64,000 nucleotides of DNA from Owenia fusiformis (lineage: Eukaryota > Annelida > Polychaeta > Sabellida > Oweniidae): positions 33,483,375 through 33,547,374 of the forward strand of contig CAIIXF020000005.1 of assembly GCA_903813345.2 (NCBI GenBank). Direction: 5' to 3'. Within the stretch, counting starts at the first letter, position 1; each line of letters begins with the position of its first letter. The position numbers were made by a program, and so were the translations under genes. The notes under the pieces are model-generated. The model had not been told where the DNA came from and ran no database searches. It was given only the letters and a program-made list of their open reading frames with translations. Below are positions 1-64,000 of this stretch, piece after piece.

Positions 1-2055
1 TAGCCATCCAAAGATTCTTCTTCCAAAGATAGAAACACCCAATAAAAGAGAAGCATAGGTCCAGGAAGACATTCTTTGAAAATCTCTATAGGCTCACATC
101 AAACTTGTTAGGAACCCAAAGAGTGCCCATATGGCATGTACGCAGGATCAAGCAGAAGCAAATACTTTGGCAGCACACAGTGACCCAGATCGAGAGATGC
201 CATTGGGTAATTTTCCAATTGACATCCCACCAGATTTATCATCAAAACCGTTTGACCAGTCAGATTTCAAGCTTGATGAGGTAAGAACAATCATCAGGAA
301 GGCTCAGCCTCAGGTCTAAAAGGTGTGACATACAGGGTCTACAAGAACTGCGGAAAGCTGTTAATACATCTATGGCGATTGCTAACAAGCATCCAGAACA
401 AAAAAAATCTAGCAAGGACTTGGACTTAGGCGGAAAGGTGCTTCATTCCAAAGGAGCTAAAATTTGAGCAACTGAACCAGTTCAGGTAGACATCATTATT
501 GGATGCTGAGGGAAAGATCTTCTGGGCCATTATGGTCAAGCCTCGAAGTTGTTTCCTAGTGGCCTGCCAAGCATTCAGAAAAGTGGTCTCCCAAGACATC
601 ATGGGGTACATATAGCAGCATAAGCCAACTTGTGAAGGAAGCCAAGAAAGAGAATCAGTAGTTTGGCTGGACAGAAGGCCTACCTAGTGTCCCTCACCAA
701 CTGATACTAGAGGTACAAGTTCACTTTCACGTACCAAAACCAACAGATGTAGTCAATCTGACAATGGGAAACACAAACTCCTTGAAGTTGCACAATACAT
801 TTTGCAATTATACCACTGCACTGTATCAGTAGTTCTCTTCGTAACATCCATGAACTTACTGCTAAATGCAGGGATGATGCAGTGTACGGGGCGGGGTCAA
901 AATATCAATGTTCATATAAAGACGAAAGTAATTTCGTTTGGACAACAACCCCCCCACCCCCCCTCTAGACGAAAGCTTAGGTCACTTCAAAAAAACATTG
1001 ATTTATGAGGGGCATAATCGTATCCTATTTGCCGGGTTATTATTACGGTGAATTAACACACGTTCGCAATTTAACTGCATTGAACTCTTCAAAAGGAGGA
1101 GGGAAAAGTACGGAATTTATTTGAAAAATGATCGAATTATCGTCTTTATCTACCGATATTTTGGACCTATCACACAAAAAAGCTCACGAACTATTGAAAA
1201 CAAGCCTTTTTATCAGAACATAGCGCCAGAAAAAGTGGGTAAGTCCAATTATTTTTTGTATATCAGATCCGAATTATCGATGTTTTTTTGGTCAACGAAA
1301 GTGCCCAAAAACCCCCTCCCCCCTCGCGAAAGTACTTTCGTCTCCATATGAACATCGATATTTTGACCCCGCCCCTAAGGTTCCACAAGCAAATGAAGGT
1401 GCAAAACTCCTACCATACAGAGCTTTCATGGATGACATCACAGTTATGACCCGTTCAGTAGTGAGTACCAGATGGGTTCTATTAGCTATTGAAATAATGG
1501 CAAACTGGACTTGCATGAGGTTAAAAGCCAACCAGGTCAAGAAGAATGGTTTTGGTTGATGGCAAGCTTTCTCCAATGCAGTTCAAAATAAAGGGCAAGC
1601 AAATACCAACAGTGCATGATAAAAGAATCAAATGTCTAGAGAAGAACTATGACAAAACCTTGCGTGGTTTGAACAATACAGCTGAAGTCTCAAGGGACCT
1701 GGACAAGTGGCTTAAAGCCATTGACTCAAGTCATATATCGGGGTGTTATGACATTACTCCCCAATTTCAGTGGCCTTTCCAGATTTACGACATTACCTGG
1801 GAACCCTCACTTCAGCAATTCTTGAAATGGAATGACCTTTGGTCCATGGACCGAGGGGAGTTCAATTTCCTATTAAGAGCTTTCCTTGACCTGGTCTCAA
1901 CTCCATCAAACCTCAGACTTTGGGGCAAGGAAGAAACTGCCAACTGCAACAAGCTGCAAAATTTGGCCAACATTTCACCATTAAGCAACATTGAGCTCTA
2001 TCTACATGACTCTGCTAGAGCAGCTTCAGCCTTTGAAGTTGACATTAGTGTTTAG
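1..2055 (+). pseudogene. Degraded non-LTR retrotransposon reverse transcriptase
   Basis: Relic of the reverse-transcriptase ORF of a non-LTR retrotransposon, entering from the left edge of the window. Frames change several times, but conserved blocks appear in order: an N-terminal stretch with AHSDPDRE (about 131-319), then YRVYKNCGKL (about 334-362), the 'EGKIF' region on the plus strand (about 505-530), the catalytic block RAFMDDITV (about 1420-1450, xDD form) and a C-terminal thumb segment open from 1546 to 2055 (KGKQIPTVHDK, LDKWLKAIDSSHISG). Stops and frameshifts make it non-functional. It is interrupted at 887-1375 by a small inverted-repeat element. I recognise the family from its frequent relics in marine invertebrate genomes, but cannot place it in a clade (R2/NeSL-like or CR1-like) from this copy. 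Confidence 0.75.
887..1375. mobile_element. MITE with about 50-bp terminal inverted repeats and TA target
   Basis: The two ends are inverted copies of about 50 bp beginning near-terminally with GGGGCGGGGTCAAAATATC. The flanks carry TA on both sides (885-886 and 1376-1377). Removing the element and one TA brings the two halves of the interrupted retrotransposon reading frame back together around the xDD block, which independently supports these boundaries. No coding capacity. The TA target suggests a Tc1/mariner-type source transposase. Confidence 0.75.
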
Positions 2056-2078
2056 AAGTTAACATTTTGAACAAGAAG

Positions 2079-3185
2079 TCCCCCCCCCCTTTTTCAGTTA
2101 CATAATCGTGTGAAGTGTCAACACTTAATTTCTTATAGTTTTTCCAAAATTTCAATTGCAAAAATGTTCAAAATAAATGTACCTATATATTCAAAATCAT
2201 AAATGCTCATGAATAACCAAGACTTTAACCCAGAGGGAGAGATATTGGTCGTTACCATTGAAAAAAAACCCAAAATGATAGAGCTTGTCACATATTATGC
2301 AAATGGGAAAGTTTGCATAATTATTGCATTTTCTATAAGTATATTATAATAGCTCCATTTTGGTACCACTTACAGCTTTCAATTCTCAAAACTGTGGAAG
2401 TTATTGTACTTTCAAATGATTAACATCAACTCTTTCTCAAGAAATGCCACGCCCCTTTTCAGTGGCCTGTTTTCAGTAACATAATCATGTAAAGCGTTAT
2501 AACTTAGTGTCTGACAATGTTTTTTCCAAAACTTTCAATTGCAAATATGTTCAAAATTAATGTACCTATATATTTAAATTCATTTATGTTCATGGATGAC
2601 TAAGACTGGTCACTCAGGCAGCAAGGTATTGTGCGATACCGTTGTAAAGAGGCAAAAATTATGATTAATGATGTCACATTTTATGCAAAAAATGAGACTA
2701 TTTGCATAATTATTAATCTCATAATATGGGATACTATAATAGCTTCATTTTGGTACCACATACAGCTTTCAATTCTCAAAACTGTGGAAGTTATTGTACT
2801 TTGAAATGATTAACATCAATTCTTTCGCAAGAAGTGCCACGCCCCTTTTCAGTTACATAATCATGTGTCTGACAATGTTTTTCCAAAACTTTCAATTGCA
2901 AATATGTTCAAAATTAATGTACCTTTATATTTAAATTCATTTATGTTCATGAATGACTAAGACTGATCACTTAGGCGGAAAGGTATAATGCGATACCGTT
3001 GTAAAGAGGCAAGAATTATGATTGATGATGTCACATTTTATGCAAATGAGGCAATTTGCATAATTATTGCATCTGATAATATAGGATACTATAATAGCTT
3101 CATTTTGGTACCACTTACAGCTTTCAATTCTCAAAACTGTGGAAGTTATTGTACTTTGAGATAATTAACATCAACTCTTTCAAAA
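2079..3185. repeat. Three-copy tandem repeat, unit about 375 bp
   Basis: Copies start near 2089, 2469 and 2849 with TTTTCAGTTACATAATC or a close variant, and each ends with a block around ACAGCTTTCAATTCTCAAAAC. The third copy has lost some 40 bp near its start. The array abuts the relic of the retrotransposon on the left and an 'aagatggccg' motif on the right. No coding potential. Confidence 0.85.
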
Positions 3186-3394
3186 ATTCAAGATGGCCGA
3201 CAAGATGGCCGCCAATGGATACCATGGGACAATATTTCATTCTGGGAACATGCAAAAATCTTTAGTTTGGACCTTCAGGATTACAAAAATGTACATTAAA
3301 AAAATACATCTTTCGGGTGCATGGGAACCCCTCCTTCCTACCCGTCTACATCCTGATACCTTCCATAACACATTCTATATTCAGTCCAGTGCTA

Positions 3395-6300
3395 CTATAA
3401 TCCAAGTAATTGTTTGGATTCATCAGTTTCTGTTTGTAATGACTCACTGGCATATTTTTCTAAAAGTTCTCTCTTTTTTCTTAATAATAAAGCTTCCTCA
3501 ATCTGAAATTCAAATAAAATTTATTTTTTAAACGAAATTTTTCCAGATTTGGGTATACATATAATAATCTAAAAAATCAATAATTCTGCGATTAATAATG
3601 CATAATGAAGCAACATACATTATAAATTTGCTTCGGAAATTTTTTCATTATTTACTTGTGTACTAAATTGTAAAATGACTCACATCTTTTTGTGATGGAA
3701 CTGGTACGTGTGCTATAAATTGTTGTCCTTGTTCTCCTGTCTCCATATCTTCCTCTCTGCTTTCACCTTCTTCATCAGACTAAAATGAAGCAAAAATGGA
3801 TACATTCAATGCAACAATGAATTTATTCAATGCAACAATGGATGCATTCAATGCAACCATGGATGCATTCAATGCAACAATGAATTCATTCAGTGCAACA
3901 ATTAATGCATTCAATGCAACAATGGATGCTTTCAATACATCAATGGATTCATTCAATGAAAAATGGATGTACTCAATTAATGCAACAATGGATGCATTCA
4001 ATGCAACAATGGACTGATTCAAAATCATTATGACAAAGAATTCACTAAATTCAACAATGAATATATTCAATGCAACAATGGACACATTCTAACAATTAAC
4101 ATATTAGTGGGGACAACAGACACATAAGTGGGGGTAATGGATGCATTTTAGAAACAATTAATATATTTGTGGAAACAATGGTCTCAATGGATACATAGAG
4201 ACAATAGAAACATTAAATACGAGGAAAGCAATGGATAATTAGTAAAGAATGATGCACACAATAGTAAACTAAAGGTGACGCATTTAACTGATTACAGATT
4301 CATGTAAATTGATAAGTGAACAAAAATTAGCTGAGCAAAAGTATTTCTACTTACAATAGGATCTTCAGTTACTGCATATATATTTTCTTCTTCTTTGTCC
4401 TCATCCCCCTCCTGTTTACTGGTCTCCCCTGACAGTTTGCCCTCCTTCTTGGCCCTCCACTCTGCTACCTTGTTGGCAATCACTTGAATAGAAAACAATA
4501 CATTTACATTTAATCTCCAACACATGTAGAGATGGGGAAACTCAATCATACAGGTTAATCATTTCCTAACAAAAATTATTTGAAAGCTGAAATATTATCA
4601 TTTAGTCATTTTGATGAAATGATATCTTAATTCTGAACAGAAACAGGGATTTGTATACACTATTCTCTACAAGGGCATCTTACTCCAAAGTTCTTGAAAT
4701 CTGGTGTTCTAAAATGTCTATTTGCTTGTCAGTTGACTTTCATTTTACATGTACGGCGTTCAATAAGTATTGCTAATTTTGTTATAATTTTTGTTATCTT
4801 GCATATTTCTTCATGAAACTTTTGCAACATAAGCAACACATATCTGACCTTATTCTATCCAAATATCTGGACAACCAACTTAGTATTGACAAAATTATGG
4901 TAGGGTAACCATTGTCACGGATACGCAGGGCAACCTTAAGGGTTTACATGATGAATTATTGTTATACATCAAATAAACACTTTGATGAATAAAAACTGTT
5001 GATATGGTCAAATCTTGATGCTGTCAGTTTGAATTATATGTATTATCTAACAGCGGTGAAAAGAGATCTGAGAGGAATATCGCACTAGAATCTCAACCAG
5101 CGGATGTCTGCAGTGAACACTGCACATCCCTGGCCACACACTTCAAACATCCTCAAAGAGCAATATCGACCTATACGGTCCACCAGGATAACGCCCCTGC
5201 TTACAGATCCTCTATTCTCCTAAATACATTAACAGAGCTTCGCATGAAACCATTGCCCCACGCAGCATATTTCCCAGATAAGGCCCCACTTGATTTTGTT
5301 GTATTTGCCTCAGTGAAAAGGGATCCGAGAGGAATATTGCACCAGAATCTCAATCAGCTGATGTCTGCAGTGAACACCTCCCTAGCCACACACTTTAAGG
5401 GTAGTTTCAAAAATGTGTACCACGAGTGGGTCCGAGGGTCGCAGACTGCAACTGTGATTTGACGCTCAGGGTACCTGCCTATTTTGAGCACCTCATGAAG
5501 CTAATATGGATCATGAAGTGACTCTGGCATGGATTATTTATAACTGCACTGCATATCCCAAGAGTTAAACGGCATTAAATGATACTGCTTTCAACACTCA
5601 AAATGTCGTCAAAAGTGACGTCAGAAATTTGCCCCGCATATCCATGATACTGGTTACCTTAGTAACCATAACTTTGTTAATACTGATTCGATTGTCTTAA
5701 AACTTTCATGGAATAAAGTCAGATATATGTGCCTTATGTTGTTAGAGTTTCATGAAGAAAAATCAAACAGAACAAAAGTTATAGCAAAATTAGCAATACT
5801 TATTGAACGCCCTGTAGATGTTGTTTTAAGACTTAGATGTTGTTTTAAAAATTGCCTTAGTGTCTTTGTACAGCCATTAGGGTGATGCACTTTAAACAGG
5901 AGAACATATCATTTACCTTCTTTTTCATGAGCTAACTCTAAAGGTAAGAGTACACCATCATCCTCATCTCTGTAACCATAGTAATCAGCATCAATATCCT
6001 TCATCAATTCTGCTCTTGTTTTCCTCGCAGCTGCAACAGCTGTAACAAACAAACAATGTTACCATAATAATTAGCAGCAATGTCTAGAATCTATTCTATT
6101 TATTTTCCCCACATGTGAGCTCAAACAAATAAGTGTTTCTTATCAACTTCGAAGAAAGAAGTTAGCATATTTTAATACATGACTTAATTCAAAATAAACA
6201 AGGTAAAATGTTGCCACATGCCATATGTTACATATGACAATGTCCAACTGCTATCCACAAAAAAAGTTGGAGAATATATCAATATGTCACCACTTCTGGT

Positions 6301-9300
6301 AGTGACAAATAAATCCAAAGTGTATTGAAAGAGAGCAACTTAGTACTGTAGATCCAGGATATCAGTTTTAAATCTATAGGATGTAGCTTTGAGTATGTTA
6401 TAATGTCATTAATATTCTTCTAAATCTAAAGGTTAATAGTGTTTATATCTCACTCAATGTCACGGTAAACCGAAAAATGCATACTGTATATACTTCAGTT
6501 AGATAGAGCACATAAAAAATTAAATAATGGAATAAAACTTACGGGCTTGTTCAAATAATTCCTTGACCCCAGGGAGGTCCTTGGCAGCCCCAAAGTACCT
6601 ATAAATACAAATAGCATGGTAAAATGTCTGTGTAACAATTTCACTGGCAGGTCATTGGATGTTCACTATATCAGAAATGTTTGTGATTTAACAAACCAGC
6701 ACAACGGCAACGCCAAAGCGTAGCGAATCCCATCGAACATTTTTCAAAAGGGGCACCTTCTACCAAAAGTGTCATTAGACAGTGTGCCATGCTTATAATA
6801 TTCACATACCAAATATGAACAAAATCGCTCTACTACTTTTCGAGTTATAGTAAAATACGTTAAAATGGTGGCCATTTTGAAAAATGGCCGCCTTCTACCA
6901 AAAGTCTCATTAGACAGTGTGCCATGCTTATAGTATTCACATACCAAATATGAACAAAATCGCTCCACTACTTTTCGAGTTATAGTAAAATACGTTAAAA
7001 TGGCGACCATTTTGAAAAATGGCCGCCTTCTACCAAAAGTGTCATTAGACAGTGTGCCATGCTTATACGTATTCACGTACCAAATATGAACAAAATCGCT
7101 CCACTACTTTTCCAGTTATAGTAAAATAAGTTAAAATGGCAGCCATTTTTCAAAATGTCCACCATTTTTCAAAATGGCCACCTTCTACCAAAAGTGTCAT
7201 TAGACAGTGTGCCATGGTTACAGTATTCACATACCGAATATGAACAAAATCGCTCCACTACTTTTCGAGTTATAGTAAAATACGTTAAAATGGCGGCCAT
7301 TTTGAAAAATGACCGCCCTCTACCAAAAGTGTCATTAGGCAGTGTGCCATGCTTATACGTATTCACATACCAAATATGAACAAAATCGCTCAACTACTTT
7401 TCGAGTTTTAGTAAAATAAGTTAAAAATGGCCGCCATTTTTCAAAATGTCCGCCATTTTTCAAAATGGCCGCCTTCTACCAAAAGTGTCATTAGACAGTG
7501 TGCCATGCTTATAGTATTCACATACCAAATATGAACAAAATCGCTCCACTACTTTTCGAGTTACAGCAAAAATCGTAAAATAACGAGTAAAGGCCGCCAT
7601 TTTTCAAGATGGCTGCCATGTGCTTTTTTAATATCTACATTTCTAGCTTTATTAATGTCCTATATAATTTTTTTACATTTAAAACATATTGCTATTACAG
7701 TTTTACATATTGCACCTAAATTACTGTAAAATCGGCACTAAAATGGCCGCCATTTTTAAATGAGCAGCCATTTTGAAAATCGGCTTTCGAGCAGGACGGA
7801 GGCGTTCCCTATATCCTTCCGAACTTCGTTCGATGGGATAATAAATGAGACACAATTCATACAAACATAACATCAATGGACATTTCCTTATTCCTCTTAT
7901 TCTTTTACCCAACGAGAAGTCTTATTTTTAATCTTGCATGATGTTAATAAGGCAAGTACATTTCACAAATCATAATTCGAGATGTCATGTAAAACCTACT
8001 TGTATCCTCTGTTTCCAGGGACCTCTTTCCCTTCATGGTCAAGCATCTTGGGGCCAATTTTCTGGAATGAGAAATAAATTAATAACATTTATGACATGCA
8101 AGAACAGAACAGAAACAAAGTGAAAAATTATTTAAGGCAAGAGACACTCTGGCATTATTTGTGAATATGAGCAATGAGAGCCATAGAATGATAATGACTC
8201 TATTATCATTTTCATATTGAAATTCTTGAGTCTCACATTTAATACTACCCTCAGACAGGGGAAATGATCATTACTTTATAACAACAGGGAATCTATGGAA
8301 TACAACAACAGGGAATCTTGGGTATACAAATATGTTTTATGTCTTACTCTGTAGTCAGGCCCACCAAGTTCTTTGATTTGATCCTCCCAGTGCCCTTTCT
8401 CACGTAGAAGTTTGTTAATCTCATCATTTAGGTCTCTCAGTTTGAACTCCCCTAGACCAGCTGAAATAGAAAAGTATGACATATTGATTAACAGAATATA
8501 GATTATAATCATTACATCATCGAACTTACCGAAACTTTAACACTTCAGCTCGTTTTCCAGTCAATATCTATCGTAAATTCCTTGATAAGACCACTCTTTG
8601 GATCACAAATTTTGCATACCCCTCTCGCAACTTTTTGGAAAAAATTGCAACTTTCTCTGGTCTCAGAATGTTATTGTCCGTTTCATTTCATTGATAGATT
8701 TCTTTAATAAATGTACATGTATGTTACTCTTTATATATTTACCATTTTGTATCTGAGCAACCTTTCTGGAAATTTCACCGATGATCTGTCGCCTCCATTT
8801 TTCTGCCTTTTGTAAGTTGTCACACTCTGTAGCCAGGTAGGGACGTCTCTCCTACAAAAAATAACTCATGCATTGTACACTTTATTAGTATTCAAAAACA
8901 TAGTCAGTACAATATTTCAGTGTTTTTCCTAAGACTTTTCTTGGTCGCAAAATTCTCAGGTTAGTCTGACTAAGATATTGAAAATTTGGTCTCAATGAGT
9001 CATAGGTTGAGGTTGTGGAATTATATTAATACTAGAGTGTTTAAGCATGGGTTATATCAATTTAAATGTAAAAATATCACAACTTACTGGAACGAGATCA
9101 TGGCCATCTTTAGCTGCCAACCATCTGGCCAACTTTGTCCTGAAATGATATTTCAATTAATGTTTGAATTTAATAATTTGTAAAATCATTAATCTAAATA
9201 AATATTTGTTCCATATTATCATAAGGAAGCCAGATATTTTCACAAAAAGTCAACAAATATATCCAAATTAGCAGTCAACAAATATATCCAAATTAGCAAA

Positions 9301-9548
9301 GTCAACAAATATATCCAAATTAAACCAATTTACAGTTATGAATGTAAATGTACGAGGGTTGTCCCAGAAGTAATGCACTATATGCTCTAACTATATCATG
9401 CATTACTTCTGGGACAACCCTCGTATATTCTAATTACAAGAAAAAACATTCAATATTAAAATTATTTAGCAAGTACAAAAATGTATGGTATGATAATATA
9501 CATAAAGTAATTAAAATAAACTTACATCGCTTTTTCTGAGTTTCTTGC
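3395..9548 (-). CDS. ISY1: ISY1 pre-mRNA splicing factor (ten coding exons)
   Basis: Spliceosome component of the XAB2/NineTeen-associated complex, acting in the nucleus. Exons on the minus strand: 9548-9526, 9139-9088, 8851-8743, 8460-8348, 8061-8000, 6598-6543, 6039-5917, 4482-4355, 3780-3684, 3502-3395 (stop 3397-3395). All introns are GT-AG and phases join exactly, apart from one problem in the penultimate exon. Diagnostic family stretches: ARNSEKAMTKLARW, AEKWRRQIIGEIS, LRDLNDEINKLLREKGHW, KELGGPDYR, GPKMLDHEGKEVPGNRGY, FGAAKDLPGVKELFE, acidic NIYAVTEDP, FIAHVPVPSQ, and C-terminal KYASESLQ..LLGL. Length is about 290 residues against 285 in human. The first exon seen starts right after the initiator Met, so an ATG-bearing exon must lie upstream. 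Exon 3684-3780 is 97 nt where 96 or 99 is expected: a frameshift between GEQGQQ and FIAHV (near 3719-3721), either a sequence error or real. Confidence 0.93.
3788..4085. repeat. 21-bp minisatellite in an ISY1 intron
   Basis: About a dozen degenerate copies of ATTCAATGCAACAATGGATGC. The period is a multiple of three, so both strands stay open and spell a seven-residue repeat (FNATMDA on plus, VALNASI on minus). It lies immediately upstream of the splice acceptor of exon 3780-3684, so it is intronic and not a gene. Confidence 0.9.
4754..5814 (+). mobile_element. Mariner-type transposon relic with long inverted repeats
   Basis: Inverted ends of about 190 bp, left arm about 4754-4940 and right arm about 5625-5814, both containing GCGTTCAATAAGTATTGCTA. 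TA flanks both ends (4752-4753, 5815-5816). The interior carries the C-terminal part of a mariner-family transposase in the plus orientation. At roughly 1.06 kb with most of the transposase gone, it is an internally deleted copy. It sits in the ISY1 intron between exons 6039-5917 and 4482-4355. Confidence 0.85.
5170..5463 (+). pseudogene. Mariner transposase C-terminal fragment
   Basis: In the plus frame the sequence reads VHQDNAPAYRS, then LPHAAYFPDKAPLDFVVF, then a C-terminal helix region ending in a stop at 5461-5463. These match the HxDNAPxH and PPYSPDLAPxDF blocks that hold the second and third catalytic acids of the mariner DD(34)D transposase. The upstream catalytic half is missing and a partial duplication (about 5050-5150) resembles the segment at 5316-5400. 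Non-functional. Confidence 0.85.
6697..7846 (+). mobile_element. Tandem-core element, family II (5' copy)
   Basis: Starts with ACGGCAACGCCAAAGCGTAGCG and ends with CGTTCGATGGGATAATAAA. The ends carry a subterminal inverted repeat (ATCCCATCGAAC / GTTCGATGGGAT), and the 3' end holds a short hairpin (CGAACTTCGTTCG). The core is about six head-to-tail copies of a unit of about 140-150 bp containing TCTACCAAAAGTGTCATTAG and runs of 'aaaatggccgccatttt'. A second copy with the same ends but fewer core units lies at 48356-48957. The plan (no transposase, subterminal inverted repeats, 3' hairpin, variable tandem core) resembles Helentron-associated elements of molluscs; that assignment is inference. 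It is in an ISY1 intron. Confidence 0.7.
9248..9324. repeat. 24-bp direct repeat, three copies
   Basis: GTCAACAAATATATCCAAATTAG occurs three times head to tail in the ISY1 intron between exons 9548-9526 and 9139-9088. No other signal. Confidence 0.9.
9351..9425. mobile_element. 75-bp hairpin remnant of a mariner family
   Basis: The two 27-bp arms, starting TACGAGGGTTGTCCCAGAAG, are perfect inverted copies separated by about 20 bp. The outermost bases are TA on both sides, as expected for a Tc1/mariner target. The sequence can fold into a nearly complete hairpin. It looks like a MITE reduced to its terminal repeats. Confidence 0.85.
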
Positions 9549-11173
9549 CTGTAAATAAAAAAAGTGGCAATTTAGTACATTAAAGTTTAATAAATTATTT
9601 CTGATGATCATCAAGGTCATACTGACATTAGGGGTCATCAGAAACTAACAAATGGTGCCCGGCATAAATGAGCAACTCATTTTCACTATGTGAGTGCCTC
9701 CTAATTTTTCTGCTGAAAATCCTCAAAATTTTATAATTTGAGACATCTCCTACAGAGGAATTGGGAATATTCAGATTTGAACTTTGTTAATTTAGAATAT
9801 GATAGAAGTGAGACCAAACTTGTCCTCCACATAAAAGAGCTAGAACAATGTATGAGAAAACTGAATATGCCATCACTTCAGTTCACCGAAAACAAGAACA
9901 TCTCCAGATGTTTAAAATCGCCAAGGGACTCGATTGAATAAAAATAGACAATATTGCAAGGACATCACCCAATAGTTAGACCAAGAAGCTACATGAAAAA
10001 GCTACCAAGAAGCTACATGAAAAAGCAACAACATGCAAACACAGGACACTAACCTACGCAAGAATTGTTTTAGTAACAAGATAGTACAAAGCTGGAACAT
10101 GGGGGGAGATTTCCCAAAGATCACATTTCATATTGGCACGTTCGATAACCAATTTTATAAACAGGCCTCATTTGCCATGCTCCCTTTCGCGGTTCGCTCT
10201 CTGAATCAGAACGTTCGCAAATATGTATAGGATAAAATTTGATTGGTCAATATTTTCCCACTATGCATTTCGCGTAGCTATTTGCGTGACCCGAAAGTTC
10301 TAAATCAAACTAATTACGCAATTTTGTTTTTACACCCGCACGCTAAATAAAACAATGACACCATCGGAAGTATTCTTCTTTGTCATTGCTTTAAAAGTCA
10401 GTATACCGAGTTTAATCAATAAAAGATTGTACAATGAACAACAAAATTCGGAAACGAGTACTATAGATTTGCTTTCGGACCACAGAACAGATTGACCTAG
10501 ATAATAGCGACGCGTCTTCTTTGGTCAACTGCTCAGTTGTTTGTGGGGTTTCAACGTAACTCTATAATGTAATTTGAAGATGAATACTTTTATTCAGTTG
10601 TTGCATCGATGTTGCAGTTTGTAATGCGATAAGATTGGCATGAAAGTATTGAAAGTCGAATGGAATTGTTTTTTTCCAATATGGCGACTAGTCAACTGAT
10701 CACGTGACCTTCTCTTCCGGAATATTTTCTCACTTTTCAATCGTCGTTTTCACCACGCTATGAATCAATACAATGAAAAAATAGCTGTTATATTAAGATT
10801 AATAAGAGATCAATCGTTTCTAATAATTTTTTCTGTACTCTCGTACGGGAATATGAACGAATATATCGTTTGAAAAATAGGTGTGAAAATCCCCATGTTA
10901 AACCTATGAGGGAAAGCAAGGAAGTATAAATTTGTTCCTCCGCGAACTGCATCATGGGAAATATTTTGACCTTATAAGGAAAGATTTTCGCGTCTCCTCT
11001 TTTGAAGAGGGAACAACGATTTTGAGAATTGAAATGAATCTCTTAATGTTCACTTCTGTTTTATGAGTATTCACTGAAAGTTTGGATCAAGTAACTTCGA
11101 TATTATTATCATTATTTTGAAATGATGATGTTGAACTGATGCTAAACCATGGGCTTTCAATTTCTATTGAATG
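9549..11173. other. ISY1 5' region, no further gene seen
   Basis: Apart from the probable ISY1 promoter and first exon (10330-10975) I see only a 23-bp direct duplication (AAGCTACATGAAAAAGC, about 9985-10026). Short open frames here show no protein family. The right end abuts the Ty3 element. Confidence 0.5.
10330..10975 (-). promoter_or_regulatory. Probable ISY1 promoter and ATG-only first exon
   Basis: The stretch upstream of ISY1 is richer in CpG than its surroundings and holds motifs common in housekeeping promoters: ATGGCG (YY1-like, 10680-10685), CACGTGAC (E-box/USF-like, about 10701-10708), TTCCGG (ETS-like, about 10716), ACTTCCG on the minus strand next to 10364, and CATCATGGGAA (about 10955-10965, Staf/ZNF143-like in reverse). 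The only reasonable initiator ATG directly followed by GT on the minus strand is at 10364-10362 (ATG|GTGTCA); its donor is weak. A second, poorer ATG|GT lies near 11150. This is inference, because exon 1 contributes nothing but the Met. Confidence 0.35.
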
Positions 11174-11178
11174 CCCAT

Positions 11179-11286
11179 TGTTACATTGAACAGACTCATA
11201 GATTCCGGAAGTAGCACATGGGGTTGGATCTATATTTCAAACTATGTGGTTTACAAGTGTGAAACGGAAACATTAATATTGTTACA
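11179..11286 (-). repeat. 3' LTR of the Ty3 element
   Basis: 108 bp, identical to 17069-17176. In the element's orientation it begins TGTAACAATATTAATG and ends TTCAATGTAACA. It is preceded by the polypurine tract and followed by the CCCAT target duplication. Confidence 0.95.
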
Positions 11287-11605
11287 TCTCCCCTCAAGCT
11301 TTTAAAGAGTTAATTTACAAAGCTAATAATAAACTTGAAAGAGTTAACATGAATTGGTACTATAGAAACATTAAATTAGCATAAAAACTTTTCTCACTAC
11401 AGATAGATGTCTCACTAGTATAGTATACTGATAATCAATCTTTGAAGTTAATGTTTGTTTTGAAATGAAAATACAGAACTTTCTATAGAGAACAATGTTA
11501 ACATTTACATGTACAATACACATAATACCAAATAAAGATGCTAATGTTCAACTTTACAAAATGTTTTACACTATATTGTTTATAAATCTCTTAATGAGAT
11601 ATGAG

Positions 11606-13513
11606 TCAATCATCTCTGTATCTAGCAGGTTTAACACTTAGCCTGCCAGATCTGGTGGTTACTCCAGTGGGGATTGTTTTATTGTTTTTCTCCAGTATGG
11701 GTTTACACATAGACTTGGCTGTTTCTCTTCCTTGAGAGGGGTTTTGAGAGGGGTTTTGGGCTGGTTTTTTCACTGATGAGGTAGAGCTATGATGCTGCTT
11801 CATTGGTGATGGGGGTTTAGCTTGTATACATGGAGTTGGAGTAGGGTCATTGGTTAGGAGCTCAGGATCTGTAGAATCATTGGGAATAATGTGATTCTCG
11901 CGTGAAGGTTTAAGATCCCTTCTATTTCTCCTTATGAGACTGTCATGTTCATTTCTCACAATATATGATCTAGGGTGAGAATCATGGTGGATAACAACTG
12001 CAGGTTTCCATGTTTTATCAGATCTGTGTCTTACCATTTGTCCGGGGTGTAAAACACTTAAATCTGCGGCAGATGCTTTTGAATCATAGTGTTTTTTCTG
12101 GTTCATTTTCCTTGTTTCAAGATATTGAGAAACATTGGGAATTACTTGGGGCCTATAAAGTTCAGGATTAGTGGGAATACGTGTCCTTGTTCTGCGTGAC
12201 ATTAGAAGCTGGTTGGGGGATCCAATCATTCCATCGCGGGGGGTATTGCGAAATTCAAGTATTGCAGAATAAGGGTCCTTACCATCTGCGTATGCTTTTT
12301 TCAAAATTTTCTTTGTTGTTTGGACTGCTTTCTCAGATGCGCCATTAGATTGGGGGTAAATCGGAGATGAAGTGTCATGTTCAAATCCATAATCCTTTGC
12401 AAACTGGGTGAATTCACGACTTGAATATTGGGGTCCATTGTCAGATCTAAGTTTGCGTGGAATACCATGACGTGCGAATTGAGATTTCATGGCATTAATG
12501 GTAGATTTAGAGTCTTGTTCAGGCAATAAATTGACTTCCACAAAATTGGAGTAGTAGTCAACTAACAGTAAATATGTCATATCAAACAAGTAGAATAAAT
12601 CACTTCCAATGATTTCCCATGGTAGTTTTGGAATCTCAGATGCTATCATTGGTTCTTTGGCTTGTTTGTTGGCGTGTTCTTGACATATCGAACAACTAGC
12701 TACGAGATCAGCTATTTGTGTATTCATATTAGGCCAAAATAGTATGTCTCTGGCTCTCCTTCGTGTTGCTTCAATACCCATGTGACCTTGGTGTAACTGG
12801 GTCAACATGAATTGCTGTAGAGCTGAAGGTATAACTAAACGACTACCTTTCAGAATAAGTCCATCATGAGTAGTAAGTTCATCTCTGTAGTTCCAATATG
12901 GTTTAATATCATTGTCACAGAGATTACGTTGATCAGGCCAACCACTGAGTATTGTATGTTTCAGTTTGTTCATTGTAATGTCATTCTCAGTTGCCTGTTT
13001 GAGTTCTTGAAGCCTGGTGGATGATATGGGCAAATTGTTGATATCATTGATTGCATATATTTCCTGTTTGGGGTCAGGGTCATGGATGTATGCTCTGCTG
13101 AGTGTATCAGCTACATGCAGGGACTTTCCAGGGACATGTTGCACATTCAATGAGTATCGCTGCAATTTCAACATCATGCGTTGAATACGAGCAGGGGCTG
13201 TGATAAGGGGTTTTTTGAATAGTGATTCCAGAGGCTTGTGATCGGATTGCACTAGAACATCCTTTCCAAAGATGTACTGATGGAATTTGGATGCTGAAAA
13301 TTCAATAGCTAGGCACTCCTTCTCTATTTGAGCATAATTTCTTTCAGCACTAGTGAGGGAGCGTGATGCATAGTGCACTGGGTGATGGTCTTGCCAGAGT
13401 GTGCCGCCAAGCCCTTGGGATGAGCTATCACATGATATTGTAACGGGTTTTGTGACATCATAATATGCTAGTACTGGTGCTTCAGTTAGCATTTTTTTCA
13501 GGTTGTTATAACA
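11606..13513 (-). CDS. Ty3 RNase H-integrase (3' half of gag-pol)
   Basis: Continuation of the pol frame beyond the nested insertion. RNase H: ISCDSSSQGLGGTLWQ, Y-ASRSLTSAERNYAQIEKE, VQSDHKPLE. Tether with LSRAYIHD. Integrase: HHCC zinc finger (HQGHMG ... CSIC), catalytic core with GSDLF, LRSDNGPQYSS and SNGASEKAVQ giving the D, D, E triad, then a C-terminal basic domain with PGQMVRHRSDKTWKP. No internal stop. It runs to a stop at 11606-11608, about 320 bp before the 3' LTR. The open stretch above 13513 belongs to the inserted element and is not part of the protein. Confidence 0.92.
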   Translation of the reverse strand, partial: CYNNLKKMLTEAPVLAYYDVTKPVTISCDSSSQGLGGTLWQDHHPVHYASRSLTSAERNYAQIEKECLAIEFSASKFHQYIFGKDVLVQSDHKPLESLFKKPLITAPARIQRMMLKLQRYSLNVQHVPGKSLHVADTLSRAYIHDPDPKQEIYAINDINNLPISSTRLQELKQATENDITMNKLKHTILSGWPDQRNLCDNDIKPYWNYRDELTTHDGLILKGSRLVIPSALQQFMLTQLHQGHMGIEATRRRARDILFWPNMNTQIADLVASCSICQEHANKQAKEPMIASEIPKLPWEIIGSDLFYLFDMTYLLLVDYYSNFVEVNLLPEQDSKSTINAMKSQFARHGIPRKLRSDNGPQYSSREFTQFAKDYGFEHDTSSPIYPQSNGASEKAVQTTKKILKKAYADGKDPYSAILEFRNTPRDGMIGSPNQLLMSRRTRTRIPTNPELYRPQVIPNVSQYLETRKMNQKKHYDSKASAADLSVLHPGQMVRHRSDKTWKPAVVIHHDSHPRSYIVRNEHDSLIRRNRRDLKPSRENHIIPNDSTDPELLTNDPTPTPCIQAKPPSPMKQHHSSTSSVKKPAQNPSQNPSQGRETAKSMCKPILEKNNKTIPTGVTTRSGRLSVKPARYRDD

Positions 13514-13515
13514 TA

Positions 13516-14772
13516 CAGTAGAACCTGTATATCTGAACACCTGGCTAATCCGAACACCTTCCAATTTGAACACTTTTTTTCGGTCCCATTTTTTCCTCCC
13601 ATTGACTCCCATGTTAAATAAACCTTGAAATCTGAACACCCCCAAATCTGAACAGTGAACAACCAGATATGAAAAAGTGACCTGTCTCATATGAACATTT
13701 TAATCAGAAATCAAATGTCTGGACATTTCAATAATAGCCACATATCGAGTCAATGTTATAGTTGTTATTTATCTTTACAAATACATGTACAATGTAATCA
13801 AAGAACCAATACTGTCCTAATTAACTTACTTAGTCTCAGTGACATCCCTTATTTGTGGAAAACAACAGGATGATTTGAAAAGGTGTGAATACAGGAGTTA
13901 ATTGGTTTATCCTATTAGAAAAGAACTGAATGTTTTATGTTTGGATTAAGAGAAAGGTGTGAATCAAGAAGATAATTGGTTTATCATTATTGGAAATTAC
14001 CTGGATGTTTTCGATTTGGATTAAGAGAAAGGTGAGAATCTGGGAGATAATTGGTTTATCCTTATTGTAAATTAACTGGATGTTTTTGATTTGGATTATG
14101 AACAGGTCTAAGATGTTTTATATCCCATGGGTCTGTTATGATAGCAAAGATTCAATCAGTAAATGTTTTATAATCACAAAGACAACACAGACACAATTGC
14201 AGACAAGATTTCACGAGAAAGAGAAAAAATTCTTCATAATAACCTATCACTAAAATGCCTCCTATAAAGGGAGGATTATACATCATCTCGAATGAATTCT
14301 CATGAAAAATTCTTTTTACTTGAAGAGGATATCTACTCAAATATTGCTAATGCTAAAAGTGCCAAAAAACAAACAACAATGAAGGACTTTTTCAAGCAAA
14401 AGTAAAGCAGTGCTATATAACCATAATATGGGATAAGTCATTTGAGAAGCATAAGATTTTGTACAAGACTATCATATACTTATTCTGTCAGTGTATTACA
14501 AAGTTTTTGCCAAAATATAAGTTATTTTTACTAAAATAATGAAATTGTTCAAAATGTAAATAAACATAACATATAGGCTATAGGCCTATTGTAGAATAAA
14601 CTCATCAACAACATGTATTGTTTTCTGACTTAGTATTAAGTGTTCAATATAGTGGACTGAACAATGAAAATTCCTCCTCCTCCGATCAACAATATCCTCG
14701 AAATTTGAACACCTGCCAATTTGAACGCTTTTGGCTGGTCCCATGGGTGTTCGGATTAGACAGGTTTTACTG
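13516..14772. mobile_element. Pogo/Tigger-like non-autonomous element inside the Ty3 element
   Basis: 1,257 bp flanked by TA (13514-13515, 14773-14774). The ends are inverted: CAGTAGAACCTGT at the left and ACAGGTTTTACTG at the right, followed inward by related 'ctaatccgaacacc' and 'ggtgttcggattag' blocks. The interior has a degenerate tandem repeat and no transposase. Smaller relatives with the CAGTRAAACCT end lie at 26389-26545 and 29144-29323. The insertion lies between RT and RNase H coding parts and is younger than the Ty3 insertion. Confidence 0.85.
13880..14110. repeat. Three-copy tandem repeat, about 80 bp, in the pogo-like element
   Basis: Three copies of a unit containing AGGTGTGAAT, then TAATTGGTTTATCCTTATT, then GGATGTTTTTGATTTGGATT. 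It is confined to the nested element. Confidence 0.85.
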
Positions 14773-14774
14773 TA

Positions 14775-17055
14775 TATCCATAGAATTGTCCCAATGCCAG
14801 GGGACATCTTCTTTGAGAAGCATTCTAAGTGGGGCAGAATGAGTTGACAAATTGGGTATAAATTTTCCTAGGTAGGTTATTGATCCGAGGAAACGACGAA
14901 CACTGGCTGTATCTGTGGGGGTAGGCATTTGTAGGATCGCCTTAACCTTGTCTGGGTCAGGACGCATGCCTTTTTCGGAAAATACATGACCAATATAGGT
15001 GACAGAAGATTGAGCTAGCTTGATCTTTTTGCGATTAAGGGTAAGACCAGCATTAGCAGCTCGCTGTAATACGGCTGTGAGTATGGCATTGTGATCAGCC
15101 ATGTTGGATGCGTGTACGAGAATATCGTCCATAATAACTTCACATCCGGGTATATCATCGAAGATCTGAGACATTCTAGCCTGAAAAACTTCTGGACATA
15201 GATTGAGTCCATATGGCATACGGAGCCATCTATAGCGACCAAATGGAGTGTTGAACGTAGTGTGATACGAACTTTCCTCATCTAAGCTGAACTGATTGAA
15301 GGCTGTGTTAGCATCAAGAGTGGTAAATATTGGAGAACCACTGACATTAGCAGAAACTTGTTCCACTGTTTTACATGGGTAATGTTGACGTTTTATGGCA
15401 CGATTTAAATCACGAGGGTCCATAACAATCTGCAAACGATCTGGTTTCTCAACAATCACCATTGAGCTTACCCATTCTGTAGGTTTCGTGACTTTAGCGA
15501 TAATCCCTTTTTCCTCCAGGGACTTGAGAGCAGATTTGATTTTGGGGACTTGAGTATACGGGAAGTTTCGGGGTGGGTGAACAATGGGTTTTACTGTGGG
15601 GTCAAGGGTGAGATGACATTCTCCAATAAGTCCAAGACCTTGAAACACTTGATTATGACGATCTAGAATGGTGTTGGGGTCCTCGTTTTCTGACAACGAA
15701 AACATTGTAGATATCAGATTCATGTGGAGGCATGACGCAAGACTAAGTATGGCCTCACATTCTTTATCAATAACAATGAAATCCAGGGCATATGTTTCAT
15801 CATGGATACTGACAGGGAGTGTTACTTCCCCGACGGTGGGTATAGCGTGGCCTGAGTATGAGACAAGATTCTTAACAGAAGATCTCAGGGGTGGGGGACT
15901 GGACATAGCTGTATATGTTGATTTGGGCAGAGTGTTACACTGGGCACCCGTGTCCATTTTAAACTTGATTTTCTGTTCACATATAGATGTATTTAGGTAC
16001 ATCCCTTTTGAGGTACATGAAGTATCAACCGACGAGATTGTGTCAATGAAGAAATCACACGAAGATTCGGAATCGCTGAGTTCACGGTCACTGTAATCCT
16101 CTTGAAGAGAGTGCATCTTACGACGGGATTTACGACACCATTTGACAAAGTGCCCTACGTGGTGACAATAATTGCACTCAATATCCTTTGCTGGGCAATT
16201 ATCTCTTCCTTTGGCATGAGAGTTGCCACAATTTCCACATTTGGGTGAATCGTGCGAAGTACGAGAGTTGGGGAAGGACGGAGTACAGGATTTGGGACGG
16301 GATGGGGGACGGGATTGTGGTGGGTGCTGTGATGTGCTGCTGCTGCTGCGGTCCTGACGAGCTGATGACGAATTACGAAATTTGTGATTGTTACGATTGC
16401 TGCGGGAGACTGTATCTACAGATGCGGCTGGGGCTTTAATGTCAGCGCGATGTTGGTTGGAATATTCAAATGCTTGACAAACTTTGATGCAATCTTCAAG
16501 CTTGAAATCTTCACCTTGCTTTATTTGTTGAGATTTCTCTAAAAGTCGAAGCTGGAGTTTCTCATTACGAATGCCACATATTACCATATCTTTGGTTAGA
16601 GAGTCAGTTAGGGGACCAAATTCGCAATCTTTTGCCTTGAGTTTTAGATCTGTAGTAAACATATCAACTGATTCAGATTCTGACTGTCTCCTTGTAAGAA
16701 ATTTGTGTCTCAGGATTGTTAGGTTTTTCCTTGGTTCGAAATATTCCTTGAATTTTCCCAAAACTTTGGTGTAATCAGTCTTATCATCATCATTATCGAA
16801 CATGAAACTGTTGTAGATCGGTATGCATTCCTCGCCAATACAGGACATAAGGGTGTTGAATTTAACGTTTGAAGATTTTTGGTCTCTTTCCGTTGCACTC
16901 AAGAAGAAACCAAAACACTGTTCGAAGTGCTTGAAGTTCTCGGCCAGGTTACCCTTGAGGGACATGGGCTTAGGTCTCTGAAATAAAAGTCCTTCTGCCA
17001 TTTCTTTGCACTGTATTATAATGTCCAAAATCACGGAGTTACGAAGATATCTCAC
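14775..17055 (-). CDS. Ty3 Gag-protease-reverse transcriptase (5' half of gag-pol)
   Basis: An open frame runs from the 5' LTR to the nested insertion. The first Met (17055) overlaps the primer-binding site, so the Met of MAEGLLFQRPKP at about 17001 is the likelier start. Domains in order: Gag capsid-like region (about 20-240); two Cys-rich knuckles, an atypical one (CGNCGNSHAKGRDNC) and a canonical CCHC (CNYCHHVGHFVKWC); a basic and serine-rich linker; aspartic protease with the DTGA motif (KMDTGAQCNTLP); and reverse transcriptase with MDPRDLNRAIK, TLDANTAFNQ, LRMPYGLNLCPEVFQ and the catalytic VIMDDILVHA (Met in place of the usual Tyr in Y-x-DD). Intact until it meets the inserted element near the end of RT. 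Confidence 0.92.
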
Positions 17056-17068
17056 ATATAAGACACCA

Positions 17069-17176
17069 TGTTACATTGAACAGACTCATAGATTCCGGAA
17101 GTAGCACATGGGGTTGGATCTATATTTCAAACTATGTGGTTTACAAGTGTGAAACGGAAACATTAATATTGTTACA
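17069..17176 (-). repeat. 5' LTR of the Ty3 element
   Basis: 108 bp, identical to 11179-11286, flanked outside by CCCAT and inside by the candidate primer-binding site. Promoter and polyadenylation signals are not obvious in so short an LTR. Confidence 0.95.
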
Positions 17177-17181
17177 CCCAT

Positions 17182-18230
17182 GGTAAAACTGAAATAAACA
17201 CCATTTCAACTATTTCAAATTTTACTTAGCGAACGGCGGCACTGGGAAAGCACATGCTCATGATTGTTCACATGATCACACATGGGCGTAGCCAGGGGGG
17301 GGTGCGATGGGTGCGATCGCACCCCCCCCCCCCATAACCTTTGAAAATATGACCATTGGATAGAGGTAGAAAAGAGCTTTAAAATGCTTTTTATTTAAAG
17401 CTTCTAGCTCAATTTTGAAGGAAGTTGCATCAATTTTTGTAAAATTCAAAAGAAATCTTAATTTTTTGTTTTGCTTATGGCAAAATCGCACCCCCCCTGA
17501 CCGAAAACTGAAAATTTTTCGGCGAGCGCACCCCCCCTGACTGAAAGCTGGCTACGCCCCTGTCACATCTTGCAATTTGATTGAAGATCGTATAATAGGG
17601 AATCCCCGTATACGATAGAATATGAAAGAATTATGGGAGCAACTCACATCTTCTGAAGCTGGAATAAACTCCCGAATAAACTACCCTAAATTATTATCGA
17701 TTGCAAAACCACAAACAAGTTCAGGAGAGAAATTGACTGCCACCTGAAGGATGAGACTCAGAGCTCACAGGGAAGCACTTTCTCTCTGATTTGATTGTCA
17801 ATCAATCTGGACTGAGGGAGAGTAAAAAGTCAACAACTGAACTGAAAGTATGTGGAATCCCATCTGAGACAGAACAACCTGCACTTTGAATCAAACACTA
17901 TTTATAAATATTAGGTTTGAAAAGATCGACAAAAAAATGTGTACATGACTTACCATTATCGCTAAAACTAGTAGACTCTAATATTTAGATTGTTCGATTT
18001 TGTTCAATTTTCGTCGAACCTCGTTTTAAAATTTTGGAGCATAACTAATTCATTTTCACAGTGTGAAAGACATGCAAATAAATCATATCAGAACGAATAT
18101 CTAATAAAAAATAAACAAAAAATGTATCTTAACATATTTTGAAATGGAGAGAAAGAATGTTTGCTCCATAGATATCTTAAATAGAAGGCAGAAGTTTTAT
18201 TTGAAAATCAAATAACAAACAGTCGGAAAT
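17182..18230. other. IMP4 upstream region
   Basis: Between the Ty3 target site and the probable IMP4 first exon. It holds the C-rich inverted-repeat element at 17284-17559; the remainder shows no gene. The IMP4 promoter must lie here, but I cannot pick a core promoter motif with confidence. Confidence 0.5.
17284..17559. mobile_element. C-rich inverted-repeat element
   Basis: Terminal inverted repeat GGGCGTAGCCAG / CTGGCTACGCCC, with internal runs of C or G next to GGGTGCGATGGGTGCGATCGCACCCC. Related G-rich 'gtgcgatgggtgcgaccgcac' sequence occurs at 29681-29712. No clear target duplication and no coding capacity. Confidence 0.6.
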
Positions 18231-18234
18231 AAAA

Positions 18235-21200
18235 ATGGTGAGCATGTTTTTATTTTTATTTGTTATATTTTCACTTATTTTGCCACTTCAAACTGAATTG
18301 CGTGTTTTAAACTTTGATTAGACATGTATTGTAGCATAACGTTTAATATTGATGTAGAGTAATTTAATTTATAACAAAATTATACCTTGAATTTGTAATA
18401 ATATTGCATTATATCCCTATTATCGCCCACTTTCAATAGTTTATTTTAATTTATTTTTATCACAGGGGCTTGTCTCGAGGCGTCGGGCAAGCCCTCCGAT
18501 GAGTCTACTGCTTATTAATAGAAAAAGGGCGTTCGGTTTTGATGCTACCTGAAATTTGTAGAAAATGATTGTTAGATATATCCAGTAAAAATATATGGAA
18601 TCCTTTCAATAATCGACATGCTGATTCAAACAACACTAAAGAGTAAACTTACCTAAAATGGTAGCAATCCATCCACTTGTTGCTGAGAAATCTGAATAAT
18701 ATGTTAAGGTGCTATGGAAGTTAACAGGAAATGACAAAACAGGAAGTGACAGAATTTTTTTGCATTTTTGACATTTTTTGAACAAAGATAACAGAGTTCT
18801 GGTTTGACCTCCAGTCAATTTAACTATTTCCACATATCATTTACATGACCAGGATCACAATGTGCATGGTCAGAATGACCCTAAACATGATGAAATAACC
18901 TTTTCAGCCCTTTGAAAGTGTGACTGAAAAAAGCTAAAAGTAGGAGCTAAGGGAAGGTCACTAAACAGAATCTTTTGAATTTTTCAGAAAATGTGCCCAA
19001 TATACTGCTCTAAATGATACAATCTTTGAAAATTTAGAAAATTGTCTGAAACAAAAATGGCGGTCATAAAAAGGAAAATAGATCGCTTTTCAAATCATTT
19101 TTTTCATTTTTTTTCTTTTTCTATAAATGATATTAAATTTTCAAAGATTGTATTATTTAGAGCAATATATTAGGCACATTTTCTGAAAAATTCAAAACAT
19201 TCTGTTCAGTGACCTTTCCTACCTCCTACTTTTAGCTATTTTTCAGTCACATTTTCATAGGGCTAAAAAGGTTATTTCATCATGTTTAGGGTCATTCTGA
19301 CCATGAACATTGTGATCCTGGACCTGTAAATGGTATTTGGAACTAGTTGAATTGACTGGAGGTCAAAACAGAACTCTGTTATCTTTGTTCAAAAAGTGTC
19401 AGAAAATGCAAAAAATGTTGTCACTTCCTGTTTTGTCATTTCCTGTTAACTTCCATAGCACCTTAAGAAGTGATTACACTGCAAGTACCGAATTTTTTGG
19501 AAGCCAAATTATTACCTCCAGAGTCGATTTCTTCCCCAAGACACGTCCACTGTTAAAAATTGGTAGTTCCTAGAGTTCTTTGTTTCCTTAGGTTCATTCC
19601 CATATGTTATTTTTAACGAAGGACAGCCTATAACGACTGCTATACGCAAAAAGATGCATGAAATTAAGTTTCGAAACTGAAAGTTGAAAAATGGCGACTT
19701 TCCCGTGTTCTATGCGCATGCGCAAAAATGAAAGTACTTCATTCCCACAATTCAGAAGGATTCGAATTACTTTTTGCGATTGGTTCGGTTATACTTAGAT
19801 ACCAAATGAAAGATTATTGCCAAGGAATGGAAAACGTATTTTGAAGATGAGAGTTATTTGTTTTATCACTAAAGGAAAATATTTCCACAATATTAGGTGC
19901 ATCATGGGAAGGGACTGCTGTGAAATAATGAATGCAAGTGACATCTATCTAAAAATATATGTGTATTTATTGCGCATGCGTTCATATAATATGAACTAAT
20001 CAAATTGCTGGATTGAACGCACCTGCGCATAGAACACGGGAAAGTCGCCATTTTTCAACTTTCAGTTTCGAAACTTAATTTCATGCATCTTTTTGCGTAT
20101 AGCAGTCGTTATAGGCTGTCCTTCGTTAAAAATAACATATGGGAATGAACCTAAGGAAACAAAGAACTCTAGGAACTACCTATTTTTAACAGTGGACGTG
20201 TCTTGGGGAAGAAATCGACTCTGGAGGTAATAATTTGGCTTCCAAAAAATTCGATACTTGCAGTGTAATCACTTCTTAACATATTATTCAGATTTCTCAG
20301 CAACAAGTGGATGGATTGCTACCATTTTAGGTAAGTTTACTCTTTAGTGTTGTTTGAATCAGCATGTCGATTATTGAAAGGATTCCATATATTTTTACTG
20401 GATATATCTAACAACCATTTTCTACAAATTTCAGGTAGCATCAAAACCGAACGCCCTTTTTACTATTAATAAGCAGTAGACTCATCGGAGGGCTTGCCCG
20501 ATGCCTCGAGACAAGCCCCTGTGATTTTTATATGATTGGTCAATATCCAGTCATGAAAAAATACCACATGAATATTGCAGTGTTGTCAGGTTTTGAAGAT
20601 TCTTGAGGTGTAAGCATTTCCACCTCGATCCTCGCACACTGCCTGAATAAGGCACAAACGCAATGATAGGAGGAGAAAACTGAGAATGGTTGACATTATT
20701 TTTGGATAACAGTAACTGGCATTCTTTTTATATGGACCCCCCCCCCCCCCCCCCGAAAAAACTGCCCTCTGTGAACTGGTCATTTATTGGAGCATGACAG
20801 CTCAAGCATGACAATACAAATTATTGTGTCTGTAATTACAGTTGCGAAGACAGGCTCGACTTAGGAGAGAATACATTTATAGAAAATCTATTGAAGAAAG
20901 GGAAAGATCCATCTTAGACAAGAGGAAACGATTGAAATCAGCACTAGATGATAATAAAGACATTCCAACAGACCTTAGGAAAGATGCTTTAGACATACAG
21001 AAAACACTTGATTGGGAGGATGAAGGAGGACAAGGTTTAACTACAAATGAAGATGATGAGTACAGATGGGCTGGTGTAGAGGACCCAAAGATTATGATCA
21101 GTACCTCTAGAGACCCTAGCTCCAAGCTGAAACAATTTGCTAAGGTGGGTAGAGCATATGCCATAAATATTATCTACTGTTCACATATCAGTGATAATTA

Positions 21201-23908
21201 AATAAATCAAGATCAGATTGCAAATATACTCATCAAAAAAAGTTAAGGACCAGTGGTTTTCCTCATAGTTTTACATGTTAACCTCCATATTTGTTTGAAC
21301 GACTATTTTCTAAGCGGGGAACAAAAGAAATCCCAATAAAGTAAATAAATCTGTATCTTGATTCTATTCCATATAAAGTCCGTAACATTTCAATGTTATA
21401 TCTCCATTACATTGGGTCAAAATTTGATGTCAAAATTGATGAATTTCATGAAAAACAAAAATGGCAGATCCCATGTTAAACAAATGGGGAAAGAAATAGT
21501 CGTTCAAACAATTAGGGGGGTTAACGTCTAAACCTATGAGGAAAACCACTGGTCCTTAACTTTTTTTGAGGAGTATAATACATTGGCTTTATTATATGGA
21601 TGTTTCTGAAATAAATAATAGGAAAACAACATAATGTACATGAATATCATTATAGCATAAAATGGTAAAGTTCTTACCACTTGTTTTCTGTTTTAGGAGA
21701 TGCGTCTTGTGTTTCCTAACTCCCAGAGAATCAATCGTGGTAACTATGAGATGAAGCAGCTCATCCAAGCATGCCGAGCCAATGACGTTACAGATCTTAT
21801 ATTAGTGCAAGAACACAGAGGAGTACCAGGTCAGTCTCAGCATATACACGTAGAATTTTTATTCATGCTTTTTTAAAGTGTTATATTTTTTATCCTTTAC
21901 TCATATTTTCGGGGCATCAAAGACTAGAGATGGGTTTTGAGGAGTTAGGTAACAAATGGCAGGTGGCGACATTTTGCAAGTTAATGCATTGTTTTTATTA
22001 TTGTTATTTTATGTTTTCAGATGGCATAACAGTGTGTCATTTGCCGTATGGACCAACTGCATATTTCACCTTATCTAATGTTGTCATGAGACATGACATC
22101 CCAGATGTGGGCACCATGTCTGAGGCCTATCCCCACCTAATCTTCAATAACCTTTCATCAAGACTAGGTGAACGGGTGAGTGGTTTCAAATAAATGTCCT
22201 AATGGCCTATTGCTGAGAAACTCATTACTTTAATCTTTGACAACTAATATCTGATTAATGGTAGGGTCATATTTTCAAATATTCTTATTGAAGAAATACA
22301 ATCAGTGGACTTGTACTCCGTAAAATAAAGTATGGTTTTGAGGGATTTACCCCTTGTTAATTTACATTAACCTTTGTATGTCACCACCAAAAGTGATGAC
22401 ATATTGTTTTTTGTGGATTATGGTCTGCAGTTGGTATTTGGCAGTCAGTGTCTGTAACAGATGGCAGGTGGTGACATTTTGCAATCTGGCAGACTGGCAT
22501 CATGTAATAACAGTCCAAACATTATGCATATTTACTCTCCTTAATAAACCCATTAATGTTTAAAACTTTCTATTCCTTCATTCTTGCACTTTCAAAGACT
22601 CACTGGTTTTACATGAGGCCATGATAAAACTGATCCAGTTTAATCAAGTTTTTATGTCACCATCTTTTTTGTGGATGGTATTCAGCATTTGGTGGTCAAT
22701 GTTCGGCATCTGTAACATTAGTGGCAATGTCTTGTCTCATGCCTTATCTTCAATAAAACACAGTTAATTTCTTAAAATCTAATCCTGATAATACTGATGA
22801 TAATCTGTTATGTATTTCAGGTTGTTAATATACTGAAGTATTTGTTCCCTGTGCCCAAGGAGGACAGCAAACGAGGCATGACCTTCTCAAATGATGAGGA
22901 TTTTATATCATTTAGGTAAGACTTAAATTTTTCCTTTGAAAGTTTAATACATATTTTTATTTGAAATGGCTTTTTGAGGGAAGTAATGTCAACATGTGTT
23001 TGTGATACATTGTCCTGTATGTATTCATATGAACACTGAATTATGTGACAGCCTACGTCCCCTATCCCTAAATCAGAAAACACCAGCATAAAAATCCTTG
23101 ATTGAACAGGCTATAACTCCCTGCTCAATTGGTGAACAATACTTCCAATGCCAATATCCAAGACAAAAACCTGGATCTATTTTAGGTAGTATTTTGTTTT
23201 CTGTAAAGCCATTAGAATTTGATATATTTCGATTTGTTTCCAGGCATCACATTTACAAGAAGATTGACCACAAAGACATCGAATTAACTGAAGTTGGACC
23301 AAGATTTGAGATGAAGCGTAAGTAGCAAAACTCTTGTACAATGTGTTTGTTGGTATATTCAATCTGGAAATGTTTCATTTGCTATTGAATACTATTTACA
23401 ACTATAATACTTGCAATATACACAAAATTGCATGACATTTCATGGCCGTGACAGGTAGAATTAAGTTGACAACAATTATAAAGATGTTCCCAAAGTTCTA
23501 AGCTCTATTTTAGTCCAGTTCCAAAGTGTTAACACGAATGTGTACAAAAATGTTGTTGTATATGTTGATTGAATTTCATTCAATGAGTCTGACATTTGCA
23601 CATCTCTGCTGCACATATTACCAGTTCTTAAGTTGTCATATAATTATAGACCCATGATAATACCTATTGACCCATGATAATACTTTTAGACCCATGATAA
23701 TAATTATAGACCCATGATAATAACAATAGTTGTCGGGGGGGGGGGCAGTCATTATGAAACACCCTGTACATGTTATTTTACATTGTTTGTTGCAGTGTAT
23801 CAGATACTCCAAGGCACCCTAGAGAATGCTGATAGTGCAGATGTAGAGTGGGTCTATAGACCTTATATGAACACTGCTAAGAAGAGGAAATATCTCAGTG
23901 ACTCATAG
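18235..23908 (+). CDS. IMP4: IMP4 U3 small nucleolar ribonucleoprotein (seven exons)
   Basis: Subunit of the nucleolar U3 snoRNP (Mpp10-Imp3-Imp4) needed for early 18S rRNA processing; a Brix-domain protein. Exons: 18235-18237 (ATG only, inferred), 20842-21144, 21697-21829, 22021-22175, 22821-22915, 23244-23317, 23796-23908 (stop 23906-23908). All introns are GT-AG and phases agree, giving 291 residues, the same as human. N-terminal basic region LRRQARLRREYIYRKSIEER, then DDEYRWAGVEDPKIMISTSR (start of Brix), LPYGPTAYFTLSNVVMRHDI, YLFPVPKEDSKRGMTFSND, HHIYKKIDHKDIELTEVGPR, and C-terminal DVEWVYRPYMNTAKKRKY. The first exon was chosen because exon 2 begins directly with the codon after Met and ATG|GTGAGC at 18235 is a good start-plus-donor. 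Intron 1 then contains the 2-kb palindromic element. Confidence 0.93.
18461..20523. mobile_element. Palindromic (foldback) hAT-like element in IMP4 intron 1
   Basis: Arms of about 500 bp are near-perfect inverted copies: the left arm is 18461-18707 plus 19467-about 19721, the right arm about 20024-20523. The outer end is CACAGGGGCTTGTCTCGAGG. An 8-bp target duplication ATTTTTAT flanks it (18453-18460, 20524-20531), which fits the hAT superfamily. The left arm is split by a TTAA-flanked element (18708-19462); the right arm keeps the undisturbed site, with a single TTAA at 20275-20278. The central 300-bp loop contains GCGCATGCGC (19714-19723) and TGCGCATGCG (NRF-1-like). No transposase. Confidence 0.9.
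18708..19462. mobile_element. TTAA-target palindromic MITE (piggyBac/Kolobok type)
   Basis: 755 bp flanked by TTAA on both sides (18704-18707, 19463-19466). The ends are inverted copies starting GGTGCTATGGAAGTTAACAG, and the inverted similarity runs through almost the whole element to a centre near 19070. No coding capacity. TTAA duplication is the hallmark of piggyBac and of Kolobok, and the ends alone do not decide between them. Confidence 0.9.
21229..21573. mobile_element. MITE in IMP4 intron 2
   Basis: Inverted ends: CTCATCAAAAAAAGTTAAGG at the left and its near complement at the right, followed inward by ACCAGTGGTTTTCCTCATAG. TA flanks both ends. A second inverted block inside (GAACGACTATTTC / GAAATAGTCGTTC). 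No coding capacity. Confidence 0.8.
21951..22000 (-). mobile_element. Terminal fragment of tandem-core family I
   Basis: In the minus orientation it reads GCATTAACTTGCAAAATGTCG and CCACCTGCCATTTGTTAC, the 5' end of the family I elements listed below. It lies about 20 bp upstream of the acceptor of IMP4 exon 22021-22175. Confidence 0.6.
22373..22486 (-). mobile_element. Short family I tandem-core element
   Basis: In minus orientation: TTGCAAAATGTCACCACCTG at the 5' end, a short core with GTTACAGACACTGACTGCC, and a 3' hairpin ATGTCATCACTTTTGGTGGTGACAT. It belongs to the family of 53214-54651 but has no tandem core. Located in IMP4 intron 4. Confidence 0.65.
22655..22746 (-). mobile_element. 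Degenerate family I tandem-core element
   Basis: In minus orientation: AGGCATGAGACAAGACATTG, a core with GTTACAGATGCCGAACA, and a 3' end AAGATGGTGACATAAAAAC. Diverged copy in IMP4 intron 4. Confidence 0.5.
23648..23727. repeat. 20-bp direct repeats, four copies
   Basis: Four copies of AGACCCATGATAATA with a short variable filler, in the last IMP4 intron. Downstream lies a G9 run. Confidence 0.9.
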
Positions 23909-24083
23909 TGGATATATTTTTTATCAACATTTTCTAAATTATTCAAAAGGGGAGCTAATCAGAGATGCCAGTTGGCTTATTTAATTTGTTTTCTGGCATC
24001 TTAAATTATAGTCATTCAGCATCATATTTGTAAAACTTCAAATGTGCATAATGTGTTATGCGGTTTTGTAATATAGTATACTG

Positions 24084-24089
24084 AATAAA
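24084..24089 (+). terminator. IMP4 polyadenylation signal
   Basis: AATAAA 176 bp after the IMP4 stop codon, with a second AATAAA a few bases later. It is the first canonical signal downstream, giving a short 3' UTR. Confidence 0.7.
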
Positions 24090-25211
24090 AAAATAAACAC
24101 AAATGAAAGATACATAGTACGAGTACCATTAATTGTTTCAAAACTTAATAGATTTGAGTTGGATTTTCTTAGATTACTGGCTCACGTGGAATTACGCGCT
24201 CGTCACTCTGTCCTTTTATTATTTTTTGAGAAAAATGAGAACTGCCTATCATCTGAACTAATTGTTTTGTCCATTTTACAACATTGATCTCAATTCTTCT
24301 TTTGTTGGAGAAATCAGCTTTCTTGTGATCAGTGTATCACATTTCTCACTATATACAAACTCACAATGTGTGCCCAACATTTTTATAAAACATTTTTATG
24401 GAATGGCCCATCAAGGTCCTACTTTTGCCTAGTTTGGAGAAATTGGCTTTCCCAGTAAACATCAAAATCAGATAATTTATGTTGCAAATGATGTTGAGGA
24501 GTCTTATCAGTGTCAGTTTTGACTTCCCAGGTTTTAAATTTGGGAATGTTTCCCATTCGTATTGTTTTTGTGTCGTATTGTGTTTATGTCATTAGAATGT
24601 TTTAAGGTAACCCCGTCCTATTTCAACTGTCATCAAGATTCAACAAGATTTGTTTGTTAAATTAATTTTTATTTTTTATTTCAAAATATTAAAACAAACA
24701 AGTTATACATATATAAAACATCATATGAAACAAAATGTTTGATCACATGCCTATTAAACAAATCTAACCATATGGAGTGTACCATATTCAAATGAACCAA
24801 GCTTAGTTTCTAAAATATCAATACAAATGTACAATAAACATAATAAATGGCATGCCTTAACATTCTAAATAAATATGTTTTTTTTATCAAATTGCCAGAT
24901 GATCATATAAGGGCAAAGAAAGTTTATTCGATGTTTTGCATCAGTGCTAAAGAGAATAGCATCATTAGAGGATATTTAATGCTATGTTTTTTATGACTAA
25001 AGGATTGATTTTAAAAATGGAGTTTAATTTTAGAGAATAAACAGATAAAACAAAGTTAACTACACAAATTGAGAATACTTCAAGGCATGTTGATGTATGT
25101 TTTATTTTGCTTGAATTTCAACTATCTTATTTTTCAAGACAAGAAATGGAAAATGACAAATTTTTGCTGACTAGTAAGTAGTAATTCCAATCAATAGGAT
25201 TAATTAAAATA

Positions 25212-25288
25212 CACGGTGGCCCAAAAGTAGTTTTACAGCTTACAGAAAATATTGTTGAATAATTGTAAACCTACTTTTAGGCCACCCA
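25212..25288. mobile_element. Short hairpin MITE
   Basis: Inverted arms CGGTGGCCCAAAAGTAG / CTACTTTTAGGCCACCC around a 25-bp centre, flanked by TA on both sides. Same architecture as the hairpin at 9351-9425 but unrelated in sequence. Confidence 0.75.
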
Positions 25289-26388
25289 TATATGTATTAA
25301 CTCTTGACTTGCAATCAAGCTACTTGTTCATAAGATGTGAACCAACAAGATGGGAACACTGTAATTTAATACTATAAAAAAAAAGTATGACTAATTCTGA
25401 GAACCTGACAGATGCAAAACAAAGAATCAATTTCCTTTGGCCTTATTTACAGAATAAATATTAGAGAATAAATGGAGAAGCTGCAATAAATAAAAGCAAC
25501 AAAAACATCAATAACAAACTAGAAAATGGCAACTCCATGGAGAAGCAAATCCCAACCAACAAAATATGATGATCCCTCATGGATCTGAATGATTTCATAA
25601 TATAATATCAATAAATGTTCTCTCCACCGTTGTTTGCATATTATAAAGTATATACATAAAAGATTTCTGCAAAATTCCAAAAGCAAATATAGAAGTGTTA
25701 TGATCTACTTTAATACAGACAGAGAACTTACAGAACTTTGTTGGTTGGGACAATCATACAAATATGAATAAGTATGAGTGTAATAATGAAACCATATAAA
25801 CCCCGAAATATACAAAAAATTATTTCTTTAAAACAAGTGTTTCTTACTCTGAATCATATAACACATTGCTCGCTTATTCAAGCAAGGTTATTTATTGCAC
25901 ATAGTCTGAAGAGACAACCGCATCCACTTTATTTACCTTGTATATGTTATATAGGCACCACCCATGTTAAAAAGACTGCTATTGCCAGGGGTGTAGTCAG
26001 GATCTATATCAGCCGAGGCAATTTAATGATGGACTTCATCATCAGTTTCAAAAAATTATAAGAATGAATAATTTTCTGTAAAATTAATGCCTGACTATAG
26101 CCCTGTGTGTTAATTTATATGCAAACTAAATTTTATGGTTTTGATTTTACCTTATGGCTCATCTTTTTGGAGCCCTGTACATTATTACATGTAATCATAA
26201 AATGATTATCTACATTTTCAGCAAATCGACAGTTACAATATATACATTTGTATACAAGTAGTGGCTGTCGGATACAACATTCATAAATATATTAACAAAT
26301 ATCGGATACTAGAAAATTTTAAAATCAACAAGATATCTTTCTTGTAGCCTCTACAGAATAAGCAGAGTACAATGTATGACTATTAATG

Positions 26389-26545
26389 CAGTAAAACCTA
26401 AACACCTCTACAATCTCAAACCTTACAATTTCTCTCAGTCCAAGTTTTCTCCTGTTGATTCCCTGGTTACAAAGATACCTTGAAATGTGAATCTATTCCA
26501 GACACTTTTGGCCAGTCTAACTGGTATTCAGACTAGGTTTTACTG
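26389..26545. mobile_element. Pogo-like MITE
   Basis: Ends CAGTAAAACCTAAACACC and AGGTTTTACTG are inverted, and internal 'ggtattcagact' matches the family of the element at 13516-14772. No clear TA duplication is seen, so it may be damaged at the edges. Confidence 0.6.
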
Positions 26546-26773
26546 CAGTTGAAGGTGAGTTAAGATGCATACATAGATACTCACTTAACACCCTTGTACC
26601 TAGTTTGGTGGGACAATAAAGCATTTGTACTGACACCTAATCATTTTAGTATAAGCATAATTCATCAGGGTACAATCTATTCAATGTAAAAACTTGAAAG
26701 TTAAACATTTATGATGAGCACTTTTTCATGACCCAGTGTCAATGTTCAGTCTCCAGAGAAAATGATCAATTAG

Positions 26774-27262
26774 TAGGGATGGGACGTTTCGGTTCGGTTT
26801 TTCGGATCATCAGCCGTCGGTTCGGTTTTTTCGGTTCGGTTCATTCATTTTAAGGATTTGTATTGATTGACATGATTAGCTGCTTTGTCTCTGACTTCAC
26901 TGCTGACTGTCACTTATTTCATGAACAATACATATTATTTAGAATACACGAATAAAGAATATAGTACCAGGGACCATATGATTGATTACCGAGGGATACG
27001 AATACGCGGATACGAAACGAATCTAGTAAACGAGTGAGCTAGCAACAGACAAGACAGACAAGGTAGGGACTAGGAATATCAAAAATGTTGCTGTAAAACA
27101 GTGTTTTTAACTGTTTTATCTGTTTATTGATACTTGACCAATGAAATATTAATCCGAAAACGATCCGAAAAGCTGATCCGAAAGTAGGGCCGTGATCCGA
27201 AAACCGATCCGAAGGCTATGAACCGCGGTTTTTCGGTATTTCGGTTATCCGTCCCACCCCTA
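26774..27262. mobile_element. hAT-type MITE
   Basis: Terminal inverted repeat TAGGGATGGGACG / GTCCCACCCCTA, inner inverted blocks of TTCGGTTCGG and CCGAAAACCGATCCGAA, and an exact 8-bp target duplication TCAATTAG (26766-26773, 27263-27270). This is the standard structure of a non-autonomous hAT element. No coding capacity. Confidence 0.9.
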
Positions 27263-27671
27263 TCAATTAGCATATGGCCTGATGAACTAAAAGGGCCATC
27301 AATAGAGTTAAGAAAAGTTTGAGGTTGCACCTTAGACTAATATTGTCTGATTGTTTTTTCAAAGGACCCTAAAAAAGTTAATAACTACAATTACTACAAT
27401 AATTAATATAATATGAAGTCATATCATTGATATTACATGTGGAGCAATGTTATAAAAGTTACTATTCGTGTAAGTTGATATAAGAGATCCCACAATTATC
27501 CAATATTGCTATAGTGTCTTGTGGGCCCCCTAGTTGATATATACAATGAAGGGTCATGGGTTTGCATTGGTATTGATGACTTAATATGTACATTATTTAC
27601 ACAATATATACAGACTTATGATTGAACTTGACTGTACAACTTGGATTTCTATATTTCCTGATCTAAAGTCA

Positions 27672-27778
27672 ATTGATGGCATTTACACTAAATGCTATAT
27701 TATATCATTGATCGCATTTACACTAAATGCTATATTACATCATTGATCGCATTTACACTAAATGCTATATTATATTAG
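27672..27778. repeat. 41-bp tandem repeat, three copies
   Basis: Three copies of GCATTTACACTAAATGCTAT followed by ATTATATCATTGATC. The unit contains a short inverted pair (GCATTTA / TAAATGC). Confidence 0.9.
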
Positions 27779-29143
27779 AATAACATATATTTATAGAAAA
27801 CCTGAAACAAAATGTTTCAGTTTTGTGCCTGATCCCAAAGAAATATGGTCAATTTTGTGTCTGTGAATTGGACTGAAATTATTGTAAAGATTATGCGATT
27901 CAACATTTTGTAACAGAGCATTTTACAAGAATGTTTTCCTTTTTTCCTTGGTCAGACATTATTGAACTCAATATTGCAAACTTTTCCTGCTAATTTGCAC
28001 AATCTGACATGGTTCTTTTGAACTACTCTCAGTTTTAATTTGATTTCTTAATTCTTAACTATGTACTTTGACAACTTAGCATGCTTGTATTTTCAGAGAT
28101 TCCACTAAGTATACATTAAAATAAATACTTATGGAAACATCACCATTTGATGCTTACTTATCGAGATTCATATATCTCAGATCTACTTAAATATATAGAA
28201 TATTACTTAGTAAAAAACAATAACAGAGAGATTCAATATGTATAGCATTATCAACAATATTATGAAAAATCCCAAACTACATTCATTTTACACAATTCTG
28301 AGGTCAAATCAAATGTCTAGATCAACCAGTATCTTTCACTCAATTTTTGCATAATTACGAGTAACATTTTTCTGAAAATTTTGATATTCAATCAAATGTC
28401 AATTTCTATTGTAGAACCCAGTCATAATATTTCAATCTCAACATTCCATGCAATGCATATTTTCTACAAGTCCTACAGTTGTGACTTATTTTGTTCATGA
28501 TTTTCTTTGATTTTAAAGATAACAAAAATTGAAATATGGGATCTAATGAAATCTGGACATTTCTGGATCTTAAATCATTAATGACCATATTTAATCAGAA
28601 AACCCAATTCTAGCTTAAAATATTGTTTCCAACATTTTACTCTTTTTTCTCCTTGCTGCCACTTGAATGAGTTACACTACACTGTACACATTCTCTCAAT
28701 AAGTTATAATATAAAACCATATACATGTACATGTAATATAATATGAGAATTGGGTATAAAACCATATGAGAACATCTCATACAATATTAAAGTTGAATAA
28801 ATAATCAGTGGAGGAGTACATTAAGTACTCTGACACACATCATTGAGACACATTTTACATTTTGACACTCATAACATACAAGTTCTTTTGACACTTTTCA
28901 GCTTATACTCTGATAGTTTGGAAATTATTATCAATATTGACTCTTGGTTATGTAAAAGGCATTGAGTTAAATGGAATTTCTTTTAAGCAAAGAAAACCAT
29001 GTTATGTAATTTCAGAGTCTTTAACAATAAAAATCACATATCACAAATTTATCTCAAAGCCATTCTTGTTGGTGGTTCCGATTCTCATTATCACAAATTT
29101 AAATAACATTATTTTCAATTAATCATGAATCTTACAATAATTA

Positions 29144-29323
29144 CAGTGAAACCTGTAAAGTGGAATACCTCTAGAAGTGAAACACCTCTGTTAATGGAAC
29201 ACATTTCAGTCTCAAGACTAGCTGACTTAATATTAAATAAATGAACCTCTATAATTGGAACACATCCCAAATGGAACACCTTTTAGTGGTACCAAAGGTA
29301 GTCCACTTAGATAGGTTTTACTG
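29144..29323. mobile_element. Pogo-like MITE
   Basis: 180 bp flanked by TA (29142-29143, 29324-29325), ends CAGTGAAACCTGTAAAGTGG and CCACTTAGATAGGTTTTACTG inverted. Same end motif as 13516-14772. Confidence 0.8.
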
Positions 29324-29391
29324 TAGTTCATATATTCCTTGATGTTTAAAACTTAATTTCCAGCAAACTTTCTCTTCTTAATGTATTCCTA

Positions 29392-29401
29392 TTTATTTAT
29401 T
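29392..29401 (-). terminator. Polyadenylation signal of the calcium-channel gene
   Basis: Two overlapping AATAAA hexamers on the minus strand, about 80 bp after the stop codon at 29483-29481. Confidence 0.7.
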
Positions 29402-29480
29402 TCCTTAACCCAACGAGTGAGGCAGACGCAGCTCGACCAAGACGAATACTGGCTAAGCCTTGATGTATATGCTGATCATC

Positions 29481-32400
29481 TCACCGGAATAAAAGTAAAA
29501 CAGTTTGTACACAGACTAGTAGACCTATTGACACGGTTATTCCTGTAGCACCACATAATGAAGAGTCCTCCTAAAAAATTATAAATAGAAGATATTTAGA
29601 GTACCATTTGTTATAATATCTGATTTGTTAACACCTCGAACATTCATTCCAATATTCTCAACAGGGCCGTCAGATGGGGGGGGGGGGGGTGCGATGGGTG
29701 CGACCGCACCCCCCTTTGTCACCCCCCAAAATAAATTTGAAAAAAAAAATTTGAAAATTTTTTTTTTTTGAAAAATATTTTTTTTGTAATTTTTTTTCAT
29801 TGACTCATACACTTTGAAAGTACCCAGAAAGCACCAAATAGCATCTTAAAATTGTAAAATTTTCTAGGGGTATTGGCCATCCCTCACACCCCCCACAAAA
29901 CAATGGAAAAGTTCTAAATTTATTTTAGAGTTTTGTCTCAGACACTTTTAAAGTGCCCAGATATCATCAAATAGCTCCTTGATATACATGTAGTTAGTGT
30001 TTCTGGGAGATTTACTCCCCCTCTTGCATCTTGCACTTGCATAACAACCCCCCCCCCCTCTGGCGCCCCCCCCCTTGACCCCCCCCCCCCAAAAAAAAAA
30101 AATTGTGATTTTCTCAAATTCTTTAATTGACTCATACATTTTGAAAGTGCCCAGAAAGCACCAAATAGCGTCGTAAAATTGTAAAATTTTCTAGGGGGAG
30201 TGGGCCACCCCTCACACCCCAAACAAAACAATGGAAAAGTTCTGAATTTGTTTTTTGTATTGTCTCAGACACTTTTAAATTGCCCAGACATCATCAAATA
30301 GCTCCTTGATAAAGTTAATGATTCTGGAAAACAAACACTTACTCGCCCTCTGGCACCCTTAACACCCCCCCCCCCCCCCCAAAAAAAAATTGAGATTTTT
30401 CAAATTTTTTTATTGACTCATACCCTTTGAAAGTGCCCAGAAAGCACCAAATACCATCTTAAAATTGTAAAATTTTCTTGGGAAATAGGCACTTTTAGGC
30501 ACATACACTTTTAAAGTGCCCAAACTTCATCGAATAGCACCTTGATATTGTAAATTTTGATATGGGGGACAAACACTTGCTCCCCCTCTGGCACCCCAGC
30601 CCCACCTCCACCTCTGGCACCCCTCCCCCCTTTGACACCCCCAAAATTTGAGAAAAATTGTGATTGTTTTTCAATGTTTTTTATTGACTAATACACTTTA
30701 AAAGTGCCCAGAAGCACCAAATATCATCTTTAAATTGTAAAACTTTCTAGGACAGTTAGCCACCCCTCACATCCCCCACAAAACAAAATATTCTGAATTT
30801 CATTTATTGTCTCAGACATTTTTTAAGTGCCCAGACATCATCAAATAGCACCTTGATATGGTCAATGTTTCTGGGGGACAACCCCTTGCTCCCCTACTGG
30901 CACCCCACCCCACTTCACCCTCTCATCCTCTTTGACACCCCCAAAAGAATTTGAAAAAGTCACATTTTTCTTATTGACTCATAACGCACAGGCGTACCAG
31001 ATGGTTGCAAATTCGCTCCAAATACAACCAAATTTCAAAATTTTCCTGGGGGAGAACCCCCAGACACCCCTGAATGCTAGGTTTTTTATTCACTCAACTC
31101 TTATTCCCGTGGTGGTGGCGTACTACTTAGAAACTTACACTTTGAAAGTGCCCAGAAAGCACCAAATAGCATCTCAAAACAGTAAAATATTCTAGGGGGA
31201 GTGGACCACTCCTCACACCCCCCACAAAACAATTGGAACATTTGGAAGTTGCATGCATTTGTTAATTCCAAACCAATATAGGGGGTAACTGCCCCCCCCC
31301 CCCCCTCTGTCTTACACGATTTGATTTACGCGGCAAAAAAATGACAATTTTATATTAGTAAGCTAAAAACCGCACCCCCCTTGGAGAAAAATGTCTTACG
31401 GGCCTGCTCAATCAATACAGTCAAAATATACTTCACCTTTTTACCTGTAGAGTCAGTGAGGAATAAAGAAATGACAAAATTTGATATTACCAGAAGTTAA
31501 ATGTATTTTGTTGACACTCTTCGTAAAGGGAATTGAGCAGAACCTTTGATGTGTTGTCATCGAGAGGATGAACTCATCAGATATCTGTTGTGCCGTTTTA
31601 TACTTACATTAGGGTCATAATCATAGCACTCTGTTGTTGGTCTTTTCCTGTATCTCTTCTTTGTTTCACATATATCAGGGCCATCATCCTCTGTGGGGAC
31701 CTGCACTGGGTAGCTATGGTCACACTCTTCACAGTCATCCTTCTCAGCTGATACAAGGAGAAGGTTGGTCTGCTGTATACGGGCAACTGTGAATGACCTA
31801 CAACACATTATATGTAAATGTTTACATTTAAGTCGTAATAATTGACACAGTGAATAGTTAGACCTTGTATATCACTGGTGATCCACTCGATTACGCTGGT
31901 TACCAAAACGGTTCGTTTTGGTAACAAAATGTCGGAACATCCGGAAGGTACGATTTTCTCGTTTCCTTATTTTACACGTTGTAGGCAGAAATCCCACGAC
32001 ATTTTTTAACACAAATGTGTATCAGTATCATATGTTTAAGAAAGTGTACATATTTGCGAACAAATAGTTCAGAAGACAACAGAATCGTCGATTTACTTCC
32101 TCACTTAAGTTACATAAACGGTTTGGGTTAAAAGTGCAGATCTTAACTGTTTTTCGAAAAACCGTTTATGTAACTGAAGTGAGGAAGTAAATCGACGATT
32201 CTGTTGTCCTCTGAGCTATTTTTTCGCAAACATGTACATTTTCTAAAACATATGATACTGAAGTACGTTGTGAGAAAAAACGCCGTGGGGATTCTGCCTA
32301 CAACGCGTGAAATAAGGAAAAAAGAAAAATCGTGCCTTCGACGTTCCGACATTTTGTTACCAAAACGGTTCGTTTTGGTAACCAGCGTAATCGAGTGGAT

Positions 32401-35400
32401 CACCAGTGTATATTTAATTACATATTTTTCCCTTTATTTAACAATGCATTTTTGTTTGGCAAACAAAAATTGTAGACCTTTCTTTTATGGGGAAATAACA
32501 TTGGGAAATTTTATTTCCACTTTCTCAGTATTCAAAACACAGGGTATTCAAAACACAGGGTATTCAAAACACAGGGTATGAAGTTACTTACCTAGAGCAG
32601 TTTTCACAGGGGAATTCATATGTAAGAGTAAATGTGGGGTCGTCATTCCCATAGTAATACTGGGCTTGCTTCTTTATGCAGCTCTTATTCTTAGGCTCTT
32701 CTTCAGCATATACTGAAACAATGCACACATGTTTAGGCAAAATGTCTGAATAACACTAAGTAAGCTATCCTTTAATAGATCAAAACTGATGAAATACACA
32801 AAGGGGTGAACTGGGTGTTATGGATATAAATGTCATCTTTTAACTTTACATAACCCAGTTGCTAAAATGTACTTACCAAAATCATCACTTTCAGCCATGA
32901 ACATACTGAAACAAATACAATCAGTTTAAATAACGTCATAAAAAATAATCATAGAGAATATAGTCATACAAAGCTTAAAATCCATTCAGGCAATAAATAT
33001 GACAAAAATGTCACTATAATAATTAATAACAAATAGTAATAAAAAAGACTACTAAATAACTCATAAAATACTTGAATGCCAGTTCTTTAAACTTTAAATC
33101 TGCATTCAATATGCCTTTACCTTATGCCTGGGTCACATTTGCTACGATCCATCAGTCGGCGCCTGCCCGATTGGGCGCCGTAGTGAAAATCGGAGCAAAT
33201 GTGACCAAGGCATTAGATGTACATGCACTTTCAAACTACTTACTTGAAAATATTGTAGTTCATGTATGCCCTGAAATGAAAAGGTTTGATAAAGTTATTG
33301 TATCCATGTGTATCATGGTATCATAAGCATACAATATTACAGTATTTACGAATCTGGGATTTTAGATGTGGAAAGTTATCACTTGAGAATTGAGTTTATT
33401 TCAGTGCAAAATCTTGCAAGGAGTGAACAACACATAATTTTTCTATTTTTCTTTCAAGTTTATATCATCTTATTTGTGCTGCATTTCATAATTACTGTAC
33501 ATGTACAATGCAAAGATTTCACACAGATGGTATTCGTCAGTCACAAATGAATGTAAATCTACAAGGTAATAAGTGCCAGAATCCATCAGCAACCAAGAAT
33601 GTTAAAATCACTGAACAAGCACAAAAAATGAAGGCTGGACAGTGAACACTCACCATGATGCTGCAGTTGACCACCATTTAAATGTTAACATTTCAGCAAT
33701 TGGTAGAGTTGGCTGAAAAATACAAAGTGACATATGGTATGAAAACTTAAATACATATAATTGAAATAGCAGTTGTACTTACTCTGTTAATTCTATATTG
33801 CATTCTTAGTTCTTACCATACAATTCTATATAATAACTATAATGATCATAATACAATCTATTTTATTGTTCGAAACTCAGTCAAGATATTTACAATAAAA
33901 ATTCTGTCTACTCACAATGAATATGCTGTCTACTTACAATGAAAATGCTGTCTACTTACAATGAATATGCTGTTTACTTACAATGAAAATGCTGTCTACT
34001 TACAATGAAAATGCTCCTAAATCCTGCACTTGTAAAGCCGTCGTCTTCAGGACAGGAAGCCTGGAAGTCAAACTCTTCAATACGCTTGTAGACTGTAGTG
34101 TTAAATAGAATGTTCATGAGGCTTGGGTCCACATAGCCAAGAAACCTGCCAACCTACATGTAGAAACATAGATATGAATAAGTCTCCTCTGTACATGTTT
34201 ATTACAAATATGTAGACAGACAGACACATCTGGTATGACAATATGCCCTAATCTTGGATAGTGAGGACAAAAGAAACGTCACTATAGCTACAGAGATAAA
34301 CAAGGCATTGACATGCAAAATGTCACCACCATTTGTTACAGACGCCAATCGCCAACTGCCGATTGCAAACCACTGTATCAAAGGAGACCATAACAGTATG
34401 TCACTACTTTTTGGTGGTGACATAAAAATCATCATTCCAGCTATGACGAACAAAATGATTCATTTCTACTTACATCTTTTTTGTTCTGATTCGTTGAAAT
34501 GATGAATCCTCCATCATCGAGTATGAAGCATAGTGAATCCGCATATTCCCCGCCACGACATGCAACCATATTCTCAAAGTCTGCCAGGAACTCTGCTAAC
34601 TCAATATCTGTCCCTATCACTGAAATAATTGAAATGTGTGACAATGAAAAAAAAGATGTCATAAAACAAGACTAGATATAAATTAAAAATCTGTTACAAT
34701 TTGAGGTATAGAAAGGGTGTCAAACATTAATATATTTTATGCGAATGTAATTAACAATGTAGGGATGATTTTTTCAATGAACTCATAACCTTAACTTCTA
34801 CTGACTTCTACTAAGCTTCTACTGACTTCTACTAAGCTTCTACTGACTTCAATTAATAAGTTGTAGAAAACAACTTTTCACTTGAAATAAAGGAAATGGT
34901 TGTGAAATAATTTGTTAGAGATACAAACTGCCAAGCTCTGGTGACAAAAAGCAGTGGGTACAACAACATGTCACCTCTTCTCGGTGGGGATATTACATCA
35001 AAGAAATCAAAAAAACAATCTGAAAATAAGTTAAATCTAAGTGGACATACCTGCGGGATAATAGGTATCTGGACTTGTGATCTTTATAGACTTGTACATT
35101 GTGATTAATGGCATTGTGGTGTTTTCAGAGTCATCATCTGAAACATGAAGTACATGGAATGACAATTACCAAATACAGGTGCATGTTTATGTGTGTGACA
35201 TTATGACTACTTGTAGATGAGTATAGTCCCTCAAGCCACAGTCACATTTGCTTTACAGCAGCTAGATGGTGGCTGTATCTTCACAAAATCGATATAGAAA
35301 ATCTACATCGTACTCTTTTTTCCTATATTTTATGCTGTGTATTTCTCGAGATATTGGGAAGCAACGGCCACTGTACGGTGACATAGATCAAATGTGACTG

Positions 35401-38400
35401 AGGCATTATTATAAGTCTACCCTGTTTTTCAGTTAAATTATCATGCATTTCGATAAAATGGTAGTAAACATAACATAAGTAGCAATACAGAATGTAACTT
35501 TAACAAGGAATTAACAGCATTTTCTTGCTTGCCATTGAAGCACTCTCCAAATTACTGAAGCATATTCTCAGAAAATCTCCGAGACATGTGAAGCAGAACA
35601 AAACCACATCAATTGCATGGTTTAAATACATAGCTGTTTTGTTTACGACTCACTGATATATCCCATATTCTGAATATTGCTTCAATATATCTAAAATACT
35701 CCTACATTGCAGCAGTAATAAAGCTTAAATTAAAAAGTTCTTCAGAATTTCATGTTATTACATTCAGATAGATTTTACATGTATATGCAATGCATTATAT
35801 TTTTGAGATATTGAAGAAATAATCAGCTATAATAATTACGACAAATAGATCCTTATTAAATGCTGCCATCTATTTATAGTCCACCCACTCTTAGTACATT
35901 ATCAAATGTTAACAAATTATCTGAAATATGTTCATTATTTTTAAGAGATAGATAGCTTGTTATTTTTGAGAGCGTGTTATAATTTATAGTATACTAGCAT
36001 GCTACCCTTTTTCATTGAATATTGTTAAATGTTACAATGTTGGGTGCTACATAAGAAATGGCACACATGTAGAAGGTGGTGGGGTGGGACTTTCTAAAAC
36101 TTATTTTTTGTTTATAAGATATGGGCATGTCGGAAACATAGCTTGGGAAATGAGATGATCTAACTGTCATATTCAATAGGTCAAATGTCTCTCAGGAGCT
36201 ATGCTCGACTTTCGGCTACATGCAGTCAAAATAGGAGATGGGAAAATCTGGAGAGTGGATGGGCTGGCTGAGGAGAGGGGTAACCTGTATCTACACCTTT
36301 AAACCTAACATTGAAGGTTTATTGGTTTATCCATTGATGATTATAGAGAGGTTTAGTGGTTTTGTGTTAAAAGATAAAATATTACACAAACACATATCTT
36401 ATAAATTTCCACACATATACTAGTATTAGAATGTTTACCAGTATGTTATGTTAGGATGTTATGGTATGAGAAGAGGTGTTAGGTGTGAATCAAGGGGATA
36501 CCTTACCAACATATGTATAATGCATGTATGATGTGTTGCCAGTGAAATTAAATTCCACCCATGGTGCCGCTGTACATAGTAATAACAATGAAACAAAATT
36601 AATATCTTACATAAAATTCAATGATTGGGAGTTATTGAGTAAATAAACATACATGGAAATTCCTGGTACTTTGAACATTTTCTTGAGTGAAATATTTATA
36701 TGAATTGACTGATTTACACAAAATTCAAACATGCATGAATTTGAAAGTGTAGCAAAGACTCGGAACGACACAAGAGTTTTATAATATTGTTTGGTCTTAT
36801 CATTCCATGTTATATCCTAAATTCTAATAAAAAGTCCAACAGTTCTGATTTTTATACAAGATAGTCCTTAATTTTTTATCTGGCAAAATAGTTGAATAGT
36901 TAAACATATTTAATAAATAAATCAATTCTTTTTTCAGATAAAATTAGGATTGTGACGGAATTTGCACGAATAAGATTGCATCCAAGTTGTTACACTCTCT
37001 AGTCTTTGCTGCAACTTTAAATTGCCACATTTCAAATTGAAATATATATAAATAAATTACAATATATGGAAACAAAATCCTACTCTAAAAATAAATAAAG
37101 AACAACTACAAACAACGAAAGTGCTTGTTAACTTGAACGCTTCAACATAAACAAATCAAAACACGTATTACTGTACATCAATATCAAATGCATATATTTT
37201 TCAAATACTTCATCTGAAATAAAAAAAATAAGTCTTTTAAGAATCTCCTAACATATAATACAAAATTAAAGCCATACACATCAGTGTTCTCTTGCAATCA
37301 ATATAAAAACCAATTATTCATTCTTACCTGTTTTATATGGTGCTATGAATATAAAGTTATCAGTGTCATAAGCTCGCTTGTACTCGGAGAACTTCCAGGT
37401 ATCCAGCATAGCCTCACTAACTTGCATACTGCCGTTGTTATCCTTGGGAAACATCCTGGTCAGACCACCCGCTGTTCCTATAAAGCTGCGATTGATCCTG
37501 CAATAAGAGAAATCAGAAGCTTGGATGCATCATATGAATAAACATATTCAGCTCAGAAAAAATGTGTTAAGCATTCTCTGGTACAATACAGAATTTCAAT
37601 GAACATTAGCACAAACTACCATAATCTCACGGCTGTTTGATATTATTTCAGATTTTCCCCAAGTCTACTATTTCAAAGGTGAACTCTAACTTACATAGCA
37701 GCATTACTCTCCCACCAGCTGTCCATGTTCTTTGTTACCTCAGCATCCCAGAACAAATGCTGCAATAGGGCATCATCACCTACAAACACAATCATGGATT
37801 AGACACTGCATTCAGGGGAGCGAGGGCTGAGGGGGCAGCCCCTGGCCAGAAACAAACAATTTTTTCTTTCAAAATCATGCAGTTTTTCACCATTCTGAGC
37901 ACTTTTTGCATGATTTTTCAGCCAAAACTGCCAAAAATCTACCCCCTTGGTAAAACCGCTCCCTCCCTGGTAAAAGCTGGACTATATTTCACGCTTTTCG
38001 CGAGTTTTGGAAAAGAGAAATAAGAAGAAAGATTAATAATGTTTTATACAAATTCATCTGGAATTTAAAACCGCATTATCGTGGAGGTGAACGGATCAAA
38101 AGAAAAATACTAAGACAAAGCATTGAAAATGGTGGGTTAAATATGGTTGACATTTTTTCTGTGCAAAGTGCTGCACTATTGGTCTGGGTATCACGTATAA
38201 AAAATGTTAAAAATTATAAGTCAAGCTGGAAGCATATGTTCCTTTGCTTTATAAAAAGAATGGGACATGTAGATATATTTGACTACAATATAAAATATGC
38301 AGAGTTGAAACCAAAATTAAAACAGGATGAAATGCCATCATTTTATGTTGAACTTGTTAAACAATGGTTAGCACCCTATGCAGACAGAGCCTGTGGGAAA

Positions 38401-41400
38401 TATTGGGTGCGGCGCAAATGAGCGGAGGGTGCGGAGCTAACGGTCATTTTTGAATTTAAAATTGGGATATTTCTGAAACTAAGCCGTTTTGGGACTTCAA
38501 ATATACCAAGATATGTGTATTTGACACCAAATATCAATAAAATTGTGAAAATAGTAGTGCAATTCATTTTATAGCGACGCAGTATGCCTTAAACATTTCC
38601 CAGACCTATATATTTTGGGACTATCCTTTTAATACTGCGTCCCCAGCATTCATAAAAAATGGTGTTCAAGATACACTACCCATGCAAATTATTTTTGCAT
38701 CTTGGAAGCCAGGCAGTATCTGTGTGATTTTATAAAAATTCGGAAATGTTCTTCAGATATGAGCCCCTGTAAATATTAGGTGCGGAGCTACGTTTATGGA
38801 GCTGCTCCGCACCCAATATTTAGAGGGGGCTCATATCTGAAAAAATTTCCGAATTTTTATAAAATCACACAGATACTGCCTGGCTTCCAAGATGCAAAAA
38901 TAATTTGTATAGATAGTGCACCTTGAACACCATTTTTTATGAATGCTGGGGACTCAGTATTAAAAGGATAATTTCAAAATATAGGTCTGGGAAAGGTTTA
39001 AGGCACACTGCGTCGCTATAGAATGAATTGCGCTACTATTTTCACAATTGTATTGATATTTGGTCGGTCAAATACACATATCTTGGTATATTTGAAGTCC
39101 CAAAACGGCTAAGTTTCAGAAATATCCCAAATTTAAATTAAAAAATAACCGTTAGCTCCGCACCCTCCGCTCATTTGCTCCGCACCCAATATTTCCCACA
39201 GGCTCTGTCTGCATAGGGTGGTTAGACAATAAAGATTTACATAATGAATTAAACAATGATGATATATTATGGAATAACCACAGTTTGAGATATGGTAGAA
39301 AGGTTATATATTTTGAAGAATGGGTTGAAAGGGGTATAAAGAAACTTAGACAGATTATTGATGAAAATGATAAAATAAAGGAGTTTGAGGAAATTTTAAA
39401 TATCATAGGCCCTAGACCAGAGTTTAGAATGCAATATAATTTGTTAAAATCTTTATTGTATAATAAAACCATTGTTCACAAAAGCAATGAAAATATGTAT
39501 AATAATATTGTTATAGCAACAGCAAAATTAAAAGACTATAAAAATATAATAATAAAAAATCAAACAGAACTACCTAATATTCCTGAAAAATGGAGGGAAG
39601 AGGGTGACATAGATATGAAATTGATATTTAGAACAGTTCAATGTCTGAAGGAGCCAAGACTTAGGTCCCTTTATTATAAGATAATTAATAAAATATACCC
39701 AACAAATGAACTACTGTATAAGATGAAAATGAAAGATGATAATGAATGTGAAAAATGTAAATTAAGAGACACATACAAGCATTTCTTTGTTGAGTGTCCA
39801 CATATTAAACAGGTTTGGGAATTAGTGAAAAAATATTGTCAAGATAAATTTAACAAAAATATTGATCTGAGTCCAACAGAAAAATTGATAGGGACAAAGG
39901 ATCAAAAAATTAATGTAGTTATATCAGTGGCACATAATGTTATAAGCAAATACAAAAAGGGAAACCATCCAAATTTGGAGTTTTTATTTAACTTTGAAAT
40001 ATTGATTAGAAAAATGTAAGTGTTACACAACCTGTTGCTGTTGCTAGTATTGTATTATGTTATTTGTATACTTGTATCTTGCATTAGGAAATAAAAAAAA
40101 ATTATTAAAAAAAAAGAAGAAAGATTGTTACTACTGTATTAAAATAAAATGAATATTTAACGAAATGGCTTAATAAGAAGCCAAAATCATCAGGCAAAGG
40201 AACAACCATGGCAGATATTGAAGTCGAAAGAGTGATCTTGTATGACAAATCTGCAAAAATTAATAGCCGCAAAATTTCGAAAACTGAAAATTAGCAAAAT
40301 TTTGTAGCCGCAAAATTTCAAAATGCCAAAAATGTGAAATATAATTTCGTCAAGTATTAGTGGGAGTACAAAATTTAATGCAAACTGTTGCAGTCCAGAA
40401 TACACTACTTACATTTCTCATACTCATTCTCCAGAGTGTTGAAGAAATCCTCCATGGGTGTGGATATATTGCTCACTACACTGATATTGCTGCAGAAGTC
40501 CCAGTTGGCGAAGTAGATATCAGATATCTCAGACGCTTGCAAATAACTTAAACCTAGAAATATACCATACATCAGATAACTCCTGCAGTAATTTAAACCT
40601 GGAAATATATATGTACTCTCTCCAGATCTCCAGCTTTTCAAGTAAAACAATATAAATATTTGAGGTCATTTAGTGATTGTATAAACTCAATTTGCATCAA
40701 TCACTACCTTTCATGAATCTCCAGACAGTCAATTTAAAATTAAGAAAATTCATTAGTGATATTTCATCAAATCTATCCAAACTAGTATTTGAGAAAGTCA
40801 AATCTAGTCCGAAATCCTACCATAGCACCCCAATGTGGGTTGCATGACCTCTTCTATCTCCTATAGAGCACTAAATATCTCACAAGCTTTAATTGGACTA
40901 TGATAACTCAGAACTAATTATGCATACACCTACCAAGCTTCGTGTGACTGATGGGGAAGGACTGAGATGTAGGGGTCATATACAGTGAATATCTCTTTAT
41001 ATCTTGTTGAAGGTTAAGTCATGCAAGTCAACACTACTATTGGCATGGAAGGTCAATGTAAAGATAAAATGAGTCTAGAAATAGTATTTTCAATCACTAT
41101 CTATTTAGTATGTGTACTAAAAATAGGAATATTATTTCAAAACAAAAATCAGATTAATTTCAGAAATTTATTTGTACAATTACAACAAATGAAGAATGCA
41201 AGACACTCGTTGCTACATTTACAGATACTAGTAAAGTTCCATTTAACAGCAAAAATATATAGAACTACATTTTGCAATTCCTTTTTTCTTAACAGATTAA
41301 ATACAAGTAAAAGACTGCAAGAGTCTTAATAAATTGAAACAGCAGGTAATTTAAACAATATGAGGCTCATCGGTCGATTGACCTTCAATTTGTTTGCATA

Positions 41401-44400
41401 ATTTCCCAAACAATTCATACATGTATTTACAACTCTCATTGATATCTCTCAATAAAAATTTCCATTATGTACAAAGTAAAATGATAACATGGACAATAAT
41501 AGTAGAACCTATTTACTATATACTCCATTACTACTTTTTCAAACATGATAATTGATTGATTTGAAGGACTGGTTATCATAAATCAAATGCAGAGATCTGA
41601 TTGGCCAAGCAAGACACACAAAGTAAGCTCAATACTGCCAAATTCACACATTCTCAATTATCTTTAAGTCAAATAATTGTTTAAGATCTAAACAGTTCAG
41701 TATAGGCAATATATTCCATTTATCAAATTCAGTTCTTTTTAAGCATGTCTTCAAATGTTTATTCTTCATATTCCTCCCCGTCGCACTTTCATAGTTGTAG
41801 CTTTTAATGACTTCCCTGCATTTTCTGTAATTGGTCGCCATGGGATTCCCTTCTGCTCTGAGATATAGTCTCCATCAAAGCTGTACTTGGAATTCAGACG
41901 GGCGTAGGAACATCCCTTATGCCACCATCCCCCTGATTTAAGCCAAGCTACGCAATGTTCGAAACTTACAGCATCGTTATCCCGATCAGCTGTACTAAAC
42001 TCTTGGCCATTAAGGATTGCTCCAGTGTTTCCACCTACAACAATGTTGATACTATCAGTGGTCGTGCCATACATATAGGGCCCAATAGACAATCTGTAGT
42101 TATCGCTCTCTGCATTGATGGAGAATGATTCATACAAGGCATCAAACCACACACCGTAATAGTCCTGGAGGTCGAACTTGATCTCATATGATCCACTGGT
42201 TGTTAATGTATGGATGTTATCATTACCGAGCCAATATTCGCCATTCAGGTCCCCGAATCCATTCTTATAAGCTTGCCAAAGTTTATCATAAAATGACACG
42301 GTGCCATCAAAACGTTTCTGGATCACTGTCCAACCACCATCAGACATATCACAGTAGACCTCGAAAGCGGGCAGGTTTGGATCTGGTTGTATGGAATACA
42401 CACCATCTGATGTATAACAACCATGCAAAAGCAGATCTGAGCAGTCTCGTTTAATTGTATAATCACACACAACTTCGCTGTGTATCCATCCCGGAGCGAA
42501 AAGTCCTGTAGCGGGCAGATTATTTGCATCAATCATCTCACAGTTCTCATTCAGCTTATGATAATTGATAGCCCCACAATTTGCCGTCATTTCACATTTC
42601 ATCATACAAAGTTGTTTTGTGCCTATGTCACCTAAAAGTTCCATCACAGGTGCGTTCAGTTTCAGATCAGACTCGATGTTATGCAGCTTAGAGGAGATTA
42701 TCTTTATCCCGACTACTTCAGGAATAAAGATACCTATGAAGAAATGAACCCCTAGAATGTAGCTCATCAACATTCTGAATCAAATCAAATGTCTTGTTCA
42801 AAACCAAACCGTCTACTAATAGTCACACTTGAGGAAAGTTTTTTGATGATGACGTCTAATGTGATCAATTATTTGACATGTGATCATGTTTGATGTTAAA
42901 GTTGAAAGAAATCTATACTAATATTTGTATTTGTTTCTTGACACAAATATAGGAGCATCAGTCATTGATTAAGCTGAAAACTCAGGAAATCACTTCAAGA
43001 TATTCCCTTGAAAATATACAAATAGTTTATTCTACTTGATTTGAATATTCGGCCTATGCATCTCTTGGGCTTTGCGAAATAATGTCCAAAAGTAATAATG
43101 ATATACTTCTTTAATTATTTATAGCATTATTTCCTTAATTTGAAGAAAGGATACTTATAAAACTGAAGTATAGGAAATATTTATGCTTTTCAAAATGGAG
43201 GCCGAAGTATCTACAGGGTGGGCAAAAAATGTCTATATGTTAAGTTTTTTAATAATCCATTGATTTTAAAAATATTTTCACTGGAGATTAGACAAATGAT
43301 TCCAAAATGGCATTTACTATATCTTTTGAGAATTTGGATAAGAAATGTTTTGAAATAGACAGTAGGAGTGTGAATGTAAGGTATTATTTTATTTGGATAT
43401 CTTAGACAATCTACGAGAGGGACACATCATATATATATTTCTGTTAAAAACATTGCAAGTATGTTAACCAACATAGCACCAATAAAATTGGAAGAAAATG
43501 GAAATGAGGTTATTTCAGGGAGATTAGTTATGGTAGTACTTTAATCCAAATCACATTGACAGAGCAACGGATCATTGATTGGGACTAAATCAGGTTGATT
43601 GAACAAGAATGAGAACATCAAGCATAATTGATGAATATATCAAGTGAAAATCCATTTAATGAGTTTCTAGTCATGTATCTTATAATTCAATAAACGGATA
43701 CAAGAATTCGAATCTGGAAAAACATGTTACTTCTACTACCTTATTTTCTCTGTAAATATCACTCATGGATCATATATCAAGTACATGTACCATTACCAAA
43801 ATATCAAGAATCGTGTAAAGCATCCTACATGATAATTATATATCATATATATATCATGAACCATGAAAAATCTGTGTGTAAATAATTTATCCAAGTAAAA
43901 TTGAATTTTTGAATAAAAATGCAATTAACTTTGATCACTCTTTAAAAAATGCATCTTTGCAGAATTCAAAAATAGGACCCACGGTCCTGTGCTCACACAG
44001 TTTGGACTTTCAAACAAAAATATTGATTTGGATTTTGTAGTCTCGAACTTTGAGAAACTTAGACAGCACAGTTGTGTGACCTAGTTTGATGACCTTTGAC
44101 CTTGAAAATTTTACTTATTTAGAGCTCAGTAAGGTCTTTTGTGATTAAGCTGACCAGAATTTACATCCAAAAATCAATTTGAAAAATCAACTTTTTTGAC
44201 CTTTCAAAGGTCACTGAAGGTCAAGTAAAGGTCAAATCCTAAAACTAATGTCAGATTTGAACTCCTGGTAACTTGTAGATGATTTTCAAAAATTTGGTCA
44301 AATTGAAGCAGGTTGAAAAATAACTCATTTTTACTGTTTTTTGACGTCAAATATCTCAAAAACAGTAAAAATTTGATGCTGACAGTCCTACTTTTTGTCA

Positions 44401-47400
44401 AATTTTATAGAGTAAACACCAAAAACTGTAATTCCAAGAGCTTTGAAATCTTCAGAGGACATTAGTTGCATATACAGCAACTACTGCAAGTTATTTGAAA
44501 GTTCTACTTCAACAAAGTGTCTAGTATTTACAGAAAATGGCGTCAAAATCAGCAATTTCTCGGAAACCGGGCGAACTTGGGAAATGGCGATGATAGGTCA
44601 AATAGGCATTATGGATATGCATAAAATGACTGTAGATATGACTCAAACCAAATAGCAGTTTAAATTTGTGCGGCCAATGTTGACGGACGGACGGACCAAC
44701 GGACGGACGGACCAATGGACGGAGGGACGCCTGGTCGATCCCAAAGGCTCACTGTGTGAGCCAAAAACAAGCTATGTTGGAAGTTTTTTGAAAAAGTTGC
44801 ATTTATGAGTACACATATTTCTCATATATGGTTAATGTAGGGGAGGGGGATTGAGACAGTGTTGCAACAGTTATGCCAAATTTGGTAACTACAGTGTCAG
44901 AGTTACAGCAATCTTAAGGTCATTGGTCATGTTTTGCACAGGATGAACTGTGAAGATTTTAAATCTTGATGACTAATTTACTCAAAATGGACCCTGAGTG
45001 TACACACGGAAACAGAACATTGGTGAATTATAACTACAATGAGAAATTTTGATACCTTACCTTGTGTGGATGTGATAGGTGAGGGGGTGATGTAGTGACT
45101 GGCCCAGGAAGGGACTACCAATCCAAGACTGAATGTACTATTCTCTATAGGGGCGTAGTAGTATTGACGATTCTCAACAGACACATAGCGCTACAACATA
45201 CAGGATGATAAATCTGTTTTTCATACAAAAAATATTTTTTGGAACTATAATTTCCAAAATCATGAAATGGGCTCTTGAAATCCTGGTTTCAAGTTGTTCT
45301 TTTTCATCAAAGGTTTAAAATAGCTTCACGCATGCCACATGTATATGGGGCTGTTTCAAATCATCTTACAAGATGTTTAAGATCCTGACTAAACCTCAGT
45401 ATAAAATAAAAATATCATTATTTTCTTAGGTTGCCCAACAATGCCATATTCAAACTAAAATCAATTCATGGTTCACTATCATTCCAATATTTCAGGGTTT
45501 AACTGTATTTTATCAAACTTCGAGTTCCATTTGTAATAAACAGCTTTATTACATTTTATTCCAGAAACAAACATTCTGTATCAATTATATGGTAATGCAG
45601 TTGTACCTGGCTTGGTATCTCTACCAAAGTATCTAAAGTTGCACTCCCAGTCTCCTGGTCAATCATCTTCCTACGCATCTATACAAACATAATGTTTGAT
45701 CAATTATTATCAAATTAATAATAATAGTACAATTGATATGCAAGTATGGGTTGCATTAATGTTGTAAAACTTGTACTTTTAAGAAAAAAGCATCATTCAT
45801 TTGATATACAGGGTGATACAAAAATAACTTCAGTTTTGATTTTAGGTGTACTCTCAAATTTTATTGTGTAAACGGTGTTTAATGCATGAAACAGTGATAT
45901 ACACTGTACATTTATAGCATCGAAAAGACATGTTCTTGAAAAAAAATGTCCAAAATCATCATTATTTCAAAATTAGAGGCTCAGGTTTTTATTTCACCTG
46001 TATATTAGAGACAAACAGTGCATTTCAAATATTTAGCAATTGCAGGGAGTCAATGACCATCCATATTTTTACAATTAATGAAGTCATCTTTGTCAATAAA
46101 TCAATCATATCCTCTTGTTAACACATTATAAGCTCTCAGATTCCAAACAAAATTCAATATTGAATTAATTAGTCTCAATATATCGAGTTCTTCAATGTTT
46201 AGATAAAACATGTAAATAAATATAAACAGTAGATCTTGCAAAAAATATTTTAGTTTAACAATAATGCTTCTTCCAAGTTATTCAGTGTTTAATTTGAATT
46301 TTAGAAGAAAATTTTTCTCACAGCATCTTTTTCCTCAGAGTCATACTCCACTTCTAAGAGATCCATATTGGGAGGGTCCTCCAGCCAGCCATTCTGTAAA
46401 AAGAGCATATTTATTAATCTTAACATAACTAGTTTTGTCTGGTTTCAGTGAATGTCCCAATAACTACCTCATAATGGTTGTAAAAAATTCACAAGCAGCG
46501 ATAATCTAGGAAGACTAAACAAATGTAGAAACACGATTAGTCAAATTATTCTTATTATCAAAATATATAACAAGACACTCCTACACAAATACGTGCTTCT
46601 TACATTTAATGTCACGAGTAACCTTGCAAGGATCATGTTTGCGTAGTACCTTCACTCGAAGGTTAAGGCAACAAAATTGGTCATGTACATGTATTGATAA
46701 ATTTGAGGGTAATTGAACCTAAAATAAAAACTCTTTTTTTATGTTATTCAAGGTCAATGTGATTGTCATCAGCAAGGACAAATGTCAAACTGATGAGCCA
46801 AATTTAGAATATTTTTAAAAGTACATGTATCATGCTTTGAAGTCAAATCCTGAGGTTACAATGTCCAACAAAAGGACAAATTAAATTTTTTTTATTATAT
46901 ATTTGAAAATATGATCAAAGTCATGCAAGATCAAGTTTGAGAGATAAAAGTGACATTAATATGAATGCAAAAAATAAAACAAGACACAGAGTGAACAGGA
47001 TCGCACCCTTGAATAGAATACAGTTTTCGGAACAGAAATTCAGAATGACCATCCTAACATTTTTCCCAAAAACTCATCAGTTCTAAAATTTTCAGATGAA
47101 TCCACGAAATGGTTGGCTGGAAACCTGTAGATAAGCCTCGAAAGATACGATTTTAGGACGGGAAATCCAAAATGGCCACCTTAGCATTTACCCAGGCCCA
47201 AAAACTATATCCAGTTCTAAACTTTCATACGTAAACATCGCTGAAAATTTCAGATGAATCCATGAAACTGTTTGGCTAGAAACCTATAGACAAGCATCAA
47301 CAAACAAGATTTCAGTTTGGCTGGAAACCTGTAGACAAGCCTTGACAGACAAGACTAACGGGAAATGGCCACTAAACAGAATGCCCAAAATCTAATCAGT

Positions 47401-50400
47401 TCTAAACTTTCAAAGGTAGAAACATCCCTGAAAAGGACCACGAGTTGTTTTTAGAATGAATCTGGGGAGCTTTTTCATGCATTTCTCTTGTGTTTTTCAT
47501 CTTAAAAACATCAATACACTTTAAAACATTTTATTGACTATAAGATTGAACCATAAATTCCTTAAAAATATTTCTCATTTTCAAGGATTATCTATGGATT
47601 AACACCCAGCTATTGTTATTTTTCAAAATTTAGAGGGCTGGTCTGGGAATCATTATTACGATCGCTTTTGAATAATATTAATGCTGTTTTAAATAGGTTT
47701 CATGTTTCCCAATAATTTCGCAATTTGTGTAAATGGTACCCCTTCCTTAATTCCTGGAAAATTTTCTCTTTGAGGAATTTCCCATAGTAATCTAATGGTA
47801 TAGTTCCAAGTAGATTTTGAGATGACAGGAAAGTTAATCATTAATACACACCTCATTGGCTTGTGATATAAACCAAAACAACCCAATAAGGTGTGTATTA
47901 ATGAGATTCATTCTACAAACAACTTGTGGTCCTTTCAAAAGAATATCCTAAACAGTTTGGTTGGAAATCTGTAGACAAGCCTCAACAGACAAGATTTCAG
48001 GACAGAAAATCCAAAATGGCCACCTAAAAATTTACCCAGAATGCCCAAAAACTAATCACTTCTAAAGTTCATACGTAGAATCACCCCTGAAAATTTCAGA
48101 TGAACCCATAAAACATTTTTTTCTGGTCAATACTCTGACAATACGAAGTTCTCAAATAGAGATGAGTACTTTAATTCAAATTACTCATTTTGATGAGTGT
48201 ATCAGTAAACTTCTTCTCGTGTTTACCTTATATTTCCCCTTTTGATAATTATTAATATGGAAAACAAGATTGAAGTATTGTATTGTATCAGACAATAAAA
48301 GCTGGTAGAAAATTATTTATCTAAAAATTGTTGTGCCCAGATTTCTACAATAACTAGACAACATCAACGCCAAAGCGTAGCAAATCCAATCGAACAGTCA
48401 TGGCTGGTATTTTTACAAACAAAGTGTATAGCAAAAATGGCAGCCATTTTTCAAAATGGCCACTTTCTACCAAAAGTGTCATTAGACAGTGTGCCATGCT
48501 TATAGTATTCACAAACCAAATATGAACAAAATCTCTTGACTACTTTTCGAGTTATAGTAAAATACATAAAAAAATGGCGGCCATTTTTCAAAAATCGTGA
48601 AATAACGAGCAAAGCCCGCCATTTTTCAAGATGGCTGCCATGTGCTTCTTTAATATCTACATTTCTAGCTGTATTAATGTCCTATTATAATTTTTTTACA
48701 TTTAAAACATATTGCTATGACAGTTTTACATATTGCACCTAAATTACTCTAAAATCGGCACTAAAATAGCCGCCATTTTTAAATGAGCGGCCATTTTGAA
48801 AATCCCCTTGCAAGAACTTCTACCCCCATAGAGTATATGTATACAAAATATGAACAAAATTGGGCCAATGGTATTTGAGTTATTGCCCGGACGGACGTAC
48901 AGACGGATGGAGGCGTTCCCTATATCTCTCCGAACTTTGTTCGATGGGATAATAAATCATATATAAATTGTGAATTAAGTATAGCCTTATTAATGTGCAT
49001 CTACTGTTAGCTAGTTATCTACTATTATAAGGATAAATAAATACTAATTAGAAAAGAGCAACCTCCTGGAATAGTAGATCCCAATGAGCATAATTTTGAA
49101 CATTTCATTAGACAAAACCTAATCCCATAACATTCTCTAGTAGACCCACAAGGCTGAAGGCATAGGAGCAAATCTGACCATTTTTGTATTTTTTATGTAT
49201 TTTTGTACAAAAAGGCTTCTTGAAATTTGCCTCTTGAGCATGAGTCCTAATCCTACATCAGATTATAAAATTCTTACCAATTCAGATAACAAGTATTTAG
49301 GGGATCAAAAATTACAGATTTTCTATTAATATAAAAAGCCCATTGAAGTAATTACAAATACTGAAAAAATGACAGACAGACAATATGGCAGACATAACAA
49401 GGCATTATATTAACATGACAAAATGTCACCACCTTGTAAGTTATTGTAAATGGTTAAAAAATGAACATTGGATATTGTTTATGGTTTATTGAACATGGTA
49501 GTTTCCATTTGTCTGAAAATTGTCAATGGCACGACAAATGGAAGGAAGAAAGAAAGGATTGGGTGGATGGATGGATGGATTGATGGATTGAAGGAAGGAT
49601 GGATGGATGGGCCAGTGGGCAATTCCATAGGCTGTTTGCCAAAAACACAATGGCTGTAACAATGTCACTTTTACTTGGTAGTGACATAAAAATACCATGC
49701 AATAAGAAAGTTGAAAAATGTTGTCAGAAAGTTAAAACTCACAGTTCTCTGCTCCAAGAGATAAATAAACTTCTAAATGTGCACCAATAAATTAAATTAT
49801 TGTGGTAGAGTCCAAAAGTGAGGGACTGGACAAAGCTGTAGTGGGATACAGAGAGGAGAGGGGGGGTTAGGATAAACGTGGAACCTCTTCCTATTTTGCT
49901 TTTACTTTCTTATTTGTGGAGCATATCTCAAATTCTATTCTATTTTGATGAGACTTAGAAAATTTAGGCAATGGAGTTGATGATTTAACATGGTTGCAAA
50001 TGTTCAAGGTTTAAACTAATAATAAACACATCAACTGAAAGTGTATTCATCAATGGATTGGTTTTATTGTATATTTCCTTTGAATAAAGAAACATCTGAT
50101 GAACAGTTATCTGATTCAATTAGACAAGGTACAGACAGAGTAGTTCATACTAAATAGATGGTAATATATAATTCAGATATTTCTATAGCTTACCTGTGCC
50201 TTGAGATTTGGGTGGAAGACCACATAACCATTTCCATTGATAGCAAACACATAGCCTGCCTGGCCCAACTGAAACAATAAAAACTCACTTAATTATTGAT
50301 TCATATTTTATCATTATGGTTTTGTTTTTACATAGTACTAAGACAAAAAAAACACTAGACATTATCAATTTATGAATACAAAGCATTCAGTATAACATTA

Positions 50401-53400
50401 CTGTCATCGAAAAAAAATTTGCAAATTTTTTAAAACTGGCATTTGTGTTGTATTCTTAGGATATACAGGATTTTGTGTCTATTAGAGATATTCACAACTT
50501 TTTACAAAAGATATTTATGACTTTATAAGGCTATATGATAATTTGAGATGAACAGTATATGAGCAGGTACACTGAACTTAATTGAATCTAAATTGAATAG
50601 GCTTTTATGTATTTTCCAATCTTGTCTTATGTGCTGCATACATATGTACACAAGTGTAAAGTACCTCCTTCCTTGGTGCTAGTTCCATCATCTCTTTGGT
50701 AGTGACATCTGTTCCCATCACTCCGAGCAGAGTTTGGTTGCCCTGGAGACAGAGACATACAGGCATATAGATGGTAGCAGCATCACATTCAAACGTTTTG
50801 GATAATATATTGCTATACTATTTTAAATGAAAACACAAGTTCTCATGAAACATTCAAACATTCTAATCAAAGTAATAAATCCTTAAATCTAACTCTTTAA
50901 CCATGGAAAAAGAAAATAATATAAAGGAATTTATCAATAAATGATTGAAACTGTAACAAATATAAAGAAATTCAGAGACAGGGTTTGACATGGGGGAGTT
51001 CCTATACATGCTGACACAAGGCATTAACATGCAAAATGTCACCACCTGCCATTTGTTACAGACACCAACTGCCAAACTCCGAACACCATCCAGAGAAAAG
51101 TTGGAGAATATAGCAATATGTCAGCACTTGTGATAAGTGGTGACATAAAAATCAACTGGTTCTGGGTCAGCGCTTATGTCACAACATTGTGATGGATAAC
51201 TCCTATCATTGTATACGTACCCCCTCAGATCTGTTATACACAGGCAGTGTTAAAGTGGTCATCATTCCCAAACCCTGAAAAAGGAAATCATGTTTATGTG
51301 AATATTTGGACACTAACATACCGTACATTTGTAATATTCAAGTTACTAAATAATAACTTCACAATAATGTAATTCATCATACATAATAGAAATAAATAAA
51401 AATTATGATTTGTGTTCTGGTTGCAATTTTGTGCTCAGTTTAAAAATCAATACAAACAATTTTTAGTTAAGATTATTCTTTTCAATTAAAAGATAGTAGA
51501 CACTCATTCCACATTTATTTCTAAAGCTATTAGTCTCTACATGTTAATGACTATTAAGTTATTTCTAAGCATGAATATGTATGATACCAGTGCTAAACAA
51601 TATGCACAATTATAGCAATATAAACATTTTGATGACTTAAATAAACTGACAATACCCTATCATGCTGAAATATGGATTTAAAAATGCAAAACAACAAAAA
51701 GTCATACAGGAATCAAACATCAATTGCAAACTGCTAGATTAAAACAATGTAAATAAATAACCACTATATATATCATGCATTTATATTATAATGGCAAAGG
51801 GATCGAAAAATGCATTTTTCTAGAGCACTCAATTCTTCAAAAAACATAAGTTCCACTCAAGGTGACTTTGAGAAGAAATTATGTTGAAAAGCGTTTGGGT
51901 CAAAACAATGATGTCTATCAAAAAGCATAGAAACCTATGTGGGATGGAATAAAATGCCATTTTGCGACATGGTAATCTTTTAATCCATGATTTAACCCAA
52001 GTGCTCTCGCAATGCATGTCTTTATATGAGACTGCTTATCAACACAATTTTTCCTCAAAATTCATTCCATTGCTTCTTCTACACTGAGAGAGAACTATAC
52101 ATATGTACATATCACACACAACATCCTTTAAAATCACTTCAGAAATTGTTGTCTCAAACATAACATGCATTTTACCCTTGTATGGAAAACATTGCTAATC
52201 TGTACAGCCTTCTGAATATCCAAATGTTCATTTACGATTCTTAGATACCTCTATACACAGAATAGCAGCAAAGCAAATCAAACACATCATGAATTCATGA
52301 ATATCTACATGCAAACACAAGGCAGTCCAAGCCTGAGAATTAGAAAAAACTTCAGAACTGCAGATTAAAAAATTATTGGCTAAAAATAAAGAAATATGAG
52401 ATGATACCTGGCACATTGTTTTTTTAATTTATTTATTTACATTATTAATACAAAGAATACGTCTTACACATTGGAAAATTGTTTTGAATTGTAAGAATTT
52501 TATTAATGTCCAATCTTCATTTGAAAATGACCTAAATGTTTTTTTTAAACTTTTTACCATTGTTCAATGCACCAGAAGCCAATTGATATAGAATGAACAG
52601 AATATTCACAACATTACTTTTTTTCTAGAGAATATTTAATGTTTATTCTACTTGGCCAACTATAATATGATTTTTGTACCAGCTATCATCTCGTTAGATA
52701 AGATTTATAAGAGAACAAAGCAGATTCAGCATTATGTGAGAGACAATCTCATAAAAAACACATTTAGCAATGGGCTATAAATAATACTCTAGTCTCTATG
52801 AAGAGGGGTACATGTGTATGAATCATTCTTATAGTTGTAATATGCAGAATTGTATTTACAGGGTGGGCCAATAAAAATTGGAACATTTTTCTATTTATTC
52901 AACTTTCTTTATTTTTGCAGTTCAATCCACAAAAAATCAGATAATGGTAAAATGATTATTAGTAAAAATGTGAAAGATAAAAACCATTCTTATTAGCAGA
53001 ATGCCCCACCAATTAAATGAAAACTGACTTCCATAAATCGCTGCATACCTCATACCAAATAATAAGCTATAACTGCTATTGATAATCAATTTTGTGACGA
53101 GGTTCAAATTGAAGCATCCATGCTTTGAGGCCAATTAAGAAGCAAATATCTGAGTAATTTATTGAATAATTTCAAAGCAATCAATGAGATTTGGTGAGAG
53201 ATATGGTAATGATGAACAAGGCATTAACATGACAAAATGTCACCACCTAAAACAATTTGGTCAATTTATTAAAGCAAGTTGGAAAATACATTTTGACCTT
53301 AAGAAGGTTTGATTTGAACTTCTTAGAACATGTAGATGATTTTGAAAAAAAAATTCGTCAATTTGAAGCAAGTTGAAAAAATACCTCTTTGACTTTTTTT

Positions 53401-56400
53401 GACATTGAGAAGGTCATTGAAGGTCAAATGTAAAGTCAGATTTGAACTTCTGAGAACATGTAGATGATTTTGAAAAAAAAATTAAGTCAATTTGAAGCAA
53501 GTTGAAAAAAGACCTTTTTGACCTTGAAAAGGTCATTGAAGGTCAAATGTCAAATCTAAAGTCAGATTTGAACTTCTGAGAACATGTAGATGATTTTGAA
53601 AAAAAAATTAGTCAATTTGAAGCAAGTTGAAAAAAGACCTTTTTGACCTTGAGAAGGTCATTGAAGGTCAAAGGTCAAATCTAAAGTCAGATTTGAACTT
53701 CTGAGAACTTGTAAAGTCAAATTTGAACTTCTGAAAAGATGTAGATGATTTTGAAAAAAAATTTGGTCAATTTGAAGCAAGTTGAAAACATACCTTTTTG
53801 ACCTTTTTTGACCTTGAGAAGGTCATTAAAGGTCAAATGTCAAATCTAAAGTCAGATTTGAATTTCTGAGAACATGTAGATGATTTTGAAAAAAAAAATT
53901 AGTCAATTTGAAGCAAGTTGAAAAAAGACCTTTTTGACCTTTTTTGACCTTGAGAAGGTCATTGAAGGTCAAATGTCAAATCTTAAGTCAAATCTAAAGT
54001 CAGATTTGAATTCCTGAGAACACGTAGATGATTTTGAAATTTTTTTTAGTCAATTTGAAGCAAGTTGAAAACAGACTTTTTTGACCTTTTTTGACCTTGA
54101 GAAGGTCATTGAAGGTCAAATGTCAAATCTTAAGTCAGATTTGAATTTCTGAGAACACGTAGATGATTTTGAAAAAAAAATTTAGTCAATTTGAAGCAAG
54201 TTGAAAACATACCTTTTTGACCTTTTTTGACCTTGAGAAGGTCATTGAAGGTCAAATGTCAAATCTAAAGTCAGATTTGAAGGTCAAATGTCAAATCTAA
54301 AGTCAGATTTGAATTTCTGAGAACATGTAGATGATTTTGAAAAAAATTTTAGTCAATGTGAAGCAAGTTGAAAAAAGACCTTTTTGACCTTGAGAAGGTC
54401 ATTGAAGGTCAAATGTCAAATCTTAAGTCAGATTTGAACTTCTGAGAACATGTAGATGATTTAGAAAAAAATTGAAGTCAGTCTAAACAGTATTTGTTAA
54501 GTTATAGGAAGTTGTAAGAAATTGTTATAGACGCCGGACGCCAACCGCCGGACACCAACCGCCGGACGCCAACCACCAACCGCCGGATGCCGTCGCAAAA
54601 AAACGGAGACCATAACAATATGTCACCACTTTTGGTGGTGACATAAAAAATTGAAGTTCAGGTCAGTGTTTGCTATTATTGGGCTACTAAATGAAGAAAA
54701 CAGTGATATTATATTCTATTATTTAGTGTTATCTTAATCGCAATTATGTGATGTGATTATTACCTTGTCATAATTTTACATAAGATCTGGATCCTCTCGC
54801 TAGAATTAAGGATATACGATTGATGGATATTTTTCAATGAAATCTTGTACAAAGACTGACCTTTCCTTTTGAATCCATGGAAAATAAACGGGAATGATAT
54901 TTTTGAATATTTTAGCAAAAAGTTGATGCGGCTTAAATAGGGGCAATTGACATGACATCTTCACACACTCAGTCTTCACTGCCTTCAGATTGAAGCCAAG
55001 TGAACAAAGATGTTGACATGCTAGGAATTGAATGGCCAAACTATATATATACAGTAGTTGCATCTTACGCTCCCTTTTGCAATGAGCTATGGTATTGGGG
55101 CAAAATGCAAAATAAACATAAATCATTGTCAAACTACAAACTAGCAATTTAGCATGGCATACACTGACATACTACATTAGGCCATTTTCACTGACAATAG
55201 TAATTGCACCTTAATACCATTGGACTTCATGTTATTAAGTGCATTTTCACAAATTAAAAACTTATGATTTTATGTCTTAATTATTCATAAGTAATAAAAT
55301 GCTGAACTGAATTCAAGGAATTTCTTTATAAATATGAGTACATGAATTCCATTGGCATATTTTCATAAATTGGGCAACATTGTATAATTCTAAAATTACC
55401 CCATGGTCAGATATAACGTTAGTAAGTAGGAGGTTTTTAATATCTTTGAGAGCCTTTGGCCGTGCCAACACTGGGATGTACTCCTACAGGTTCAAGTAAA
55501 TTGAGAATAAAACATATACTTTATTGTACATGTTATATAAATAAGCAGGGGGAGGAGGTGGAGAGGAATGCATGCTGTATGAGTATTGTAAAATGAAAGG
55601 AAGATGATGATATTGAATTTTATTTCAGAAAAGATTGGAAGAAAAAAGATTTAACAAAAACAAAAAAATGAAGACAATATTTCACAGGTCATGAAATATA
55701 AGCACCCTGCTGGTCAATGAGTCAATATTTTAGTGTTATTATCTGCATAACAAATATATAACAAATACATCAATGTAACCTATTATCTGAAATTGCTTTT
55801 AAAATAAAAAAGATGTATATAATTAGGGGTATAAAATATTGTTTCCACAACTCAACAATTCAGTTCCATCAATCAAATGGCAACACACACATGCTTCTAA
55901 CCCTTAACAGAACACCATACTGCTTTAAATTGAGTTTAGAAAATATTATGAATTAAATCAGAATTAGTACAAGCAATTAATCAATAAATCAATCAACTCA
56001 AATTGTTATTGTTAAATATTAGTCACTAAATGAATGAAATTGAACTCAAATAAAGCCATTATGGTGTTAATTATCATTCACACTCCACCAAATATCTGTA
56101 AGACCATGGCATGTTAAATGTGCATATGAACCAGTATTCTTTAATACTTTGGGAACAAATTGGAGGTCATCTCATTCAAAATGGCAACATTACAAGAAAT
56201 TATCTATTTCTGTATGATTATCATTGAAGATTCTTTGGAACTTTGTATTTGTTTTGGAAGAAAATATTGAATGTCTGCTACACACCCAGCATTTTGAATG
56301 AGATGGTTAATACCTCATAATACCTGCTTTCCTCAGTTGTAACCATATCATAACTTAAGATTTAAATGGCTGGCTGTTAATCAATATTCAGTACCATCAT

Positions 56401-59400
56401 AATACTGTTATAAATTATATCTGATTTCCAATTTTCAATTTCACAATGTAATTATGGCAATGTCATTAATAATGAATTTCATGAATCAAAATCAAACAAC
56501 ATGTACTCAATATTTTTGACTTCCAACAATGTTTTTAACTTTGGTCTATTTATTGTTTATTTAAATGTATTAATCTGAAATAAAGAATTTTTTTGACAAA
56601 CAGCCATCAATCTTAAGTTATGTACATACCAAAAACTATCTTTGATTTCTACATGGCTTTCCCAGCCCACATTATCTAAGTTGCAGACATGTTATGTTTT
56701 AATGCATTTTGGTGGGTTAATATGCAAAACAAATCATAAATGTTCTCATCACAATGAAATAACTCAGAAGCGGGTTTTTAATTTAATCAAAAACATATCA
56801 AGCAATTAAGATCAAATATTTTAATTGTAACGAGAAGCATTAATGATAATGCATAAAGTGAAACCTGTCTCAATGAACATCTTTTTTGTTGAGCATTTCA
56901 GAATAACTTCCATAAAAATACACAATTTGGTATACATATTTATAAAATCTTGCATCAAGTGATTCTATTGCCATAAACTCTATATCAACTCCATCTCTCT
57001 TAAGCCAAAACCCAACTAATGCGAGTGATCGAGTTTCGATAGGACAATAGAGATTTGATACAAAATTTCAGTGTTCACTGGACACACATTTCACTGTATA
57101 TATGATGAAATGGGTTATGTGGGTTATAAACTCAACAACTGTGAGTTAGTTGTGCCTGCAATGTAACGTTCTATTACCCATCCATCATTATATGTTGATG
57201 TGTACAGGACATCAGAGACGTTCCCATAGGCAAATGAGGCTTCCACAAACTCCTGATATTTCTAAAAAAAATAGTTCATTTCTAATAACTCTGGAGATCA
57301 ATTTATGTAAACAGATCTGAAAAACTCTACATGTAAATGCTGTATATCTTTAATCGCATCACTATCTGTTGGGCACCTGAAAGCAAATATTAATTTACTA
57401 CAAGGAATCTTCTAGTATCCCTAAAACCAATGTGACTGTCAATAAATCATAAGATAATAGGATCACTCTTAAACCAAGATAGCAAGTTGAAAGGAAGAAA
57501 TTTCTGTTTGAATCACAAAAGAGGTAAAAAGATTGGTATAGTATATCAGACCCAAAGCCATTAATGGTCTAAAATTGGAGATAAAATATGTGATATTGTG
57601 TTGTGGCATACCGACAATGCATCAAGGTAGATATTGCTCTCGCGGAAGAGCCTCACTTTGGAAAGCACCAGAGGGCGTGCAACTACGTCAACATAATCCT
57701 AATAAAAATGTGTAAGCGTTATCTTTGCTCTAAGTCTCTCTCTTCTGATTTAACCGCATGTATATACATAACTAAATAACAGACCAAGATCCTTATTTTA
57801 CGAGAAATGTGTAAACTTAATTTTATTGAATACAATATAAGTTCTCGTAACTTATTCTTGCAATGTAATAATTCTATTCCTTGGGAAATACACCATTTAT
57901 AAATGGAATATATAGCAACAAAAACCCATATAATACTCCTTTTAATTGTATTCAGATTAAAAATCCTTTCATGTCTTGTTACAGATATTATAAACAATTA
58001 CTGAACATTTAATAAAATGTGTTTAGATTAGCAATATAGTTTAAATCTCAATATCAATTATATTTGCAGTAAGTTTTGAAATAAAATTATTTACTCAAAC
58101 TCAGATCATCCCATAATTTGGAATGAACTTATGAAAGAAAGAGTTGGAACATATTTAAAGAGGACCAAATAAATGTTCAAACTGGTCCAAAAGTCATGAG
58201 GAAATGGTTTCTCCTTCCAAAAGAAGACACCGGTACTTTTAACTCAGTCAACAGGGGATATACTTTGAATCGTAAAATTTAAATAATTTGTATTTAACTT
58301 ACTTGAACAGTTGATCTGATGGCCCCCATGGCAGGAATGGTTGAGAAATAACCTACAATGGAACAGAAGAAGAAATGAATATTTATAGAGGTTTCAATTT
58401 ATGGTATATATACAATGCAAAGTAATCAACTAATCATGCTTTTACATTCATTCATAAAGAGGGCAGCAAAGTATAGAGTACAATATATTAGCAAAAGATA
58501 ACACTACTTTTGATAAACATGCCAATGTGTCGCTAATGTGAATATAAATTCAATATGAAAAATGATTTGAGATATCTGATGAATATGGTAGGATTTGAAG
58601 AATTCTGATGAACAAAGTCATTTAGCATGCCAAATAAAATTGAACAAAAAGGAATGTATTAAGCAAAAATATTGTGATTAATTTGTCTCTGTATCTTGTT
58701 ACCCCTTTAAAATTGAATATATTTTACACTTTAATCATTATAATATCCATATATAAGATGTGAATGGAAACAACATTCAGGGACATTGTATAATTACATA
58801 TATGACTAAATAATATATGTAAACATGATTTAACACATAATTATCTAAGACAACATTTAATAATATTACAAAACATGGAAAATTTTAGACAATATATAAG
58901 TGGGCAATGACAGAGAACTTTACAACAACACATTAACAACATACAAATGCAAGATGCCATTATGCATAAAGATACAAGTATTTCTCTAGAAATTTTTTCA
59001 TTTCAATCCAAGAATTGACCTGGGTAATTCCGATCATTATTTGTGATATCTTCCAATCTGGACCAAAAAGACGAATAGATTGTTGGATGGATGGATGGTT
59101 GGATGGATGGATGGATGATTAGATGGATGGATGGTTGGATGGATGTTTGGATGGATGGATGGTTGGATGGATGTATGGAATTCATGGAGCATCATTGTAA
59201 AGATTCACAGGTCTCGTAGTCTCATTCTAAAAAGGCATGTGTAAACTCACCTGAGCTTTAGAAATGTTATACATCCATATAGGAATAGGAGATGAAAATG
59301 TCTAGAGAATTGAATTGCACAGTAGCAACGAAGATAGGTCCAACATGTCCAACAAACTCAGGCATATTACCTCATGATAAATCAGCAAAAGACAAAATCT

Positions 59401-59630
59401 TATCTCACATAAAATACTTATGTTGTTTTTAAGTTAACAAAATGCATGTTAGAGACTTCAAAGTGAAGCAGCCTGAGTTTGAATTCCTGTCCATGAGAAC
59501 CAATCCCCATCACCACCATGTGTTATAAAATGCTAGTATTGTTAGATCTACCTCTGTTAGCGCAGGCGGCCCAGCGTACAGAAGCAACAGGGTTAGCGGC
59601 TGGACCAACAGCGTAGGTAAACACACGCAC
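29481..59630 (-). CDS. Voltage-gated calcium channel alpha-2/delta subunit, C-terminal part
   Basis: Auxiliary extracellular subunit of high-voltage-activated calcium channels. 5' exons (signal peptide, VWA) lie outside. Exons (minus): 59630-59552, 58352-58303, one of three alternatives (57698-57612, 57261-57178, 55483-55400), 51274-51221, 50742-50665, 50268-50194, 46393-46322, 45678-45607, 45190-45061, 40553-40413, 37779-37695, 37497-37328, 36569-36507 (63-nt cassette), 35137-35051, 34619-34474, 34153-34004, 33712-33654, 33270-33244, 32905-32877, 32712-32592, 31797-31608, 29570-29481. All phases agree: 684 residues. Family hallmarks: [10 protein letters not shown] after the VWA domain, [20 protein letters not shown] and [17 protein letters not shown] (Cache), [59 protein letters not shown], and a C-terminal hydrophobic segment after CGATG (GPI signal or membrane segment). 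The exact vertebrate paralogue cannot be assigned. Confidence 0.95.
29655..31400. repeat. C-rich tandem repeat array in the last intron of the alpha-2/delta gene
   Basis: Five or six diverged copies of a unit of about 300-330 bp. Each has TTGACTCATACACTTTGAAA, GTGCCCAGAAAGCACCAAAT, TTGTAAAATTTTCTAGGGG, and long C runs with ACCCCCC. Copies begin near 29795, 30128, 30413, 30685 and 31135. The left edge carries a G13 run followed by GTGCGATGGGTGCGACCGCAC, related to 17284-17559. No coding content. Confidence 0.85.
31873..32408. mobile_element. Palindromic element with CAC ends and 5-bp TSD
   Basis: 536 bp, almost wholly inverted-repeat (arms about 245 bp, centre about 32140), ends CACTGGTGATCCACTCGATT. 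The flanks are TATAT on both sides (31868-31872, 32409-32413), a 5-bp duplication. CAC termini with 5-bp duplications are typical of the Transib/RAG-like group. No transposase inside. Assignment is inference. Confidence 0.75.
32526..32579. repeat. 18-bp direct repeats, three copies
   Basis: TATTCAAAACACAGGGTA three times head to tail, immediately beyond the donor of exon 32712-32592. Confidence 0.9.
33125..33212. mobile_element. Harbinger-like mini-MITE
   Basis: 88 bp, ends TGCCTGGGTCACATTTGCT and AGCAAATGTGACCAAGGCA, flanked by TTA (33122-33124, 33213-33215), the 3-bp target of PIF/Harbinger. It sits about 30 bp from the donor of the 27-nt exon 33270-33244. Confidence 0.75.
33906..34003 (-). 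promoter_or_regulatory. Five tandem 5' splice sites
   Basis: The end of alpha-2/delta exon 34153-34004 and its donor are repeated as a 22-bp unit, AGCATTTTCATTGTAAGTAGAC. Donors occur at 34003-33998, 33981-33976, 33959-33954 and 33937-33932 (all GTAAGT) and 33915-33910 (GTGAGT). Only the first keeps the frame: the second adds 22 nt and shifts it, and further ones bring in an in-frame stop. Confidence 0.9.
34293..34433 (+). mobile_element. Short family I tandem-core element
   Basis: 5' end AAGGCATTGACATGCAAAAT followed by GTCACCACC, core with GTTACAGACGCCAATCGCC, 3' end GTCACTACTTTTTGGTGGTGAC then ATAAAAATC. No tandem core. Confidence 0.7.
35234..35407. mobile_element. Harbinger-like MITE, related to 33125-33212
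   Basis: Inverted ends CCACAGTCACATTTGCT and AAATGTGACTGAGGCA share the GTCACATTTG core of the mini-MITE at 33125-33212. Edges are less clear and no exact target duplication is seen. Confidence 0.55.
36507..36569 (-). CDS. 63-nt cassette exon of the alpha-2/delta gene
   Basis: 21 codons, phase 1 at both ends, so skipping keeps the frame. It adds [20 protein letters not shown] between the 'FIAPYKT' block and [10 protein letters not shown]. It contains NFT and NTS glycosylation sequons. The vertebrate family has a divergent loop here. Whether it is alternatively spliced cannot be seen from genomic sequence. Confidence 0.75.
38035..40113 (+). mobile_element. 5'-truncated L1/Tx1-like non-LTR retrotransposon
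   Basis: Flanked by a 13-bp target duplication AAGAAGAAAGATT (38022-38034, 40114-40126), ending in an A-rich tail after a final stop. It codes in plus for the C-terminal part of an ORF2 protein. The first piece (38054-38371) reads [13 protein letters not shown] and [13 protein letters not shown]. The second (39221-40019) reads [11 protein letters not shown] and a Cys-His knuckle of the zf-RVT type ([17 protein letters not shown]). A palindromic element at 38372-39220 splits the frame; the two pieces are in the same frame across the site. The RT core is missing. It lies in the alpha-2/delta intron between exons 40553-40413 and 37779-37695, opposite to the gene. Confidence 0.88.
38372..39220. 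mobile_element. 849-bp palindromic element with CAC ends and 5-bp TSD
   Basis: Nearly perfect palindrome, centre about 38790, ends CACCCTATGCAGACAGAGCC. Flanked by GTTAG on both sides (38367-38371, 39221-39225). Removing one copy of GTTAG and the element leaves the host retrotransposon frame continuous, which fixes the boundaries. No coding capacity. End motif and duplication length match the element at 31873-32408, although the arms differ in sequence. Confidence 0.9.
41766..42773 (-). CDS. Secreted PAN-like/fibrinogen-domain (FReD) protein, intronless
   Basis: 335 residues in a single exon. Signal peptide ([16 protein letters not shown], cleavage near residue 22), then a Cys-containing PAN/apple-like region (about 35-105, [19 protein letters not shown]), then a fibrinogen C-terminal domain (about 110-330). 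The FReD signature is clear: [77 protein letters not shown]. The DRDND calcium-site acids and the flanking cysteine pairs are kept. FReD proteins are often lectins or pattern-recognition proteins in invertebrates. It is nested in an intron of the alpha-2/delta gene, same strand, between exons 45190-45061 and 40553-40413. AATAAA starts about three bases after the stop. The lack of introns suggests a retrocopy, but no poly-A tail or flanking repeats are visible. Confidence 0.92.
   Translation of the reverse strand: MLMSYILGVHFFIGIFIPEVVGIKIISSKLHNIESDLKLNAPVMELLGDIGTKQLCMMKCEMTANCGAINYHKLNENCEMIDANNLPATGLFAPGWIHSEVVCDYTIKRDCSDLLLHGCYTSDGVYSIQPDPNLPAFEVYCDMSDGGWTVIQKRFDGTVSFYDKLWQAYKNGFGDLNGEYWLGNDNIHTLTTSGSYEIKFDLQDYYGVWFDALYESFSINAESDNYRLSIGPYMYGTTTDSINIVVGGNTGAILNGQEFSTADRDNDAVSFEHCVAWLKSGGWWHKGCSYARLNSKYSFDGDYISEQKGIPWRPITENAGKSLKATTMKVRRGGI
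43969..44768 (+). mobile_element. Tandem-core element, family III (one-unit copy)
   Basis: Starts AGGACCCACGGTCCTGTGCT then CACACAG, ends GGCTCACTGTGTGAGCC, a 3' hairpin preceded by a GGACGGACGGACC microsatellite. The core contains one copy of the unit that is amplified in family I at 53214-54651 (GTCAGATTTGAACTCCTGG, TGTAGATGATTTTC, TTGAAGCAGGTTGAAAA). A second family III element is at 61825-63533 on the other strand. Confidence 0.7.
46975..48130. repeat. Degenerate tandem repeat, unit about 165 bp
   Basis: Four or five diverged copies containing AACCTGTAGACAAGCCT, AATCCAAAATGGCCACC and AAAATTTCAGATGAATCCA. Split by the MITE at 47432-47935. It lies in the alpha-2/delta intron between exons 50268-50194 and 46393-46322. 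Confidence 0.75.
47432..47935. mobile_element. MITE inside the tandem array
   Basis: Inverted ends AAAGGACCACGAGTTGTTT, then AGAATGAATCT, and its complement at the right edge. An inner inverted pair (ATTAATACACACCT / AGGTGTGTATTAAT) lies near the right end. The array continues on both sides. Confidence 0.75.
48356..48957 (+). mobile_element. Tandem-core element, family II (second copy)
   Basis: Same ends as 6697-7846 (CAACGCCAAAGCGTAGC and GTTCGATGGGATAATAAAT), about one and a half core units, then the same 3' part (GATGGAGGCGTTCCCTATAT). Confidence 0.75.
49395..49692 (+). mobile_element. Family I tandem-core element with GGAT microsatellite core
   Basis: 5' end ACAAGGCATTATATTAACAT then GACAAAATGTCACCACC, 3' end TGTCACTTTTACTTGGTAGT then GACATAAAAAT. 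The core holds a short GGAT/GAAG-type microsatellite (49549-49613). Confidence 0.65.
51019..51153 (+). mobile_element. Short family I tandem-core element
   Basis: 5' end CAAGGCATTAACATGCAAAA then TGTCACCACC, core GTTACAGACACCAACTGCC, 3' end ATATGTCAGCACTTGTGATA then AGTGGTGACATAAAAATC. It lies in the intron between exons 51274-51221 and 50742-50665. Confidence 0.7.
53214..54651 (+). mobile_element. Family I tandem-core element, long copy with amplified core
   Basis: 5' end ACAAGGCATTAACATGACAA then AATGTCACCACC, 3' hairpin TGTCACCACTTTTGGTGGTG then ACATAAAA. Between them are about nine head-to-tail copies of a unit of 115-150 bp (GTCAGATTTGAACTTCTGAG, ACATGTAGATGATTTTG, CAATTTGAAGCAAGTTGAAA). 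Each unit has several AGGTCA or TGACCT half-sites, often as AGGTCATTGAAGGTCA (spacing 4). Before the 3' end is a short GCCGGACGCCAACC repeat. Located in the intron between alternative exon C and exon 51274-51221. Confidence 0.75.
55400..55483 (-). CDS. Alternative exon C of the alpha-2/delta gene
   Basis: 84 nt, phase 0 at both ends, acceptor CCTGTAG, donor GTAATT. It encodes 28 residues starting [13 protein letters not shown] and ending [11 protein letters not shown]. The ARP motif is intact, but the position of the conserved Tyr is Ile (ISD). The next constitutive exon (51274-51221) is about 4.1 kb downstream. Confidence 0.85.
56858..57103. mobile_element. Possible pogo-like MITE
   Basis: Left end AGTGAAACCTGTCTCAATGA and right end GTTCACTGGACACACATTTC then ACTGTA are imperfectly inverted, and the left end resembles the CAGTRAAACCTG family. 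Diverged, edges uncertain. Confidence 0.4.
57178..57261 (-). CDS. Alternative exon B of the alpha-2/delta gene
   Basis: 84 nt, phase 0 at both ends, T-rich acceptor ending TTTTTAG, donor GTAATA. It encodes 28 residues starting [13 protein letters not shown] and ending [11 protein letters not shown]. The N-terminal half has lost the ARP motif, but the end matches WTEAYMD, and the Tyr-x-Asp pair is present as YND. Only about 350 bp separate it from exon A. Confidence 0.8.
57612..57698 (-). CDS. Alternative exon A of the alpha-2/delta gene
   Basis: 87 nt, phase 0 at both ends, acceptor TTATTAG, donor GTATGC. It encodes 29 residues starting [12 protein letters not shown] and ending NIYLDALS. It aligns to the vertebrate segment that starts EYLHVLSRP and ends WTEAYMDS, just before the TLLTTVAMP strand. 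The Tyr-x-Asp pair (YLD) is kept. This version is the closest to the family consensus. Confidence 0.85.
59077..59177. repeat. GGAT microsatellite
   Basis: About 100 bp of imperfect (GGAT)n with GTTGGATG interruptions. Confidence 0.95.
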
Positions 59631-60599
59631 CTACAGATCACACCAGCCAAATATTTACACTTAGATACATCAATTCACTGGTTAATTCATATCTGCCAAA
59701 ATGACTCTTTGATAGATATGAACAACAAAGGGATTATTTATGTCCCGGAAATCAAGTCAAAAACCATCGTGGAAATCTGTATGTCATCTTAATGATGCAA
59801 TACATGGATCATTCTCATTCTAATTATTCAGCCAAATGGTATTCAACATTCTTTCAATTTGATCATTTTTCACATTTAAAAAGTGATGACTCGATTTTCT
59901 CACAAATGTCCCCTTATTGTTCAAACATAGGTCTCTTGGGTGCTGTTCCACCAAAGCAGATAGAAGTAGGTGCAATATATAAGCAATGGTCTTTAGAATC
60001 ATCACAGCCTGTTTAACAATGGATGTTTACAATTCCTCAAAGTAACAAGAGTACACTTACATAGATTTCACAATCTGTGAAATATAAAATCTCATCGATA
60101 AAAAGATGGCACCTCAGTACCCAATCAGAAATATCACATTTTCAAAGAATTCATTTTCAAAATATAAGAGCACAAATTAGATTGTTTGAAAATGTACCTG
60201 TATATTTGAGAGAAATTGCAAATATTGGGCTAAAAAAGGTTTATAAATTAGTAAGTTTGAAATTTGTAGAACTGTAAGCTTCTGGCATAGAGAAACTGGA
60301 CAAGTATAAAATTTGGGAGAAATGAAAAGGAGTTTGACATTGGGATATTGCAACACCATTTAACAGGTTCCAGTGTAGTTTGGCAATTCCATAGGTGACA
60401 AAAGTTTGAATTATTAATATAAATTAAGAAATATATTTGACAATTAATGTATTCTTTAGGTGTTGGAGAAGTTTTTTGTATGAGAAAAGATACTAAACAA
60501 CCAGCAAAGTATAAAAATAAAGATATATATTTCTAGGTACTGTATATCTATGTTATGTACAGACATCAGCAACATATTTACAAGCTTTTTGTGTAGATA

Positions 60600-61170
60600 T
60601 ATGAAGTATCTGAATTCAGGCAGATGTTTTACTCTATGCAACTCTTAGTATGGGAAAATATGTGTCTGAATTCAGACATGCCCACACATTTTTAATTTAA
60701 AAAAAGACTTATATCTGAGATTTTGGTGCATGAATTCAGACAAGATTCTCTTAAACTAAAATAAGGTGTCTGAATTCAGACAACTCGCTAAGCTTGGATG
60801 AGGTGCCTGAATTCAGACAATGTCCTATAAAACTGAAATAAGGTGTCTGAATTCAGACAACTCGCTAAGCTTGGATGAGGTGCCTGAATTCAGACAACAT
60901 TCCATAAAACTGAAATATGGTGTCTGAATACAGACACTTTGCTAAGCTTGGATGAGGTGCCTGAATTCAGACAACAATCTATAAAACTGAAATATGGTGT
61001 CTGAATTCAGACACTTTGCTAAGCTTGGATGAGGTGCCTGAATTCAGACAACAATCTATATAAAACTGAAATATAGTGTCTGAATTCAGACAACTTGCTA
61101 AGCTTGGATAAGGTGCCTGAATTCAGACAACAATCTATAAAACTGAAATAAGGTGCCTGAATTCAGACAT
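60600..61170. repeat. Tandem array of 16-bp palindromes
   Basis: Unit of about 76 bp repeated five to six times. Each unit has two copies of (T/C)GTCTGAATTCAGACA or GCCTGAATTCAGAC separated by alternating spacers (AACTCGCTAAGCTTGGATGA and ATCTATAAAACTGAAATA). More diverged single copies extend leftward to about 60600. TGTCTGAATTCAGACA is a perfect palindrome. Confidence 0.9.
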
Positions 61171-61824
61171 TCTAGTAAACTGACATTACAGGTAAGGATT
61201 CAGAAATTATTGTTTTCACTTCTGTTTTTTAATCGAAATTGATGTTTGAATTCAAATTCATTAAGTCAACATTTGTGTGTTAAAAGCAATTTCGCTTCCA
61301 TTCATAAGTTTGGCAACAGAAATTTTCATTGGATTGCAATTAACAATGTCTTATATAATGTTTTAATTGCAATTCTATATAAGTACAATTTTACATTTTA
61401 TGACAAGATATTTTTAAAAAGTAGTTCATCACATACAGATCAAGTAATCTTTAGCATTACAGAAAATACTTCATTAGAAGATACTGTAACTGATGGTACA
61501 GCAGGCAGAAAATTTATCATTTTAACTTTTTTATTCTAAATCACACCTGATCATCGACAATGTACAGTGACAAAATATACCCCCGTACACTTTTGATGTG
61601 CAGTGTCACTATTCTAACTGATATGAAGCAAAAGATATGATGTAGGTGTGATGTAGGTTTTAAAAATTAATCTGAGGAATGCATAAAAAATTTCATGTTT
61701 AATTTTGTGTGTATTCGATTAGGAAAACCATTAGCTTTCTGATTACGTTAAAAGATCTTCGAGCAGTGCTCGATTTTTTTCATAGTAAATCTAACCACAA
61801 ACAATGATCAGTTGGAAAATGTTG

Positions 61825-63533
61825 GGTTTTTAGCTCACATGGTGAGCTTTTGCAATCACTCACTTGTCCGTCTGTCTGTCCGTCTGTCTGTCCGTCTGTC
61901 TGTCTGTCAACAATAGTGGCACGTTTTAAAACCTCTGTCGATAGGATTCCTGTTTTAAGTTATTTCTGTTCAAGATCAATACAGAAAACTCCCCTATGAC
62001 TCCTGGTTCAAAAGCTCGCCTATTTACAAAATGGCCGTCACTTTTGTCTCTCGAAATTCACTTTTGACCCATTTCCTTTAAAACCTCTGTTGATAGGATT
62101 CCTGTTTTAAGTTATTTCTGTTCAAGATCAATACAGAAAACTCCCCTATGACTCCTGGTTTCAAAAGCTCACCTATTTTTAAAATGGCCATCATTTTTGT
62201 CTCGCGAAATTCACTTTTGACCCATTTCCTAGCTTTACAAATAATTTCAGGTGTCCTACACTGTAAAAATCCATGTCAATGTAAAGGGTAGATATATGTT
62301 ATAATATTGTTACAAAAAATCAGCGAAAAATTATATCCATTTTTTTATTTTCAGCCATTTTAGTTAACATTGATTTGTCTATCTGACTCGCGAAATCCAC
62401 TTTTCGTCAATAACAGTGGCACGTTTTAAAACCTCTGTCGATAGGATTCCTGTTTTAAGTTATTTCTGTTCAACATCAATACAGAAAACTCCCCTATGAC
62501 TCCTGGTTCAAAAGCTCGCCTATTTTCCAAATGGCCGCCATTTTTATCTCGCGAAATTCACTTTTGACCCATTTCCTAGCTTTACAAATAATTTCAAGTG
62601 TCCTACATTGTAAAAGTCCATGTCAATGTAAAGAGAAGATGTATGAAATAATTTTGTTACGAGAAATCAGCGAAAAATTATATCCATTTTTTTATTTTCA
62701 GCCATTTTAGTTAACATTGATTTGTCCATCTGTCTCGCAAAATCCACTTTTGGACCATTTACGTTAAACCCTCTGTCGATAGGATTCCCGTTTTAAGTTA
62801 ATTTTGTTCAACATCAATACAAAAAACTCTCCTATGAATCTTGGTTCAAAAGCTCGCCTATTTTCAAAATGGTCGCCATTCTTGTTTCGCAAATTCACTT
62901 TTTGCCCATTTCCTAGCTTTACAAATAATTTCAGCTGTCCTGCATTGTAAAAAGCCATGTCACTGTAAAGAGTAGTTGTATGAAATAATTTTGTTACAAA
63001 AAATCGGCAAAATATTATATCTGTTTTTTTTATTTTCAGCCATTTTAGTTAACATTGATTTGTTCATCTGTCTCGCGAAATCCTCTTTTGGACCATTTAC
63101 TTAAAACCTCTCTCGATAGGATTCCAGTTTCACATTATTTTTGTTCAACATCAATACAAAAAAAACTCCCCTTTGACTCCTGGTTCAAAAGCTTGCCTGA
63201 TTTCAAAATGGTCGTCATTTTTGTCTCGCGAAATTCAATTTTGGCCCATTTCCTAGCTTTACAAATAATTTCAGGTGTCTTGCATTGCAAAAAGCCATGT
63301 CACTGTAAAGAGTAGTTGTATGAAATAATTTTGTTCCAAATAATTGAAAAAAAATTATATCCGTTTTTTTTCAGCAATTTTACTTAACATCGATTTGTCC
63401 ATCTGTCTCTCCATGTCAGTCCAAAATAGTGGCAAGTGGCTTGAAATAATTTTGTAACAAAAAATCAGCAAAAAATTATATCCGTTTTTTTCTGTCACCA
63501 TGTGAGCCCAGTACCCACGGTACTAATTTTTCA
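61825..63533 (-). mobile_element. Tandem-core element, family III (long copy)
   Basis: In minus orientation it starts near GTACCGTGGGTACTGGGCTC then ACATGGTGAC and ends with GCTCACCATGTGAGC plus a CAGACGGACAGACGG microsatellite, matching the ends of 43969-44768. The core is different: about five copies of a unit of 160-340 bp containing (plus strand) GATAGGATTCCTGTTTTAAG, AAAACTCCCCTATGACTCC and TTCACTTTTGACCCATTTCC. Confidence 0.75.
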
Positions 63534-64000
63534 CATTTACTTTGATCATTTTTCCCCCTGTCGCCTAAGAGTGTCAATTATTTTTATGAGAATATGTTTC
63601 CCTAAGTTACACAATTAAGGTCGGTTGAAAATTTAATAAATATTCATGTTTTGGTTAAAATAATAAAAATCAAAAAAATACAAATGTGCCTTGTCATCTT
63701 GATGTACGTTGTCCCAACGAACTTACATATCTGAATTCACAGTTAACCCTGACAACATATTTTTAATAACACTAATGGGCAGGGGGATCAGATTAATTTA
63801 AAACTGAAACTTAACAATCACAGTATTACTTAAACTTGATTGAACCATAGTATTGAACCTCAACACTTTCCAGATATTGCATAAAGAGGATTTTAAAAAG
63901 TCATCTTCGACTAGCTAGTATAAATCTCTCTATCAACTTCTTAAGATAATTAAAATTCATAAAAGTGTTTCTTATTACGTTAAAGTACAGATGTCAAGTG

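What the first reader, a model, noticed from the sequence alone, without database searches (positions are those of the whole stretch)
55400..57698. Three same-phase exons encoding alternative versions of the Cache Tyr-x-Asp segment of a calcium-channel alpha-2/delta subunit
Seen: three consecutive exons of 87, 84 and 84 nt, each phase 0-0, each with GT-AG signals, each encoding 28-29 residues that begin (D/K/E)Y and end in a [Y/I]-x-D motif. Known: alpha-2/delta proteins have one such segment of about 28 residues between the VWA domain and the TLLTTVAMP strand, and the dCache_1AA amino-acid-binding motif (Y..R.WY..YxD..D, from memory) has its YxD pair there; in alpha-2/delta-1 this pocket binds leucine and gabapentinoids. 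Inference: the exons are mutually exclusive and would give channels whose auxiliary subunit senses amino acids differently. A and B keep YxD (YLD, YND); C has ISD and may be ligand-blind. The final Asp of the motif (GTDV, exon 50742-50665) is constant.
Basis: partly seen in the sequence, partly recalled or inferred. Interest (0 to 1): 0.88.

Follow-up and report, generated by a model that had tools for sequence, protein, structure and literature searches.

The report
Swappable exons in calcium-channel helper gene
A gene for a calcium-channel helper protein in what is probably a marine worm appears to carry two sets of three interchangeable exons, one of which would rewrite part of the pocket that in the human relative binds amino acids and the drug gabapentin.

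Summary
Exons A (87 nt), B (84) and C (84) lie on the minus strand where stated, each GT-AG and phase 0-0. The gene is a calcium-channel alpha-2/delta with the RRR motif of types 1 and 2: 351 bits to solved alpha-2/delta-1. The exons encode the equivalents of human Tyr450, Asp452 and Leu454, residues that a paper lists as important for mirogabalin binding. A reads Y-D-L (as human), B Y-D-W, C I-D-G. A and C are clearly homologous; B is supported but weaker.

In the joins tested, only one-at-a-time use keeps the frame. For A/B/C all 8 in/out combinations stay open, so exclusivity there is inferred. A type-3/4-like paralogue on the same chromosome showed one copy of each segment. Synonymous sites are near saturation in 4 of 5 copy pairs tested, so the duplications look old.

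No transcripts were available: splicing and altered ligand sensing are inferences. Best reading: two mutually exclusive exon clusters giving up to nine ectodomains. New variant of a known kind.

The parts
59552..59630 (-). Exon Z, third alternative VWA-end exon ([26 protein letters not shown]+G), 79 nt, phase 0 to 1; partners X (C5:33560360-33560438, L002:2986-3064) and Y (C5:33559426-33559510, L002:2052-2136) lie above the window
   Evidence: X also
58303..58352 (-). Constant 50-nt exon [16 protein letters not shown], phase 1 to 0
57612..57698 (-). Exon A, human-like pocket segment; Y-L-D-A-L (Tyr450, Asp452, Leu454 kept)
57178..57261 (-). Exon B, divergent version; Y-N-D-G-W (Tyr and Asp kept, Leu454 to Trp); N-V-S glycosylation sequon read from the sequence
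55400..55483 (-). Exon C; I-S-D-H-G (Tyr450 to Ile, Asp kept, Leu454 to Gly)
51221..51274 (-). Constant exon [18 protein letters not shown] (carries the Thr461 equivalent)
50665..50742 (-). Constant exon with GTDV (Asp491 equivalent)
50194..50268 (-). Constant Cache exon [25 protein letters not shown]

Best explanation
An alpha-2/delta auxiliary subunit gene of the RRR (type 1/2) kind with two successive clusters of three mutually exclusive exons: X/Y/Z for the last strand and helix of the VWA domain, and A/B/C for the Cache segment carrying the second-half pocket residues (human 450/452/454). One exon of each cluster is taken per transcript, so up to nine ectodomains differ in the VWA end and in the amino-acid pocket (Y-D-L, Y-D-W, I-D-G), while the first-half residues Y236/R241/W243 and the last Asp (D491) stay constant. 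Shown: exon anatomy, homology, phases, frame logic, residue mapping. Inferred: mutually exclusive use, and the effect on ligand sensing or channel trafficking.
For: Open frame over 13 exons; 351 aa of it align to solved alpha-2/delta-1 with 351 bits. X, Y and Z are homologous (X-Z E 5e-7, Y-Z 1.5e-4, Y-X 0.002), all of length 1 mod 3; each alone keeps the frame and all 5 other combinations meet a stop (with A downstream). A and C are homologous; A, B and C have the same phases and near-equal lengths. The paralogue g2 on the same chromosome shows one VWA-end exon and an unsplit EY segment in the 30 kb held. pS 0.77-0.85 with pN 0.39-0.64 for A-C, X-Z, Z-Y and B-C. Published MXE prediction uses the same criteria: length, splice sites, frame, homology (PMC3228551, abstract).
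Against: No RNA evidence. A/B/C exclusivity is not frame-enforced. B's homology is weak, and B-C (18% amino-acid identity, pN 0.64) is near random. X's codon score is ordinary (47% of 1600 open segments score higher). X-Y pS is only 0.47 against pN 0.44, no sign of protein-level constraint in that pair. A held MXE survey warns that many similar neighbouring exons are not spliced exclusively (PMC5740500 passages). The constant half-pocket already differs from human at 207, 215 and 217, so ligand binding of any isoform is unproven.
Confidence: 0.65

Rival explanations
1. A/B/C are cassette exons that can be skipped or combined, giving insertions or deletions in the Cache pocket rather than clean swaps.
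For: All 8 combinations of A, B and C stay open; the A-B intron is 350 nt; no pairing elements were recognised; mammalian alpha-2/delta-1 splicing is by cassette exons and an alternative acceptor (PMC9901441 passages).
Against: Each exon encodes the same segment with the same end points and near-equal length (B and C need no gap to human from 450 into the next exon); skipping would delete Tyr450 and Asp452, and doubling would add a second copy inside a folded domain; the neighbouring X/Y/Z cluster can only work by swapping.
Confidence: 0.2
2. B and/or C (and X or Y) are dead or dying exon copies, not used.
For: B is divergent and scores near chance pairwise; X has an ordinary codon score; the gene does contain copies of another exon with in-frame stops at C5:33574287-33574340 and 33574418-33574471.
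Against: Copies near saturation at synonymous sites still keep frame, both splice signals, phase and core residues; the codon scores of B and C are in the top 5-7% of 1600 open segments.
Confidence: 0.12
3. Mutually exclusive exons, but the swap tunes folding, trafficking or contact with the pore subunit rather than amino-acid sensing. (Overlaps with the best explanation: same splicing, other purpose.)
For: X/Y/Z lie in the VWA domain, which contacts the alpha-1 subunit through its MIDAS site (PMC9901441 passages); the constant half-pocket differs from human at 207, 215 and 217.
Against: One of the two clusters covers pocket positions 450/452/454, and the versions differ at 450 and 454.
Confidence: 0.35

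Closest known systems
Human/rabbit alpha-2/delta-1 (CACNA2D1)
   Same: Collinear VWA_N, VWA and Cache segments, MIDAS (DTSGS), LYDVRRRPWY, Tyr450-x-Asp452 in exons A and B, Asp491
   Different: [quoted passage not shown] that this is not the segment found here is my reading of that description
Mutually exclusive exon pairs of Drosophila cacophony (Cav2) and human CACNA1C exon 8/8A
   Same: Alternative versions of one segment in a calcium-channel complex (PMC11828482 and PMC11043036, abstract starts in search listings)
   Different: Those are in the pore subunit (recalled for exon 8/8A); here the auxiliary subunit carries two clusters of three in its ectodomain
Paralogue g2, C5:17776-17803 kb, alpha-2/delta-3/4-like
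   Same: Same domains; an intron at about the same place after the Tyr-x-Asp segment
   Different: No duplication seen; the EY segment is fused to the exon before it; Phe at the 215 position, RYR in place of RRR, Phe in place of Tyr236
dCache_1AA amino-acid-sensor motif (YxxxRxWY ... Y ... D as printed in PMC9901441)
   Same: Isoforms with A or B keep every motif residue of human alpha-2/delta-1
   Different: Isoform C lacks the second Tyr

Membership tests
[quoted passage not shown]
   Pfam VWA_N 102-103 bits, VWA 45-49 bits in the three isoforms tested, both over cut-off; DTSGS read directly
[quoted passage not shown]
   4 stretches over the PF08473 cut-off, all in this gene (6 candidates scored); 351 bits
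[quoted passage not shown]
   PF02743 29-30 bits, below the cut-off of 45, on a partial protein
[quoted passage not shown]
   The 3' end was not assembled
dCache_1AA amino-acid sensor | Y...RxWY in the first half | tested here: met
   LYDVRRRPWY, identical to solved alpha-2/delta-1; the motif as printed in PMC9901441 has one residue fewer between Tyr and Arg than this stretch, in human as here
dCache_1AA amino-acid sensor | Tyr and Asp in the second half | tested here: inconclusive
   Met with A and B (YLD, YND plus GTDV); Tyr not met with C (ISD)
Gabapentinoid-type pocket (alpha-2/delta-1/2) | Small residue at human 215 (Ala, or Thr in type 2) | tested here: not met
   Met at this position by alignment; rule on a bulky residue (Phe) from PMC9901441
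Mutually exclusive exon cluster | Adjacent, homologous, same phase, similar length, GT-AG | tested here: met
   X/Y/Z (79, 85, 79 nt) and A/C; B meets all but has weak homology; Y and Z lie 16 kb apart
Mutually exclusive exon cluster | Combined inclusion or skipping breaks the frame (X/Y/Z) | tested here: met
   5 of 5 improper combinations stop
Mutually exclusive exon cluster | Combined inclusion or skipping breaks the frame (A/B/C) | tested here: not met
   8 of 8 combinations stay open; frame breakage is supporting evidence, not required for the kind
Mutually exclusive exon cluster | Junction reads show one exon per transcript | not testable with these tools
   No RNA data

The most novel reading that the evidence does not exclude
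A calcium-channel auxiliary subunit whose amino-acid receptor site is rewritten by alternative splicing: two mutually exclusive clusters let one gene make channels that are amino-acid-sensing (A), restricted by a Trp in the pocket (B) or insensitive (C), combined with three VWA ends that set channel contact, so that extracellular amino-acid sensing by channels is cell-type programmed.
Probability: 0.3. Interest if true: 0.85.

Novelty: new variant of a known kind. Interest (0 to 1): 0.62.

Why it matters
Why alpha-2/delta proteins keep a bacterial-type amino-acid pocket is, as far as I know, open. A gene that swaps second-half pocket residues while holding the rest constant is a natural mutagenesis experiment: it would make the role of ligand binding in channel trafficking testable by comparing isoforms. 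It would also add the ectodomain of an auxiliary subunit to the places where channel diversity is made by mutually exclusive splicing. None of six searches listed such a report, but their lists were mostly capped and the library lacks most subscription journals.

Tried and rejected
Organism: a cox1 search found nothing. The haemoglobin-linker family PF16915 has 3 matches, which suggests an annelid (restriction to annelids recalled). About 0.5 Gb would fit Owenia fusiformis (size recalled; 12 chromosomes from a passage of PMC9539403); the species is not proven.

Regulatory RNA pairing: 25 inverted-repeat pairs over 51275-58302, 16 of them wholly inside the intron after C, the rest short and AT-rich; no docking/selector set was recognised. 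I made no shuffle control for this.

Further exon copies: none convincing for A/B/C or for the 50-nt exon in the 104 kb held.

Other paralogues: L008-L012 are more distant VWA/Cache genes. L008 aligned over the whole EY segment, there unsplit; L010 over its last part only; L009, L011 and L012 not over it.

Structure prediction was not used: its rule asks for proteins that the DNA gives letter for letter, and a spliced protein may fall outside it. I did not send one.

Conservation in related animals was not tested: metagenome scans were capped at 0, and I did not search the prokaryote, viral, phage or plasmid collections with these proteins.

Literature: searches listed 20 of 561, 12 of 356, 15 of 18, 12 of 38, 10 of 11 and 9 of 9 papers; no title or abstract start reported alternative exons at these two alpha-2/delta positions. 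Read as passages: PMC9901441, PMC11308618, PMC10761187, PMC7426832, PMC5740500, PMC9539403; abstract and outline only: PMC3228551; others search listing only.
Full report
Where it is. The window is G000:C5:33483375-33547374. The gene runs on the minus strand from above the window (VWA_N matches at C5:33575033-33575182, over the cut-off, and 33579240-33579356, under it) down to about window 31,600. I fetched the 40 kb above the window and number it as a continuation of the window ('g1': g1 position n = C5 position 33483374+n). Exons above g1 96009 and the 3' part of the gene were not assembled.

The gene. Thirteen exons from g1 96009 to 50194 join into one open frame in each of the three isoforms printed. 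Of isoform Z+A, 351 residues align to solved alpha-2/delta-1 with 351 bits. Pfam gives VWA_N and VWA above cut-off in the three isoforms tested; dCache_1 scores 29-30 bits, below its cut-off. The four genome-wide matches to VGCC_alpha2 lie in this gene. The MIDAS reads DTSGS and the arginine motif LYDVRRRPWY, as in human. The gene is therefore an alpha-2/delta with the RRR of types 1 and 2. The constant half of the pocket is not identical to human: V207, A215 and Y217 are Tyr, Met and Asn here, while W205, W223, Y236, R241, W243, T461 and D491 are kept (numbering counted from the chain positions).

The three exons of the finding. A, B and C are at the coordinates given, phase 0-0, GT-AG. Human numbering from the alignments puts their Tyr-x-Asp at Y450 and D452, and the next pocket residue at L454. 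These three are among 12 residues listed as important for mirogabalin binding (PMC11308618 passage). A has Tyr, Asp, Leu; B has Tyr, Asp, Trp; C has Ile, Asp, Gly. B also carries an N-V-S glycosylation sequon (read from the sequence). The motif of amino-acid sensors needs Tyr...Asp in the second half (PMC9901441 passages): isoforms with A or B have it, C does not.

How sure are the exons? A and C are clear homologues of the human and paralogue segments. When C is left out of the profile it scores only 11 bits (E 0.047), yet it is still the first segment below those of the training sequences. B is weaker: 5.4 bits, with 6 of 2577 unrelated open segments and 21 of 5000 residue shuffles as good; with three recalled human sequences added, 1 of 2577 and 9 of 5000. 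An earlier, partly failed run placed B and its nested versions at ranks 21, 22 and 24. B's codon score beats 95% of 1600 open segments, and B with its two nested versions holds the top three places among the 11 open phase-0 segments between A and C. B and C are also open in a second frame, so openness adds little. With Y450 and D452 in register I take B as a third version, at about 85-90% (a judgement).

A second cluster. X was met by a genome search (E 0.36) and by a local one, X and Y by a search with the gene's own exons: X (C5:33560360-33560438, IRVFSYVLGSQPDPHWSIRWIACENK), Y (C5:33559426-33559510, VRIFTHVMGSSPVAGEVPTVKDIACHNR) and, 16 kb on, Z (window 59630-59552, [26 protein letters not shown]). 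Lengths are 79, 85 and 79 nt, each 1 mod 3, phase 0 to 1. Each alone keeps the frame; the 5 other combinations (none, XY, XZ, YZ, XYZ) meet their first stop at residue 65, 90, 82, 84 and 90 counted from the start of the preceding exon (with A downstream). All three keep the Cys that matches human Cys404 (position counted; its disulphide role is recalled). X has an ordinary codon score (47% of 1600 segments higher), Y better (10% higher), Z high (0.2% higher).

Exclusivity. For X/Y/Z it follows from the frame if the exons are used at all. For A/B/C all 8 combinations are open, so exclusivity rests on the structural argument: skipping deletes two pocket residues and doubling puts a second copy in a folded domain. 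A held survey says that many similar neighbouring exons are not exclusive (PMC5740500 passages), so this is the weakest step. No pairing elements were recognised.

Age and constraint. Copies differ at pS 0.77-0.85 and pN 0.39-0.64 for A-C, X-Z, Z-Y and B-C (26-28 codons each, gaps placed by hand; A-B not computed). Synonymous sites are near saturation while frame, phase and splice signals survive, which argues for old copies held by selection. Two pairs do not help: X-Y (pS 0.47, pN 0.44) shows no constraint, and B-C (18% amino-acid identity) is near random. The paralogue g2 (30 kb held, C5:17774000-17803999) shows one VWA-end exon and the EY segment unsplit in the exon before it; the more distant L008 also has the EY segment unsplit, with no second copy seen in the 5 kb held. 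The clusters were therefore seen in this gene alone among the three in which the whole EY segment could be aligned.

How it probably works. One exon of each cluster is chosen per transcript. The two swapped segments are the end of the VWA domain, whose MIDAS binds the pore subunit (PMC9901441), and the second-half wall of the amino-acid pocket. The cell would thereby choose channel contact and ligand response separately. The ligand step is inference. A structural review reports no discernible conformational change of alpha-2/delta-1 on binding gabapentin or mirogabalin (PMC10761187 passages), so even in mammals the output of this pocket is unsettled.

Known or new. Mutually exclusive exons in channel genes are well known, and mammalian alpha-2/delta-1 has splice regions, but these are described as cassette exons and an alternative acceptor in other parts of the Cache domains. 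I saw no report of alternatives at these positions in the six searches named in Tried and rejected. I file it as a new variant of a known kind.

Noticed in passing
C5:33560360-33560438 and 33559426-33559510 (L002:2986-3064 and 2052-2136), with window 59552-59630: Second cluster of three alternative exons, for the end of the VWA domain; only one-at-a-time use keeps the frame.
   Followed up: yes
C5:33574418-33574471 and 33574287-33574340 (g1 91044-91097 and 90913-90966): Two tandem partial copies, 131 nt apart, of the RRRPWY exon with its acceptor region; both read R-stop-P, so they look like dead or poison exon copies.
   Followed up: partly
window 41766-42779, minus strand: Single open frame of 337 aa with Fibrinogen_C (192 bits) and a PAN domain, lying inside the alpha-2/delta gene on the same strand, between its exons near 45,040 and 37,500; whether other exons of the gene lie between was not settled.
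   Followed up: partly
window 11606-13699 and 14767-17070, minus strand; 39156-40019, plus strand: Retroelement open frames: RNase H, integrase and reverse transcriptase domains; a zf-RVT domain in the plus-strand one.
   Followed up: partly
L008-L012 (C1:24.0 Mb, C1:31.3 Mb, C5:6.1 Mb, C4:1.3 Mb, C2:25.0 Mb): Five further fetched regions with VWA/Cache genes of alpha-2/delta or CACHD1 type, suggesting an expanded family in this genome.
   Followed up: partly
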